Source: Paragorgia papillata (taxonomy: Eukaryota; Cnidaria; Anthozoa; Scleralcyonacea; Coralliidae). Taken from it: a stretch of DNA of 64,000 bases. The DNA lies in NCBI GenBank assembly GCA_035771165.1, contig JAWNZC010000473.1, forward strand, positions 4,037,001 to 4,101,000, read 5' to 3'. The notes below the pieces were generated by a model that saw only the letters and a list, made by a program, of their open reading frames with translations, did no database searches and was not told the DNA's origin. Made by a program: the position numbers and the translations under genes. How positions within the stretch are numbered: the first letter of the stretch is position 1; each line of letters opens with the position of its first letter. This document shows, one piece after another, positions 1-64,000 of this stretch.

Positions 1-2096
1 TGTAATAGTTAAGTGTTTTCAACTCTTTATTCCTTTTACAAAGGCTTTTTTTTGCGAAAGATACCTGCCTATGCGTTTGCTTCACGAATCTCGGTATTAA
101 CAAAATAGTCGGTAAACAAATGTCTTCCAAGTCCGCATGTGTACTTGTTTCTCTCTTTATTTTGTAGTATAAACGCCGTATTATTAAAAGGTTTACTGTG
201 ATGGCTTTCCTTTAAGTTTTGATTGATTTATTGCCGATTATTAAATCCAAATGGGAATTCAAATTTGGAAAAGGTTTAGCATATTAAAACCTTATACATG
301 CAATTTATATAACTTAGTAAAAAACTTTAACGTGAACGCATAAATTCAGTGAGATATGAATTATAACTTGTCTTTTTGAATTAGTATTTTAATTTGGACC
401 CTTGATTTTACTAACTGGTCAATGACTCATTGACTATAAATGGGTGCCACACTCCCATGGACCCATAAATTAGATGCTTGAGTTTATAATACACTGTCTA
501 TAATCTGCTAAGTTAATGTCAAGACTTGGTATTAGTATTGTTTCTAATTTTTAAATAACCAAAGATAAGTTTGTGCTCCTTCAAATGGTTCAGTGGTTCA
601 CATGGTTTTCTAATGTAGTATTTTCAGTTTGACTCTTTCAATCACCACAGGCAGCATGTGTATTTGTCAGTTTGCTACCCTTGCTTAAGTTATCTAGTTC
701 AATAGTTCAGCATATCTCACTAGTCACCAAAACTTGCTGCAAGTGATCTTTGCTCTATCATCTTAGTAAGACTGTAATCTTTAGTTTATTACCTTTACAG
801 GTTGTGCACATACATGTAATTGGTGTGGCTTTAGTATCAGCTTTTAATACATGTATTTTATTTTGTAGTCCAGTGGCTCAGGTGTTAATCTGGATACAGA
901 TTGTCACCCTATGTAACATTTGCTCTGTTATTGTAATAGTTATTGCTGTTCAATGATTAGAGAGATTTCAATACTGTATGCATGTATATATTAAAAGCTT
1001 CTATATGTGGAGTTGCATTTCTATAATTTTAAGTAAATATTTATAAATATTTAGTTTTTTACCACAATTAGCATTACTTGTCTTCCAAAGAACACTATAG
1101 TAACTGACTTTTTAACTGGGTTTTTACCACAAAGGTTGGCTGTGGTTTCCTTCTCAAGATGGCAAACCCAAATTTTGCTGTACTGAGTCCATCATTGCAA
1201 TGCATTTGATAAGGGCAAACGTCACCAAAACATAGAGTTTATATTGACAAGAGAATTCTATGATGGGATTATGAGAAGCCCTGAACATCAAGATGTGTCA
1301 TTGAAAGTAGCTTCAACCAAAACAAGGGAAGTAATAATGTATTTTCAAATACAGAAATATTAAAAATAGATTATGCAAATGCTCTTGCTGTATTGTTGTG
1401 AATATTTATTTGCAGGTGGCTATATATATATATTATATTTCATTTATGTAATAATACTTGCAGATACTGTTAGAGTTTTAGTTGGCATCCCAGACACTCT
1501 GCGGAAATGGTAATATCAACAGGTGCATTTACTTGTAAAAAATGTAAAGTTTAGCTGGTTTTCATTGAAAAGCCGACCATTTAAAGCAAAAATTATGATT
1601 CAACTTTAGTGGTATAACTCAAAAAGACAAGTCATACTTTATAATATCTCACTATTATTTATGCCTCCATGAAGGCCTTTATTGTATAAATTGCATTGCA
1701 AGCTAATTTATGTCTATAGACCCATGTGAGTACAAAACCATAAAAAAACAATACACTTCTGATGGCAACAAGGTTGCCTAAAGAAACATATTAAAGGTGG
1801 CAAATGGATATAAGGTTTTTATAGAACTTTTCCAAATTTGAATTCTCATTTGGATTACTCGGCAATAAATCAATCAAAACTTAAAGGAAACCCATCACAG
1901 TAAACCTTTTAATAATACGGCGTTTATACTACAAAATGAAGAGAGAAACAAGTACACAAGCGGACTTGGAAGACATTTGTTTACCGACTATTTTGTTAAT
2001 ACCGTGATTCGTGAAGCCAATACATAGGCAGATATCTTTCGCAAAAAAAAAGCCTTTGTAAAAGGAATAAAGAGTTGAAAACACTTAACTATTACA
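1..2096. mobile_element. Non-autonomous DNA transposon with about 275-bp terminal inverted repeats
   Basis: The first ~275 bases (TGTAATAGTTAAGTG onward) are the near-exact reverse complement of the stretch ending at 2096 (CACTTAACTATTACA). The arms differ by scattered substitutions. The 1.5-kb interior holds only short chance frames and no recognisable transposase domain, so this is a non-autonomous element. It may begin before base 1, so the outer end and target duplication cannot be checked. Superfamily not assigned. Confidence 0.8.
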
Positions 2097-2959
2097 TAAA
2101 ATAAGATTACGAACCTTAATTCGGTGGTAAATCGTAGCAAACTTCTCGAATTTGGCGAAAAACGTCGTTAAACTGCTTTCCACTCCTATGTACGCCATAT
2201 TATTTAGGACCCAAGTGGGTCCTAGTAAGATGGCCGCCACTGCTCACTTCCGGCATCAAAACCAGGGCGCGAGAAACAATAGATGCGCTATCCAGTCCTT
2301 TTATAGAGATCAGTGGTATGTTATGCACACCAATTTATCTCGCAATGCCGTTGGGACACAAATTGGCGACATATTAAAATCGGTGTGTGTAACCGTAGCT
2401 TTAGTCATTGGACTAATTTTCGTAAAATTCTCCACGAAGCAATCAAGACTGGGGACTGTATCTATCGCTTTCTATATCTCTTTATTACATGAAAGTCTTA
2501 CAGATCAATACTTCAGATCGCACGCATATCATTCGTCTCAATCGGTCTGTCTGTAACAATCGGTTGCGATCTCTGATTCCAATCTAACGGTTTTACATTT
2601 TTTTTCTTATTTTATAATGTTACTCTCTGATACACCCTACTCTACTAACTAATCCCTTTACAATGTCCCCTTTCATGCAATTTGGCATGCGTGTCGTACA
2701 TATAGCTATTTTTACAATATATTAGACTACTTAATAAAACTATGTACATGAAGGTCTAATCCCTTCTTCCTGAACTTAATACAATTTAAATAAATCCCCT
2801 TAATATAAATTGACAACATGCAATAACAAATCAATTAACACAATTACTAGTTCAACTAAACATAACTAAATACAAATATTTTAACACTAATCTTTATAAA
2901 AGTGATCGAACTGTCGAGATTCTGAGAGCTGAACGATGAAGGGTTCGCCTACGTTCTTA
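2097..2959. other. Intergenic sequence, no supported gene
   Basis: A 134-codon plus frame at 2152-2556 has no recognisable domain and I do not call it. A small perfect inverted repeat with 9-bp arms and a 2-base spacer (TAGGACCCA..TGGGTCCTA) lies near 2208-2227. The stretch is otherwise AT-rich and featureless. Confidence 0.4.
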
Positions 2960-3931
2960 TGGCTCGCTATAAACACTCCCCAACTAACGTCTGCTGAAAC
3001 GAGCCACACATTCCATTTCCTTTGTGTACATGGACCAATGAAATTACACCATTGTCGTGCTAAATAAAGCCGTCCTGGGCTGTGTTGTTATCTTGTTTAG
3101 TCGAAAGCTAATATTTTGAAAAGTTTAGCCTAGAACTTCACAAAATTTACGAAGAATATTGTTTTGACTATGCTCTTGCTTCCTATGCAAACAAATAAGC
3201 GTGAAAGTCAGTGCAGAGCGTAAGAGAAATTTAAGATTGTAAACAAAATCTCAAAGCTGTGTTTAGTGTCCGAAGCGACTGCCCGAATTAGTTTACATGA
3301 AAGCTAACATTTCGCTTACTATAGCTCAGAGCTTTACAAAATTTACGAAGAATATTGTTTTGACTATGTTCTTGCTTCCTATGCAAACTAATAAGCGTGA
3401 AAGTCAGTGCAGAGCGTATAAACAGCGTAAGAGAAATTTAAGATTGTAAACAAAAGCTCAAAGCTAATAAGGTGTTTATTAGTGTCTGAAGCGACTGCCC
3501 GAATTAGTTTACTTGAAAGCTAATATTTTGCTTACTATAGCTAAGAGCTTTACAAAATTTATGAAGAATGGTATTATGAATATGTTCTTGCTGGTCGTGT
3601 AAATAAATCTGTGCGAAAAGCTACAAGTGTCGGCGAAATGTATCTAGCGGATAATAATTTTTTTACCGGGATGTCTGGCCATCTCGATGACACTACTCAG
3701 CTGCATAATATATATTCCAGGCAGTGACGCTTTTAACTTTATTTCATGTACATGTATTCATTTCACGATTCACAGTTACAACATCATCTTATTGATTCTA
3801 TTTACCTAAATAAACTAAACTATAAGCAATAGTCTTCGAAATATTGGTTAAAACGGTCGGAATCGGGATTAAGGGAATGGAATGTGTGGCTCGTTTCAGC
3901 AGACCTTGGTTGGGGAATAAACGTGAGCCAT
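2960..3931. mobile_element. MITE-like element with about 55-bp inverted ends and internal tandem repeats
   Basis: The left end (about 2960-3015, GGCTCGCTATAAACACTCC then CTGCTGAAACGAGCCACAC) is repeated in inverted orientation at about 3878-3931. The interior is largely the tandem repeat listed separately. No coding sequence is seen. Superfamily unknown; a possible 2-3 bp target duplication is too short to trust. Confidence 0.65.
3101..3590. repeat. About 2.4 tandem copies of a roughly 195-212 bp unit
   Basis: Blocks such as CACAAAATTTACGAAGAATA, GCGTGAAAGTCAGTGCAGAG and GCGACTGCCCGAATTAGTTT recur in order with spacings near 195 and 210 bases. The second unit has a small insertion (TATAAACAGCG). 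The third is partial and more diverged. They lie inside the 2960-3931 element. Confidence 0.75.
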
Positions 3932-3934
3932 ACT

Positions 3935-4193
3935 ACTCAAATCAGTAGGGCGAGACATGGATGATTTTTTTATCGCTTCCGAAATGTCAGTTTTATTAAC
4001 CGCGGATCAATAGTAAAGCAATCACGAGGTGTATTCTCATGTCCCACGTGATAAACATCCAATTGTTAACTCGTAAACGAGCTATCACGTGTTACATAAG
4101 AATACACCTCGTGATTGCTTTGAAATTGATCTGCGAACTGTCGCTTCGGAAGCGATAAAAACATCGTCCATGTCTCGCTCTACTGATTTGAGT
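3935..4193. mobile_element. Foldback MITE, about 260 bp
   Basis: Nearly the whole element is a long imperfect palindrome. ACTCAAATCAGTAGGGCGAG at the left is mirrored by CTCGCTCTACTGATTTGAGT at the right, and AGCAATCACGAGGTGTATTC is mirrored near the centre. It abuts the preceding element almost directly. Non-coding. Confidence 0.7.
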
Positions 4194-4920
4194 ATATTAA
4201 GAAGGTCTGCGAAGGAGACTAGCGTGGCATGGCGCTGTGAATTTGATACCGTTTGGTGTCAGAAACAGATAAAACAGAAACAGATAAAATCTTGCCAGTT
4301 CAATCAGTCATATAGATTACTTGGCTATAATAGAAATAGGAACTTTTCTTGCCTTCCCTTTTATCGATAATCGATAAAATAAATTTAATAGTTTATGTTT
4401 ATATTCATAACTTCACAGCGTGTTAAGTATTCTAATCAGGATTATAACATTCCGCAAATATTGAGATTACATTCACAAAATAACATGCAGGTGCATGCTT
4501 AAACCTTAAACCTTAATATTAAATCCCAGTTCTAACTCTAACCCTAGCTCTAATAAACCTAAAAATGTGAGGAGAAAGATTAAAGCAAAAGAAGAAGAAA
4601 ATTATATGAAGTTACAAAAGCGATATGACCGGAACCCAACGGCTCGTATAACATCAAATTTCTCCACGATCCTTCATGTATAGGTATAGGGTCTCTTAGA
4701 CTTTAAAAACGCGTAACGGTTGTTGCGCAGTCTGAACGGACTTGGCACTGCTACATTATATTGCCATGATCGTACTTTGATCAGAGCTTGATGTGATGTG
4801 ATGTGATGTCATGTGATGTGATGTGATGTATTTGACATTCGTTATGTTTTTAAACAGACCAGACGGTAGACCGTAGACACGAGGCCCGACAGAACTAACG
4901 CATGAGTTGTACCTGTTTAT

Positions 4921-5321
4921 GGCCTACGCTAAATGTCGCACAATAGACGAACTTAATTCGAATTAACTTCATCAGTAAATCGACGTAAATTCGACGTCGA
5001 GTTCAGTCGAATTTATATGTTTTTACTTGGACGCGTTGAGCCTGAAAACGATTTCTCGAAACATCATAACATGGCGGCTGGCGCCGAATTGTCACAGACA
5101 GAAGAGAAAGATTTAATTCGACGAGACGATAATTCGTCATGTAACTCGAACACGCATCGATCTTCGCATTTATATACGTCTGACGAATTTAATTGCCCAG
5201 ACGAATTTAATTCATGTGTCGAATTTAATCGAGTTATACGTCGCAGTTTCGTCGAATAAAATTCAAACAATTAAATTCGTCTGAATTAAATTTGTCTATT
5301 GTGCAACGTTTAGCGCAGGCC
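4921..5321. mobile_element. MITE with about 40-bp inverted ends (copy 1)
   Basis: GCCTACGCTAAATGTCGCAC at the left is mirrored by GTGCAACGTTTAGCGCAGGC at the right. The interior is full of short GACGAATTTAATT motifs. An 80-codon frame here is matched in copy 2, but both lie wholly within the inverted-repeat element and opposite-strand frames are equally open, so I treat it as non-coding. Confidence 0.7.
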
Positions 5322-6345
5322 TATTATGAATTGTATGTTCAATTTGGTGTCCTCGTGAACGCTGGTAATATCGTAGGTCCGTATGATCGATAGGCCCTGA
5401 AAGATGCAGAAACCACTCAGACCAGACTATATAGTGTCCTGTTATAGCATGCATGTGCTCTGAAATCCAACTAGACTTTAACTAGGGTCTACTATTAGTA
5501 AACTTACCGTCAGGTCCGTCAATTGTATAAAGATTAAACTTGTCGTTTCCTTGTTTGTTCTTATTGAAATCTAAAGATTTAGAAAATCAGATCCTGTCTG
5601 TTTATTTGAACGAGTGGTAAATAGGTGTTGGCGTCCAGCTTAGCTACACAAAAAGAACAACGGAAGTTTGTGATTACTCGAGACGTCAGAACATGCAGGA
5701 AGAGATTGGTCAGGCGTTTTAGTAAAACACCGAACAGCGGAACACCGGAACAGCGGAACACCGGAACAGTGGAATAGCAAAAAAATGGAACAAGTATAAT
5801 AGTAAGAGTTTGAGTGACAACCTCGTACCCAGGGTCTTATCTCCGCTCCCCCGCCCCCGCCCACCGCTTCGAAAAGACCCTGGTCCAGGCTGGTCACGTG
5901 CTGCCCAAAATATGGGCAGTACAAAATAAATTTAGTGTGGGTAGGGTGGTACAAAAAACTTTCTCGACTTACCGACCAGAGTAGTGTTTATACAAAACGC
6001 AAAACATCAGGCCAGATGAAATGTCATGACTCACGAAAGGTGCACAACGGCTTGGAGAAACAATCCGAAACGAGATATAATTTAATAAGAATGCCAAAGT
6101 CTCAAAGATCAATATTTTGCTGGCTTTGTAGCGCTGGCGACATGTGTTATTGATGGGAGAATATTCGTCTTAAGCATTCGAATCGCGAGGCCAGGTTTTT
6201 AACTGGACGTATTCACTTAAATATAACGGCAGCTTTCAGTCTTTCACGTGTAGTATTCAACAACGTACAGGTGAAACAGTGAAACACATACGTATTTTAT
6301 TGTTTATATTGAGAGTTTGAAACAGTCTTCCATTTCATTATCCAC

Positions 6346-6716
6346 TGCAGGAGCGGATCTAAGCTTGTTGAAAGGGGGGTGTCCTAGGGCGAAGCCGAGC
6401 CTTCTAGGGGGTCCCCCCGGAAATTTTTGAGTTCTTGGGTCTCTGAAATGGCATTTCCAGCGATTTGAGAGCCATTTGAGGGCACGTTTGAGCACTCCGC
6501 AGTATAGAAAAAAGGTTGTATTTTGGGTTACATGTACTTACAGTATAAAATATTTATGTAAACACTTTAAAAAAAAAATTTTAAATGCAACTTCACGGTC
6601 AACTAGAGCTGTTAGACCTGCAATAATTATATTTAGCGTCTTTTAATAATTTTTTCTAGACCAAAGAGGGGGTTGGCTAGCCACCCAATCCACCACCCCT
6701 AAATCCGCCCCTGCAC
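6346..6716. mobile_element. MITE with AGGAGCGGATC / ATCCGCCCCTG ends
   Basis: This 370-base insertion is absent from the matching site in unit 2 (CCACTGTGAGC), so its limits are directly visible. Its ends are inverted repeats of the GGGGCGGAT type often seen in hAT elements. CACTGC flanks it on both sides, an imperfect trace of the target duplication. Non-coding. Confidence 0.75.
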
Positions 6717-7437
6717 TGCGAGCTTTACTGTGCTGCGTTGTTTTGACCAGTTCTCATGCGGGCAAAATTATCGTCAGTCATCCACGAACATGATAAGTGA
6801 TAAATATATTTGATATAAAATGCCAATTTTCAAGTTGCCAGTTCAATCAGTCATATAGATTACTATAATAGAAATAGGAACTTTTCTTGCCTTCCCTTTT
6901 ATCGATAATCGATAAAATAAATTTAATAGTTTATGTTTATATTCATAACTTCACAGCGTGTTAAGTATTCTAATCAGGATTATAACATTCCGCAAATATT
7001 GAGATTACATTCACAAAATAACATGCAGGTGCATGCTTAAACCTTAAACCTTAATATTAAATCCCAGTTCTAACTCTAACCCTAGCTCTAATAAACCTAA
7101 AAATGTGAGGAGAAAGATTAAAGCAAAAGAAGAAGAAAATTATATGAAGTTACAAAAGCGATATGACCGGAACCCAACGGCTCGTATAACATCAAATTTC
7201 TCCACGATCCTTCATGTATAGGTATAGGGTCTCTTAGACTTTAAAAACGCGTAACGGTTGTTGCGCAGTCTGAATGGACTTGGCACTGCTACATTATATT
7301 GCCATGATCGTACTTTGATCAGAGCTTGATGTGATGTGATGTGATGTATTTGACATTTGTTATGTTTTTAAACAGACCAGACGGTAGACCGTAGACACGA
7401 GGCCCGACAGAACTAACGCATGAGTTGTACTTGTTCA

Positions 7438-7838
7438 TGGCCTACGCTAAACGTCGCACAATTGACGAACTTAATTCGAATTAACTTCATCAGTAATGCG
7501 ACGTAAATTGGACGTCGAGTTCAGTCGAATTTATATGTTTTTACTTGGACGCGTTGAGCCTGAAAACGATTTCTCGAAACATCATAACATGGCGGCTGGC
7601 GCCGAATTGTCACAGACAGAAGAGAAAGATTTAATTCGACGAGACGATAATTCGTCATGTAACTCGAACACGCATCGATCTTCGCATTTATATACGTCTG
7701 ACGAATTTAATTGCCCAGACGAATTTAATTCATGTGTCGAATTTAATCGAGTTATACGTCGCAGTTTCGTCGAATAAAATTCAAACAATTAAATTCGTCT
7801 GAATTAAATTCGTCTATTGTGCAACGTTTAGCGCAGGC
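7438..7838. mobile_element. MITE with about 40-bp inverted ends (copy 2)
   Basis: Second copy of the 4921-5321 element, carried along by the segmental duplication. Its ends are better matched to each other (GCTAAACGTCGCACAATTGA / TATTGTGCAACGTTTAGC). Confidence 0.7.
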
Positions 7839-8001
7839 CTATTATGAATTGTATGTTCAATTTGGTGTCCTCGTGAACGCTGGTAATATCGTAGGTCCGT
7901 ATGATCGATAGGCCCTGAAAGCTGCAGAAACCACTCAGACCAGACTATATAGTGTCCTGTTATAGCATGCATGTGCTCTGAAATCCAACTAGACTTTAAC
8001 T

Positions 8002-10241
8002 ACAATCCTGGACAAAATTGTTGGGCCACTTTGCCGATTTTGACGATTTTCGCATAGTGTCCCAAGCACTTTTGGCCAGGATTGTCTGAAAATGACGAAT
8101 TAAACAAAATCGAAGAAAAAAACAATTTGGCGGCGGCGATTCTGCGCAGTTTGCTCGAAAATGACATAAATACGCTCCCACATGCATGACCAACAAATTG
8201 TTTGTGGGGTATAGAAGGTTTGGTGAATATGTAAATTAAATAGAGCTCTCGTGCGGGTGGTACCGGTGCGGGTGGGAACTCTGCAGAGACTCTGCTCCAG
8301 TGATCCCTTCCCCATTGAGGGGGTAAGGGGGAGCAGAGATGGGGGCTCTTTTATTAAACTGTATATATTTTGCAATGTTACAAAGTTAAAAAGCTGTGTT
8401 TTATTGAAAAAATCGTAAACTCGTCATTTTCAGACAATCCTGGACAAAATTGTTGGGCCACTTTGCCGATTTTGACGATTTTCGCATAGTGTCCCAAGCA
8501 CTTTTGGCCAGGATTGTCTGAAAATGACGAATTAAACAAAATCGAAGAAAAAAACAATTTGGCGGCGGCGATTCTGCGCAGTTTGCTCGAAAATGACATA
8601 AATACGCTCCCACATGCATGACCAACAAATTGTTTGTGGGGTATAGAAGGTTTGGTGAATATGTAAATTAAATAGAGCTCTCGTGCGGGTGGTACCGGTG
8701 CGGGTGGGAACTCTGCAGAGACTCTGCTCCAGTGATCCCTTCCCCATTGAGGGGGTAAGGGGGAGCAGAGATGGGGGCTCTTTTATTAAACTGTATATAT
8801 TTTGCAATGTTACAAAGTTAAAAAGCTGTGTTTTATTGAAAAATCGTAAACTCGTCATTTTCAGACAATCCTGGACAAAATTGTTGGGCCACTTTGCCGA
8901 TTTTGACGATTTTCGCATAGTGTCCCAAGCACTTTTGGCCAGGATTGTCTGAAAATGACGAATTAAACAAAATCGAAGAAAAAAACAATTTGGCGGCGGC
9001 GATTCTGCGCAGTTTGCTCGAAAATGACATAAATACGCTCCCACATGCATGACCAACAAATTGTTTGTGGGGTATAGAAGGTTTGGTGAATATGTAAATT
9101 AAATAGAGCTCTCGTGCGGGTGGTACCGGTGCGGGTGGGAACTCTGCAGAGACTCTGCTCCAGTGATCCCTTCCCCATTGAGGGGGTAAGGGGGAGCAGA
9201 GATGGGGGCTCTTTTATTAAACTGTATATATTTTGCAATGTTACAAAGTTAAAAAGCTGTGTTTTATTGAAAAATCGTAAACTCGTCATTTTCAGACAAT
9301 CCTGGACAAAATTGTTGGGCCACTTTGCCGATTTTGACGATTTTCGCATAGTGTCCCAAGCACTTTTGGCCAGGATTGTCTGAAAATGACGAATTAAACA
9401 AAATCGAAGAAAAAAACAATTTGGCGGCGGCGATTCTGCGCAGTTTGCTCGAAAATGACATAAATACGCTCCCACATGCATGACCAACAAATTGTTTGTG
9501 GGGTATAGAAGGTTTGGTGAATATGTAAATTAAATAGAGCTCTCGTGCGGGTGGTACCGGTGCGGGTGGGAACTCTGCAGAGACTCTGCTCCAGTGATCC
9601 CTTCCCCATTGAGGGGGTAAGGGGGAGCAGAGATGGAGGCTCTTTTATTAAACTGTATATATTTTGCAATGTTACAAAGTTAAAAAGCTGTGTTTTATTG
9701 AAAAATCGTAAACTCGTCATTTTCAGACAATCCTGGACAAAATTGTTGGGCCACTTTGCCGATTTTGACGATTTTCGCATAGTGTCCCAAGCACTTTTGG
9801 CCAGGATTGTCTGAAAATGACGAATTAAACAAAATCGAAGAAAAAAACAATTTGGCGGCGGCGATTCTGCGCAGTTTGCTCGAAAATGACATAAATACGC
9901 TCCCACATGCATGACCAACAAATTGTTTGTGGGGTATAGAAGGTTTGGTGAATATGTAAATTAAATAGAGCTCTCGTGCGGGTGGTACCGGTGCGGGTGG
10001 GAACTCTGCAGAGACTCTGCTCCAGTGATCCCTTCCCCATTGAGGGGGTAAGGGGGAGCAGAGATGGGGGCTCTTTTATTAAACTGTATATATTTTGCAA
10101 TGTTACAAAGTTAAAAAGCTGTGTTTTATTGAAAAATCGTAAACTCGTCATTTTCAGACAATCCTGGACAAAATTGTTGGGCCACTTTGCCGATTTTGAC
10201 GATTTTCGCATAGTGTCCCAAGCACTTTTGGCCAGGATTGT
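8002..10241. mobile_element. Tandem array of a 431-bp MITE unit inserted as one block at a TA site
   Basis: The unit starts at 8002, 8434, 8865, 9296, 9727 and 10158 (last copy only 84 bases). Each unit has an 84-base imperfect hairpin (ACAATCCTGG ... CCAGGATTGT) followed by a 347-base stretch itself bounded by CTGAAAATGACGA and TCGTCATTTTCAG. Copies are almost identical. The block is flanked by TA on both sides, and unit 1 of the segmental duplication preserves the empty site AACTAGGGTC. Open frames of 175, 89 and 65 codons recur in each copy but are by-products of the repeat. Confidence 0.85.
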
Positions 10242-10393
10242 AGGGTCTACTACTAGTAAACTTACCGTCAGGTCCGTCAATTGTATAAAGATTAAACTGG
10301 TCGTTTCCTTGTTTGTTCTTATTGAAATCTAAAGATTTAGAAAATCAGATCCTGTCTTTTTATTTGAACGACTGGTAAATAGGTGTTGGCGAC

Positions 10394-10711
10394 CCAGACT
10401 GGAAAGTTTGTAAAATGCGCAACGGGAATCAAATTTCGGCCGCCATTTTGCGCGGGCATCTCGTGAAAATTGCGCGGGCTCGCGCGGGAAAATAAGTCGT
10501 TTCCAGGGCGGTCGCCAATAAAATGGCGGCTACAATCGAATTTTCATGCAGTTTTCGCCGAATCTGCGTTAAAAGTCCGCGATCACAGGCAATTTTTCGA
10601 AAAATTGCGCGGCCACTACATTTTTTACGAAAATTGCGCCGCCGCGGGAAATTGTCGTGAAAAATCGCGCAACGGAAATATCCGTTGCGCGATACAAACT
10701 TTCCAGTCTGG
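10394..10711. mobile_element. hAT-type MITE, 318 bp, with 8-bp target duplication
   Basis: Perfect inverted ends CCAGACTGGAAAGTTTG / CAAACTTTCCAGTCTGG are flanked by TTGGCGAC at 10386-10393 and 10712-10719. Unit 1 shows the empty site (TTGGCGTCCAGC). The interior is unusually rich in CG compared with its surroundings. No coding capacity. Confidence 0.9.
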
Positions 10712-11489
10712 TTGGCGACCAGCTTAGCTACACAAAAAGAACAACGGAAGTTTGTGATTACTCGAGACGTCAGAACATGCATGCAGGAAGAGATTGGTCA
10801 GGCGTTTTAGTAAAACACCGAACAGCGGAACACCGGAACAGCGGAACACCGGAACAGTGGAACAGCAAAAAAATGGAACAAGTATAATAATAAGAGTTTG
10901 AGTGACAACCTCGTACCCAGGGTCTTATCTCGGCTCCCCCGCCCCCGCCCACCGCTGCGAAAAGACCCTCAAAATAAATTTAGTGTGGGTAGGGTGGTAC
11001 AAAGCTTTCTCGACTTACCGACCGGAGTAGTGTTTATACAAAACGCAAAACATCTGGCCAGATGAAATGTCACGACTCACGAAAGGTGCACAACGGCTTG
11101 GAGAAACAATCCGAAACGAGATATAATTTAATAAGAATGCCAAAGTCTCAAAGATCAATATTTTGCTGGCTTTGTAGCGCTGGCGACATGTGTTATTGAT
11201 GGGAGAATATTCGTCTTAAGCATTCGAATCGCGAGGCTTTTAACTGGACGTATTCACTTAAATATAACGGCAGCTTTCACGTGTGGTATTCAACAACGTA
11301 CAGGTGAAACACATACGTATTTTATTGTTTATATTGAGAGTTTGAAACAGTCTTCCATTTCATTATCCACTGTGAGCTTTACTGTGCTGCGTTGTTTTGA
11401 CCAGTTCTCATGCGGACAAAATTATCGTCAGTCATCCACGAACATGATAAGTGATAAATATATTTGATATAAAATGCCAATTTTCAAGT

Positions 11490-12374
11490 TCATTTTAAAA
11501 AAGGTTAGTCGATATCCGTACCTATTATATTTTAAACAATTGGCGAGGAACTATAATTTAATATGACGTGTTATTAGTCCGAAAAGCGGCGGGTATTTAG
11601 GTTGTTGCGTTTAAAACGATCAAAACTAAAAGATACGTAACAAGTTAACTTGAACGGGGGTTTCTTTATCGGACAAGAAGTTTGTGACAGCAAAGAAGCA
11701 GAAAAATCGATAAGACTCGCCCGCTTTCTTGAAGTCTACTGAAAATACTATTTCTTTAAGTAAACAACACAGCGCATTCAGAAATACAGACATGACAACA
11801 AAGGTTCAACATTTCACCTTTGCCTTATTAAATGTGTCTAGTGTCTTGCTATAGCATTATCAGGGCCGTAGCGAGGGGGGGTATTGGGGGGTGCAGCACC
11901 CCCCCCCAACTTTTACAAAATAGCAATATTCGGAAAACTCACAGGTCTATTCGGAAAATTGGCACCTTTTTCTTTAAGACTATTTTGAAAGATTTGTCAA
12001 AATCTACTGATTAAATGAAAAATAAACGTACTGGTATGTGGTAACAGAAAACTTGTCGGTCGAATTTAATACAATAATACTTACACATTAATTACGTTGT
12101 CTAAAGTCTCCATTCTCGTTCCCAGTGCCCGCCACACAAACGTGGGCTCTGGGAATGTGAATATTGCTACTTGCAAGGCTCCCACGGGTCCCGTCGTCAC
12201 ACGACCTGACCTTTTGTGCAATTGTTTTAGAATTTATTATATGGATAAAATGTAGTACCGTTACTACAGTAAGTAACTGCATGGTAATAAAATAGTTGTT
12301 GTTGTTGTTGTTGTTGTTGTCTCTGTCATTTTGGCAGTTGGCAAAGTTTTGTGATTATTAAATACATGAATATT
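11490..12374. other. Intergenic sequence with a transposon end and a GTT microsatellite
   Basis: CAGGGCCGTAGCGAGG near 11862 followed by runs of G and C resembles the end of a hAT-like element, but no matching second end is visible. A short piece near 12107-12170 resembles the CTCGTTCCCAGAGCCC family seen intact at 39042-39448. A (GTT)n tract occupies about 12295-12320. No gene supported. Confidence 0.5.
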
Positions 12375-12376
12375 TA

Positions 12377-13430
12377 TTGAAGGAAAACTTCACACAATCT
12401 CTTGCTGACCCATGTGTGTATACTCGTAATATTCATGCAAATCAATGCGTCATAATAATTATTTGGGTTAACGATCTTATCATTTCTGCCAGTAAAACAA
12501 TTTTACTGCAAAGTGTGAAAGATTCTTTAAGTAAACGATTTGAAATGAAAGACCTAGGAATACTGTCATGGTTTTTAGGTACAGAATTCAAATGTTTGGA
12601 AGGTGTGATAGAAATGAACCAAAGGCAATATATTGAAAAGTTATTGCAAAGGTTCAGGATGGCAGATTGCAAACCAAAGGTAACTCCATCTATCCTATAT
12701 AGGATTGGATAAATTCATTGACATGGAGTCACCCGAGTTGAATGATCCGACCTTAAATTGTATATATAGGGAAATTGTTGGAAGCTTAATATATGTTATG
12801 ACAGGTACTAGACCTGATCTATGCTACATCGTTACAAAGCTTTCACAAAACATGTCCAAACCCACTATAGCCCATCTGAACGCAGCAAAACATGTCCTAA
12901 GGTACTTGAAAGGGACAGTAGAACAAAACTTAGGTTTTAGAAAATCAGAAATTCCTTTAAGACTTATCGGATACTGTGATTCAGATTGGGGAGGTGATAT
13001 ACGTGACAGGCGTAGTATATCTGGTTACGGTTTTCATTTGTCAGAAAATGGTCCTTTGGTATCATGGAGAAGTCGAAAACAGCCAACTGTGGCGTTGTCG
13101 ACATGCGAGGCAGAGTACATAGCGATTACGGACGCAGCACAGGAAGCAAAATTCTTGAGACAGATATGTATAGATATGAAGATAGTTGATGAAGGCAGCA
13201 GCGTACTAGTTAATGTAGACAACCAAGGTGCGATAAACTTAGCTAAAAATCCTATGTACCACAAGAGGTCGAAACATATAGATATAAAATACCATTTTAT
13301 TAGAAGTGAGGTACAAAAAGGTAGTATACAATTGAAATATATTGTAACTGATAAGAATGTAGCAGATATATTCACTAAGCCAGTGAGTAAAGTCAAGTTG
13401 GGAAAATTTAGAAAATTTATTTCAGGTTAA
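12377..13430 (+). pseudogene. copia-type pol fragment: reverse transcriptase C-terminus and RNase H
   Basis: Two frames, 12377-12712 and 12705-13430, give the C-terminal part of a Ty1/copia polyprotein. The first has the RT tail with KRFEMKDLG and a WFLGTEF segment. The second contains GSLIYVMTGTRPDL, the RNase H start YCDSDWGGD, ALSTCEAEYIA, the DNQGAI motif and the terminal VADIFTKP. The frame changes near 12700-12715, and gag, protease, integrase and most of RT are absent. The copy cannot be autonomous. Family assignment is secure from motif order; element name is not attempted. Confidence 0.9.
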
Positions 13431-13459
13431 TAAGTATATAACATACGAGCAAGTGGGGG

Positions 13460-13741
13460 TGTTAAGTAATGCTCTTAACTGTATAAACATTGTTGTTTAA
13501 TATAAGAATGTGACTTTAAGATTAGTTATGACTGGATATTATTATGTATTATTATGACTATGTAACAAACTTCCTGTTACCATATATGGAAACATATCAA
13601 GGTTAATCTGACCAATCATGATGTAACGAAGGAATGTAAAAGACACGCATTCAATGTAAATAATTCTAATTCTTGTTATGCTTCAGTGTGCTTGTCATGT
13701 TTTATAACTAGAAAACGATGACGACAACAACGAATTCAACA
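13460..13741 (+). repeat. 3' LTR of the copia-type element, about 282 bp
   Basis: It starts directly after the polypurine tract with TGTTAAG and ends TTCAACA, giving the usual TG...CA limits with a short inverted TGTT/AACA. With no 5' LTR in the window its exact end rests on these motifs alone. Confidence 0.7.
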
Positions 13742-14342
13742 ATTATAAACTACAATCAGTGACAAAATAACGTGGGACACTGTTAAAAATCGCATATTTT
13801 ATACTTAACGATGAATAATCGCTATTGCTGACTGAAAGGTCATATATAAGGTTAGGCCAAACATTGCATGGAGTGAACTCAAAAAATGGCAGATAACTTA
13901 AGTTTTTAATACAATATCCATTGGCGTTATACTGGTTTTAAATTGAAAACAATGCTCTATACTTCGTACCAAATGAAGATGCCAGACTTCGAACTGTTTG
14001 ATCGACCTGCCACAGTGCCACTGCTATTGTAAAAAATAAAGTGCGAAAACTAACCTGCTTTAAAATTCCAAAGCGATAAATCGAAGATAGAATTTTCAGC
14101 TAGCCAAGACAATGTTTTAGGCATGAAATCTCCAATATGAGTAATCTTCAATTGATGTCTCCATTTTTAAACAAATAATTATTGACCAGTAAGTGTTTGC
14201 AATGATAATCGACAATCAGGTAGAAACATTTCAGTCTTTATTAATAACAACTAGATTAGCCGGCGTAATAACAAAATAACAAAAAGAACATCCCCTCCCG
14301 TATTAAATTTTTTGCTCGGTGCAACGTCAGCAAATCGTCAGC
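13742..14342. other. Intergenic, nothing recognised
   Basis: AT-rich sequence without supported reading frames, repeats or RNA signatures. Confidence 0.4.
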
Positions 14343-14402
14343 AGCTCCTACCAGGGTCTTTTCTCCAGCGGGCGCAGAGAAAAACCCTGGGTACGAGGTT
14401 GC
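14343..14402. mobile_element. Short inverted-repeat element, CAGGGTCTTTTCTC family
   Basis: CAGGGTCTTTTCTC at the left is mirrored by GAGAAAAACCCTG at the right, with a GTACGAGGTTG flank. Relatives occur near 5825-5885, 10915-10972 and 16862-16915 (CAGGGYCTT.. / ..AAGRCCCTG). Very short, non-coding. A 60-base palindrome inserted just before the retroelement remnant. Confidence 0.6.
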
Positions 14403-14418
14403 CCAACATGCCGATTGA

Positions 14419-15436
14419 TAAACCCAGCTAAAGGCCAATCAGGAAAACTTAGTAAAACTATTCTTGACAAAATAAATTCAGATTTAAGACAAATCACACA
14501 GGTAAACCAATGGAGAAACACGCAAATAGTAATTGAATGGTTTAAAAACATCAGCGAAAAAAACAAACACACTTTTATTTCATTTGATATTGTCGACTTT
14601 TACCCATCAATTTCGGAAGACCTTTTAGACCGAGCTCTATCATGGGCCGCAAATCAGTTGACAAAAATAAACACGCAAGACCTTTCCATTGTTAAACACG
14701 CACGAAAATCACTACTTTTCAACCGAGAAAAAACATGTATGAAAAAGGACAGCCAAAACTTATTTGATGTAACAATGGGCAGCTATGACGGCGCCGAGGT
14801 ATGCGAATTGGTCGGCCTTTTCATACTTAGCAACCTTAAAAACAAGTTTGGCAAAGAAAACATTGGCCTTTATAGAGATGACGGATTAGCTATTTTAAAG
14901 AACAAAACCAGCAGATTGGCAGACAAAGCAAGAAAAGACCTACATAAAATTTTCGAAGAATTTGGACTTAAAATCACAGCCCAAGCAAATATACATGTAA
15001 CAAAATTTCTAGATGCAACATTTGACTTACAAAATGGAACATACAAACCCTATAGGAAGCCCAATGACGATCCGCTTTATGTTAACAAGCATTCAAACCA
15101 CCCACCTAGTATTTTAAAACAACTCCCAACATCCATAAATAAGCGCATTTCACTCCTTTCATCAAACTACACAACATTCCAGGAGTCTTCACCCACATAC
15201 CAAAACGCATTACACCACAGCAATTTTAACCAACAATTAGTATACACGCAAGCCAATGAGGAAACAAGCCAACCACGTAGGAAGCGACAAGTAGAAACAT
15301 AATTTGGTTTAACCCACCATACAGCAAGAACGTTAGAACACACATATATAGGACGATGTTTCTTAAACTTAATTGATAAACATTTCCCACCACACAACAA
15401 GCTACACAAGATTTTCAACAGAAACACAGGCTGGCA
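14419..15436 (+). pseudogene. Reverse transcriptase fragment, Penelope-like retroelement (GIY-YIG class)
   Basis: A frame ending at 15302 contains RT motifs: SFDIVDFYPSISEDLL (catalytic Asp), GSYDGAEVCELVGLF and YRDDGLAI (DD pair). Past a stop at 15302 the homology continues in another frame (a FNLPYNKNVR-like region, then LIDKHFPP and [10 protein letters not shown]) until about 15436. The downstream part matches the linker before the GIY-YIG domain at 37845-38294, tying both to one retroelement family. Truncated at both ends with at least one frameshift. Assignment to the Penelope group is from the GIY-YIG link, not from a search. Confidence 0.75.
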
Positions 15437-15559
15437 GACAAAACCGTCGTAAGAATTGCCATGAAACAGTAACATACAGAAACTATAAACATTTCTGCCA
15501 AGAAGAGTTTCTAAAAGATCTACACGCTGAGTGATTACTAGATGTTTACGATGTTACTG

Positions 15560-16745
15560 ATAAGATTTATGTTTGGGAGTCTCTGTTCATTAGCATAGTG
15601 GATCAACACGCGCTCCTATTGTCTCTCGTTGGGTCAAAAATAAAAAACTAAATGAGTGGATGACCCCAGGGATTTTGCAGCAGATACGAATCAGAGATCA
15701 ATTGAAATCACGTAGTAAATTTAATGTTCTTGCCAGAACAATGTATAAACGAGTAAGAAATCAGGTTGTCAAGCTCGTTGCTAATGCAAAATCTAGCTAT
15801 TTTAAACGAAAGATCATGGAAAATATTAAAGGGCAATGTTAAAGACCTATGGAAAATCCTAAAACGTGTTGTGCCAACAAAGCCTCTAGCCTACATTGAA
15901 GTTGAAGGGAAGCAAGTATCAGAACCGGAAGAAATGGCGAACGCTTTTAATCAATATTTTACATCGCTCCCATGTCCACCAATACAAATATAGTTAATGT
16001 TGAGCTAAGTACTTATTTTAATAATTTGCTTCATGAATTTAGTGAAAACCGTACACCACCAAATCTATTTGAAATTCCACCTGTCACCAAGGAGATAGTT
16101 GAACTTGATCTTAACAAAATTCCTGAAATAAAGCGACAGGTCTAGATGGAATCAGTATATACGCATAGTAAAGGCAGCCTTACCAGCTATATCCACAAGT
16201 TTAGCTAACATTTATAACGCCAGTATTTTAAGTGGTACTTTTCCCGATGAATTCAGAAGAGCAAAAGTGTCTCCTATACATAAGAAATAATCCACTCATA
16301 ACAGGAGCAACTTTCGACCAATCTCTGTGTTGTCTATACTTTCAATACCTTTAGAACGACATCGACATGCATGCATGTGTCACTGTCATTTTATAATCAC
16401 TTGAACTTGAATAACTTGCTATATATTAATCAGTCTGCCTATACAGAATTAATCATTCATGTCACATTAATCATTAAAGCTATGCACGACAGCAAACTTG
16501 TTGGAACTGTCTTGCGAAATATCATATCAGCCCAATGGCCATGCATGCAGTGGTTTACATCATATCTCAGTGGCCGCTCACAACAGTGCTCTGTACTAGG
16601 GTCACTACCAAGGCCTTTGATACTTGAACGGGGTGTTCTACAAGGATCAATACTACCACATTCATCCCGACCTGTAACATACTCTCTTCTAAACCCTACT
16701 GCTACGGACCTTAATCACTTATATCTATTGTATTTGTTTACATGA
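15560..16745 (+). pseudogene. Decayed LINE reverse transcriptase fragment (CR1/L2/jockey-like)
   Basis: Pieces in several frames follow the usual order of a non-LTR pol. First comes a linker with KSSYFKRKIMENIK and VKDLWKILKRVV ending FNQYFTSL. Then EFRRAKVSPIHKK and NRSNFRPISVLSIL near 16250-16350. Last are FYNHLNLNNLLYINQSAY, WFTSYLSGRSQQC and RGVLQGSIL (16371-16745). Multiple frameshifts, stops and missing catalytic blocks show it is dead. Clade within LINEs is uncertain. Confidence 0.75.
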
Positions 16746-16935
16746 TTATCCTGAATTGTAAAATGGTCTAAAATTCCAGATAATCCTGAATATTAAAGAA
16801 AATGAAACCCAACCCTGACCCCCACCACTAAACCTAACGACAACCCCGGGTAACCCAACCTCGTCCCCAGGGCCTTTTGCGGTGGGGCAGCGCGAAAAGG
16901 CCCTGGCATCGGCTGGTGGGTTCTGTGTTTTCATT
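16743..16935. repeat. Dispersed repeat, related to 36605-36830
   Basis: Contains ATTATCCTGAATT, a run of C-rich AACCCAACC motifs and an inverted pair CAGGGCCTTTTGCG / CGCGAAAAGGCCCTGG. A related arrangement (AGGATAATCCTGAATT, GCCCTGGGGAAGAGG, CGCAAAAGGCCCTGG) occurs near 36605-36830. Non-coding mobile debris. Confidence 0.5.
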
Positions 16936-17128
16936 GGTTGATCGCTTATTGCTGCCTCCCCTTAACGCCTATTCTTGGCGTTCCTGTTCTTAACTCGTGT
17001 CCAGTCCTTTTGCCGAGTTATGTAAAGCTGACAAAGATCTCGATTTGCGAAAAATTTGGATAGATGTTAGCAGTACCCAGTCCCCCTTTTTACGCGAAGT
17101 TTGGAGCACACAGTTGGAGCAGTTGCAT

Positions 17129-20090
17129 CAGTGTGACCAGATTTGGTAATTTTAATTACTTTTGGTAATATTTCGCGATTTTTCGGACTTTTTTGGTAAT
17201 TGAAAATTTTTGGTAATTTTTTTAGTAATTTATTTTAAAGTTAGTAATATTTTGGTTATCAACCAAATACGCCATAATGACACAACCTGTTATTCAAAAA
17301 TTCAATGAGAACAGTTGCAGGTCCATGCCTGCAAAGCTGTACATCCCAATTGCAAGCTGCTGGTCCAAGCTGTCCAGCTGAATCGACGGAATCGTGCTGA
17401 TCACCACTGACCTGTGCTGATTGCGGGCTCGGAACCCGTGGCCGATCATCGCGACGCCATATTTGCATTTTGTATTTTTGCACAAACATGGAAAAAACAT
17501 AGTTTCAGTGATGGAAAGCGACGAGGATGAAATTTCTGAAAGCCAGAAAGGCGAAGAGGATACCAGAAAAAGAAAGATCACGACCAAAACTCAAAATAAA
17601 GGTGAAAAAAAAGTACAAGCAGCATTATCGAAACGAGTGGGCATTGTTGCCGGAATTTTCGAAGTGGCTAACAAAGGGCAAGACTGCAGACACTGCTTAT
17701 TGCAAAGTATGTCGATGCGAGATTCAAGCAAGATTGGCTACCATTCGCATACACGGCCAGAGTTCAAAGCATACGTCCCTCATGAACACATCATCTGGTT
17801 GTTCGCAGGTACGTAAACGTGTTGACTTTGCGCGATGGTTTTGTGTCAAAAGACAATTTTGATTTCATCTTCATAATATTGTATATTGATTTTTAGCTTT
17901 CCAAATATTTTAAACCTGGTAACAGCCTTTCCGATGAAGTAAAGAAAGCAGAATTAACATTTTGTGCATTTCTTGCTGAGCACAATTTGCCTTTTCGAGT
18001 AATGGATCACTTGTGCACCATAATATCTCGAACATTTAAAGATTCAGCGATCGCTAGTGAATTTTCGTGCAAACGCACAAAGACTGCTGCCATAACATAC
18101 AATGTCTTATCCAAAGAGTTCAAGACTCAGCTTAGAAAAAGTCTTCATGAAACTACAGATAAAGGAACAACAAAGTGCATGGCGATCGTCATTAAACTAT
18201 TTGACGAAGAAGCAAAGAAGGTCGACACGAGATTATTAAACCTAGTCCCAGTGCAAGGAGAAACGGCTGCTGATCTTTTTGAACTGATGAAAACCGATTT
18301 GGCAAAGCATGATGTTCAAATTACGCAATTAGTTGGATTTGCAGCAGATACAACCAACGTAATCTTTGGTGAACACAATAGTATTGCTAGTCGTATAAAA
18401 GAAGAAAATCCCAATTGTCTGGCCATCAAATGCGCGTGTCATTCATGTGCACTAGCGGTTTCCCATGCTTGTGCCCTCCTTCCACGAAACTTAGAGCAGG
18501 TTGTAAAAGAGTGTTACAATTATTTTGCTCTTTCAAGCAAACGGTGTAACGAGTTTAAAGAATTCCAGGAATTCACAGAGTCCAAGCAATATAGAATGCT
18601 TAGGTTCTACGATATAAGATGGCTTTCTTTTGGGTCGTGTGTTGAGCGTCTTCTTGGTCAATGGGATGCCTTGAAGTTGTATTTCACATCGCAGTATTTA
18701 GTCGATCGTTTGCAAGCCTCTCAGTTCTTGTTTGAGCAGTTATCCAATGCCATTACAAAACTGTACTTCGCATTTCTGAATTACATCATGTCCCTTGTGA
18801 ACAAGCTAAATGTGATTTTCCAGTCCGAGACACCAGCTATTCACAAGTTTCAATCAAATTGCACGTTAGCTTATAAATCAATACTCAGTAGTTTTGTGAA
18901 GCCAATACTCCTTAAAGGTGACGTGGCAGTTATTGATGTTCGAAACCCTGCAAATCATCTACCATTAGCGCAGCTTTATATGGGGACAGATGCAGCAAGG
19001 CTCCTTGCTTCTGATGCCTACAAGAATGTCGCAAAGGAAATGATCAAAGCGTGCTTTCAGAGATGTCAGAAATTTTTGATAGAGCTCTGCTTCCAGTTGA
19101 AGAAACGATTACCCATAGACGACCCCCTAGTGCGGCAGTTAAGGTTCCTGAATCCACAGTTAGCAATATCAGCAACGATTCCAAGTATCGCTGACGTTGC
19201 TGCGAAATTTCCTCAGGTCATTTCCACAGAAAAGCTTCAGATTCTTGACCAAGAATGGAGGGAACTGGGTTTAGATGAAGAAATATCAGAATTAGCTGAC
19301 AAATGTGCCACATCGCCTACTGAAGAGTTTTGGGCCAATGTAGCGCTGAATGAGGAGTACCGTATCTTAGGAAGATTTGTGAAGGCAATGCTGTGCTTAC
19401 CTGTTAGCAATGCTGATTGCGAGCGGGTATTTTCTAAGTTGAATTTGATTAAAACGAAACAAAGAAACCGTTTTTCAACTGAAGGAGTGGCATCGCTCAT
19501 TTTTGTTAAGGATGGAATTAAGCATATGTCACGGTCTTGCGAAAACTTTGAACCCACTAAAGAGATGCTTGATCGGTGCAATAAAGAGATGTATACCAAT
19601 GTCGAGGCTATCTATCATTCATTTCTATCTATCATTTGCAGCGTGCAAATGAGTCCGAAGATGATGATGTATAATCAATCACAGACTGTATATTTAGTTT
19701 CAGGCACTTGGAGGGCTGATTTTCGAGAATAGTTATTTCACTAAAGGAAACTTGTTTTTGCTGTTAACATTTAAACATTTAAATTACGAAACATGTTATA
19801 TTTATTCAATGAAAGACCGCTAAAAGTGAACAGTGGAACGGAAATCTTTGTAAACATTAATTTTTCAGTTATGTTAATGCATCGCAAAGGATTCTGGTTA
19901 AGAATATTTGTTGAGTCGAGAGTATAAATAATAAATTATACTATAGAGCTATTATTTAGCCATTCATCGCTGTTTTACTGATTTTCAGACCACTTTGGTT
20001 GACAGCAGAAATTTAGTAATTTTTTCTACATTTTGGTAATTTTTTGCATGCTTATTTAGTAATTGCCTTGCAAAATATCTGGTCACACTG
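17129..20090 (+). mobile_element. hAT transposon with matching ends and 8-bp target duplication
   Basis: The element starts CAGTGTGACCAGAT and ends ATCTGGTCACACTG. AGTTGCAT is duplicated exactly at 17121-17128 and 20091-20098. Sub-terminal sequences on both sides repeat TTTGGTAATTTT-type motifs, likely transposase-binding sites. Length 2,962 bp, normal for an autonomous hAT, and it contains a nearly complete transposase gene. Identical target duplications suggest a fairly recent insertion. Confidence 0.95.
17511..19732 (+). pseudogene. hAT transposase with BED-type zinc finger, one frameshift
   Basis: The protein starts with an acidic-basic tail (MESDEDEISES, 17511). The frame then changes near an A-run at about 17600, continuing in the 17527 frame with a BED-like finger, CKVCRCEIQA...HGQSSKH. 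A phase-0 intron (17809-17896, GTACGT...TTTTAG) joins to SKYFKPGNSLSD. The large exon (17897-19732) has AADTTNVIFGEHNS (catalytic-Asp region), the CxxC/H block CACHSCALAVSHAC, and the hAT C-terminal dimerisation motif LPVSNADCERVFSKLNLIK. The only lesion I see is the frameshift at the A-run, so activity was lost recently, or the start lies elsewhere. Cut-and-paste transposase of the surrounding element. Confidence 0.88.
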
Positions 20091-20098
20091 AGTTGCAT

Positions 20099-22860
20099 TT
20101 CAATTTTAAAGGTGAGTAGTTATTTAAATTTGCTTGAATTTGGGGGTTTTGGTCATTAATTAAGCGCAACACTCTACTTTCAAAAGTTTTCTTCAACCAT
20201 GAGCTCTGTGTTTTAGTCGGGATCGAGTATATTTGGAAGTCGAGGGTAAATTTATAAAGTGGAATACTTTAATACTTTGACGAGCTTTAGTAGTTTATTT
20301 AAGCTAGAATTTTTTAAATGTTCGGTTAAATACCTTTCTGTAAGTCTGCATGTGTTTTAGTCGTGGGTAGATATATAACTCATCAAACCACTGAGATTGA
20401 ATATTCAGATCAGGGGGTTTCAATTGTGTATCTCAGTTTATACATCAACAATTCAACATGTGCTGCCTATGTGTATGTTATGCAATGAAATGTGTTATTC
20501 ATTTCAGGGTTAACTCATAACTTAGATCTACATGTACTTTAATTTATAATTAGGTGTCTTTTGTACATATTATAAAATCATCAAGATGATTGGCAAGGTC
20601 AATGGTAAGTCTTTATCTCTTATACAATGAAAATTATTAATCACTTCTCAATTGTAACCCAACCCAGTTCCCTGTGTTTTTTGTGAACTGTACATATGCA
20701 TGCCAACAAACAATTTTGTTCTTTTATAGATTTCTATAATTCGTAATATACAATATAAGTAGTGCAATGTCTGCTGGCTACAAGTAACTAGTACTACCAA
20801 ACTGTTCTTTTCTTCGTGGGAAACTAAATCACTAACCACAATGGATCTGTTAACTATTGACTACCATGGATGATTGAAGTATATAAAATACCATCTCTTC
20901 GTGGCCCTTTGGGACTGCTGTACAGTATATCTACCAGATGCCATTGCATACAGTACTGTACATGTTCATTTCAGAATATAAACTACACATTTGGTTTCAA
21001 TGATGGATTTCCACACAAAGATTTACAATCTGGATACACTGCATCTGTATCTTTCTGTAATAAACTACATCTCATGCAGACTGTCTGTACATTGAGTCTG
21101 AGAAGAAATGGATTATCATTTCACTCAAAACACTCTCAGAAAAGTGTGATTCACTTACAACAGAAGTATTAGTGTCCCATAATTTATTACATGTTTCTCT
21201 CAGAAAATAAACTAGATGTTTCAATGAATATGGATTGCTACACAATAATTATGTGGAGACATCTTGAGAGTAATGGATTGTCATCAATGACTATAGTAGT
21301 GCATTCTTACCAACAACTAATAAAACTCAGAGATTATAAACAATGGGCAACTCTAAAATGCTAGTCCACATTTTAGTACTACCAATTCTGCAAAATAATC
21401 TGATGGACTTGATGGTATATTGCTGTATAATTTTTCAGCTTTAGATTTGTTATAACATGTGATGAGACACTTGGAACTGCATTGATAGTTTTGTCACAGC
21501 AAGAGCCATGGTGATTTATTAATTGTATACTATAGTGTTTACCCTGTCAAAACCCTTGCCAATTATAATATCAAGAGATAAATCAGTAATGTTTAATTCT
21601 AAATCTTATAATTAAAAAATTAAAAATAACTGTGTAAATACCCTCTGTCTGTTGCGATTAATATATACCCAGGGCTTATATTGGGAATTTCGTAAAACCG
21701 GAAACTAATCAGGATTTTCGTCCCACTTGAGGCAGCACTTCACTTGCGATAGTAATTTCTAATCTTAAATATTCTTCGCAAATACAATTAATGCAAAATT
21801 TCAATGAATTTGGCATGACTCATATTCGACAATGGCTCATAAGCGTCCGCGTTTATATAGTTTGATCTGTTCTTATGCTTATAGTAGCGATAATGGCGGA
21901 TTCCGATAACGTTTGAGAAATTCAGTGGCGAAAAACCATCTCTCGAGGATAAACATCTTTGCTCGGAGTTTAATATGCCGTCTTTCGAAAGTCGTCATAT
22001 GGTTCGGTATTCAGTAAAAGCAGTAATGACAAGGATTTATGTGCGAAATACTTGTGAAATTATTTAGATCACTGAGGACGATTCGAGTTCAAAGTTGATA
22101 TGCAGAAAGTGCGAGGTATTTCTTTTCAAGATGAGCGACTTGACTTTAGACAAGAGCCAAAATATGCAAATTAGAATAAACGTTGTGCAGCCACAAACGA
22201 AGTGCGGGAGGCTGGGAGCAGTATATGCTCTCCAAATTAAATGGTAATTTGGAGAGCACATAGGTTCGACAGCGCGAGTGAGTACGAGTTTGGAATTTTA
22301 TACTGTTCAGTCAGTTCAGATAAAAAATAGTTGTGAGAAATTTAATACCATTAACCATTAACGCGAGTATCACATTTCGAATTTAGTCAATTTGCAAATT
22401 CGAGGTTGTATATTAAATATTTATATATATTCCTTTTCAGTTTCGAAGCGAAAAATCTCAAAGAACAAAGAGTGTTAGATAAACCTCTCGGAAACGCCGT
22501 TAAAATGTGGTCCTCAATGACTATATTTATAGTGGCTAATATTATATTTTAGTCACACAACTAAAAGATAACAATGCAGAGTGACAAGGAAAATACCCGG
22601 CCAGAAATTGTCAACAAAAAATAAAAAAGTTCCACGGAAAATCTTTTAAGCATGTCTTTTGTCTTTGAAATAAAAATATACATACAGTATATCTACGCCA
22701 AATAATAAAATATACGTGTAGAACTGAAAAGCTAGAACGCTTCAGCCTTGTAATTTCTCTGGCAAGCTTTGACGTCTTGTCAATTTCACTTTGCCACATA
22801 TTTATATGTGATTTCGACTTAGGAAAAACCTGATAGACTGCGGATTATACAATTTAAGTA
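20099..22860. other. Intergenic 2.8 kb with fragments of a dispersed repeat
   Basis: No supported gene. The segment about 21550-21730 recurs inverted at about 52470-52640 (GTAAATACCCTCTGTCTGTT and AATCAGGATTTTCGT are shared). A 30-base block near 22440 recurs near 52430 (GCGAAAAATCTCAA, AACAAAGAGTG). Open frames of 60-100 codons show no recognisable domain. Confidence 0.5.
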
Positions 22861-23334
22861 GAACAAGACAACCCCGTGAAGTTAGCTGCCAATTCGCCAG
22901 CTGCCAATTCACTGCCAATTAAGATAGCTGCCAATTCGGCACGGCAATGTTTCGCAATGGCGCTTCCAGGGGGGCGCGGTCGAGCAGCAGTCTCGCTTCG
23001 CAGACCAATATTTCGCCGGTCTTTTAACTCATTCAATACAACTTTAACACAAAATAATCATTTACCGTCGATAATTTAGGACATTTACGTTCGTACAAAC
23101 TACATTTCTTCAAGTAAAATTATGATTTAAGAATGCTAGACTTTAATCCCATTCTCTCCATATTAAACCTATTCAGACTTAATAACAAACAAGCCGCGCT
23201 CCATCTAAATAATTTTCTGCTCGGTAGATAGCGAATCCAAATATACCGTTCGATTCCTTATACAATTCTGCGTCTAGCGATATTAAATATGTGATTTCAA
23301 TTATTTTTCTAAATTTTCTGAACATCTATTTTGT

Positions 23335-25455
23335 AACGCGCTCTTGCTGACTCAGATCAAATGACACTTTGATTTGCCAACAAAATATTTTTTGCACTGC
23401 AGACAGAGATTCTGTAAATGGCATTAGATTCCTTGTTAAATTCTGCATAGGACAGTGTACGAAACGAATGTTAAACTGTAAACAAAGTAATTTATTTATA
23501 TTTGTTAGTATGATCGTCACTTAGCGCGCGCTTCCTGACTCAGATCAAATGACACCTTGACTTGCCAGCAAAATATTTTCTGCACGGTAGACGGAGATTC
23601 TGTTAACGGCATTAGCTTCCTTGTTAAATTCTGCATAGGACAGTGTACGAAACGAATGTTAAACCGTAAACAAAGTAATTTATTTATATTTTTTAATATG
23701 ATCGTCACTTAGCGCGCGCTTCCTGACTCAGATCAAATGACACCTTGATTTGCCAACAAAATATTTTCTGCACGGTAGACGGAGATTCTGTAAACGGCAT
23801 TAGATTCCTTGTTAAATTCTGCATAGGACAGTGTACGAAACGAATGTTAAACTGTAAACAAAGTAATTTATTTATATTTTTTAATATGATCGTCACCTAG
23901 CGCGCGCTTCGTCACTCAGATCAAATGACACCTTGACTTGCCAACAAAATATTTTCTGCACGGTAGACGGAGATTCTGTAAACGGGATTAGATTCCTTGT
24001 TAAATTCTGCATAGGACAGTGTACGAAACGAATGTTAAACCGTAAACAAAGTAATTTATTTATATTTTTTAATATGATCGTCACTTAGCGCGCGCTTCGT
24101 CACTCAGATCAAATGACACCTTGACTTGCCAACAAAATATTTTTTGCACGGTAGACGGAGATTCTGTAAACGGGATTAGATTCCTTGTTAAATTCTGCAT
24201 AGGACAGTGTACGAAACGAATGTTAAACTGTAAACAAAGTAATTTATTTATATTTGTTAGTATGATCGTCACTTAGCGCGCGCTTCCTGACTCAGATCAA
24301 ATGACACCTTGACTTGCCAACAAAATATTTTCTGCACCGTAGACGGAGATTCTGTTAACGGCATTAGATTCCTTGTTAAATTCTGCATAGGACAGTGTAC
24401 GAAACGAATGTTAAACTGTAAACAAAGTAATTTATTTATATTTTTTAATATGATCGTCACTTAGCGCGCGCTTCGTCACTCAGATCAAATGACACCTTGA
24501 CTTGCCAACAAAATATTTTTTGCACGGTAGACGGAGATTCTGTAAACGGGATTAGATTCCTTGTTAAATTCTGCATAGGACAGTGTACGAAACGAATGTT
24601 AAACTGTAAACAAAGTAATTTATTTATATTTGTTAGTATGATCGTCACTTAGCGCGCGCTTCCTGACTCAGATCAAATGACACCTTGACTTGCCAACAAA
24701 ATATTTTCTGCACCGTAGACGGAGATTCTGTTAACGGCATTAGATTCCTTGTTAAATTCTGCATAGGACAGTGTACGAAACGAATGTTAAACTGTAAACA
24801 ATGTAATTTATTTATATTTTTTAATATGATCGTCACTTAGCGCTTGCTTGCTGACTCAGATCAAATGACACCTTGATTTGCCAACAAAATATTTTCTGCA
24901 CGGTAGACGGAGATTCTGTAAACGGCATTAGATTCCTTGTTAAATTCTGCATAGGACAGTGTACGAAACGAATGTTAAACCGTAAACAAAGTAATTTATT
25001 TATATTTTTTAATATGATCGTCACTTAGCGCGCGCTTCCTGACTCAGATCAAATAACACCTTGATTTGCCAACAAAATATTTTCTGCACAGTAGAGGGAG
25101 ATTCTGTAAACGGCATTAGATTCCTTGTTAAATTCTGCATAGGACAGTGTACGAAACAAATGTTAAACTGTAAACAAAGTAATTTATTTATATCTTTTAA
25201 TATGATCGTCACTTAGCGCTTGCTTGCTGACTCAGATCAAATGACACCTTGATTTGCCAACAAGATATTTTCTGCACGGTAGACGGAGATTCTGTAAACG
25301 GCATTAGATTCCTTGTTAAATTCTGCATAGGACAGTGTACGAAACGAATGTTAAACTGTAAACAAAGTAATTTATTTATATTTTTTAGTATGATCGTCAC
25401 TTAGCGCGCGCTTCCTGACTCAGATCAAATGACACCTTGATTTGCCAACAACTGT
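23335..25455 (-). repeat. 188-bp satellite array, left arm, about 11.3 copies
   Basis: Units start every 188 bases (for example 23517, 23705, 23893 ... 25209) in minus orientation. Each contains a 63-codon frame starting GTG and ending TGA, with GTGA shared between neighbours. Because 188 is not a multiple of three, frames shift from unit to unit and no long fusion forms. Unit variants (Q/D, R/Q, V/I positions) alternate. I regard the small frames as by-products of array homogenisation. Confidence 0.92.
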
Positions 25456-25699
25456 GAAACAAAGTAATTTATACGCAGCGACTAAAAGATCATAATTAAA
25501 AATAAAATTTTTAATATGTATGCACGTAATTTAATTCTGATTTTGATTGAAGGATGTCGTATTTTTTGAATTGTTGAGGTTGCAATGATACATCACTTGT
25601 TCTTCTTGGTTTACCTACAATTAAAAATTTCAATTATAGGTTTTCCTTCTATTTGAAATTTTATTTTAGTTTTAAGTGTTGTTTGTTGGCTTGTCTGGT

Positions 25700-27082
25700 T
25701 TACCAAAATTCTGGTTGCACTTGTTCCAAAGCTTCTTTTCTGGTGATTTTTTTTACTCTGTTAGCACTAATGCCACAGCTTCGGGTAGAAGGATTAGAAA
25801 TATGTAATAATTTCTTTGGTAGTAAAATTCATAGAAAAGAGATAAGTGCAGTTGAAAATGTAATGAGGAAAATCCCTTACAACTAGACATTAAGCAGTTA
25901 AATAAAATTCGGCGCAGAAAACTAAATAGGATATTTATGCATCTTACTTGTTTTTGTTGCTTGCATTCGGCCAAAGTTGAAGATTATAGTTGATTGTGAA
26001 CGGAGGCAGGAAAAAGGCTTGCGGATCTCTGCAATATGTTGGATAACTACAATTAATGATACAACCTTTATACCTCTGTTTGCAATAATGTTATGGTGTG
26101 AGTTTACGTGCTTTGGTTCCTATTAATATTGTCGACAAACAAGCACAAACCATGTAGTATTGTTAAATTTTGCAGTACATATAATAGCCGTCGTGGTCAT
26201 TCGTCAATGTCGTTATCGTTCTTATCTTTGTCTTTATCACCTTATCCTTGTCTCTATCGGTATTACCGTTTTTGTAATTATTTTCTTTAGAACTGTTACC
26301 TTTTCCGTTTCACTCTAACTTTTGTTTGGATCAATGACATTAGCGTTTCCGATACAGCATCTAGCACCTGATTAACGAGAAAGGCGGAAAATATTACCGC
26401 TGAATCATTTTAACGTCTCATGTGACTGTGCATATCTGAAATATAATTTATCTTGAAAATACCTCATCTGTAAGGTCAGAAAACACAAATGTCTGGGTCC
26501 TCTTCCTGATGCCTTTGTGCTCCAGAAAATCGAAGTGCGCTTGCTTTATCCAGTCCCATTCATCTATTTTTGCTCTGTATAATTATGCAATCAAGAAAGT
26601 CAAACATAAGGAAGACACAGAAGATTCTACATGCTTAATAAATATTTCCAGCGTATGTATCACCGGCAGCATTATTTAAAATTCAATGGCTTGAAATAAC
26701 ACAGCTTACGTTTCTTTTCTCATTGCGCTGAATTTTTGAAAATAGGAAAATTGCCTTTGTATCTAAAAGAAACCAATGAATACTAAACTCAATTCTGTAT
26801 TGATCATGTGTTGTTACTCCCGGTTAAACGAGTAGTTAACGTTAGGAACAGCATATAATGAGAATGAGAAAGAATCAGGTCATAGCTAACCAGTTGCAGT
26901 TGACAGTTATAACTACAGTTAGCAGTAATACTTACATACTCGGCGACAAGCGATTCTTTTCCGGTCCAGAATAAAGAAACGTTGTCATCTTCTGACGTTC
27001 TTTCAGTCCCTTCGCTGTAAAATGCCATATGTTAATCTGTCTGTCTGTCCGTCCGTCCGTCCGTCCGTCCGTCCGTCCGTCC

Positions 27083-27130
<48 letters not shown>

Positions 27131-28406
27131 GCCTGCCTTCCCGCCTGTGCTTGTCTGTATGCATGTGTGTCCCGTCCAATTTTCTATCTCTCCCGTCCGC
27201 CTCTCTCTCTGTCTGCTTGTAATTTTCTTTTCCTTTTTCTTTCCACTCTCTCTTTCCTTTTATCTTCTTCATCTTGTTATCCTTTTTACTTTACTTTCTT
27301 CGCATGTTTGTCGGTATGCTATGTTTTTATTTCTGCATTTTTTATCATTACAACGTTATTCTGAATACCTTGTGTCACTGTTGTTAGCTTGATCCAACAT
27401 AAGCGTCGAAGTTCTGACCTGTACAATATAAATTATTGTGTGACCCGTGATTTTGCATTTTTACCTAAACAGCCATTAAAATTTAAAACATTTTGTATTT
27501 GTCTACTTTACCTTGGACTCCACTTGATTTCCATTGTCTGCAGCTTCCCTGTAATGTAATATTAAACACATTGGTGAACGTAACTTACACAATATCGACA
27601 TGTGTACAACATAAAAAATATACTTAAAATTTCATCATTGTTATATATACCTGTTCTTAGACAAATAAAATTTAATCCATAACCGCATTCGCGTCATGTC
27701 ACAAATAAAGACGCCGCAATCATCTAAATTTTTTTGTTGCGGAACCTGAATATTAGAAATATGGGTTTAACTAATTTTCTTAATGTATATATTAACGGTT
27801 TGCGTTGGTACGCAATTGAAATGATAAACAATTTACTTCGCGCGACAGATAGAAATACTTTAATACAATGCTGGTTAGTGGGACATACACCTTTATAGCA
27901 GGAACGATCCACTCCAAATTGACAACCGCATTGGCATTGGGTTCACAACGCGCAATTTCTTTCTCTAACCACTTCCTACCAATTTGACGTGCATAGAAAT
28001 TAAGAAATAAAGCATTATTGTATTTATATTATTTATATAGAATATTAAGAACAATTATTATATGTATTTATATATGTTTATTTGCATGTAATAATTTCAG
28101 TTGTTTTTAAAGGTTTATTTCTTAAATACGGTATTACTATACACCTTAAAGTTCCCAACACAAATTCATCACCTATCCTTTCTGTCATAGAATCTAACAC
28201 AGCCATGTTCACAATGCCACAATTCAATTGTTCTATATTAAAAAACTTATAACAATGTATGTATAAGAAGCATATATGTAACAGGGACATCTTGCAAGTA
28301 CACAGAATAATATACTTACTGCTGATCTCCAATGTTGCCGCAAGCATATTGGAACTATAATTAAATCTTTTCGAGAAGATTTACCTGTTAAAGAAAGGCC
28401 ATGCAT
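25700..28406 (-). CDS. Ulp1/SENP-like C48 cysteine peptidase, 13 exons, inside the 12.8-kb element
   Basis: Read by eye from splice sites on the minus strand. Exons: 28406-28385, 28354-28320, 28245-28145, 27975-27891, 27745-27651, 27548-27512, 27418-27369, 27014-26936, 26762-26710, 26574-26463, 26367-26300, 26028-25948, 25757-25700. All junctions keep phase and the last exon ends in TAA, giving about 291 residues. The exons spell the C48 peptidase signature in order: VPICLRQHW (catalytic His), MAVLDSM (Asp) and VPQQKNLDDCGVF (oxyanion Gln, nucleophile Cys). Such enzymes cleave SUMO/ubiquitin-like conjugates and are carried by several transposon groups, including some Mutator-like elements. 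The C-terminal ~180 residues are unfamiliar. The first exon is uncertain; the 28245 acceptor has a weak pyrimidine tract. A CTGT/CCGT microsatellite lies in one intron. Confidence 0.78.
27036..27131. repeat. CCGT/CTGT tetranucleotide microsatellite
   Basis: A (CTGT)n-(CCGT)n-(CTGT)n tract, lying in an intron of the Ulp1-like gene. It creates spurious long frames on both strands. Confidence 0.95.
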
Positions 28407-28759
28407 CTTACTAAAACATCGTGCATTTCTCTCGAAAGGCTAGTGTTTGCACAGCTATTTTGAATTTTTTTTTAACTTCGCTCAAATTTTCCGTGCGTCT
28501 GCTATAAACAAACTAGGAACTAACCAAACGGTATTCAGTTACTACCGCACCAAATAGGCCAAATCGAGAAATAGTTATTCTCACACATCATTAGATATTC
28601 ATAGCACTTCGGCCAATGAGATGTCCTGATTTAAGTCACGTGTATATACCTTGGAAACTCAGTCCAAATCAGAAGCTTAATTTATGCAAGTGGGCAGGGC
28701 TTTGAAGCTGAGGGAAATTGACGGGAAAACAATAGATATGTAAATTGTAAATTTGAATA

Positions 28760-28854
28760 CTGTATGTAGAAATCGTTTCTAAATACAGTAAACTGTATTT
28801 AGAAATTATTTCTAAATACAGTTTACTGTATTTAGAAAATATTTCTAAATACAG
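28760..28854. repeat. Three consecutive 29-base hairpins at 33-base period
   Basis: CTGTATNTAGAAA..TTTCTAAATACAG occurs at 28760-28788, 28793-28821 and 28826-28854, each a near-perfect palindrome, joined by TAAA and TTTA spacers. It sits between the Ulp1-like gene start and the end of the recombinase-like pseudogene. Confidence 0.85.
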
Positions 28855-28959
28855 TGTTCAAAGATATATATATATATTCATTTCAACAGTGAGACCAAGC
28901 ACTCACAGTTCATTACGCAAATAACATATTACAAACACGTTTTACCCTTTTAAACTCAA

Positions 28960-29851
28960 CTACTGTTTCGCGTTAAACGAAATGTTAACAGTGCAATTAT
29001 TAAATGTATTACTCGACAACATCAACTGTTCAGGAGCAACATTTCGCTGCACCTGATTATCAAATTCAGACCAGTCATATTCACTCAACAACGCATCCAG
29101 TGCTTCATCTGCTGTGTCATAATTCAGTTCTTTCTTGTCATTTACCTCCTTAATAGAAAGAACCTCGTCATCCTTCAATACGCATGGTCCAACACTGCTT
29201 GATACAGCCATTCTCTGCTCTTTATCGGCCTTCTCGTACGCAAATAAAGCAGACGAAATATGGCCATCGCTCGCGTATTAGTTTTTCCTCGTGCTTTCTT
29301 GAAATAAATTTGTAGCTGTAGTTACCCGAAGACAGTGAGCTGTCTTTGTCTCTAGACCGGCTTCTTTCATTTTTCAAAAACTCATTAATAATTCATGAGG
29401 AAACACAAAGGAAATCAGTGCCATGTCCGTGGTTTTATACCTGATAAAACTTCTTGCGTCAGAAAGGATACTTATGAACATACAATTTTATATAAAGAAT
29501 ACTAATGAACATACAATTTTATATAAAGAATACTAATGAACATAACATCCAATAACGAATCGTTTTTGAAGCCATTCAAAACACTCGCATCACGTGTTTT
29601 ATCAGATCTAAAACACACGGGCTGCGCCCTCGTGGTTTTAAATCTGATAAAACACTCCTGCTCGTGTTTTAAATATTACATAATCTGTTTTACTCGGCCG
29701 AAAGTTAAATGCTTCGTCAATTCTTTCTAACCCCCTAACCAAAGAGATATACTGCTTAAACATATCAACAAGACATGGCTCATGTTCGCCGTCATTATCG
29801 GGGTGACAATAATGTGTCACAACTGTTGCTTTCTTCTTTAGATCTTTCAAG
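28960..29851 (-). pseudogene. Tyrosine-recombinase-like (DUF3504 / KIAA1958-type) gene fragment
   Basis: Read on the minus strand. The first part (29851-29673) encodes HPDNDGEHEPCLVDMFKQYI and a FNFRPSKTDYVIF stretch. After a 288-base MITE insertion (29385-29672) the frame resumes (NEFLKNERSRSRD...KHEEKLIRER). It then needs a one-base shift to reach DGHISSALFAYEKADKEQR, which carries the GHxS and Tyr features of this Crypton-derived family. It ends FNNCTVNISFNAKQ at 28960. The 5' end is cut off by the satellite array. Truncation, insertion and frameshift make it a dead capture; family assignment is from motif memory. Confidence 0.65.
29385..29672. mobile_element. MITE flanked by TTAA, inserted in the recombinase-like pseudogene
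   Basis: TTAA borders both ends (29385-29388 and 29669-29672). The element contains TAATAATTCATGAGG near the left and a palindrome (GTTTTATCAGATCTAAAACAC / CTCGTGGTTTTAAATCTG) near the right. Excluding it leaves the recombinase-like frame continuous across the join. A relative lies at about 39606-39880. Confidence 0.75.
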
Positions 29852-32800
29852 CCTCCGTCTACCGTGCAGAAAATATTTTGTTGGCAAGTCAAGGTGTCAT
29901 TTGATCTGAGTCAGGAAGCGCGCGCTAAGTGACGATCATACTAAAAAATATAAATAAATTACTTTGTTTACAGTTTAACATTCGTTTCGTACACTGTCCT
30001 ATGCAGAATTTAACAAGGAATCTAATGCCGTTTACAGAATCTCCGTCTACCGTGCAGAAAATATTTTCTTGGCAAGTCAATGTGTCATTTGATCTGAGTC
30101 AGGAAGCGCGCGCTAAGTGACGATCATACTAAAAAATATAAATAAATTACTTTGTTTACAGTTTAACATTCGTTTCGTACACTGTCCTATGCAGAATTTA
30201 ACAAGGAATCTAATGCCGTTTACAGAATCTCCGTCTACCGCACAGAAAATATTTTCTTGGCAAGTCAATGTGTCATTTGATCTGAGTCAGGAAGCGCGCG
30301 CTAAGTGACGATCATACTAAAAAATATAAATAAATTACTTTGTTTACAGTTTAACATTCGTTTCGTACACTGTCCTATGCAGAATTTAACAAGGAATCTA
30401 ATGCCGTTTACAGAATCTCCGTCTACCGTGCAGAAAAATATTTTGTTGGCAAGTCAATGTGTCATTTGATCTGAGTCAGGAAGCGCGCGCTAAGTGACGA
30501 TCATACTAAAAAATATAAATAAATTACTTTGTTTACAGTTTAACATTCGTTTCGTACACTGTCCTATGCAGGATTTAACAAGGAATCTAATGCCGTTTAC
30601 AGAATCTCCGTCTAACGTGCAGAAAATATTTTGTTGGCAAGTCAAGGTGTCATTTGATCTGAGTCAGGAAGCGCACGCTAAGTGACGATCATACTAAAAA
30701 ATATAAATAAATTACTTTGTTTACAGTTTAATATTCGTTTCGTACACTGTCCTATGCAGAATTTAACAAGGAATCTAATGCCGTTTACAGAATCTCCGTC
30801 TACCGTGCAGAAAATATTTTGTTGGCAAGTCAATGTGTCATTTGATCTGAGTCAGGAAGCGCGCGCTAAGTGACGATCATACTAAAAAATATAAATAAAT
30901 TACTTTGTTTACAGTTTAACATTCGTTTCGTACACTGTCCTATGCAGGATTTAACAAGGAATCTAATGCCGTTTACAGAATCTCCGTCTAACGTGCAGAA
31001 AATATTTTGTTGGCAAGTCAAGGTGTCATTTGATCTGAGTCAGGAAGCGCGCGCTAAGTGACGATCATACTAAAAAATATAAATAAATTACTTTGTTTAC
31101 AGTTTAATATTCGTTTCGTACACTGTCCTATGCAGAATTTAACAAGGAATCTAATGCCGTTTACAGAATCTCCGTCTACCGTGCAGAAAATATTTTGTTG
31201 GCAAATCAAGGTGTCATTTGATCTGAGTCAGGAAGCGCGCGCTAAGTGACGATCATACTAAAAAATATAAATAAATTACTTTGTTTACAGTTTAACATTC
31301 GTTTCGTACACTGTCCTATGCAGAATTTAACAAGGAATCTAATGCCGTTTACAGAATCTCCGTCTACCGCACAGAAAATATTTTCTTGGCAAGTCAATGT
31401 GTCATTTGATCTGAGTCAGGAAGCGCGCGCTAAGTGACGATCATACTAAAAAATATAAATAAATTACTTTGTTTACAGTTTAACATTCGTTTCGTACACT
31501 GTCCTATGCAGGATTTAACAAGGAATCTAATGCCGTTTACAGAATCTCCGTCTAACGTGCAGAAAATATTTTGTTGGCAAGTCAAGGTGTCATTTGATCT
31601 GAGTCAGGAAGCGCGCGCTAAGTGACGATCATACTAAAAAATATAAATAAATTACTTTGTTTACAGTTTAATATTCGTTTCGTACACTGTCCTATGCAGA
31701 ATTTAACAAGGAATCTAATGCCGTTTACAGAATCTCCGTCTACCGTGCAGAAAATATTTTGTTGGCAAGTCAATGTGTCATTTGATCTGAGTCAGGAAGC
31801 GCGCGCTAAGTGACGATCATACTAAAAAATATAAATAAATTACTTTGTTTACAGTTTAACATTCGTTTCGTACACTGTCCTATGCAGGATTTAACAAGGA
31901 ATCTAATGCCGTTTACAGAATCTCCGTCTAACGTGCAGAAAATATTTTGTTGGCAAGTCAAGGTGTCATTTGATCTGAGTCAGGAAGCGCGCGCTAAGTG
32001 ACGATCATACTAAAAAATATAAATAAATTACTTTGTTTACAGTTTAATATTCGTTTCGTACACTGTCCTATGCAGAATTTAACAAGGAATCTAATGCCGT
32101 TTACAGAATCTCCGTCTACCGTGCAGAAAATATTTTGTTGGCAAATCAAGGTGTCATTTGATCTGAGTCAGGAAGCGCGCGCTAAGTGACGATCATACTA
32201 AAAAATATAAATAAATTACTTTGTTTACAGTTTAACATTCGTTTCGTACACTGTCCTATGCAGAATTTAACAAGGAATCTAATGCCGTTTACAGAATCTC
32301 CGTCTACCGCACAGAAAATATTTTCTTGGCAAGTCAATGTGTCATTTGATCTGAGTCAGGAAGCGCGCGCTAAGTGACGATCATACTAAAAAATATAAAT
32401 AAATTACTTTGTTTACAGTTTAACATTCGTTTCGTACACTGTCCTATGCAGAATTTAACAAGGAATCTAATGCCGTTTACAGAATCTCCGTCTACCGTGC
32501 AGAAAATATTTTGTTGGCAAGTCAATGTGTCATTTGATCTGAGTCAGGAAGCGCGCGCTAAGTGACGATCATACTAAAAAATATAAATAAATTACTTTGT
32601 TTACAGTTTAACATTCGTTTCGTACACTGTCCTATGCAGGATTTAACAAGGAATCTAATGCCGTTTACAGAATCTCCGTCTAACGTGCAGAAAATATTTT
32701 GTTGGCAAGTCAAGGTGTCATTTGATCTGAGTCAGGAAGCGCGCGCTAAGTGACGATCATACTAAAAAATATAAATAAATTACTTTGTTTACAGTTTAAT

Positions 32801-35190
32801 ATTCGTTTCGTACACTGTCCTATGCAGAATTTAACAAGGAATCTAATGCCGTTTACAGAATCTCCGTCTACCGTGCAGAAAATATTTTGTTGGCAAATCA
32901 AGGTGTCATTTGATCTGAGTCAGGAAGCGCGCGCTAAGTGACGATCATATTAAAAAATATAAATAAATTACTTTGTTTGCAGTTTAACATTCGTTTCGTA
33001 CACTGTCCTATGCAGAATGTAACAAGGAATCTAATGCCGTTTACCGAATCTCCGTCTACCGTGCAGAAAATATTGTGTTGGCAAATCAAGGTGTCATTTG
33101 ATCTGAGTCAGCAAGCGCGCGCTATGTGACGATCATATTAAAAAATATAAATAAATTACTTTGTTTACAGTTTAACATTCGTTTCGTACACTGTCCTATG
33201 CAGGATTTAACAAGGAATCTAATGCCGTTTACAGAATCTCCGTCTAACGTGCAGAAAATATTTTGTTGGCAAGTCAAGGTGTCATTTGATCTGAGTCAGG
33301 AAGCGCGCGCTAAGTGACGATCATACTAAAAAATATAAATAAATTACTTTGTTTACAGTTTAACATTCGTTTCGTAAACTGTCCGATGCAGAATTTAACA
33401 AGGAATCTAATGCCGTTTACAGAATCTCCGTCTACCGTGCAGAAAATATTTTGTTGGCAAATCAAGGTGTCATTTGATCTGAGTCAGGAAGCGCGCGCTA
33501 AGTGACGATCATATTAAAAAATATAAATAAATTACTTTGTTTGCAGTTTAACATTCGTTTCGTACACTGTCCTATGCAGAATGTAACAAGGAATCTAATG
33601 CCGTTTACAGAATCTCCGTCTACCGTGCAGAAAATATTTTGTTGGCAAATCAAGGTGTCATTTGATCTGAGTCAGCAAGCGCGCGCTATGTGACGATCAT
33701 ATTAAAAAATATAAATAAATTACTTTGTTTACAGTTTAACATTCGTTTCGTACACTGTCCTATGCAGAATGTAACAAGGAATCTAATGCCGTTTACAGAA
33801 TCTCCGTCTACCGTGCAGAAAATATTTTGTTGGCAAATCAAGGTGTCATTTGATCTGAGTCAGCAAGCAAGCGCTAAGTGACGATCATATTAAAAAATAT
33901 AAATAAATTACTTTGTTTACAGTTTAACATTCGTTTCGTACACTGTCCTATGCAGAATTTAACAAGGAATCTAATCCCGTTTACAGAATCTCCGTCCACC
34001 GTGCAGAAAATATTTTGTTGGCAAATCAATGTGTCATTTGATCTGAGTGACGAAGCGCGCGCTAAGTGACGATCATATTAAAAAATATAAATAAATTACT
34101 TTGTTTACAGTTTAACATTCGTTTCGTACACTGTCCTATGCAGAATTTAACAAGGAATCTAATCCCGTTTACAGAATCTCCGTCCACCGTGCAGAAAATA
34201 TTTTGTTGGCAAATCAATGTGTCATTTGATCTGAGTGACGAAGCGCGCGCTAAGTGACGATCATATTAAAAAATATAAATAAATTACTTTGTTTACAGTT
34301 TAACATTCGTTTCGTACACTGTCCTATGCAGAATTTAACAAGGAATCTAATCCCGTTTACAGAATCTCCGTCCACCGTGCAGAAAATATTTTGTTGGCAA
34401 ATCAATGTGTCATTTGATCTGAGTGACGAAGCGCGCGCTAAGTGACGATCATATTAAAAAATATAAATAAATTACTTTGTTTACAGTTTAACATTCGTTT
34501 CGTACAATGTCTTATGCAGAATTTAACAAGGAATCTAATCCCGTTTACAGAATCTCCGTCCACCGTGCAGAAAATATTTTGTTGGCAAATCAATGTGTCA
34601 TTTGATCTGAGTGACGAAGCGCGCGCTAAGTGACGATCATATTAAAAAATATAAATAAATTACTTTGTTTACAGTTTAACATTCGTTTCGTACACTGTCC
34701 TATGCAGAATTTAACAAGGAATCTAATCCCGTTTACAGAATCTCCGTCCACCGTGCAGAAAATATTTTGTTGGCAAATCAATGTGTCATTTGATCTGAGT
34801 GACGAAGCGCGCGCTAAGTGACGATCATATTAAAAAATATAAATAAATTACTTTGTTTACAGTTTAACATTCGTTTCGTACACTGTCCTATGCAGAATTT
34901 AACAAGGAATCTAATCCCGTTTACAGAATCTCCGTCCACCGTGCAGAAAATATTTTGTTGGCAAATCAATGTGTCATTTGATCTGAGTGACGAAGCGCGC
35001 GCTAAGTGACGATCATATTAAAAAATATAAATAAATTACTTTGTTTACAGTTTAACATTCGTTTCGTACAATGTCTTATGCAGAATTTAATAAGGAATCT
35101 AATGCCGTTTACAGAATCTCCGTCTACCGTGCAGAAAATATTTTGTTGGCAAATCAAGGTGTCATTTGATCGGAGTCAGCAAGAGCGCGT
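29852..35190 (+). repeat. 188-bp satellite array, right arm, about 28.4 copies
   Basis: Same unit as the left arm, inverted. Variant order shows higher-order structure: unit types repeat with a 5-unit period (about 940 bp) around 30682-32377, and with a 3-unit period (564 bp) around 32938-33693 and 34254-35200. One unit (about 30305-30493) carries an extra A and loses its small frame. The array is 2.5 times longer than the left one, so it has grown or shrunk independently since insertion. Confidence 0.92.
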
Positions 35191-35667
35191 TACAAAATAG
35201 ATGTTCAGAAAATTTAGAAAAATAATTGAAATCACATATTGAATATCGCTAGACGCAGAATTGTATAAGGAATCGAACGGTATATTTGGATTCGCTATCT
35301 ACCGAGCAGAAAATTATTTAGATGGAGCGCGGCTTGTTTGTTATTAAGTCTGAATAGGTTTAATATGGAGAGAATGGGATTAAAGTCTAGCATTCTTAAA
35401 TCATAATTTTACTTGAAGAAATGTAGTTTGTACGAACATAAATGTCCTAAATTATCGACGGTAAATGATTATTTTGTGTTAAAGTTGTATTGAATGAGTT
35501 AAAAGACCGGCGAAATATTGGTCTGCGAAGCGAGACTGCTGCTCGACCGCGCCCCCCCCTGGAAGCGCCATTGCGAAACATTGCCGTGCCGAATGGGCAG
35601 CTATCTTAATTGGCAGTGAATTGGCAGCTGGCGAATTGGCAGCTAACTTCACGGGGTTGAACAAGAC

Positions 35668-37160
35668 GCCTACTCAGGCGTTCACTCGGGCTACTGATTT
35701 CTGAAAGCTTCGCGTAGCCTGTGCGTACTCTAGCAAGACTACATGACAATGGCAATGCATAATTGCATAGATTTTCACAAATAGAATCTATGGTCTTATA
35801 TGAACTGCTGCTGTGCAGGAAGCGCCGAAGGGTTGCTAATAGTATAAATGTAAACAAGGCTTATTTCTGAAAATTAAACAACGGATCTAATATATTTAGT
35901 AGACAAAACCTATAGTGTCGGATTCGGCAAATTCAAGCGATCATTTTGATATAGAATTTATTTAAATTCGGACAAATAGAAAATATTTAAACATGTTTTA
36001 AAACACACGTTTCCAAATGTAATACGACACGCGAGATCTAGACATGCACTGAACATGTTCAACATATTGATATCTTATTATCTTACCGGTATTTGCTCTA
36101 TTCGGTGCTTGTTATTATGCTTGCATTTTGTAGTTGTCGGGCTATAAAGCAGCAAGGCCAGGACCACCCTGTTTTGAAATAGCTCGTCATCTTTTACGTA
36201 CTAGGTCTACCGCGATCGCATGCGTGTGCAGTTGTAAACATTGTAAAGCTTTATGATGAATTGAAGCCGAGTCATGTTTGTCTCTTCCTGTGGTTTTGGT
36301 AGAAGAAACTGCGCGGGAGATTCTGCTGTTGTTACTTCTTGAACTACTTTATATAAGCGGCTTGGAAAGTTAGCACCGCAATACCTGATTTCACTAGTTT
36401 AGCTTGAGCTGGTCGTTTTGATGGCTGCTAATTATGGACGATGAAGAGATCTCTATGTAACAAGTATTCAAAACACTTTACCTGAAGTGGTTAAGACAAT
36501 ACGAAGAGAAGTTGCCGCTATTGAACACTAACTGAAGTCGACGAAGCACAGTCAATTTCCTCGAAGATACAAAATGTATTATAATTTATTACACCCAGAA
36601 TTTCTGTGTAAAAACCAGCCGATGCCCCAACGCAAAAGGCCCTGGGGAAGAGGTTGCCGGTAACCATAAATCTAACCACAACCGCCCAGGGTGAAAGTTC
36701 CACCTTTTTTGTTATATGCTTTTTAGTTTAACAACCCTCATGTGGGACAGAGAAGTCCCCTAGACTGCCTTCAGGATAATCCTGAATTCTAGACACTTTA
36801 AATTGACAATTCAGGATAATCCTGCTCAATCTGATCTTCCTCGGCCCACTCCCACCTCTTTGCTCGCGCGTTATAGAGACCTCCGACTTTCCAGTAGCCC
36901 GAGTGAACGCCTGACCTTATAATATAAACTTATAATATAAATATATATATATATATATATACAACGCTCTAATATAAATAATAAAACTTATAATATATTT
37001 ATATACAATATGCAACGCTCACTACCCTTGTGGAAGTTTGAGCACTCTGGGCCCATGCGCACTTCACGCAATCTGAATGTACTTCACCGATGCTGCATGT
37101 ACTTCAACGATCGCATGCATTGTATAAGTAATTGATGAAATTCATTCAGATTGTTCCAAG
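35668..37160. other. Intergenic, with dispersed repeat at 36605-36830 and AT-rich tracts
   Basis: No supported gene. The part near 36605-36830 is related to 16743-16935. AT dinucleotide-rich stretches occupy about 36920-37015. Confidence 0.5.
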
Positions 37161-37205
37161 CTACACTGATGAGCTGTAGTACAGCGAAACACCGTGTCTG
37201 TAGAT
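37161..37205 (+). ncRNA. Hammerhead ribozyme, type I, Penelope-like architecture
   Basis: All core elements are present. Stem I CTACA/TGTAG, conserved CTGATGA, stem II GCTGT-AGT-ACAGC (5 perfect pairs), GAAA, a minimal CAC-C-GTG stem III, and a GTC cleavage triplet directly before the 3' stem I strand. The very short stem III is a hallmark of hammerheads reported in Penelope-like retroelements. It is followed by TAGATTGAACTA and an AT microsatellite. Self-cleavage is inferred from the fold. Confidence 0.82.
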
Positions 37206-37211
37206 TGAACT

Positions 37212-37242
<31 letters not shown>

Positions 37243-37244
37243 AT

Positions 37245-38099
37245 AGTTTAAGTGGGCTTACCTCAAAATGTTGAGTGTCGCAACTGTCAGTTTCACGCGG
37301 GGCGATCTTCAGGCGACTAAGTAGTTTCAATTCCTGGACCGCTTAAATGATTTTGGTCAAAAGGTGGGCGTGTGGGCGCGGTGAAACAATGAATGCATTC
37401 CTCAAATGGTTTTGGTCGAAATGTGGGCGTGTGGGCGGTGGATTCCTCAAATTCCTTTCCTTGTTTTGATTGTTGCTTAGATTGTTGATATTAAATTTAT
37501 TTTTATGCCTGCATGTCGAAATGATTTCTGATCTTTTATTGAGTAAAATGTGTTTGTCTGCTTTAATGCTACAAAGTTTCTCTCCAAACATAAATTGCAT
37601 CTCCCTGATCCTCCTGAGTAGGAAGCCACGCGTTTTAAAATAGACCAAGGTTATGTTGAAATTTTGTTTCTTTTCTTTTAAATCCCAGACGTGTTTCGAA
37701 AGTTCGGTTTCGTTTGAATATTTTTTGTTTTGAAAAGATTTAGTGTGATTTATGTATCGCTCTTTGAAATTGCTTGCTGTCATGCCAATGTAGTGTTTGG
37801 TGTTATTTATGTCGCTTGTGGAAACAGTTGCTTTGTATACTATGCTATTTGTCAGACACTGTCCATGCATGAAGTGGGCACTTGCTTTTATCCCTGCAGT
37901 TGCAACTGGCTGTTGTTTCATTTTGTACCCGATTTTTTTCAAGTATGTGTGCGTTGTGCTTCATGATTGTGGACTTGGCGTTGTTCATGCAACTGTAACT
38001 GACTTTCACTGTATTTCTGTTGAAAATTTTATGGAGTTTGTTTTCTGGTGGGAAATGCTTGTCGATTAGGTTAAGAAAGCTGCGTCCTATGTTTGATCT
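37245..38099 (-). repeat. Left arm of a head-to-head palindrome of Penelope-like 3' halves
   Basis: The sequence AAGCTGCGTCCTATGTTTGATC at 38078-38099 is repeated inverted at 38283, and the match extends outward to GTCGCCTGAAGATCGCCCC and the CCCACTTAAACTATA end. The 183-base loop is single-copy extension of the left unit. Arm length about 855 bp, with small differences from the right arm. Confidence 0.85.
37277..37317 (-). ncRNA. Hammerhead ribozyme motif in the left palindrome arm
   Basis: Reading the minus strand: stem I GTCGC/GCGAC, CTGAAGA core, stem II around a CCC loop (CGC/GCG), GAAA, short stem III CTG-A-CAG, cleavage triplet GTT. It has the same layout as the 37161-37205 motif, including a three-pair stem III with a one-base loop. 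Located near the end of the Penelope-like copy. Confidence 0.75.
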
Positions 38100-38294
38100 T
38101 ACGTTTTTGTTGTATGGTAGATTGAACCAAATGATATTGCGATGTCGGTTTTTGCCTGGTTGTGGGTTTTGCTGTGTGTAATTTAATTCATGATTCAAAA
38201 TACTGTGTCTTAATGCATTTTGGTAAATTGGTGCGGATTCCTTAAATGTTGTAATTGTGTTGTCCAATGAGAGAAAGGAAATGCGATCAAACAT
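37343..38294 (-). pseudogene. Penelope-like retroelement C-terminal part: linker and GIY-YIG endonuclease
   Basis: Two overlapping minus frames. The first (38294-37845) has the post-RT linker ([40 protein letters not shown]) and a Cys/His cluster CNCRDKSKCPLH. The second (37942-37343) has the GIY-YIG domain: SIVYKATVS, HYIGMTASNFKERYINHTKS, then REMQFMFGEKLCSIKADKH. The frame slips once between them. The RT domain is absent. In Penelope-like elements this nuclease makes the target nick. The 14.4-kb RT remnant shares the linker, so the family is one. Confidence 0.82.
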
Positions 38295-38394
38295 AGGACG
38301 CAGCTTAACCTAATCGACAAGCATTTCCCACCAGAAAACAAACTCCATAAAATTTTCAACAGAAATACAGTGAAAGTCAGTTACTTACAGTTGC

Positions 38395-39040
38395 ATGAAC
38401 AACGCCAAGTCCCCAATTATGAAGCACAACGCAAACATACTTAAAAAAATCGGGTACAAAATGAAAACACAGTCAGTTGCAACTGTAGGGATAAATGCAA
38501 GTGTCCATGCATTTCATGGACAGTGTCTGACAAATAGCATAGTATACAAAGCAACTGTTTCCACAAGCGACATAAATAACACCAAACACTACATTGGCAT
38601 GACAGCAAACAATTTCAAAGAGCGATACAGAAATCACACTAAATCTTTTCAAAACAAAACTGATATTCAAACGAAACCGAACTTTCTAAACACGTCTGGG
38701 ATTAAAAAGAAAAGAAACAAAATTTCAAAATAACCTGGTATATTTTAAAACGCGCGGCTTCCTACTCAGGAGGATTAGGCAGATGCAATTTATGTTTGGA
38801 AGAGAAACTTTGTATCATGAAAGCAGACAAACACTTTTTACTCAATAAAAGATCGGAAATCATTTCGACATGCAGGCATAAAAATAAATTTAATATCAAC
38901 AATCTAAGCAACAATCAAAACAAGGAAAGGAATGTGAGGAATCCACCGCCCACACGCCCACCTTTCGACCAAAACCATTTGAGGAATGCATTCATTCCTT
39001 CTGACCAAAACCATTTAAGCGGCCCACGAATCGAAAATAC
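38395..39040 (+). pseudogene. Second GIY-YIG fragment, opposite orientation
   Basis: Frames 38395-38733 and 38796-39137 repeat the same GIY-YIG region (KHYIGMTANNFKERYRNHTK) and its tail (KADKHFLLNKRSEIISTCRH). They are separated by a frameshift after NKISK. Relative to the left arm it has lost residues around the EMQFMFG segment. Non-functional. Confidence 0.8.
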
Positions 39041-39041
39041 T

Positions 39042-39448
39042 CCAATCTCGTTCCCAGAGCCCACGTTCCCCACCTGGGAAACGAGAGACTCTGGGATAAC
39101 CCGTTTCAAATCACAGGATTCTTGTTATTCCGGTTGAGGTACGCATGCGTAAATATCCGAGCGGAATCTGTTTAACTTTTCCCCAAACAAGTCAATGGGG
39201 TTGCTGGCGAAGCTGGAATTACAGCATCTACATACATACGGCGGATATATCGATCGCGGCAACGTCTTCACTGGAGTCTTGTCGTCCGACATCTTTGTTA
39301 TTTTGGTTTTATTAATTCTACTCCCGGTCACTTCAGACCAACTCATGCTCACTATTCAGCCAATAACGTAACGATTTGAAACGGATTATCCCAGAGTCTC
39401 TCGTTTCCCGGGTGGGGAACGGACGTGGGCTCTGGGAACGAGATTGCT
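39042..39448. mobile_element. Inverted-repeat element (CAATCTCGTTCCCAGAG family), 407 bp
   Basis: About 65-bp ends match in inverted orientation (CTCGTTCCCAGAGCCCACG ... CGTGGGCTCTGGGAACGAG, then GAGAGACTCTGGGATAA). It inserted into the right palindrome arm, since the left arm lacks it. The interior carries a minus frame of 75 codons (39352-39125) with a Cys cluster YVCRCCNSSF and SNPIDLFGEKL, which could be a captured gene fragment. Confidence 0.8.
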
Positions 39449-39450
39449 CA

Positions 39451-39491
39451 GTCGCCTGAAGATCGCCCCGCGTGAAACTGACAGTTGCGAC
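39451..39491 (+). ncRNA. Hammerhead ribozyme motif in the right palindrome arm
   Basis: Identical inverted counterpart of 37277-37317. Stem I at 39451-39455/39487-39491, CTGAAGA at 39456-39462, GAAA at 39474-39477. Confidence 0.75.
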
Positions 39492-39605
39492 ACTCAACAT
39501 TTTGAGGTAAGCCCACTTAAACTATATCCGCTCTACCTTTATGGTATTGAGCACTTTCCGACATTCCGTGAACAAAATCACACGTGGTCGTTTGTATATA
39601 TATTT

Positions 39606-39880
39606 CTAAAATCATTAATAATTCATGAGGAAAACACAAAGAAAAATCATGAGCGTATCGGATCTATATATGTGATATAGACTCGCTCTAAGTTTCTCGC
39701 TGGTTTTTAACGGCTGAGATAAGCTTAATTTTCAAAATTACTACGCCAATGAACGTATGAAGTGATTCTTTTTAGAAGTCATTTAAAAACCTTGCAGTAC
39801 GGGCTTTATCGGCTCTAAAACACTCGGCTATCGCCTCGTGTTTTATATCCGATAAAGCCCTCCTGCGCGGTTTATAAATA
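39606..39880. mobile_element. MITE related to 29385-29672
   Basis: Shares TTAATAATTCATGAGG at the left and the AAAACACTCGGCTATCGCCTCGTGTTTTA-type palindrome (split: AAAACACTCGG / CCTCGTGTTTTA) at the right with the copy at 29.4 kb. Ends are less clear here. Confidence 0.6.
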
Positions 39881-39894
39881 GTACATATATATAT

Positions 39895-40194
<300 letters not shown>

Positions 40195-40195
<1 letters not shown>

Positions 40196-40245
40196 CAATC
40201 TACAAACACGGTGTTTCGCTGTACAATAGCTCATCAGGTCATCAT
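40195..40245 (-). ncRNA. Degraded hammerhead ribozyme motif
   Basis: On the minus strand: CTGATGA, a stem II with one mismatch (GCTATTGTACAGC), GAAA, CACCGTGTT, TGTAGATTGAACTA. The 3' half is nearly identical to 37185-37210. The 5' strand of stem I does not pair, so activity is doubtful. Confidence 0.6.
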
Positions 40246-40281
40246 CATCATAATATATATATATATATATATATATACAGG

Positions 40282-40327
40282 TCGTCATTACACTGTGTTT
40301 TATGCTTAACGCAATCATCAGATGACT
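40282..40327 (-). ncRNA. Hammerhead-like motif with variant second box
   Basis: On the minus strand: stem I GTCAT/ATGAC, CTGATGA, a weak stem II (TGC/GCA), AAAA in place of GAAA, stem III CAC-A-GTG and triplet GTA. The layout matches the better copies, but the G-to-A change in the core would be expected to abolish cleavage. It lies just past the Penelope-like coding remnant. Confidence 0.55.
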
Positions 40328-40395
40328 AATGGACTAATAACGATGTATCACTGAATTTAAATTTAAATTTGAATATGGTGTCTGCGGCGGAAGTG

Positions 40396-41310
40396 TTAAA
40401 TGTCTGGTGGTATTTCCTTGAAGTTACACAATAAGTGCTTGTTTACATGGCGACAACTTGATAAAAGTTCATTTCTTTTGTTGAGTAGAGGGAATTTCTG
40501 AAATATAATATGAAATTTCTCAGTCAGGTAGAGTTCGCATCTTATAGATCCGCCTTCTCGATAAACACTTCCCTGAGAACCATGCACAAGTTCAGCCACA
40601 AGATTTTCAACCGTAACCAAGATTTTTCAACGCTAATGGTATTAACTGGTTTGTATCCTACCTTCACATTCTCGCGTCGTGAGACCTTGGTGATTCTTTC
40701 GGAAATACCTTTAACATATGGTAACAAAACGAAGCTGGATGAAGATTTTTCGGGTATTTTATCTTTGTCACTGAATCACATCTCTTGATAAAATCATACG
40801 GATAGCCATTCTCCCTGAGCACTTTCATAACATGTTTTCTTTCGGCTGCGTTTCCCAGCTCTAGCCTCTAGAGGATGGAATCTTTTCAGCTCTGTCCAAA
40901 AGTGTATTAACAACCGATTGTTTATGTGTGGTGGGGTGGTGAGAATTATAATCTAAATATTTGTCAGTATGAGAGGGTTTCCGATATATGTCTATTTGTA
41001 TTCGTCCCTGTTTTCTGGTGGTCATGCATGGTGTCTAAGAAAGGAAGTTGATTGTCCTTTTCTGTTTCAATGGTGGTAAACTGTATGTGAGGGTTGACAG
41101 AATTGACACGATGATGGAATTCCTATATATGTTCTGTTTTAATGCATGCATGGCTGTCATCCACAAATCTAAACAACCACTTCGGAGGATTTGGGGCAGA
41201 TGAAATGGCTAAATCTTCTATGTGTTCCATGACGATGTCGGCCATGGTTGCGCTTATGGGAGAACCCATAGCACATCCAAATATCTGTTTAAAGTATTCA
41301 CCGTTGTATG
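40396..41310 (-). pseudogene. Penelope-like reverse transcriptase remnant (Neptune/Poseidon-like)
   Basis: On the minus strand, starting near 41295, frames give CAMGSPISATMADIVMEHIE and WLFRFVDDSHAC (RT active-site DD). These are followed by IYRKP-type and YNSHHPTTHKQSVV segments, then LPYVKGISERITKV and FPLLNKRNELLSSCRHVNK. This order matches Penelope-group RT plus the linker before the endonuclease. It belongs to a different subfamily from the 37-39 kb copies. Frames are broken many times. Hammerhead motifs follow at its 3' side. Confidence 0.75.
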
Positions 41311-41451
41311 TAAGGAATCCCTATAGATCATAGGGATGCGCAAAAGTCAAAAAGCTTCAGAGGCATAAAAAGCTAGAGTACTCTAGCTTTTTATGCCTCT
41401 GAAGCTTTTTGACTTTTGCGCATCCCTATGATCTATAGGGATTCTTTACAT
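41308..41451. repeat. Near-perfect 144-base palindrome
   Basis: Two 72-base arms meet with no spacer between 41379 and 41380 (AGAGT|ACTCT). I see one mismatch (GGAATCC vs GATTCTT side). It overlaps the 5' edge of the Penelope-like remnant. Spacer-free palindromes are usually unstable, so it may be recent or an assembly artefact. Confidence 0.9.
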
Positions 41452-42327
41452 GTACGTAGTATTTTTCATTGAATAGACTGCATGTGTACGTGGGAGAATC
41501 AGGGTAGCAAACAGTGCAGACTATATAGCAGAATGTTAGGATAATGTCTAGCTATCAAGATCATCGCCAACTATTCCGGACATTTGAGCCCGCAACGCGC
41601 AAGCGGATTTCCCCAATAGTCAAAACAAAATGGCAAGTTAAATTGCTTATAATAGACTGGAAATTCACAAAAGAAACGCAACGGAGCGAAACATAAAGAG
41701 ATTTTGAAATTTGCCAAAATGGGAGGGAATTCTAATATTATTTGTCTACATTGCAATTAAAAAATATGACCTCGAAAACGTTTACTAACCTTTCCTTTTG
41801 ATGTGTCAAATATTGCAGCGTATGAGTCTATCGACGCTATACAATTTACTAATAACGTAGCGGAAAAACAGCATATCGTCAAACTTTACAGAACCATTGC
41901 CGATGATCTATAAGCGCTCGAGAGTTTGCCAAAATGAAGGGTTGAACTTTCATATCTCGGCAATCAGCTTGCAAAATTTTTCTTCTTAAGCGAAAAATAT
42001 TAACATTTCCTTTTTCCTTGTAAATAAGCTCCATTTTAACTTTGCCTTGACCGTGTTGACTTCCATGATGTTGCTGTGTTTCAGTTCCTAATTCGCAGTC
42101 AACTCGCACGTTTAGGATCGATTATTTTTGGCAAAACTATCTCAAATGTTGCCATGTTTCGAATCAAAATAATAGCCGAAATCTCAGCTTTGCAATCCCG
42201 CTAACGTATCTGGGATAGCTGCAGCCGCAATAAAGATACCAGCGGTAATAGCCATGATAGTTGTACTTCCGGTTAAAAATTCTGCCGGTTTATCGCGCGA
42301 AACTACAAAACAATACATGAATATTTC
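41452..42327. other. Upstream region of the 42.3-kb gene
   Basis: No coding sequence recognised. Any promoter of the plus-strand gene at 42328 would lie here, but no distinct motif stands out. Confidence 0.4.
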
Positions 42328-45300
42328 ATGATTATGTCTGACGAGCTGTATAAATCTTATAAATTCGAAAAGTTTAAGCATGATATAACTGTGGATCAAA
42401 ACCATAGCCTTCAATATGTGAAAAGGCAATGTATTAGTACTGACGAAATCGCATTTACGATACATCTTACCAACCAAGTTCTGAAGAGTTGGCAACAATT
42501 TAAGAATACACTGAATGATACGAGTTCTTTCACATTTGTGGACATACTAAACTGTTTCCTTGCTGAAAGCTACGCGGTTTTAATAAAAAGGGACAGCGAA
42601 AGAGTCGAGGAGCATCTGCGAAGACTTGCTTCGGCAGCCAAAACCGCATTTAAGGGGAAAAAAGGTGGTGATGCAGTAAGGCATGGGAAGATAACCAAAA
42701 ATGTCGTAGTCCGCCAATGTGAACTTCGCAGAGTAGCCGACGTTGAGCAGGAACTTTGCGAGCTCAAGTCCATGAAAAAGGACCTGGAGGAAGAAAATCA
42801 GATCCTTCATGAACGCTGCAATGAGCTGTACAATAGTTTATTGGAAGCCGAGGAGCTTAGGAAAGAGCTTAGAAAAGCTAGTGATGAGGAATTGGCAGGT
42901 ACCAATGTTGACCTTGAGAATCTCAAGAAGGAAAATGCCAACTTGTGGATGTACTTGGGCAAGATTTCTGAACAAGAAGGATTCAAGAACTGTGGCAAAG
43001 TAATTTCTGAAGTCAAGGACAGACAACAGCGTCGAAAGATACGAGAACTGAAGTCCTATGTTGAGAAGGCGCTTTGGTTTGCCGATACATTTGGCCTTCA
43101 ACTAAGCTTTGTCGAGTTTAAAGATCAAACTGGCGCACCTCATACCATTGAGTACCAAACAGATATTGGAGTGAAGAAAAACTACAATGAGCTCTCTGAG
43201 GATGAAAAAGAGAAGGTTCAACAGATTCTCTACATCATGGATAAGTTTTGTATCAGTGAGGCTGCTTATCATGAGTTGACAATGAGAGATGGTGGTTCCT
43301 CGCTTCCTCGCTCTTACTTGGTTAAGCAATGCAAGACCAACCTAAACAGCCTGTGCCACATCAGCCGCACACCTGGAGTAGAGGAGGGTGCCCAGCTTGA
43401 CTTTGAGGGAGAACTAAAGATGGCAATAAGAAATCAGGCAAGTACATTTTATGTTAAATTTTGGCCCAGTTATACAGTACTGTGTAATATGTGTATACTA
43501 TAGGTAGCCAGTAGCAGATGGTATGTACAAGGCATAGGCAAATTACTAAAACCATAATATGAATTAATATAATATCACTATTATTGTCATTGTGGCTATC
43601 AAAATTCAAATCCTAAATAAAAATTTGAACTTATATTCTATTCAATAGATTGATCCTGCACATTACCAAGAACAAACTAGTGGTAAACTGCGAGTCAAGA
43701 TCAGTGGTGATGGAGCCCAAATGACCCGGCGTACCAGCTTTGTTGTAATGTCTTTCTCTTTGCTTGAAAGTGATGATGTCATGTCATCGAAAGGTATGTT
43801 CTGGTTCTAAAATATGTATGGTACTAGTAGTCTATTCCAGACTTTGATTGCAATGGCAACGACAAGTAATAATTTTTCATGACATTGCATATGTATTTAT
43901 TCTATTCATAAAGGAAGTCATACAATTGCAGTGGTCAAAGGTTCCGAGAGTTATGATCTCCTGAAAAATTCATTTGGTGTGCTGTTTGGTTCAATAAACA
44001 AGATTGTAAAGGAAGGAAAAGTCACTGTTGATGAACATGATATCCCAGTTGAGATATTTTTGGGTGGTGACTATAAGGTATTAAAATCAACCTATTTTAT
44101 AAACCATGTTTTAATATTATAAGAATAGAAGTGATAACATAAGATATGTGTATACTGGTACGGTACTGTATTTCCTTGTCAATTTCACCCACTCTGAAAT
44201 ATTAGCCACCTTAATTGTTTGAGTGCCATCCTCCTTGAGCACAAATTTAAATGAAAGCTTTTATAATAATTATAAGTGCACTCACTCCCTTAAGCAAGTT
44301 CCCCTTCACCCACCCTTGAAAGTTAAAATAAGTGTCCAGGGTGCTTAATCTGGGAAATACAGTAAACAGGTATAGGACGATGAAGGTGACATTATACAAT
44401 AACTTAAACAACTGTATGTTTACACAGTCAAACAGATAAAATCATCTGATGTATGTGTGACATGAAAAATATAAAAATTGTTGAAGGTTGTCAGGATTAT
44501 AATATTACATAATAAATAATTGAGGTATTCTTTCACAACAACACAATGCCAGTCTGTTTTGTTCAAAACATTGAATTTCCTAATAATTTAAATTGCAGTT
44601 CCTTTTGCTGCTCCTTGGATTTAAAGCTGCAACATCTGACCATGCTTGCATTTGGTGTACCATTCACAAGAGCAACAGGTTAGTACAGGTACTGTACAGT
44701 GGAACAGGGTAGTTTAGTAGCAACATGGTGTTCCAATTTTATGTAATGGACTACGACTATAAAAATAAATTATGTTATCTGGCATACAGCAACCACACTG
44801 TAACATGCCCATATATGTTTATTATATTTAAGGTTTGACATGTCTAAGCCTCAGGACCACTATTGTGGAGAAAAAATGGCAAGAACCCTTGCAGACATTA
44901 CAAAGTGCGCCTGGGATCAAACAAAGTCATGTGCTCACAGGCCCTTGTTAAACATACCTCTGCAGAATGTCATTCTTGATGAGCTACATCTTATGCTTAG
45001 AATAACAGGTAGGATATCAAATATGCACAATGACATAATTATTATAATTATTATAGGAAGGTGTCTAAAGAGACTGCTACTGGAAACTACAATATCAACC
45101 TTTGTTACTGACAGTAATGGGTCAATGAGATATTATTACCCTGGATATTTATGATATTTATTTTATATTTCAGATGTTTTAACGAGGAACCTTGTCGCAG
45201 AAGTACTGGACTGGGACAGGGAAGACAACCACGACAAGCCCCCATGCAAGAGAACAACCGCGCACCTTGATTCCTTAGTGTCAGCCATTAACAGCTGTGG

Positions 45301-46617
45301 AGTCTGTTTTAAGGTGTGGGAAAAGAAGAATGCTGATGGGAATGATAGTGGGACATATGACTTCACAAGCCTGATGGGTTCAGACAAAAAGCTCTTATTA
45401 AAACATCTTCCAGAAAAATTACATGGAGTCATCAAACCAAATAGCACAAGTGACACTGTGATCAAAATTTGGAAGGTACTGTATATATTGTTTCACACTA
45501 ATATTAACCCACATTTGAACAAGTATGAAATAGAATGAATAGGGAAAACTACCCAAATTCACCCCATTTCACACTTGCCCTTTGATGGTACATTAGATGA
45601 TAGATATTTGTCAGTGGGGGGTATAAATTATGTACAGTACTCTACTACTTTGCAAAAATGTCACAAATCTCTCTTTTGTCACATCACTCTACTTTCCACA
45701 ATCATTTCAATCATTGATAAGGGTACTACATTATAAATTAACTACACCTCTTTTTTTCTCTCTATATAGGACTTTAACAACCTATATTCAATGCTAAATG
45801 AGCAACAACCGTCCAAAGAGTATGTCACAGACTACTTTGAAAAGGTATAATTTTGTTTGTTATATAAGTTAGAAATGTAAATTAAAAACCCCTAATAAAC
45901 AAGTGAGTGTTTATCTTTGACAATGAATAATTTTAGGTTTTTCAATGTTATAGGCAAGGAAATGGATATCGCTGTTTACCTCTCTTGCTGGAAAATGTTC
46001 TGGGTTTGCAAATGCAAATGTTACCCCTTACATGCATGCCATGGTCTACCATGTGCCAATGTTTATGCAAATGCACAATGGGGTCAAGAAATTTACAGGC
46101 CAAGGTGAGATTAGATTGTACATAGGTATACAATATTGTAGTTACTCTACAATATTGTATAGTCAGTATGAATCTATTATAAGAATTAGGTTGCCTCTTA
46201 CTATGTTGATATGTTTTTCCTAATAAATAACCCAAATTTATACAAACAGGGGTCGAGAAGAACAACGATGACTGCAGGAGAATCCACTTAAACAAATCTA
46301 ATAAGTGGGATGCTGCTGCAGATGTTCTTCGTGTAATGAAACGTGTCGAAGGCCTCAACAAACTTCAACGTACACCAAGGACATATGTTAAAAAGAAACA
46401 TCCCTACTGGGATCATGACATTAAAGAAAAACGGGTTAAGCAAATGGAGTCCAGAATGGAAGCTAGGGCTAATGCTCCCAAACCAGCAATCGATGTCGAA
46501 AGCATGTCACCAGCTGAACTACGTGCAGGCCTGAAAAAGTTTGGTGTTCAAACCCGAATCAGGAATTTACCACGTTTGAAAGAAATGTTCCAGGATGCCT
46601 ATTTACAAAATCAATAA
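42328..46617 (+). CDS. Nine-exon transposase-like protein, 856 residues, apparently intact
   Basis: Exons: 42328-43437, 43649-43793, 43914-44077, 44599-44678, 44833-45008, 45174-45475, 45770-45844, 45954-46104, 46250-46617. Every junction keeps phase. The first intron is GC-AG (CAG/GCAAGT). Residues about 130-240 form a coiled coil rich in Glu, Lys and Leu. The second half has features of an RNase H-fold transposase: SGDGAQMTR (Asp), IFLGGDYKFLL (Asp), a zinc-binding-like ACIWCTIHK, DELHLML, and YHVPMFMQ followed by GQGVEKNNDDCRR (Glu). The C-terminus (MSPAELRAGLKKFGV) resembles a SAP-type DNA-binding helix pair. An AATAAA signal lies near 46659. I do not recognise a named family. No flanking inverted repeats are evident, so it may be domesticated or an element with distant ends. 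Confidence 0.8.
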
Positions 46618-46847
46618 AGTGTTGCTGACTTTATTGCGTTGTCGGAATGTTGGCCAAATAAAGTTTTAATCGCAGTTGCTATACAGTAAATAATATCAGC
46701 ATGTAGTTGCAATATTTGGTAACACTATATAGTGATAAGAACAAACTTTTACCTTATAGAATATATTATAAAATCATGGCTAAGTAGAAATCATTTAAAG
46801 GATTTATGTTTCCTGAGTATCTTGGTAACCATAATATTATATGGTGT

Positions 46848-47247
46848 CAACATGGTATTGAGGTTGATCAGTGATTAAATGTACCTGCAAGTCTGCATAT
46901 GTCTTAATAATAATTAGAAGTTATTTAGCACAAATATCCATGTGAATATGATCAAATCAACTTTACAATAATACATTACAGTAGGTGTTTAATCTAGAGT
47001 ACAGGTAATATATATTTTACAACAGTTGTAATATTACTTTCCTAACCTATTTATCCTAACCCGCAGCAGAGACAATTAACCCACAACCTTCAGCAGAGTG
47101 CTGACTAACTCTTTTCACATGAGCAGAGTAAGTTCACACAGCTGAGAATCGAACCCGAGACCTCAGAGGCACATGCCTCCTCAGTCACTCTAACTCAACC
47201 TTCACTAATCCAGGCACATTTAATCACTGATCAATACCATGGTAACC
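46848..47247. mobile_element. MITE-like element with inverted ends
   Basis: CATGGTATTGAGGTTGATCA.. with GTGATTAAATGT near 46850-46882 is mirrored by ACATTTAATCACTGATCAAT at about 47217-47236. A SINE-like segment lies inside. Element limits are approximate. Confidence 0.55.
47045..47215 (-). repeat. Possible tRNA-derived SINE segment
   Basis: On the minus strand, GAGTGACTGAGGAGGCATGT and, about 25 bases on, TCGGGTTCGATTCTC resemble pol III A and B boxes at tRNA-like spacing. The fold is not a full tRNA and no anticodon arm is convincing. Single copy in the window, so SINE status is tentative. Confidence 0.4.
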
Positions 47248-47547
47248 ATGCTATTAATTATAATATATATATTAAAGAGGCAGTCAAGTCCATTCTGCAA
47301 ATGTGCTATGTAAAGACCTCTTGCATAAGCATTTTTGCATTGTTCATCATATTTTACATTGGAATTGTCTTCTATATTAATTATAAAAGTCCAACAAACC
47401 AGAATGATGTTAGATATTAACTTATTTTTTTTTAAAAATAATATAGTGTTCTCAAAGGGTAAATAAACTGCATTGTTCACAGAAGACTTGACTGCCACTT
47501 TAAACTATGCTATGTAGTATATATTAATTACCTATGTAGCCTTTGGT

Positions 47548-48641
47548 TCATAGTAAATTGTTGTCAATATCACATGGCTGTTTTAGTATGTGCATGGATA
47601 GTTTTTCTATTGGCATTCTGGGAGCTTGGATAAGTTTGTTTTGTACAAACTTTTGATGGCTGCTTGTCCAGCTGAGAATTGGCTTTATCTTGAGTGGGAA
47701 CCGGACTGCATGTCCCTGTCCATGCTCATTGTTAAGATAGTACCACCAATGTTCTGGAAGTGGCAAGCGAGACATATCTTGAATTGAGTACAGTCTATAC
47801 CCTTTGTGCTGGGAGTCCATACCTTTTCCATTGGTGGTATACCGCCAAATGTCCAGTTCCATATGAACGTATGTTGGGTTAGACGACTTGGACTTTAGAC
47901 TACACAGAATGCCTTCATAAAACTGGCGGCTAGCCTCATGCAGTCTTGAAGAGCACGGCTTTGGTGGACTTTCATAACCTCTGTAGGTAGAGAGTATTTG
48001 AGTCAGGGGAGTAGTTATTTGTGTTTCATATATATACAATACGCTAGCAATGTTTTGCCTGAATTCAATGTGAAGTATACTAAACAGACAGCATTAATAT
48101 TATATTTATCTATTAAGGGAGTCACTTGACATTTCTGACATATAAGACGGCAAAACTTTACTATGTATATAAGCTTTAAATTGTTTGAAAAATCGAATCT
48201 ATAAAGACTGAGATATTTCTCACTTCAAATATCTCAGTGAGATATTTGAAGTGAGAAATATCTCAGTCTTTATAGATAATCTCACCTTACTAATTCTTCA
48301 TTTAGATGATCACTAGGCTCCCACGTAGAGGTTTCTAGCGGCCAGCTTTCCCACTTGATAAGATATTCGTATTCCTTAGAAATATTAAACGAAAGATTAA
48401 ATATCAAGCTAATCCAAAAATATTTACAAAATATTTTAATAAAATTCGTAAAATGTAGAATTATCAAATGCAAGAATATCGAACTGACCTTGTTGACTCG
48501 CCGTCTCGATATAATCCTCTCAACCTGGTATGTTATCGGCAATGTTTTCCTCTTCTTTTTGGGTGCTGTATCGTAGAGTACGACGGACGAAAAACTATTT
48601 AACTGCTTGTAGTCAATCACACTTCTATTTCGAGCCGCCAT
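47548..48641 (-). CDS. Chromodomain protein, 3 exons, about 224 residues
   Basis: Minus-strand exons 48641-48489, 48374-48286 and 47980-47548 join in phase (0, then 2). The chromodomain is split by the first intron at about residues 38-80: YQVERIISRRRVNK then EYEYLIKWESWPLETSTWEP. It keeps the aromatic cage pattern (Tyr, the Trp of IKWESW, and the aromatic/Trp of TWEP region) and usually binds methylated histone tails. A Lys/Arg patch KKKRKT precedes it. The last exon (YESPPKPCSSRLHEASRQFY ... ELDIWRY ... HWWYYLNNE) has no family I recognise. Start chosen as the first Met before the chromodomain. It converges on the 42-46 kb gene. Confidence 0.8.
48199..48275. repeat. Perfect 38-base inverted repeat with one-base spacer
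   Basis: CTATAAAGACTGAGATATTT.. through ..ATATCTCA (48199-48236) is exactly mirrored at 48238-48275. It lies in the second intron of the chromodomain gene, starting about 10 bases past the 5' splice site on the transcribed strand, so the pre-mRNA would fold a 38-bp hairpin there. Confidence 0.92.
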
Positions 48642-48659
48642 ATTGGAATTTCAATATTG

Positions 48660-49600
48660 GTGGGAAAGTCCGCTGACCCAAATGTTTTACACATGACCGG
48701 AATAGTTGGCGATGTACAAAACAGTGTATGTATACACAGTGATTCACTGTACTTTAGTCAGTCTAGCTATACTAAAGTCAACCATAACCATGCAGGATTA
48801 CAGTGTGCGTGGGGGAATGGTAGAAAACATGCAGTCACTATATAAAACCAGAATGTAAAAGTAATATCTAGATCAATGTGATACAAAACAGTGTAAAACA
48901 ATCCGCGCAACACAATTTACAGTAGAAGAAAAAATATGTCGTATAGTGGATAGCGTAGGTGCGACTAATGAGAGATCCGTGCATCCTTGTTATTCTCTAA
49001 TAGCTAGTCACTCAGTCTATGGAAATTAATTTCGTATTCATATATAAATGATATGCCGGAAACGAACCATTCCGATTAACCTGTTATATATGATTTTTGG
49101 GGCTATTTGCTCGGTAGAACGACGCAGGGACGAGGTAGCAATAGGATCTTTAATACGTACGGTACAATGTAACAACACAGGATATAAAGATAAAGTCCAA
49201 TACTTAAACTAAAGTCCAGTTCAATGTCTTGGTATGCTTCTTCTGTTTCTTGCTTTTCTACTCTGCTTTTTGGGCTGGCCACTCTTAGCTTACATAAACA
49301 AACTTGTGCCTGCCCAAGATCATACTGACAGGATAATAGAAAAGGCTTTTAAGAAAACTGTTGACAAGCTAGTAAATAAACTTATGACAGAAGCATGTAC
49401 CTAATTACAGAACAATGGTAGATATGATCAGACTGTCGAGACATTTTGATATATTGATAAAGCTACAGGAAGGCTAATTACTTTTACGTAGTTTTGGTTA
49501 TTTTCAGCTATTTGTTTGCATTGCGGCACTCTACAATAGAATGGCCAGAAGCAGCTAGAAAGCTTAACTATATAACGATATATATCTGTATGCTGTATAA
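48660..49600. other. Intergenic, nothing recognised
   Basis: Only short frames without domains. Upstream flank of the chromodomain gene. Confidence 0.4.
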
Positions 49601-49601
49601 C

Positions 49602-49863
49602 AAACCCTTTCACATATGGCTTTCCACTGAAGACGTCTCTCCTGAACAATGAGTATTAAAGTCGTCTGATGTTAGAGTAAAAACATAAAGTTGTTCCACG
49701 ACAACAATGCGTGTGAAACGGTTAATCAACAGTGTGTTTATATAACCCTTTCATGTATGGGTTTCGCAGACGTCTCCTCACTGGACGAGTAAAATCGTCC
49801 AGCGTTAACAGAGTAAAAAGATAAAGTTGTTCCACAACAAGTATATGCGAATGAAAGGGTTAA
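49602..49863. mobile_element. Two adjacent copies of a 120-bp MITE (AACCCTTTCA / TGAAAGGGTTAA)
   Basis: Each copy (about 49602-49725 and 49744-49863) starts AACCCTTTCA, contains AACATAAAGTTGTTCC or AAGATAAAGTTGTTCC, and ends GAAACGGTTAA or GAAAGGGTTAA. Ends are inverted repeats. Non-coding. Confidence 0.75.
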
Positions 49864-50146
49864 AATAATGATATCCTACGTTGATCTAGCTAGGTGTAAT
49901 TTCAGAAAATGTACGTAAGACAAAGAAACTGAATCAAACACAGTGCTTAAGGACGGTATCCTGTTTGGCGCCAAAAACATTGATTCATGATTGCTATTAG
50001 GGCGACGTGCTCAATCTGAGACGCGGTAATTTTCGAGGGAAAACTGGGAAGAGCGTCCGTATACTAACGAACGAAGGATATGTATATGAACTGCTCGTTT
50101 CCAGTTGCTATAAAGGGTAATTTGTGCCCAAGCACTCATATTTATA

Positions 50147-51153
50147 TTTTAGATCCAACTATAATCTATATAGTGAAATAAAAGTAGCGTGCTGCGTAGG
50201 CAGTGTAGAAAGAGGGTCCTGAAGGGTGAAATGGGAGCTGGGATTTGCTCATTTTTCACCACTGGGAACTGTGATTTTCTGCATTTCCATCACTGGGAAT
50301 GCGATAAAAGTGCCACTGAGAATGGGAAGAATTTTAGTGATGAGAACACGTGACTGGGATTTTAAAATGTTTAGTGAATGGGAATGGGATTTCGTAACAA
50401 ACTACGCTGGGAAAATTGGATCTGTACCCCCCCCCCCCCCTTCAGGACCCTCTAGAAACAACAATCGAAATATAGTAAGGTTATAGATATATTGCCGAAA
50501 CAGAGAACGTAGCCAGTCTAACGTTTCGAGCGAAGGCCCTTCGTCAAAGAGAAACGTAAAGAGTGTGGCGAAACGTTAGACTCCTACGTGATGAAGGGCC
50601 TTCGCTCGAAACGTCTGTTTCGGCAGTATATCTGACCTTACTATATCAGTTTCGATTATAGTCTATATAACTACTCTCAGTAAACTTACCGTCAAAGACA
50701 AGTTATGATAATGGTCGTTTCCTTGTTTCTTCTCTTTGAAAACTAAAGATCGATTCAGAAATCAGATCCTGTCTTTTTATTTGAACAGATTTGAACGACT
50801 GATAAAGAGCTGATGTCGTCCAGCTTAACTAAACACACAAGTGTATAAGTGACTAAGAATTACGCCTACACACGCTATATACAGCCTACACAAAAAGCAT
50901 ATAGAACGGAAGTTTGCGACTACTCGAGACGCCAGAACATGAGGAAGATATTTGGCATATAAATGAATTTTGTGGAAACACCACGTAAAATATTTTATGT
51001 AGTGTTTCCACAAAATTCATCCATATTACATTATCGCCATGAAAACTTTCAAAGAATTAATATTTCGTATAACTAACCGTGGCGAATTATTTTTGGCTTA
51101 GCTACCGACAGCGTGCTTTTAATTTTACTCCTCGGGTAATGAATAATTAACAG
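50147..51153. repeat. 1-kb dispersed repeat, copy A
   Basis: Begins TTTAGATCCAACTATA and ends GGGTAATGAATAAT, and recurs in direct orientation at 52657-53672. It contains a GGGAATGGG-rich segment, a C-run (50428-50439), an inverted repeat around CGTTTCGAGCGAAGGCCC (about 50495-50640) and a palindrome GAATTTTGTGGAAACACCAC / mirror (about 50963-51020). Its 3' half (from AGTAAACTTACCGTC) is also related to the segment at 5495-5700 and 10250-10790 in the segmental duplication. Confidence 0.85.
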
Positions 51154-52656
51154 TTATACCATGAGCTCGAGTCGTATATGAGCTCATAGCCAACGAAGCG
51201 CTTCGCCGAGTTCATATACGACGAGAGAGAATGGTATAATTGTTTTATTATATAGCCAAGCACTGCATGTACAAGAGACAAAGTTACAGCGAAATGTTTG
51301 AAACAACAAACTTCCGGCATTAGGCAACTAATACTTCCGCCATGCGTAATGATGCATTCATATAGAGTTTCTCGCTGAGCGGTAAACAGCTTCGAAATGT
51401 TGGATAAATGTTGCTCGAGAGGCAAAAAATGTGTTAAGCAGATCAACAAAAAAGATTAAAAAATATCTTTATGAAGTGAAAAAGGTAAAAAGACGTAATT
51501 ATTAGGTGAATTCTACCATTTAACATGCTAAATTGTGTATTTGTTAATGTATTTTTACACAATGTTGTTTTTTTATACATTGGTTTGAGGGTGTTGATGT
51601 TTTTCTGTAAAAATCCGTCAATTTCAACTCTTTTTAGCAGTTTAAAAAAAAACATGCCGCCATCTTGTTTTTCCTCTACTAGCAGGATATGAGCTGATAG
51701 CCTGGTAGTAGGGAACCAATCAGATTACGCAAAAGCTCATATCCGATAGCATGCTATATAATAATAACTTATATGTGTCTTATATTGTAGGTTCCGCTAA
51801 GAATTTGATAAAAAATGCGCACAGGGTTTGTATTACCAGGCTACCATGCATTTAGCGCAAAGAGAAACATCAAACGGATTCCCTATAACTGAAGCCCTCA
51901 ACAAACTCAATACATGGTATTTTAATGATCTAATAATTTAAATCAATTCTTTCGTAGAAAAAACTCGGGCTCGTGGACTTTAGACGCAAGAAGTAAATCC
52001 AAAGCCAGCCCCTCCCCGAAAGGCAGTCTGTTTACAGGCTAAAGCAAATGATAATATATAGTTATAACTAAGCTGTTGAGATTTTGACTAATGTCAGAAT
52101 TAATTCATGTATTCAACTGCATTTGAAATATGTTTATAAGTGATAGCATAAAAAGAGTGTATTAGCTATTAATTTATTATCGAGTCGGTTTTCTTTGTTC
52201 TTCCGAGGTCTTTATATCGCATAAAGACCTTGAATAATAATTAGATACGAAATGAAGAAAAAAACAAGGAAAATCTTTGTCCAAGGTGGAAAAAATAGAC
52301 AAAACTTTGTTGGAAAACCTCCTCAATAATAAATTAAGTCAGATAAATCCCTCGAACGTCGGGATGTATGCGTTATATAGCATACATCCCTCGTTCTCGG
52401 GATTTATCTATTACTTATTCATTTTCCAGTTTCAAAGCGAAAAATCTCAATGAACAAAGAGTGGTAGAAATCCTGATTAGTTTCCTGATGTTTTACGAAA
52501 TTCCCAATATAAGCCCTGCGTATAAATTAATTGCAACAGACAGAGGGTATTTACACAGTTATTTTTAATTTTTTAATTATATGATTTAGAATTAAACATT
52601 ACTGACTTATCTCTTGATATAAGGCAGCAATTAGTAAAAATATATATATTTTTTAG
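51154..52656. other. Spacer between the two 1-kb repeats, with hairpin elements
   Basis: Holds a palindromic stretch near 51165-51235 (GTCGTATATGAGCTC / GTTCATATACGAC), a related GATATGAGCT motif near 51690-51755, and a 30-bp-arm hairpin at 52341-52409 (AGATAAATCCC ... GGGATTTATCT). The segment 52470-52640 is an inverted relative of 21550-21730. No gene. Confidence 0.6.
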
Positions 52657-53672
52657 ATCCAACTATAGTCTATATAGTGAAATAAAAGTAGCGTGCTGCG
52701 TAGGCAGTGTAGAAAGAGGGTCCTGAAGGGTAAAATGGGAACTGGGATTTGCTCATTTTTCACCACTGGGAACTGGGATTTTTTGCATTTCCATCACTGG
52801 GAATGCGATTAGTGCCACTGGGAATGGGAAGAATTTTAGTGATGAGAACACGTGACTGGGATTTTAAAATGTTTAGTGAATGGGCCATCCCGTAACAAAG
52901 TACGCTGGGAAAATGGGATCTGCACCCCCCTTTCAGGTCCTCTAGAAACAACAATCGAAATATAGTAAGGTTATAGATATATTGTCGAAACAGAGAACGT
53001 AGCCAGTCTAACGTTTCGAGCGAAGGCCCTTCGTCAGAGAGAAACGTAAAGAGTGTGGCGAAACGTTAGACTCCTACGTGACGAAGGGCCTTCGCTCGAA
53101 ACGTCTGTTTCGGCAGTATATCTGACCTTACTATATCAGTTTCGATTATAGTCTATATAACTACTCTCAGTAAACTTACCGTCAAAGACAAGTATGATAA
53201 TGGTCGTTTCCTTGTTTGTTCTCTTTGAAAACTAAAGATCGATTCAGAAATCAGATCCTGTCTTTTTATTTGAACAGATTTGAACGACTGATAAAGAGCT
53301 GATGTCGTCCAGCTAGCTTAGCTAAACACACAAGTGTATAAGTGAATAAGAATTACGCCTACACACGCTATATACAGCCTACACAAAAAGCATATAGAAC
53401 GGAAGTTTCCGATTACTGGAGACGTCAGAACATGAGGAAGATATTTGGCATATAGATGAATTTTGTGGAAACACCACGTAAAATATTTGTTAGCAAATAA
53501 ATATTTTATGTGGTGTTTCCACAAAATTTATCTATATATTACATTATCGCCTTGAAAACTTTCAAAGAATTAATATTTCGTATAAGTAACGTTAACCGTG
53601 GCGATTTATTTTTGGCTTAGCTACACAGCGTGCTTTTAATTTTACTCCTCGGGTAATGAATAATAACCAATA
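52657..53672. repeat. 1-kb dispersed repeat, copy B
   Basis: Direct copy of 50147-51153 with a few percent differences. The C-run is shorter (CCCCCC), and the palindrome near 53455-53530 has an enlarged centre. Confidence 0.85.
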
Positions 53673-56600
53673 CTCTCTCCTCCGCAGAGGCTTCTAGAGC
53701 TTTTTTGAGCTCTTCAGTATATAGGGTCTTTGCAGGAGAGTAATGCGGTAGAGGGTAATGGGGAGTAAATAAAACCGCTGAAAATCGGAACGCGGGCGAG
53801 GGGAGCGGAGAGAGGAGAGCGGAGAAGCCTCTGCCAGATTTGTGGCGATATCTTGAACAAATCGGCGATTTCTTGCAATCCGTTTTATATCTCGGCAATC
53901 CTTTTGTTTCTCGTTCGGATTATTTATGTAAGGAGACATGCGACCAAGAGCGTTTGACTGACGTCTTAATTTATGTATTTGGACGTTGTTTTGATGCGAT
54001 GGAAGAGCCTGATGATAATTTACACTCGAGCCAGAATGCAGTTGCTGTTGATATGAACTGTTCCGAAGGTTCTGAAGTCGATATTTTGAATATATCGATC
54101 CAAAATATCTCGATCGATGGTAAGTTCATGCTTAACTTTTTATTATTTCATTTTTATGTGTTGAGTTGTTCCATTAAATAGTTAATCTGTTGTTTTATTT
54201 TCATATTTTCTGATGTCTGTGGTTTATAATTTCCAAGTTCACAAAGTAAACCTTAATTATTTCGTCTGTAGAAATATTCTAACTTTCTTGCAGAAGCTCA
54301 TAATTTAGCCTATTATAGCAGAGATTCTTTTTACTATTAAAAAAAGTCTGCTGTACTAATCCAATGATTTTTAACAACCTGACCCCCACGTTTATTTGTA
54401 TAATTGTAATATATGTAATACATGTAGGTACATACATGTAGTTGCTGTTTATTGTCTACTCCAAGCTAGCAGTTTAATATATATGTTTATATTCTCTGGT
54501 AATATGGTGTTTATTTTGCCCAGATTCCCCAGAAGATACTGAGGCATTCATGCCTTTTACCTCCAGCACGCCACAAAAAAGCAAGAAACGCCAGATCAGC
54601 CCATCAAAGTCTGAACCAACTGCAAAGCATCCTAATCTAAACAGTGATCGTTGTAGGAAAAGAGGAGAAAATGTGCAATCTCTCCTCAAAGAAAAGTTTG
54701 TTGAAAGTCCTGGAAAAACCACAAGTCAGGCAGATGTAATGGAAGCCCTTGGGACAGACAACAAAAGTCTTACAACGAGAGCTGTGAAAAAAGAGTTTAC
54801 CTCAGTTAAAGTTGACCATCGCAAAGGCGAATATAAGAACATTCGTCGGTCGGTGTCCTTTGATAGTAGCAGTGCAACATCCTCATTTGAAGTACACCGA
54901 AACTCACAAATACACCGATTACAACAAGAAGTTGCTACACATAAACAAAAGGCCAAAACCCTGATGGATGCTATTATATCATCAGTGGACAACTCATACC
55001 TGAGAAGTCTGATGTGTCTGTATAACAAAGAAATGGAGTGTGTGTCTACACTTACAGATAGCATTGACATCTTGTACGAAAGGGAACTTGAATTTCTGTT
55101 GCAACATGACAAAAACTTGTCTGCTAGCGAAAGTGGTCTTGTTGTTGATGAATTTCTTAAGTTATCTAACATTGTAAATTTGGGTATTCGAAGTGGTGAG
55201 AACATTGCTGAAGTCCACCTAAGCAATGAGGTATTTCAAAACCTTAAAGTTGATTTCAAGAGAGACTGTCCTATACTAACAGATATTGTGCAAGTACTCT
55301 TTCCTGGTGATGGTAGTTCAGACAGAAAAGTGAAGGGTGCAATACATGCACTTGCTCTTCTTGTCAGCCTAAGGAACAAACAATGTAGAAATGATATTAC
55401 ATTGATATTTTCAATGATGCTTGTTTCATTTGGTGCTGGTTGCAGAATGGTAAACATGCTGAATAAGATTGGCCTCGCAATACATTGGGACACACTGATG
55501 AACTTTCTTGACAAGCAGCTGGAAAAGAAGATGGCATACGTAACTTCATTAACCCCACAAGAACTGCCTTTGTTGCTTCTCATGGATAACATCAATATCT
55601 ACAGAGGTAACAAACGGCATCATAGATTATTTAAAATCTATGGTCAAAATATGTGGAACTTCACAGCAAGAGGTTTTCTAATACCCCGGCTAGATGATAT
55701 AGAAGATTTGTTTACATGCAAGGAGACAGCTACCCAGAGTCAACATGACGTGACTGAATTCACATTTGATGATATTTCCATTGAGAACAATACAGAACAT
55801 TTTGAACTTTGGAACAGCCACAGAGATAATTACTTAACTGAACTGTTAAATGATGGCTTATCTCTACATACCAACAATCCCCTGAAAGATATGACTGAAT
55901 CAGATTGCAACCGTTGTCTGTCCACCAAAGCTTACAAGATCACAGATGATTTAAAGTTGTCCTCAAAAAGTATTTGTGACACATCTCGATCAGGCATTAA
56001 ATCAGAAACTGTCATTTTGCCTCTCTCCCTGGAAAATAATAGCACTCTCACTGGAACAGGTGTAATACTGGATCAGTTTGGGAAAGAGTTTTCCATTCCA
56101 ACAGTCTCTAGTGATGAAACTCTTCCATTTGATAGCAACTCCAAAACATTTTGTTTGAAGAAGGCAAGAGAACATACTGAATTTATGCTCATGATGAGTC
56201 ATCACAAGGAGGAGAAGAGGAAGTATGATTCCCAACTGTCCAATGCTGAGAATGATTGGGACATTGTTTCCAATCAGAATGAGGAAGACTTGTCTGATGA
56301 AGATGATGTTGATAAAGATGATGAAAGTGATGAAAATGAGGGTGATGACAGCAGCAGTTTGAGTATATCTACAATCACATGCAAAATAAACGAGACACTC
56401 CAGGCTCCCGAACCCTCTCCAATGTTGGTTAGTGATGATTTGCACTGTTGGAGGCTTTCCTTTGAATTTCGAGCTCAAATAGCAACATTGAAGGGGGGAA
56501 GGGGGACAAGCCTTTGAAAATCAAGGTGGCACATTTTATTTTGCATGAGATTGTCTTTTGCGCCGGAAGTGAAGAAGAACATATATACGACGTCAAGTAG

Positions 56601-57140
56601 GTGTGGAAAATTATGACGTTGGTGGGAAATGCGAAGGGACAAAAAACAGGCACTGGGGGGAGAGTGGTAAAGCTGATGGTAGCTATAAGTTTTGACAAGG
56701 GTGTGGTCCTATGCAAGGCTTATGAGAAGTTAGATGGCCGTTATTTTGCAAAGTTCATTGACGACAACTTTGAAAGCATGTTTGCTATTGCAGATAAAGG
56801 CCTAAGGCGATTATGGCTACAAGACGGAGATCCAAATCAAAACTCAGCATTGGCTCGCGCAGCTATGGACCGTGCAAACTGTGAACTTCTAAAAATTCCC
56901 CCGAGAAGTCCTGACTTAAACCCTATCGAGAATGTTTTTAAACTAGTTTCAGATGCATTGCGTGAGCAAGCAATAAAATCACAAATCACAAAGGAAACGG
57001 ACGAGGAATTTAAAGATAGAGTGATATCTACAATTCAATCGATGCCTACAGAAATCATAAATAAGACAATCGCCTCGATGGGAAATCGCGTGCGAGAAAT
57101 TATTAAGTGGAAAGGACAGCGTTTAAGATATTGGAACTAA
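56601..57140 (+). pseudogene. Tc1/mariner (IS630-type) transposase, C-terminal half
   Basis: The frame has the second and third catalytic positions of a DDE enzyme: LWLQDGDPNQNS (Asp) and IPPRSPDLNPIENVF (Asp/Glu region), preceded by TGTGGRVVKLMVAISFDKGVV. The N-terminal helix-turn-helix and the first catalytic Asp are missing, since the flanking MITE copy starts where they should be. It ends KGQRLRYWN and a CAATAAA signal follows near 57194. Not functional alone. Confidence 0.85.
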
Positions 57141-57956
57141 GAACTCATAAGTACTGTCAACATCGTACATATTAATTAATGTGTTTAAGTGTCAATAAAA
57201 TACACGTGCAATGAAATATGACCTGACTGTATATGATACTTATTTCCTCAGACGACAGGCCTGCGTATATTTCAGGAATAAACAGTAGCGTTATAAATAT
57301 GCCATTAACAGGCAATAATATTAATATTCTAAATAACTATTATATATTACAATAATAGACTAAATAACTATTTGTGAAATGATTAACGCTGCTTTGTGTA
57401 TAACATCTCTGTCTCTGTGTCAGGTATAAAGAATAATTACATCATACATCCCACCCCACCCCTAAATGTGGAATTGATAATAGTTAACGGATCACCACAA
57501 CGGGTCACCGTCTATGAACATGTACAAAAACAACTCTGCAGAATACGCCAGCCGCACATTAAAGACATCAAATGTGAAGTCTGCTCCGTCGTACCATGGT
57601 GGAGTTTGTGTTTTAAAATTGTGGTGGGAAATCACTATACAACGGCCGATTGTGCAATGGTGACCCGTTCAGACCAAAATAGAATATAACATATATGGAT
57701 TATCTTCTTTATCTTTACGGATCACCATGGTGAACCGTCGTTTAGTGCCTTGTAAGACACTTCAAATAATTTCAAAACCCCAGCATATGTTGAATAACAT
57801 ATAAATGTTTAAATGTACTAGGAAACAGAGCTTGTACGACCTAAACATAGTATGTAATTTCGAGCTTTTAAAATGGTGACCCGTTGACAGCACCATACTG
57901 CATATCAATACTGATTATGCTAATTGGATTATACTGCTAAAACGCATGTCCCGATA
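57141..57956. other. Non-coding part of the composite insertion
   Basis: A 97-codon frame at 57396-57689 has no domain. Motifs AACGGATCACC / GGTGACCCGTT near 57484 and 57880 hint at another small inverted-repeat element, not resolved. The stretch 58206-58768 beyond the nested MITE holds only a Cys-rich 104-codon frame (58296-58610) I cannot support as a gene. Confidence 0.4.
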
Positions 57957-58205
57957 ATAGGCGAGTTTCAGGGTGTTGCGCGCGCATCGATTTGCAAAGA
58001 AATTGGCGGGCTCTTGGCGGGCTCTCCACAAAGTAAGCAATGTTAAACAGACTTGCTAGCGAGCCAACAACAGCAGAATAACAGTGTTGAACATCCAGAA
58101 ACTGCATCTATACTTTGTTTATTTTAAATAGTATGTTTACTTTGAGTGGAGCTTGCCAGTTTTTTGAAAAATGATGCGCGCGCAACACCCTGAAACTCGC
58201 CTATT
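57957..58205. mobile_element. MITE with 30-bp inverted ends, nested in the composite insertion
   Basis: TAGGCGAGTTTCAGGGTGTT with GCGCGCGCAT at the left is mirrored by ATGCGCGCGC and AACACCCTGAAACTCGCCTA at the right. TA sits at both outer edges, consistent with a Tc1/mariner-type target. The interior has no coding capacity. Confidence 0.85.
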
Positions 58206-60116
58206 GCACAGAGTTCAATGAAGAATAAATTCCGCAAAACAACGTGGACATGATGAGATACTGATTTGTTCATCTTGCGGGATTTGTGAAAAGAAATGAA
58301 AACAACGCCATCTCACTCTCATCATCTCCGTTTCAACACGGTCGACTGCACCCCCTCGCACAAAACTGAAGTGGTCGTTGGCCGTGCAGAATATAGGGGA
58401 ATCCTTCTCAAAGGCAATGTCTTGTGCTCTGATCGATACTGCTGTGACAAGATTGATGTGCACTCCGTTTGTTATGTGCATTGCATAAGAACTGTCAAAT
58501 GTTGGTCTTGCCAATTTAATAACTTCAATTATCACTGCTTTCTACTTATAATGTGTACATTTATTTATTCTCTTTTTTTTTGCGCTACATATTATTTCTT
58601 TCTGTCATAAATAAACATAATATACATGGGTGTTATTGTTCTAACATGTGTGCTAATTTGTTTGGATGAATTTCGTCATATTTCACTTGTATTATTAGTA
58701 ATAATCTACACCCGCGTCTGACGCAATTAAGCCCCGAAAGTCTGCATTCCAAACGTTCCTGTTGTACACAATCACATGCAAAATAAACGAGACACTCCAG
58801 GCTCCCGAACCCTCTCCAATGTTGGTTAGTGATGATTTGCACTGTTGGAGGCTTTCCTTTGAATTTCGAGCTCAAATAGCAACATTGAAGGGGGGAAGGG
58901 GGACAAGCCTTTGAAAATCAAGGTGGCACATTTTATTTTGCATGAGATTGTAGGCCGGAAACTACTGTCAAGAATGTGAAAGAGGTGTTTCGAAGAGAAG
59001 ACAGGATTTTTAACAGTACATTTGATTCTATCAAGAATAAGCTTTGGAATGCTATTCAGTCAGATACCCTGGAGAGATTTGTGAAAGAAATGTCAGAGAA
59101 CAGACATGTAAGAGATTTAAGAGACCATTTAGGGCGTTCAATCTTACATGTTGCAGTAGAACAGCAAAATAGAAATCTTGTGGATTGTTTACTTCATGCA
59201 GGATTTAATCCAAATGTTAAAGAGAAATGTGGTGTTACCCCTCTGCTAATTGCAGTTACTGTTAAGAACAAGGATATTTGTCAGTTGTTGGTGAACAGTA
59301 AAGCTTGTGCAAGAGGACCATTGTTTACTAACATTCCAAGTCCACTTGCTGTTGCCTTGAAAATGGAATTGCATGAGATCCATGAAATTCTAAATCCCTG
59401 TGTGTCTGATGATGAAGATGATGACATAGCAGCATATGATCCAAGCTTTTCAAGATCCACCAATTTACCCAGTCCATACAGTAACAGTGTGGTACATGAT
59501 AATTTCCAGAGAGACACTCCTGGGTTTATTACTGGAGTTGTTGGTGATGTGGGTACATGCAAGACTAATCGTGGTGTTATGTCTCGATCAACTGCCTATA
59601 ACTGGGTTGGTATCATTCCAGGGGACCTGCATACCAAAGGATATTTAGCAGAATCCTGTTTTAAAGAGCAAGGCCCTGGTGGATTTCATTACCTGGTTGC
59701 CAAAGTCCTGAAAAGGCCAAAGCTGACAACTGAAGCATTTAAGAAGAAGAAGTTTGCAGAAGGTAATTTGGATCGGATAAGAGAGGCAGTACGAGATGGA
59801 GCGAGAGCATATGGTTTGGCAGCAGTATTGGAATTCAAAGAGTCGGAATTCTACCCAACTGCAGCTGAGAAATCACAGTGTCTTCGAGCAACAGGAAGTC
59901 ATTCTAAAGTGTTTCTGGAGCACTTTAAACTCTGGCTTGATCATTCAGCAAGCATCAACACTGCTTTTAAGTACAGGAGTCGAATGTTCCTGTTTTATGG
60001 GCCTTTACTAGAGCTGTTTGATCTTTCAACAAAACATTGTTGGGGAAAAGCAAGAGAAACAAGTTTCATTCTTCAGTTACCAGTCTATGCACAACTGAAC
60101 TTTAGAAACTATTATT

Positions 60117-62907
60117 TAGGGTGAGGCGGTTTTTATAAAAAAACGAAAATCGAAAACCGACCGAAAAAACCGAGTGAACCGATTTTTTAAAACGCGTTCG
60201 AAACCATAGTTAAAAAACATGCATGACGCTACTCGCGCAAGATTTTAGTTTTAAAAACAATTGTATTGATTATAACATCCTAAGTATTCCTAACTACTAA
60301 TTACAAAGAAACATGCAGTATATAAAGATAATTCGTTATTCTTTTAAAATTATCACTGCGTAGTTACGTGGACGGGTATTGTATAGTTGCTACAGCCTAC
60401 AAGTTCTCTGCCAGGAACACAAGCTCATCCACTCTCTCAGGTTTCAGCTGTGCTCGTGCCGGTGTACTAACTGCCCTGCTTTACTAAAAAGTCTCTCCGA
60501 TGGGGAACTGGTTGCTTGGATGGCAAGATATCTTCTTGCTAATTGGCACAGCAACGGAAGTTCTTTTCTGTTAGACTTCCACCATTGAAGAGGATCGTTG
60601 TCGCCGTCGATAACTGGAAACGCAGAGATGTAGTATTCGATCTCTTTGGAGAGAAAATCACGCGGGGATACACCTGGCGACGGCTTTTCAGACTTCTTGA
60701 GACTCGTCAAGGCTCCAAGACTGAGTTTGGCTTTCTTTGACGCAGGCACTGGCAGGACATCTTCCTCTTCAACAGGAAACTCTAGAAAAACAGCATTTTT
60801 TAAGAGCTCTTCCTTAACGTCACCAAGTAGTGGTACATCATTCTCATCGTTGTCATCCTCGTCTTCCACTGCTAAAAAGTCAGTCTTATACCTTGGATCT
60901 AAGAAAGATGCGACATCCATCAAAAGCTTCATTGAAGGAACGTCATAACGAGCTTTAAGTCTTCTCAAGACCTCCTCCTTGATCTCGAAGGCCAGTGGTA
61001 AATCATCATCCCGACGGGCCAACTCTGTCGTTGATAGGCGATGGAGAATTGGTTTCAGCGCGCTTATGGTGACGTATTTGCTCGCTGACATGATATCGGT
61101 GAATGCCTTGAGTGGACCAAGTGCTTTATCGATGCACTCCAAAACTTCCAAATCTTCCCACCTTGGTACCAAATGGGACGTGTCCTTATCGTTACCAAGA
61201 ACCCTTCTAATGGCCTTCTTGTTGCGCAGTACCCTGCTTACCATGTGCTGCGTTGAACCCCAGCGAGTTGGGCACATCTACAGAGCATTAAAACAAACAA
61301 GTTAGATAATTAAAAAAATATTGTTAAATGTTAAAAAGCAAAATGAAAAAATATACCACGTCCACATAAATCACAAATACTCACCGATGCCAAATTCTTA
61401 AACTTTTCACCCGGTTGCTCCTGGACTTGAGCGGCGGCAAGATCTCTTCGTCTCTTCCAGCTTGTTCCGAAAGCTGCCACGATCTTTTTGCAAATCCCCA
61501 ATGCACGACCAATCCTCTGGATTTTTTTTTAACGTGTTGGTGATTGCGAGGTGGAGGTTGTGACCAAAACACGACACATTTGTCCATTCGATGTCTTTGC
61601 AGGCTTTTTTGATGTTCGCTCCATTATCGGTTGTTATGGCGATTTGTTTTTCAGCATTCAGCTTCCAATGCTCAAGCATGTCGTTCATCGTCTTGCCCAG
61701 TTGTTCAGCTGTATGGTCTTCAGGCACAAATTTTGTTCCGAGATTTCGAAATCGTAGATTCCACTCAGAATCTACCCAATGCAGCGTGTACCCCATATAT
61801 GGTGTCAGGCCGTGGGAAGACCACATGTCAGTTGTGGAGGCGAAGAAGTCTACGCTGTTTAGATCCCGCATAACTGCTTCTTTGGTCGCATCGTACAGCT
61901 TTACAACTTTGTTTTTTGAAAATGTTGTCTTGTTCGGCATCTTGTAACGGGGCTCTAGGACATTCAACAGTTTTTGAAACCCTGTTCGGCTAACTGCGTT
62001 AAAGGGAACGTTGTCTTTGCAGAGGAAGTAGGTTATGGCGTCTGTAATGGCTTCGTGACGCTTAGTTCCAGGTGTCAATGGCGCGTTGCTGGCAAAGAGG
62101 CTCTTTACTGTAGGCTGCATTTCAGACGAAGCCGCGTTGCTAGCGTTCGTCGGCCGACCCGCTGCTGCCTTTCGTCCCGGCGGCGTCATCGTGGCATATT
62201 GGGTAGGATGGATTCTTCTAAGATGCTGCATCAAATTCGTTGTATTGCCTCCCTTGTTTTTTACGGACCGCATGCAAACTCTACATTCAGGAGAATCGTC
62301 CGGTTTTTCGGGCTTCTTGAAGAATTGCCAAACAGCACTTTGACTCATTTTGGCAGAGAAATGTAGGACAGCGTAAAAAAGTATTCCAAGTTTCAACGAA
62401 CAGTTACACTTAGAAAAGCAAAGCTGAAAGAGCAGGAGTCAGGAAATATATGCGATATAACATTGATTAATTATTCATGTTACGCTCCGACTGTTTATGA
62501 GTCATACACCAATTTTACTTTAGACCAAATTTAGACCTGTCTTCGCAGAGGTCCGCCTTCATTTGAGCCAATCAAAATTCATCTTCGTTTGATCCGCTTA
62601 TGCGTTCAAGCTCGTGCGAATCTGAATCGAAGCCTTTCCGTAGTTTCCGTATTATTCTTATATCGGAGAGAATACCTGGCAATAAACGTACGCTATTTTG
62701 AAGAACAAATCTCTCCAGTCGTTTTCCCATCAATTATGTGCGTAAGCGCAACAAAACCTCGTGTACGTATGGTTCGATTTTATTGAAATATCGATTTTTC
62801 TTTCGATTTTTTCGGTTTTTCGGTTTTCCTCTTAAAGCAACATCGGTTAAATCGGTTTTCAAAAAACATCGGTTTTTTCCGGTTTATCGATTAACCGCCT
62901 CACCCTA
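60117..62907 (-). mobile_element. Second hAT transposon, 2,791 bp, 8-bp target duplication
   Basis: Ends TAGGGTGAGGCGGTT / AACCGCCTCACCCTA with duplicated CTATTATT at 60109-60116 and 62908-62915. Sub-terminal regions contain many AACCGAT / ATCGGTT motifs on both sides. The transposase gene is on the minus strand. It lies within the DUF6589-type reading frame. Confidence 0.95.
60397..62351 (-). pseudogene. ZBED-type hAT transposase with two frameshifts
   Basis: Minus strand. Starts MSQSAVWQFFKKPEKPD (62351), with a BED finger CRVCMRSVKNKGG...MQHLRRIHP. Catalytic-core features follow: TTDMWSSHGLTPYMG, ITTDNGANIKKAC and VSCFGHNLHLAI. Near an A-run at about 61530 the frame slips, and the family sequence continues (ICKKIVAAFGTSWKRR). 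An intron 61384-61278 (GTGAGT...CTGTAG) leads to MCPTRWGSTQHM. The C-terminal dimerisation block (YLAIQATSSPSERLFSKAG) follows, then a second slip near 60470 before ERVDELVFLAENL. Two indels in homopolymer-like or short runs inactivate it; otherwise it is full length. Confidence 0.88.
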
Positions 62908-63886
62908 CTATTATTCAGAATCCTTTATCCATGTGATCAATTTCCTTGGAAGATGGCCACTTGCATTCCGACAGATTCTGTCCAACAACTGCTCTATCAA
63001 TATCTCTGGACAAAAGGGATGTGGAATTGAACTGGATGCCTTTGTAGAAGCAGAGATAGTGCAACCTCTTAAAGTGTACATGTCAGGTAAGGTTATCTGG
63101 TATTCAATATGGTTATAAAGATGAACCGATGACTTAGCATTAAGGGGGTGCTTACCCCTACTTTTGGTGAAATATGATAGATTTGTTATAAGATTGAATT
63201 ATGGCAGTTTAAACTTGAAAGTAAAGGTTAATTCACATGGAAATGATAATTGTAGGAAATTCACATACTGTACTTGGTCAAAATTTGCTTTTTTGAAGGA
63301 GTAAACACCCTAGTCTAACAATCTATCATTTTTCACGAAGATTAGGGGTATGCCCCCTTTACCATTTGTTTAGGAACGTTTGCCTCCATGGAAGGTAAAA
63401 TGGTCTGGCATTAGCCAGAATAAAACTCTGTGAGTTAATTGGCTAAGCCAGTCACTTTCCTCTGTCAGTACTTACAGTACCAAATTAATTTGTGTACTGT
63501 ATATTTTTGCAGGTCATACATCAGTTAAGATGTGTCAAAGAGTAATGGGCTCTATTGATCTTTTCAAAGCAAGTAGGGGAGCATACACTTCAAATGCAGG
63601 ATTTGATGAGCACACAACGACTCGACATTCAGTTGCTGATCCCTTTGCTGACCAATTGAAAGGTGCCTGGTTCTGTTTACGAAATGGCTTGTTGGATCCC
63701 AAGAAAGATCCCAAAGAAATTCCTTGCTGCTACCCATTAGATGGACTAGGCAAACCAAGTGGTAAGCTGCCAAAGGCTATCCTTGATGTTACTGAAAAAG
63801 GAGTGACGAAAATCTCTCAGAACTTTAAATTTAAGTTATATGAATCATTTCCTGAATTGAGATATCAGATTTTATTTGATAAGTAA

Positions 63887-64000
63887 TACCTTATTTAAAT
63901 TATAGCAGTTTTACATGATTTGCCTCCACTAGATTTCAAAAGTGTCTTTGGAAACATTGTTTTCGGCATGTTGTGGTCATCAGAATAACAAAATAATTAT
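63887..64000. other. Downstream flank of the DUF6589-type gene
   Basis: AT-rich, with no clear polyadenylation signal before the window ends. Confidence 0.4.

Follow-up and report, generated by a model that had tools for sequence, protein, structure and literature searches.

How satellite arrays are born and spread to new sites is an old question, and it is raised here by a 12.8-kb insertion in the window (the whole stretch of 64,000 nucleotides analysed), which consists of a perfect 9-bp duplication, arms of ~468 bp, two opposed arrays of 188-bp units and a 4.4-kb core. The insertion is probably a single member of a Foldback-like, non-autonomous family of DNA transposons; in this reading its arrays changed in length in place after insertion, and two other copies have become giant satellite loci.

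Structure of the insertion

The duplicated 9 bp, GAACAAGAC, are present on the + strand of the window at 22861-22869 and 35659-35667 and nowhere else, immediately adjoining the outer side of AACCCCGTGAAG (starting at 22870) and CTTCACGGGGTT (ending at 35658), which bears out the perfect duplication at inverted ends proposed in an earlier, sequence-only reading of this DNA. The left arm (22870-23336, + strand), i.e. the flanking domain ahead of the array, and the right arm (35190-35658, - strand) are identical at 465 of 468 aligned bases over their first 470 bases, differing by 2 nt in the length of a G run and showing a 2-nt gap where the alignment was cut off. Three exact AGCTGCCAATTC motifs are clustered near the left end (22884-22937, + strand) and are mirrored at 35591-35644 by two exact motifs and one with a single mismatch. 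This cluster, which has expanded to a minisatellite with a period of ~26 bp in another copy (L067), may represent transposase-binding sites.

The ~460 bp of unique inverted repeat described in that reading agrees with the arms in length, but the arm is not entirely unique, since alignment against the units places a degenerate satellite-like unit at 23201-23287 (+ strand). Against the satellite, 23201-23271 forms a 71-bp degenerate unit with an alignment score of 42 (maximum 33 across 500 dinucleotide shuffles), while 23205-23287 is identical to the 197-bp unit of a sister subfamily at 63 of 83 positions, with a score of 66 (maximum 29 across 300 mononucleotide shuffles). The 188-bp unit matched the arm of that sister subfamily at only 17 of 21 positions (score 20), which is not significant.

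With Tandem Repeats Finder, the left array (23337-25451, + strand) was measured at 11.2 copies and the right array (29853-35189, - strand) at 28.4, in opposite orientation and in line with the ~11 and ~28 units estimated earlier. Several unit types recur in the right array, and a comparison of register between the two arrays gave no standout offset (95.6-96.3% at offsets 0-16). When the window was scanned with Rfam and for tRNA genes, there were no matches at the thresholds applied.

The core between the arrays (25452-29852) measures 4,401 bp, in agreement with the 4.4 kb given for a gene-bearing core; the "gene", however, is a fragment. A six-frame Pfam scan of the core detected no transposase domain, and a PHD-finger transposase was likewise not found there. 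What the core does contain is a Crypton-type (PF12012) tyrosine-recombinase gene with a broken reading frame, of which a C-terminal piece lies at 28966-29370 (- strand; 85% identical to the corresponding part of P0003) and, by sequence comparison, an upstream piece at 29653-29852 (- strand), cut at the core/array junction. This fragment is a broken passenger. A Pfam Tet_JBP match in the core (E 0.0005, under its cut-off) was set aside because relatives carry PF12012. Nor does the element belong to the Cryptons, which are marked by an intact tyrosine recombinase and lack long inverted repeats, since its recombinase is a broken fragment and its inverted repeats are long.

A multicopy family

The element belongs to a multicopy family in the 618-Mb anthozoan genome, with 74 exact matches to the 20-mer end and 337 matches to the 26-mer end at up to three mismatches (0 in the backwards control). 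The 74 matches would be misleading as a copy number, because many sit in other subtypes or inside another repeat that shares those 20 bases, often with GATCATTAGAC just before them. As so many 20-mer matches fall in that other repeat, an inner-arm tag of the window's subtype was preferred for counting; it has 54 sites, all listed, 27 per strand. In collections of viral contigs and genome contigs, the 20-mer end had no matches.

All 13 pairs of opposite-strand inner-arm neighbours up to 300 kb apart are convergent (i.e. they point inwards), at distances of 2.2 to 267 kb, and C311 has one more opposite-strand pair, whose members diverge and are separated by 1.15 Mb. By span, ten of the 13 paired copies measure 2 to 23 kb, C235 measures 50 kb, and two giants reach 143 and 268 kb; C87, provided that it is a single locus, may extend to at least 163 kb. 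The window's core recurs in C409 and, with parts missing, in C235, the pieces that align being 95-98% identical, and the left array/core junction is common to all three copies, with differing numbers of units. The C286 copy consists of ends and arrays without a core. Long terminal inverted repeats that hold internal tandem repeats, together with dispersed copies that carry target-site duplications, make the family one of Foldback-like DNA transposons. Over 10 kb that take in 100 bp of flank, the copies C467 and C87:1349438 are ~99.2-99.6% identical and probably alleles, for which reason their PriCT-2-type genes were rejected as independent support.

Both flanks could be read for 14 paired intervals, of which five have perfect duplications, three near-perfect ones and five none, while at C199 the target is a TA repeat, so that a duplication cannot be judged. 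The perfect ones are of 9 bp in the window and C265 and of 8 bp in C235, C466 and C88, against a simulated chance of ~4e-5 for an exact 8-10 bp duplication in random flank pairs. No matching duplication was seen at C286, C409, C311, C14a (6/9) and C14b, the pairing itself being uncertain for the last three. When 60 end readings were compared all against all (including seven second readings of the same end and excluding the two ends of the window), exact complementary flanks of at least 7 bp were found for C88, C235 and C466 only, each time between two convergent ends on one contig. The outermost bases of the window would also permit a 7-bp duplication with CAACCCC ends, but this is excluded by the C466 and C88 loci (duplications AAGCGTGG and GTTTATTT), where the base before AACCCC is not C. 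The family thus makes duplications of 8 or 9 bp, not the 7-bp type of Galileo. The search for further copies with these ends and duplications of their own, as suggested in the sequence-only reading, therefore succeeded (74 exact 20-mers, 337 26-mers and four further perfect duplications), and its claim that both arrays are parts of one mobile unit is upheld by the multicopy family and its other copies with ends and duplications.

Giant satellite loci and the probable growth of arrays

The two giants, C466 (486.6-630.1 kb, 143 kb) and C88 (3082.5-3350.9 kb, 268 kb), both have convergent ends and perfect 8-bp duplications. All ten 200-bp probes taken inside them (six in C466, four in C88) were satellite (94-97.5%), it being understood that the giant arrays are known from such sampled probes and depend on the correctness of the assembly. 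All 54 inner-arm sites being listed, neither interval contains any besides those of its own ends. These loci lend good support to the earlier suggestion that the element could seed satellite DNA. Tags of the 188-bp unit number 4,239 genome-wide (0 in the backwards control) and, among the units listed, 12 of 12 contigs with units also hold an inner-arm site. It seems somewhat more likely than not that the 188-bp satellite of this genome resides mainly or exclusively within single transposon insertions that have grown, each large array being one event that retained both ends and the duplication.

For 308 of 358 units the nearest unit came from the same locus, compared with a mean of 67 and a maximum of 95 in label shuffles, which supports growth after insertion. 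This held for 97 of 98 units in C466, 72 of 73 in C235, 44 of 46 in C87, 56 of 75 in C286, 28 of 39 in the window and 10 of 13 in C88, but for only 1 of 13 in C409 and 0 of 1 in C265. Mean unit identity within the locus exceeded every between-locus value only in C235, C286, C466 and C87, whereas it was 96.3 in the window versus 96.5 to C286, 95.5 in C409 versus a between-locus value of 95.9, and 94.3 in C88, below 94.7 to C286; for C466 and C88, the comparison took in only units near their two ends.

In the proposed mechanism, an end is built of a short end motif, the ~468-bp arm and the tandem 188-bp array, with passenger DNA or nothing between the two arrays. A transposase acting in trans would cut at AACCCC..., generating the 8-9 bp duplication upon insertion, and the arrays would then lengthen or shorten in place through unequal exchange or replication slippage.

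It could instead be that the giants moved as long arrays, or arose by recombination among neighbouring copies. The direction of the units inside C466 changes more than once, a pattern not accounted for by simple growth; at five intervals no matching duplication was seen; the mean identity of C88 units within the locus is not higher than that to C286; and recombination is known for Foldback-like ends. Against this reading stand the perfect 8-bp duplications of both giants, the lack of any extra inner-arm site inside them and the nearest units coming mostly from the same locus; moreover, an element of this kind would not usually transpose as a unit of 143-268 kb. On balance such an origin is rather unlikely, and growth in place is preferred. 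That the inverted arrays are merely repeats misjoined during assembly is very improbable: inverted arrays of great length are hard to assemble, but wrong joins would not leave 8-9 bp duplications precisely where the two ends of several loci lie, nor would they yield one and the same array/core junction on three contigs.

Origin of the transposase

Among the copies examined, no transposase of the family's own was identified, and those transposase-like genes that copies do contain appear to have come in with nested inserts. In C330, the left arm is interrupted by a segment with a DDE_Tnp_4 (Harbinger-type) gene, which is taken as a nested insert; C330 also carries a Polinton integrase, and C88 a Helitron-type domain. 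The Polinton-type genes of C330 were rejected as an autonomous partner, as they form a separate element that is nested inside a 197-bp array, has AG..CT ends of its own and is flanked by duplicated ATTAAT (6 bp). Such ends and a 6-bp duplication are the hallmark of Polintons/Mavericks, to which the family itself, with AACCCC ends and 8-9 bp duplications, does not belong.

The target-site duplication of Mutator elements (MULEs) is ~8-11 bp, mostly 9 bp, although a length of 8-9 bp alone cannot separate MULEs from Merlin and others. A sharper form of the preferred explanation would be that the family is a non-autonomous member of the Mutator clan (Rehavkus- or Phantom/Foldback-type) mobilised by a MULE transposase encoded in the same genome, for which the chances appear about even. 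The 8-9 bp duplications fit, and at least 114 PF10551 (MULE) matches were found in this genome (150 of 303 candidates scored). None of the 114, however, falls within the 13 paired intervals or, on C395, C399 and C330, within the B-type pairs (compared by eye, listed ends), the nearest among the matches listed (C152:28556) lies 5.3 kb outside an end, and the core of the window gave no transposase in six frames. As the comparison of MULE matches with ends covered ~103 of the 337 ends, an autonomous copy may have escaped it. The full-length relative with a MULE-type transposase suggested as a check earlier was thus not found among the listed intervals, and the earlier assignment to the Mutator clan from the 9-bp duplication is compatible with the length (8-9 bp) but not established by it, that length not being exclusive to MULEs. 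Satellite or minisatellite repeats in or beside the ends, a trait of Rehavkus, are present here, and membership of Mutator/Rehavkus is plausible rather than proven. Published Foldback-like and Rehavkus elements combine repeat-bearing ends with duplications of 8-10 or 9 bp (PMC6446971, PMC10218199, PMC3169594, PMC4079207), and MULE groups with 9-11 bp duplications are tabulated in PMC6446971.

A mover from another superfamily, i.e. Merlin or a P/Galileo-like element, is unlikely. Merlin makes 8-9 bp duplications and has an IS1595-type transposase, and P/Galileo-like elements have long repetitive ends. Sixteen PF12762 (Merlin-type) matches were found in the genome, one of which, a partial match, lies 2.8 kb to the inner side of a variant end with AACGCC (C461:2656216). 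The AACGCC variant is, however, found in a short repeat as well (C11, C321), so that the proximity may be due to chance. That a P-type element can have Foldback-like ends is known from Galileo, although its reported duplications are of 7 bp against 8-9 bp here (PMC3573991, PMC3688188).

Comparison with known systems

The architecture itself is already known from Foldback, Tetris and Rehavkus-1_TC. Rehavkus-1_TC of Tribolium castaneum (9.5 kb) is described with a 164-bp satellite unit inside its inverted termini, mostly as five and eight monomers, and Rehavkus with 9-bp duplications and hosts among arthropods and annelids (PMC10218199, PMC6446971). The satellite unit and the 9-bp duplication are shared with the window's copy, while the arrays here are longer and the PHD-finger transposase encoded by Rehavkus was not found. 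In the Tm1 Mutator/Foldback family of root-knot nematodes, the duplications are mostly 9 bp (8-10) as well, but the units are of ~14 bp, at one to nine per end, and a transposase-bearing member is reported (PMC3169594). Galileo of Drosophila is similar in its long repetitive ends (one subfamily has ~210-bp units in tandem), its chimeric copies without matching duplications and its copies reduced to two ends, and differs in its P-element transposase, 7-bp duplications and two or three units per end (PMC3573991, PMC3688188).

In the literature searched, no single insertion was found that had grown beyond 100 kb with both ends and the duplication intact. Here, apparently single insertions form a size series that starts at a few kb and includes the giants of 143 and 268 kb, with the marks of transposition at both ends, which gives each satellite locus a defined start point, orientation and relatives. 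If the arrays are indeed grown insertions, the birth and growth of each locus would be traceable singly, and seeding, growth rate, within-locus homogenisation and between-locus exchange would become measurable, both in one genome and between individuals.

Foldback transposons were proposed earlier as a source of satellites on the basis of Tetris of Drosophila virilis, a non-autonomous element with 8-10 bp duplications whose repeats form satellite-like arrays of up to 66 copies (PMC4079207). Tetris is likened to the present family by its structure: its long inverted ends run from an outer flanking domain through ~220-bp tandem repeats to a variable middle without a conserved gene, and part of the repeat is also present in the flanking domain, over 37 bp compared with ~71-83 bp here. 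The present family differs in its probably cnidarian host, in the broken recombinase fragment carried in its middle, and in its intervals of 143 and 268 kb, which are satellite wherever sampled and retain both ends and a perfect duplication.

Structure of the element and its core

The element lies at 22861-35667 of the window, where the sequence-only reading had placed it, between the two plus-strand copies of the target-site duplication GAACAAGAC (left 22861-22869, right 35659-35667), for which an exact search found no third occurrence in the window (37.6% G+C over 64,000 bp of eukaryotic DNA). The inverted ends AACCCCGTGAAG... are oriented towards each other, and within the outer ~70 bp of each arm (i.e. 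the terminal stretch before the array) AGCTGCCAATTC occurs three times, exactly in the left arm and with one mismatch in one of the three right copies. The arms are identical at 465 of 468 aligned bases and differ by 2 nt in the length of a G run. They had been read as ~460 bp of unique inverted repeat, which holds for the inversion but not fully for the uniqueness, since the satellite unit aligns at 23201-23271 with a score of 42 (maximum 33 in 500 dinucleotide shuffles). Inside both arms lie the expected 188-bp arrays in opposite orientations, 11.2 units on the left and 28.4 on the right, around a core of 4,401 bp. Among 39 units there are 27 distinct types, and several types are repeated in the right array, which suggests a recent block duplication.

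The core had been called gene-bearing. Gene pieces are indeed present, but they belong to a broken gene: a minus-strand gene is left in two pieces, separated by other sequence and with a disrupted frame, its first part being absent beyond the array junction. Its relatives (15 proteins at E <= 0.001) mostly carry PF12012 (13 of 15), which we take to be the Crypton-type tyrosine recombinase family. A six-frame Pfam search of the window core gave no transposase domain. The same core stands between the arrays of the copies on contigs C235 and C409, with 95-98% identity in the aligned pieces and with parts absent from C235. All three copies have their left array/core junction at the identical place; the right one is identical in C235 and C409 and different in the window, where the gene meets the satellite at a common CTCCGT. 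From the shared core and junctions it seems that core and arrays moved together, with the recombinase fragment as a probable passenger. Capture at a short shared sequence is described for animal TIR transposons in the available text of PMC8277862.

Copies across the genome

The search for further copies with these ends, proposed in the sequence-only reading, covered 617,864,297 bp in 473 contigs, the window being C473:4037001-4101000. It gave 74 exact matches to the 20-base end and, when as many as 3 mismatches were allowed, 337 matches to the 26-base end (180 on one strand and 157 on the other), the backwards controls giving 0 in both cases. Among the 56 exact matches whose flanks were read are end types A (188-bp arrays), B (~197-bp units), a few others, and a group with the 20 bases inside another repeat. 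In that repeat family (fetched stretches L002, L003, L032 and others) the 20-base end AACCCCGTGAAGTTAGCTGC is internal, often after GATCATTAGAC, and some copies resemble ~120-bp miniature elements with an AACGCC end.

The tag marking the inner end of the type-A arm occurs at 54 sites, 27 per strand. On 13 contigs a site has an opposite-strand neighbour within 300 kb, and all 13 pairs face each other, with tag-to-tag spans of 2.2, 3.6, 4.7, 7.3, 7.9, 11.9 (window), 14.8, 15.7, 18.3, 22.5, 49.6, 142.5 and 267.4 kb; a further opposite-strand pair, on C311, points outwards with 1.15 Mb between its sites. Satellite units were found in the nine intervals whose insides were read (C88, C466, C235, C286, window, C409, C470, C199 and C152), the other four (C172, C145, C56, C250) being identified by their tags. 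The remaining 28 sites, among them three extra forward sites on C199, are without such a partner.

Both flanks were read for 14 paired intervals. The duplication is perfect at 9 bp in the window and C265, and at 8 bp in C235 (GTGCCCAC), C466 (AAGCGTGG) and C88 (GTTTATTT); it is near-perfect in C399 (8/9) and in C395 and C330 (an extra base in one of the two flanks). C199, with a TA repeat as target, was left out of the judgement, and five of the 14 (C286, C409, C311, C14a with 6/9, C14b) have no matching duplication; in C311, C14a and C14b the paired ends may come from different elements. In an all-against-all comparison of 60 end readings (7 of them repeat readings, the window's two ends left out), flanks complementary without mismatch over 7 bp or more occurred only in C88, C235 and C466. 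With dispersed copies bearing the same ends, several of them between perfect duplications, the main interpretation, that both arrays are parts of one mobile unit, stands. In the 2.3-kb C265 copy (L067:72-599) the end motif cluster is expanded to a minisatellite of ~26-bp period; the units of one side are A-like, those of the other a mixture of A and B.

Giant loci and probable growth in place

Two intervals are giant: C466 (486660-630044) and C88 (3082565-3350831), in which 6/6 and 4/4 200-bp probes, respectively, are satellite (94-97.5% identity), and within which none of the 54 type-A tag sites is additional to the ends. Unit direction runs from plus to minus in C88 and plus, minus, plus, minus in C466, which means that the C466 array is rearranged. 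Beyond the first ten units of C88, near the left end of this 268-kb locus (L028:3807-10000), come Helitron-type and OTU domain frames and an OB-fold protein. On C87 only the left end was found, at 7356736, with plus-strand units inside it and, among the matches listed, minus-strand units at 7408691-7420739 and 7510113-7519929; if one locus, it spans at least 163 kb. Over the whole genome the 42-base unit tag, with as many as 3 mismatches allowed, has 4,239 matches against 0 in the backwards control, which would amount to ~0.8 Mb or 0.13% of the assembly at 188 bp each. Among the matches listed, tags or units fall on 12 contigs (C88, C152, C199, C215, C235, C286, C348, C409, C466, C470, C473, C87), all 12 of which also bear an inner-arm site; only one arm was found on C215, C348 and C87.

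When 358 units from the fetched stretches of eight loci were compared (C466, C88 and C87 by their outer parts only), 308 had their nearest neighbour in their own locus, against a mean of 67 and a maximum of 95 with shuffled labels. By locus this was 97/98 in C466, 72/73 in C235, 44/46 in C87, 56/75 in C286, 28/39 in the window, 10/13 in C88, 1/13 in C409 and 0/1 in C265. Mean identity within the locus exceeds every between-locus value in C235, C286, C466 and C87; units of the window, C409 and C88 are on average slightly closer to C286 than to their own locus. Judged from these unit sequences, the case for growth in place appears strongest in C466, C235 and C87 and weaker in C88, which slightly lowers our confidence in the best explanation overall; we nevertheless consider it quite probable that this is a Foldback-like transposon with arrays grown after insertion. 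Arm identity within one element (97.0-100%) overlaps the mean between elements (98.15%, 72 pairs), so that arm identity by itself gives no date for the copies.

The element class is already known. In the sections available of the respective papers, Tetris (PMC4079207) shares the plan, down to a unit that resembles the flanking domain, and its arrays reach 66 units; in Rehavkus-1_TC (PMC10218199) the ends carry 164-bp units, and other Foldback-like elements are Tm1 (PMC3169594) and Galileo (PMC3573991, PMC3688188). The novelty lies in the series of sizes among insertions whose ends are intact: in the available text of the open-licence literature (also PMC6446971, PMC12628747, PMC13359780, PMC9659126, PMC12910113 and PMC8277862; Repbase reports lay outside the scope) no insertion with both ends and a duplication, grown beyond 100 kb, was found.

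Candidate transposases and the sister subfamily

In the genome, MULE-domain matches number at least 114, with 150 of 303 candidates scored, and Merlin-type matches number 16. Inspection by eye placed no MULE match of this set inside the 13 type-A intervals or the type-B pairs C395, C399 and C330, the nearest found among them being 5.3 kb outside an end on C152. On C461, a variant end has a partial Merlin-type match 2.8 kb to its inner side.

Units of ~197 bp make up part of the ends in a sister subfamily, which this genome contains as C395, C399, C330, C440 and the C87/C467 pair. This unit matches the window arm at the same place as the 188-bp unit (63/83 identical, score 66; maximum 29 in 300 mononucleotide shuffles). 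Its match to the 188-bp unit itself is weaker (44/62, score 34; maximum 28 in 300 shuffles); the 188-bp unit against the sister-subfamily arm gave only 17/21 identical, which is not significant. The simplest reading is that the units would be an old component of the ends, diverged along with the transposon lineages.

Several type-B copies hold further sequence. In C330 two segments look like later inserts. One (L015:151-3768), which has a YqaJ-like frame and one for a DDE_Tnp_4 (Harbinger-type) transposase, splits the left arm. The other is a Polinton-type element within the 197-bp array (L015:9070-9475 to L016:7272-7675); it has a chromodomain-bearing integrase, an A32-type ATPase and a deoxynucleoside kinase, AG..CT ends of 406 bp, and ATTAAT as its 6-bp duplication. 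C395 (L011/L012) has a ~1.75-kb repeat three times, with a 267-residue frame, interleaved with short 197-bp arrays. The C467 and C87 copies (L035, L026) are ~99.2-99.6% identical including flanks and are probably alleles; they contain genes, one with a PriCT-2 primase domain, which are element genes or nested.

Other features of the window

Two window proteins have named relatives in the octocoral Paramuricea clavata and in Desmophyllum pertusum, which points weakly to an anthozoan host. A direct segmental duplication (93-98% identity) occupies 4292-11490, one copy of which includes 5.2 tandem units of 431 bp that are nearly identical to one another (8002-10241). Near-perfect palindromes lie at 41308-41451 (144 bp, 98.6%) and 48197-48277 (81 bp, 98.8%).
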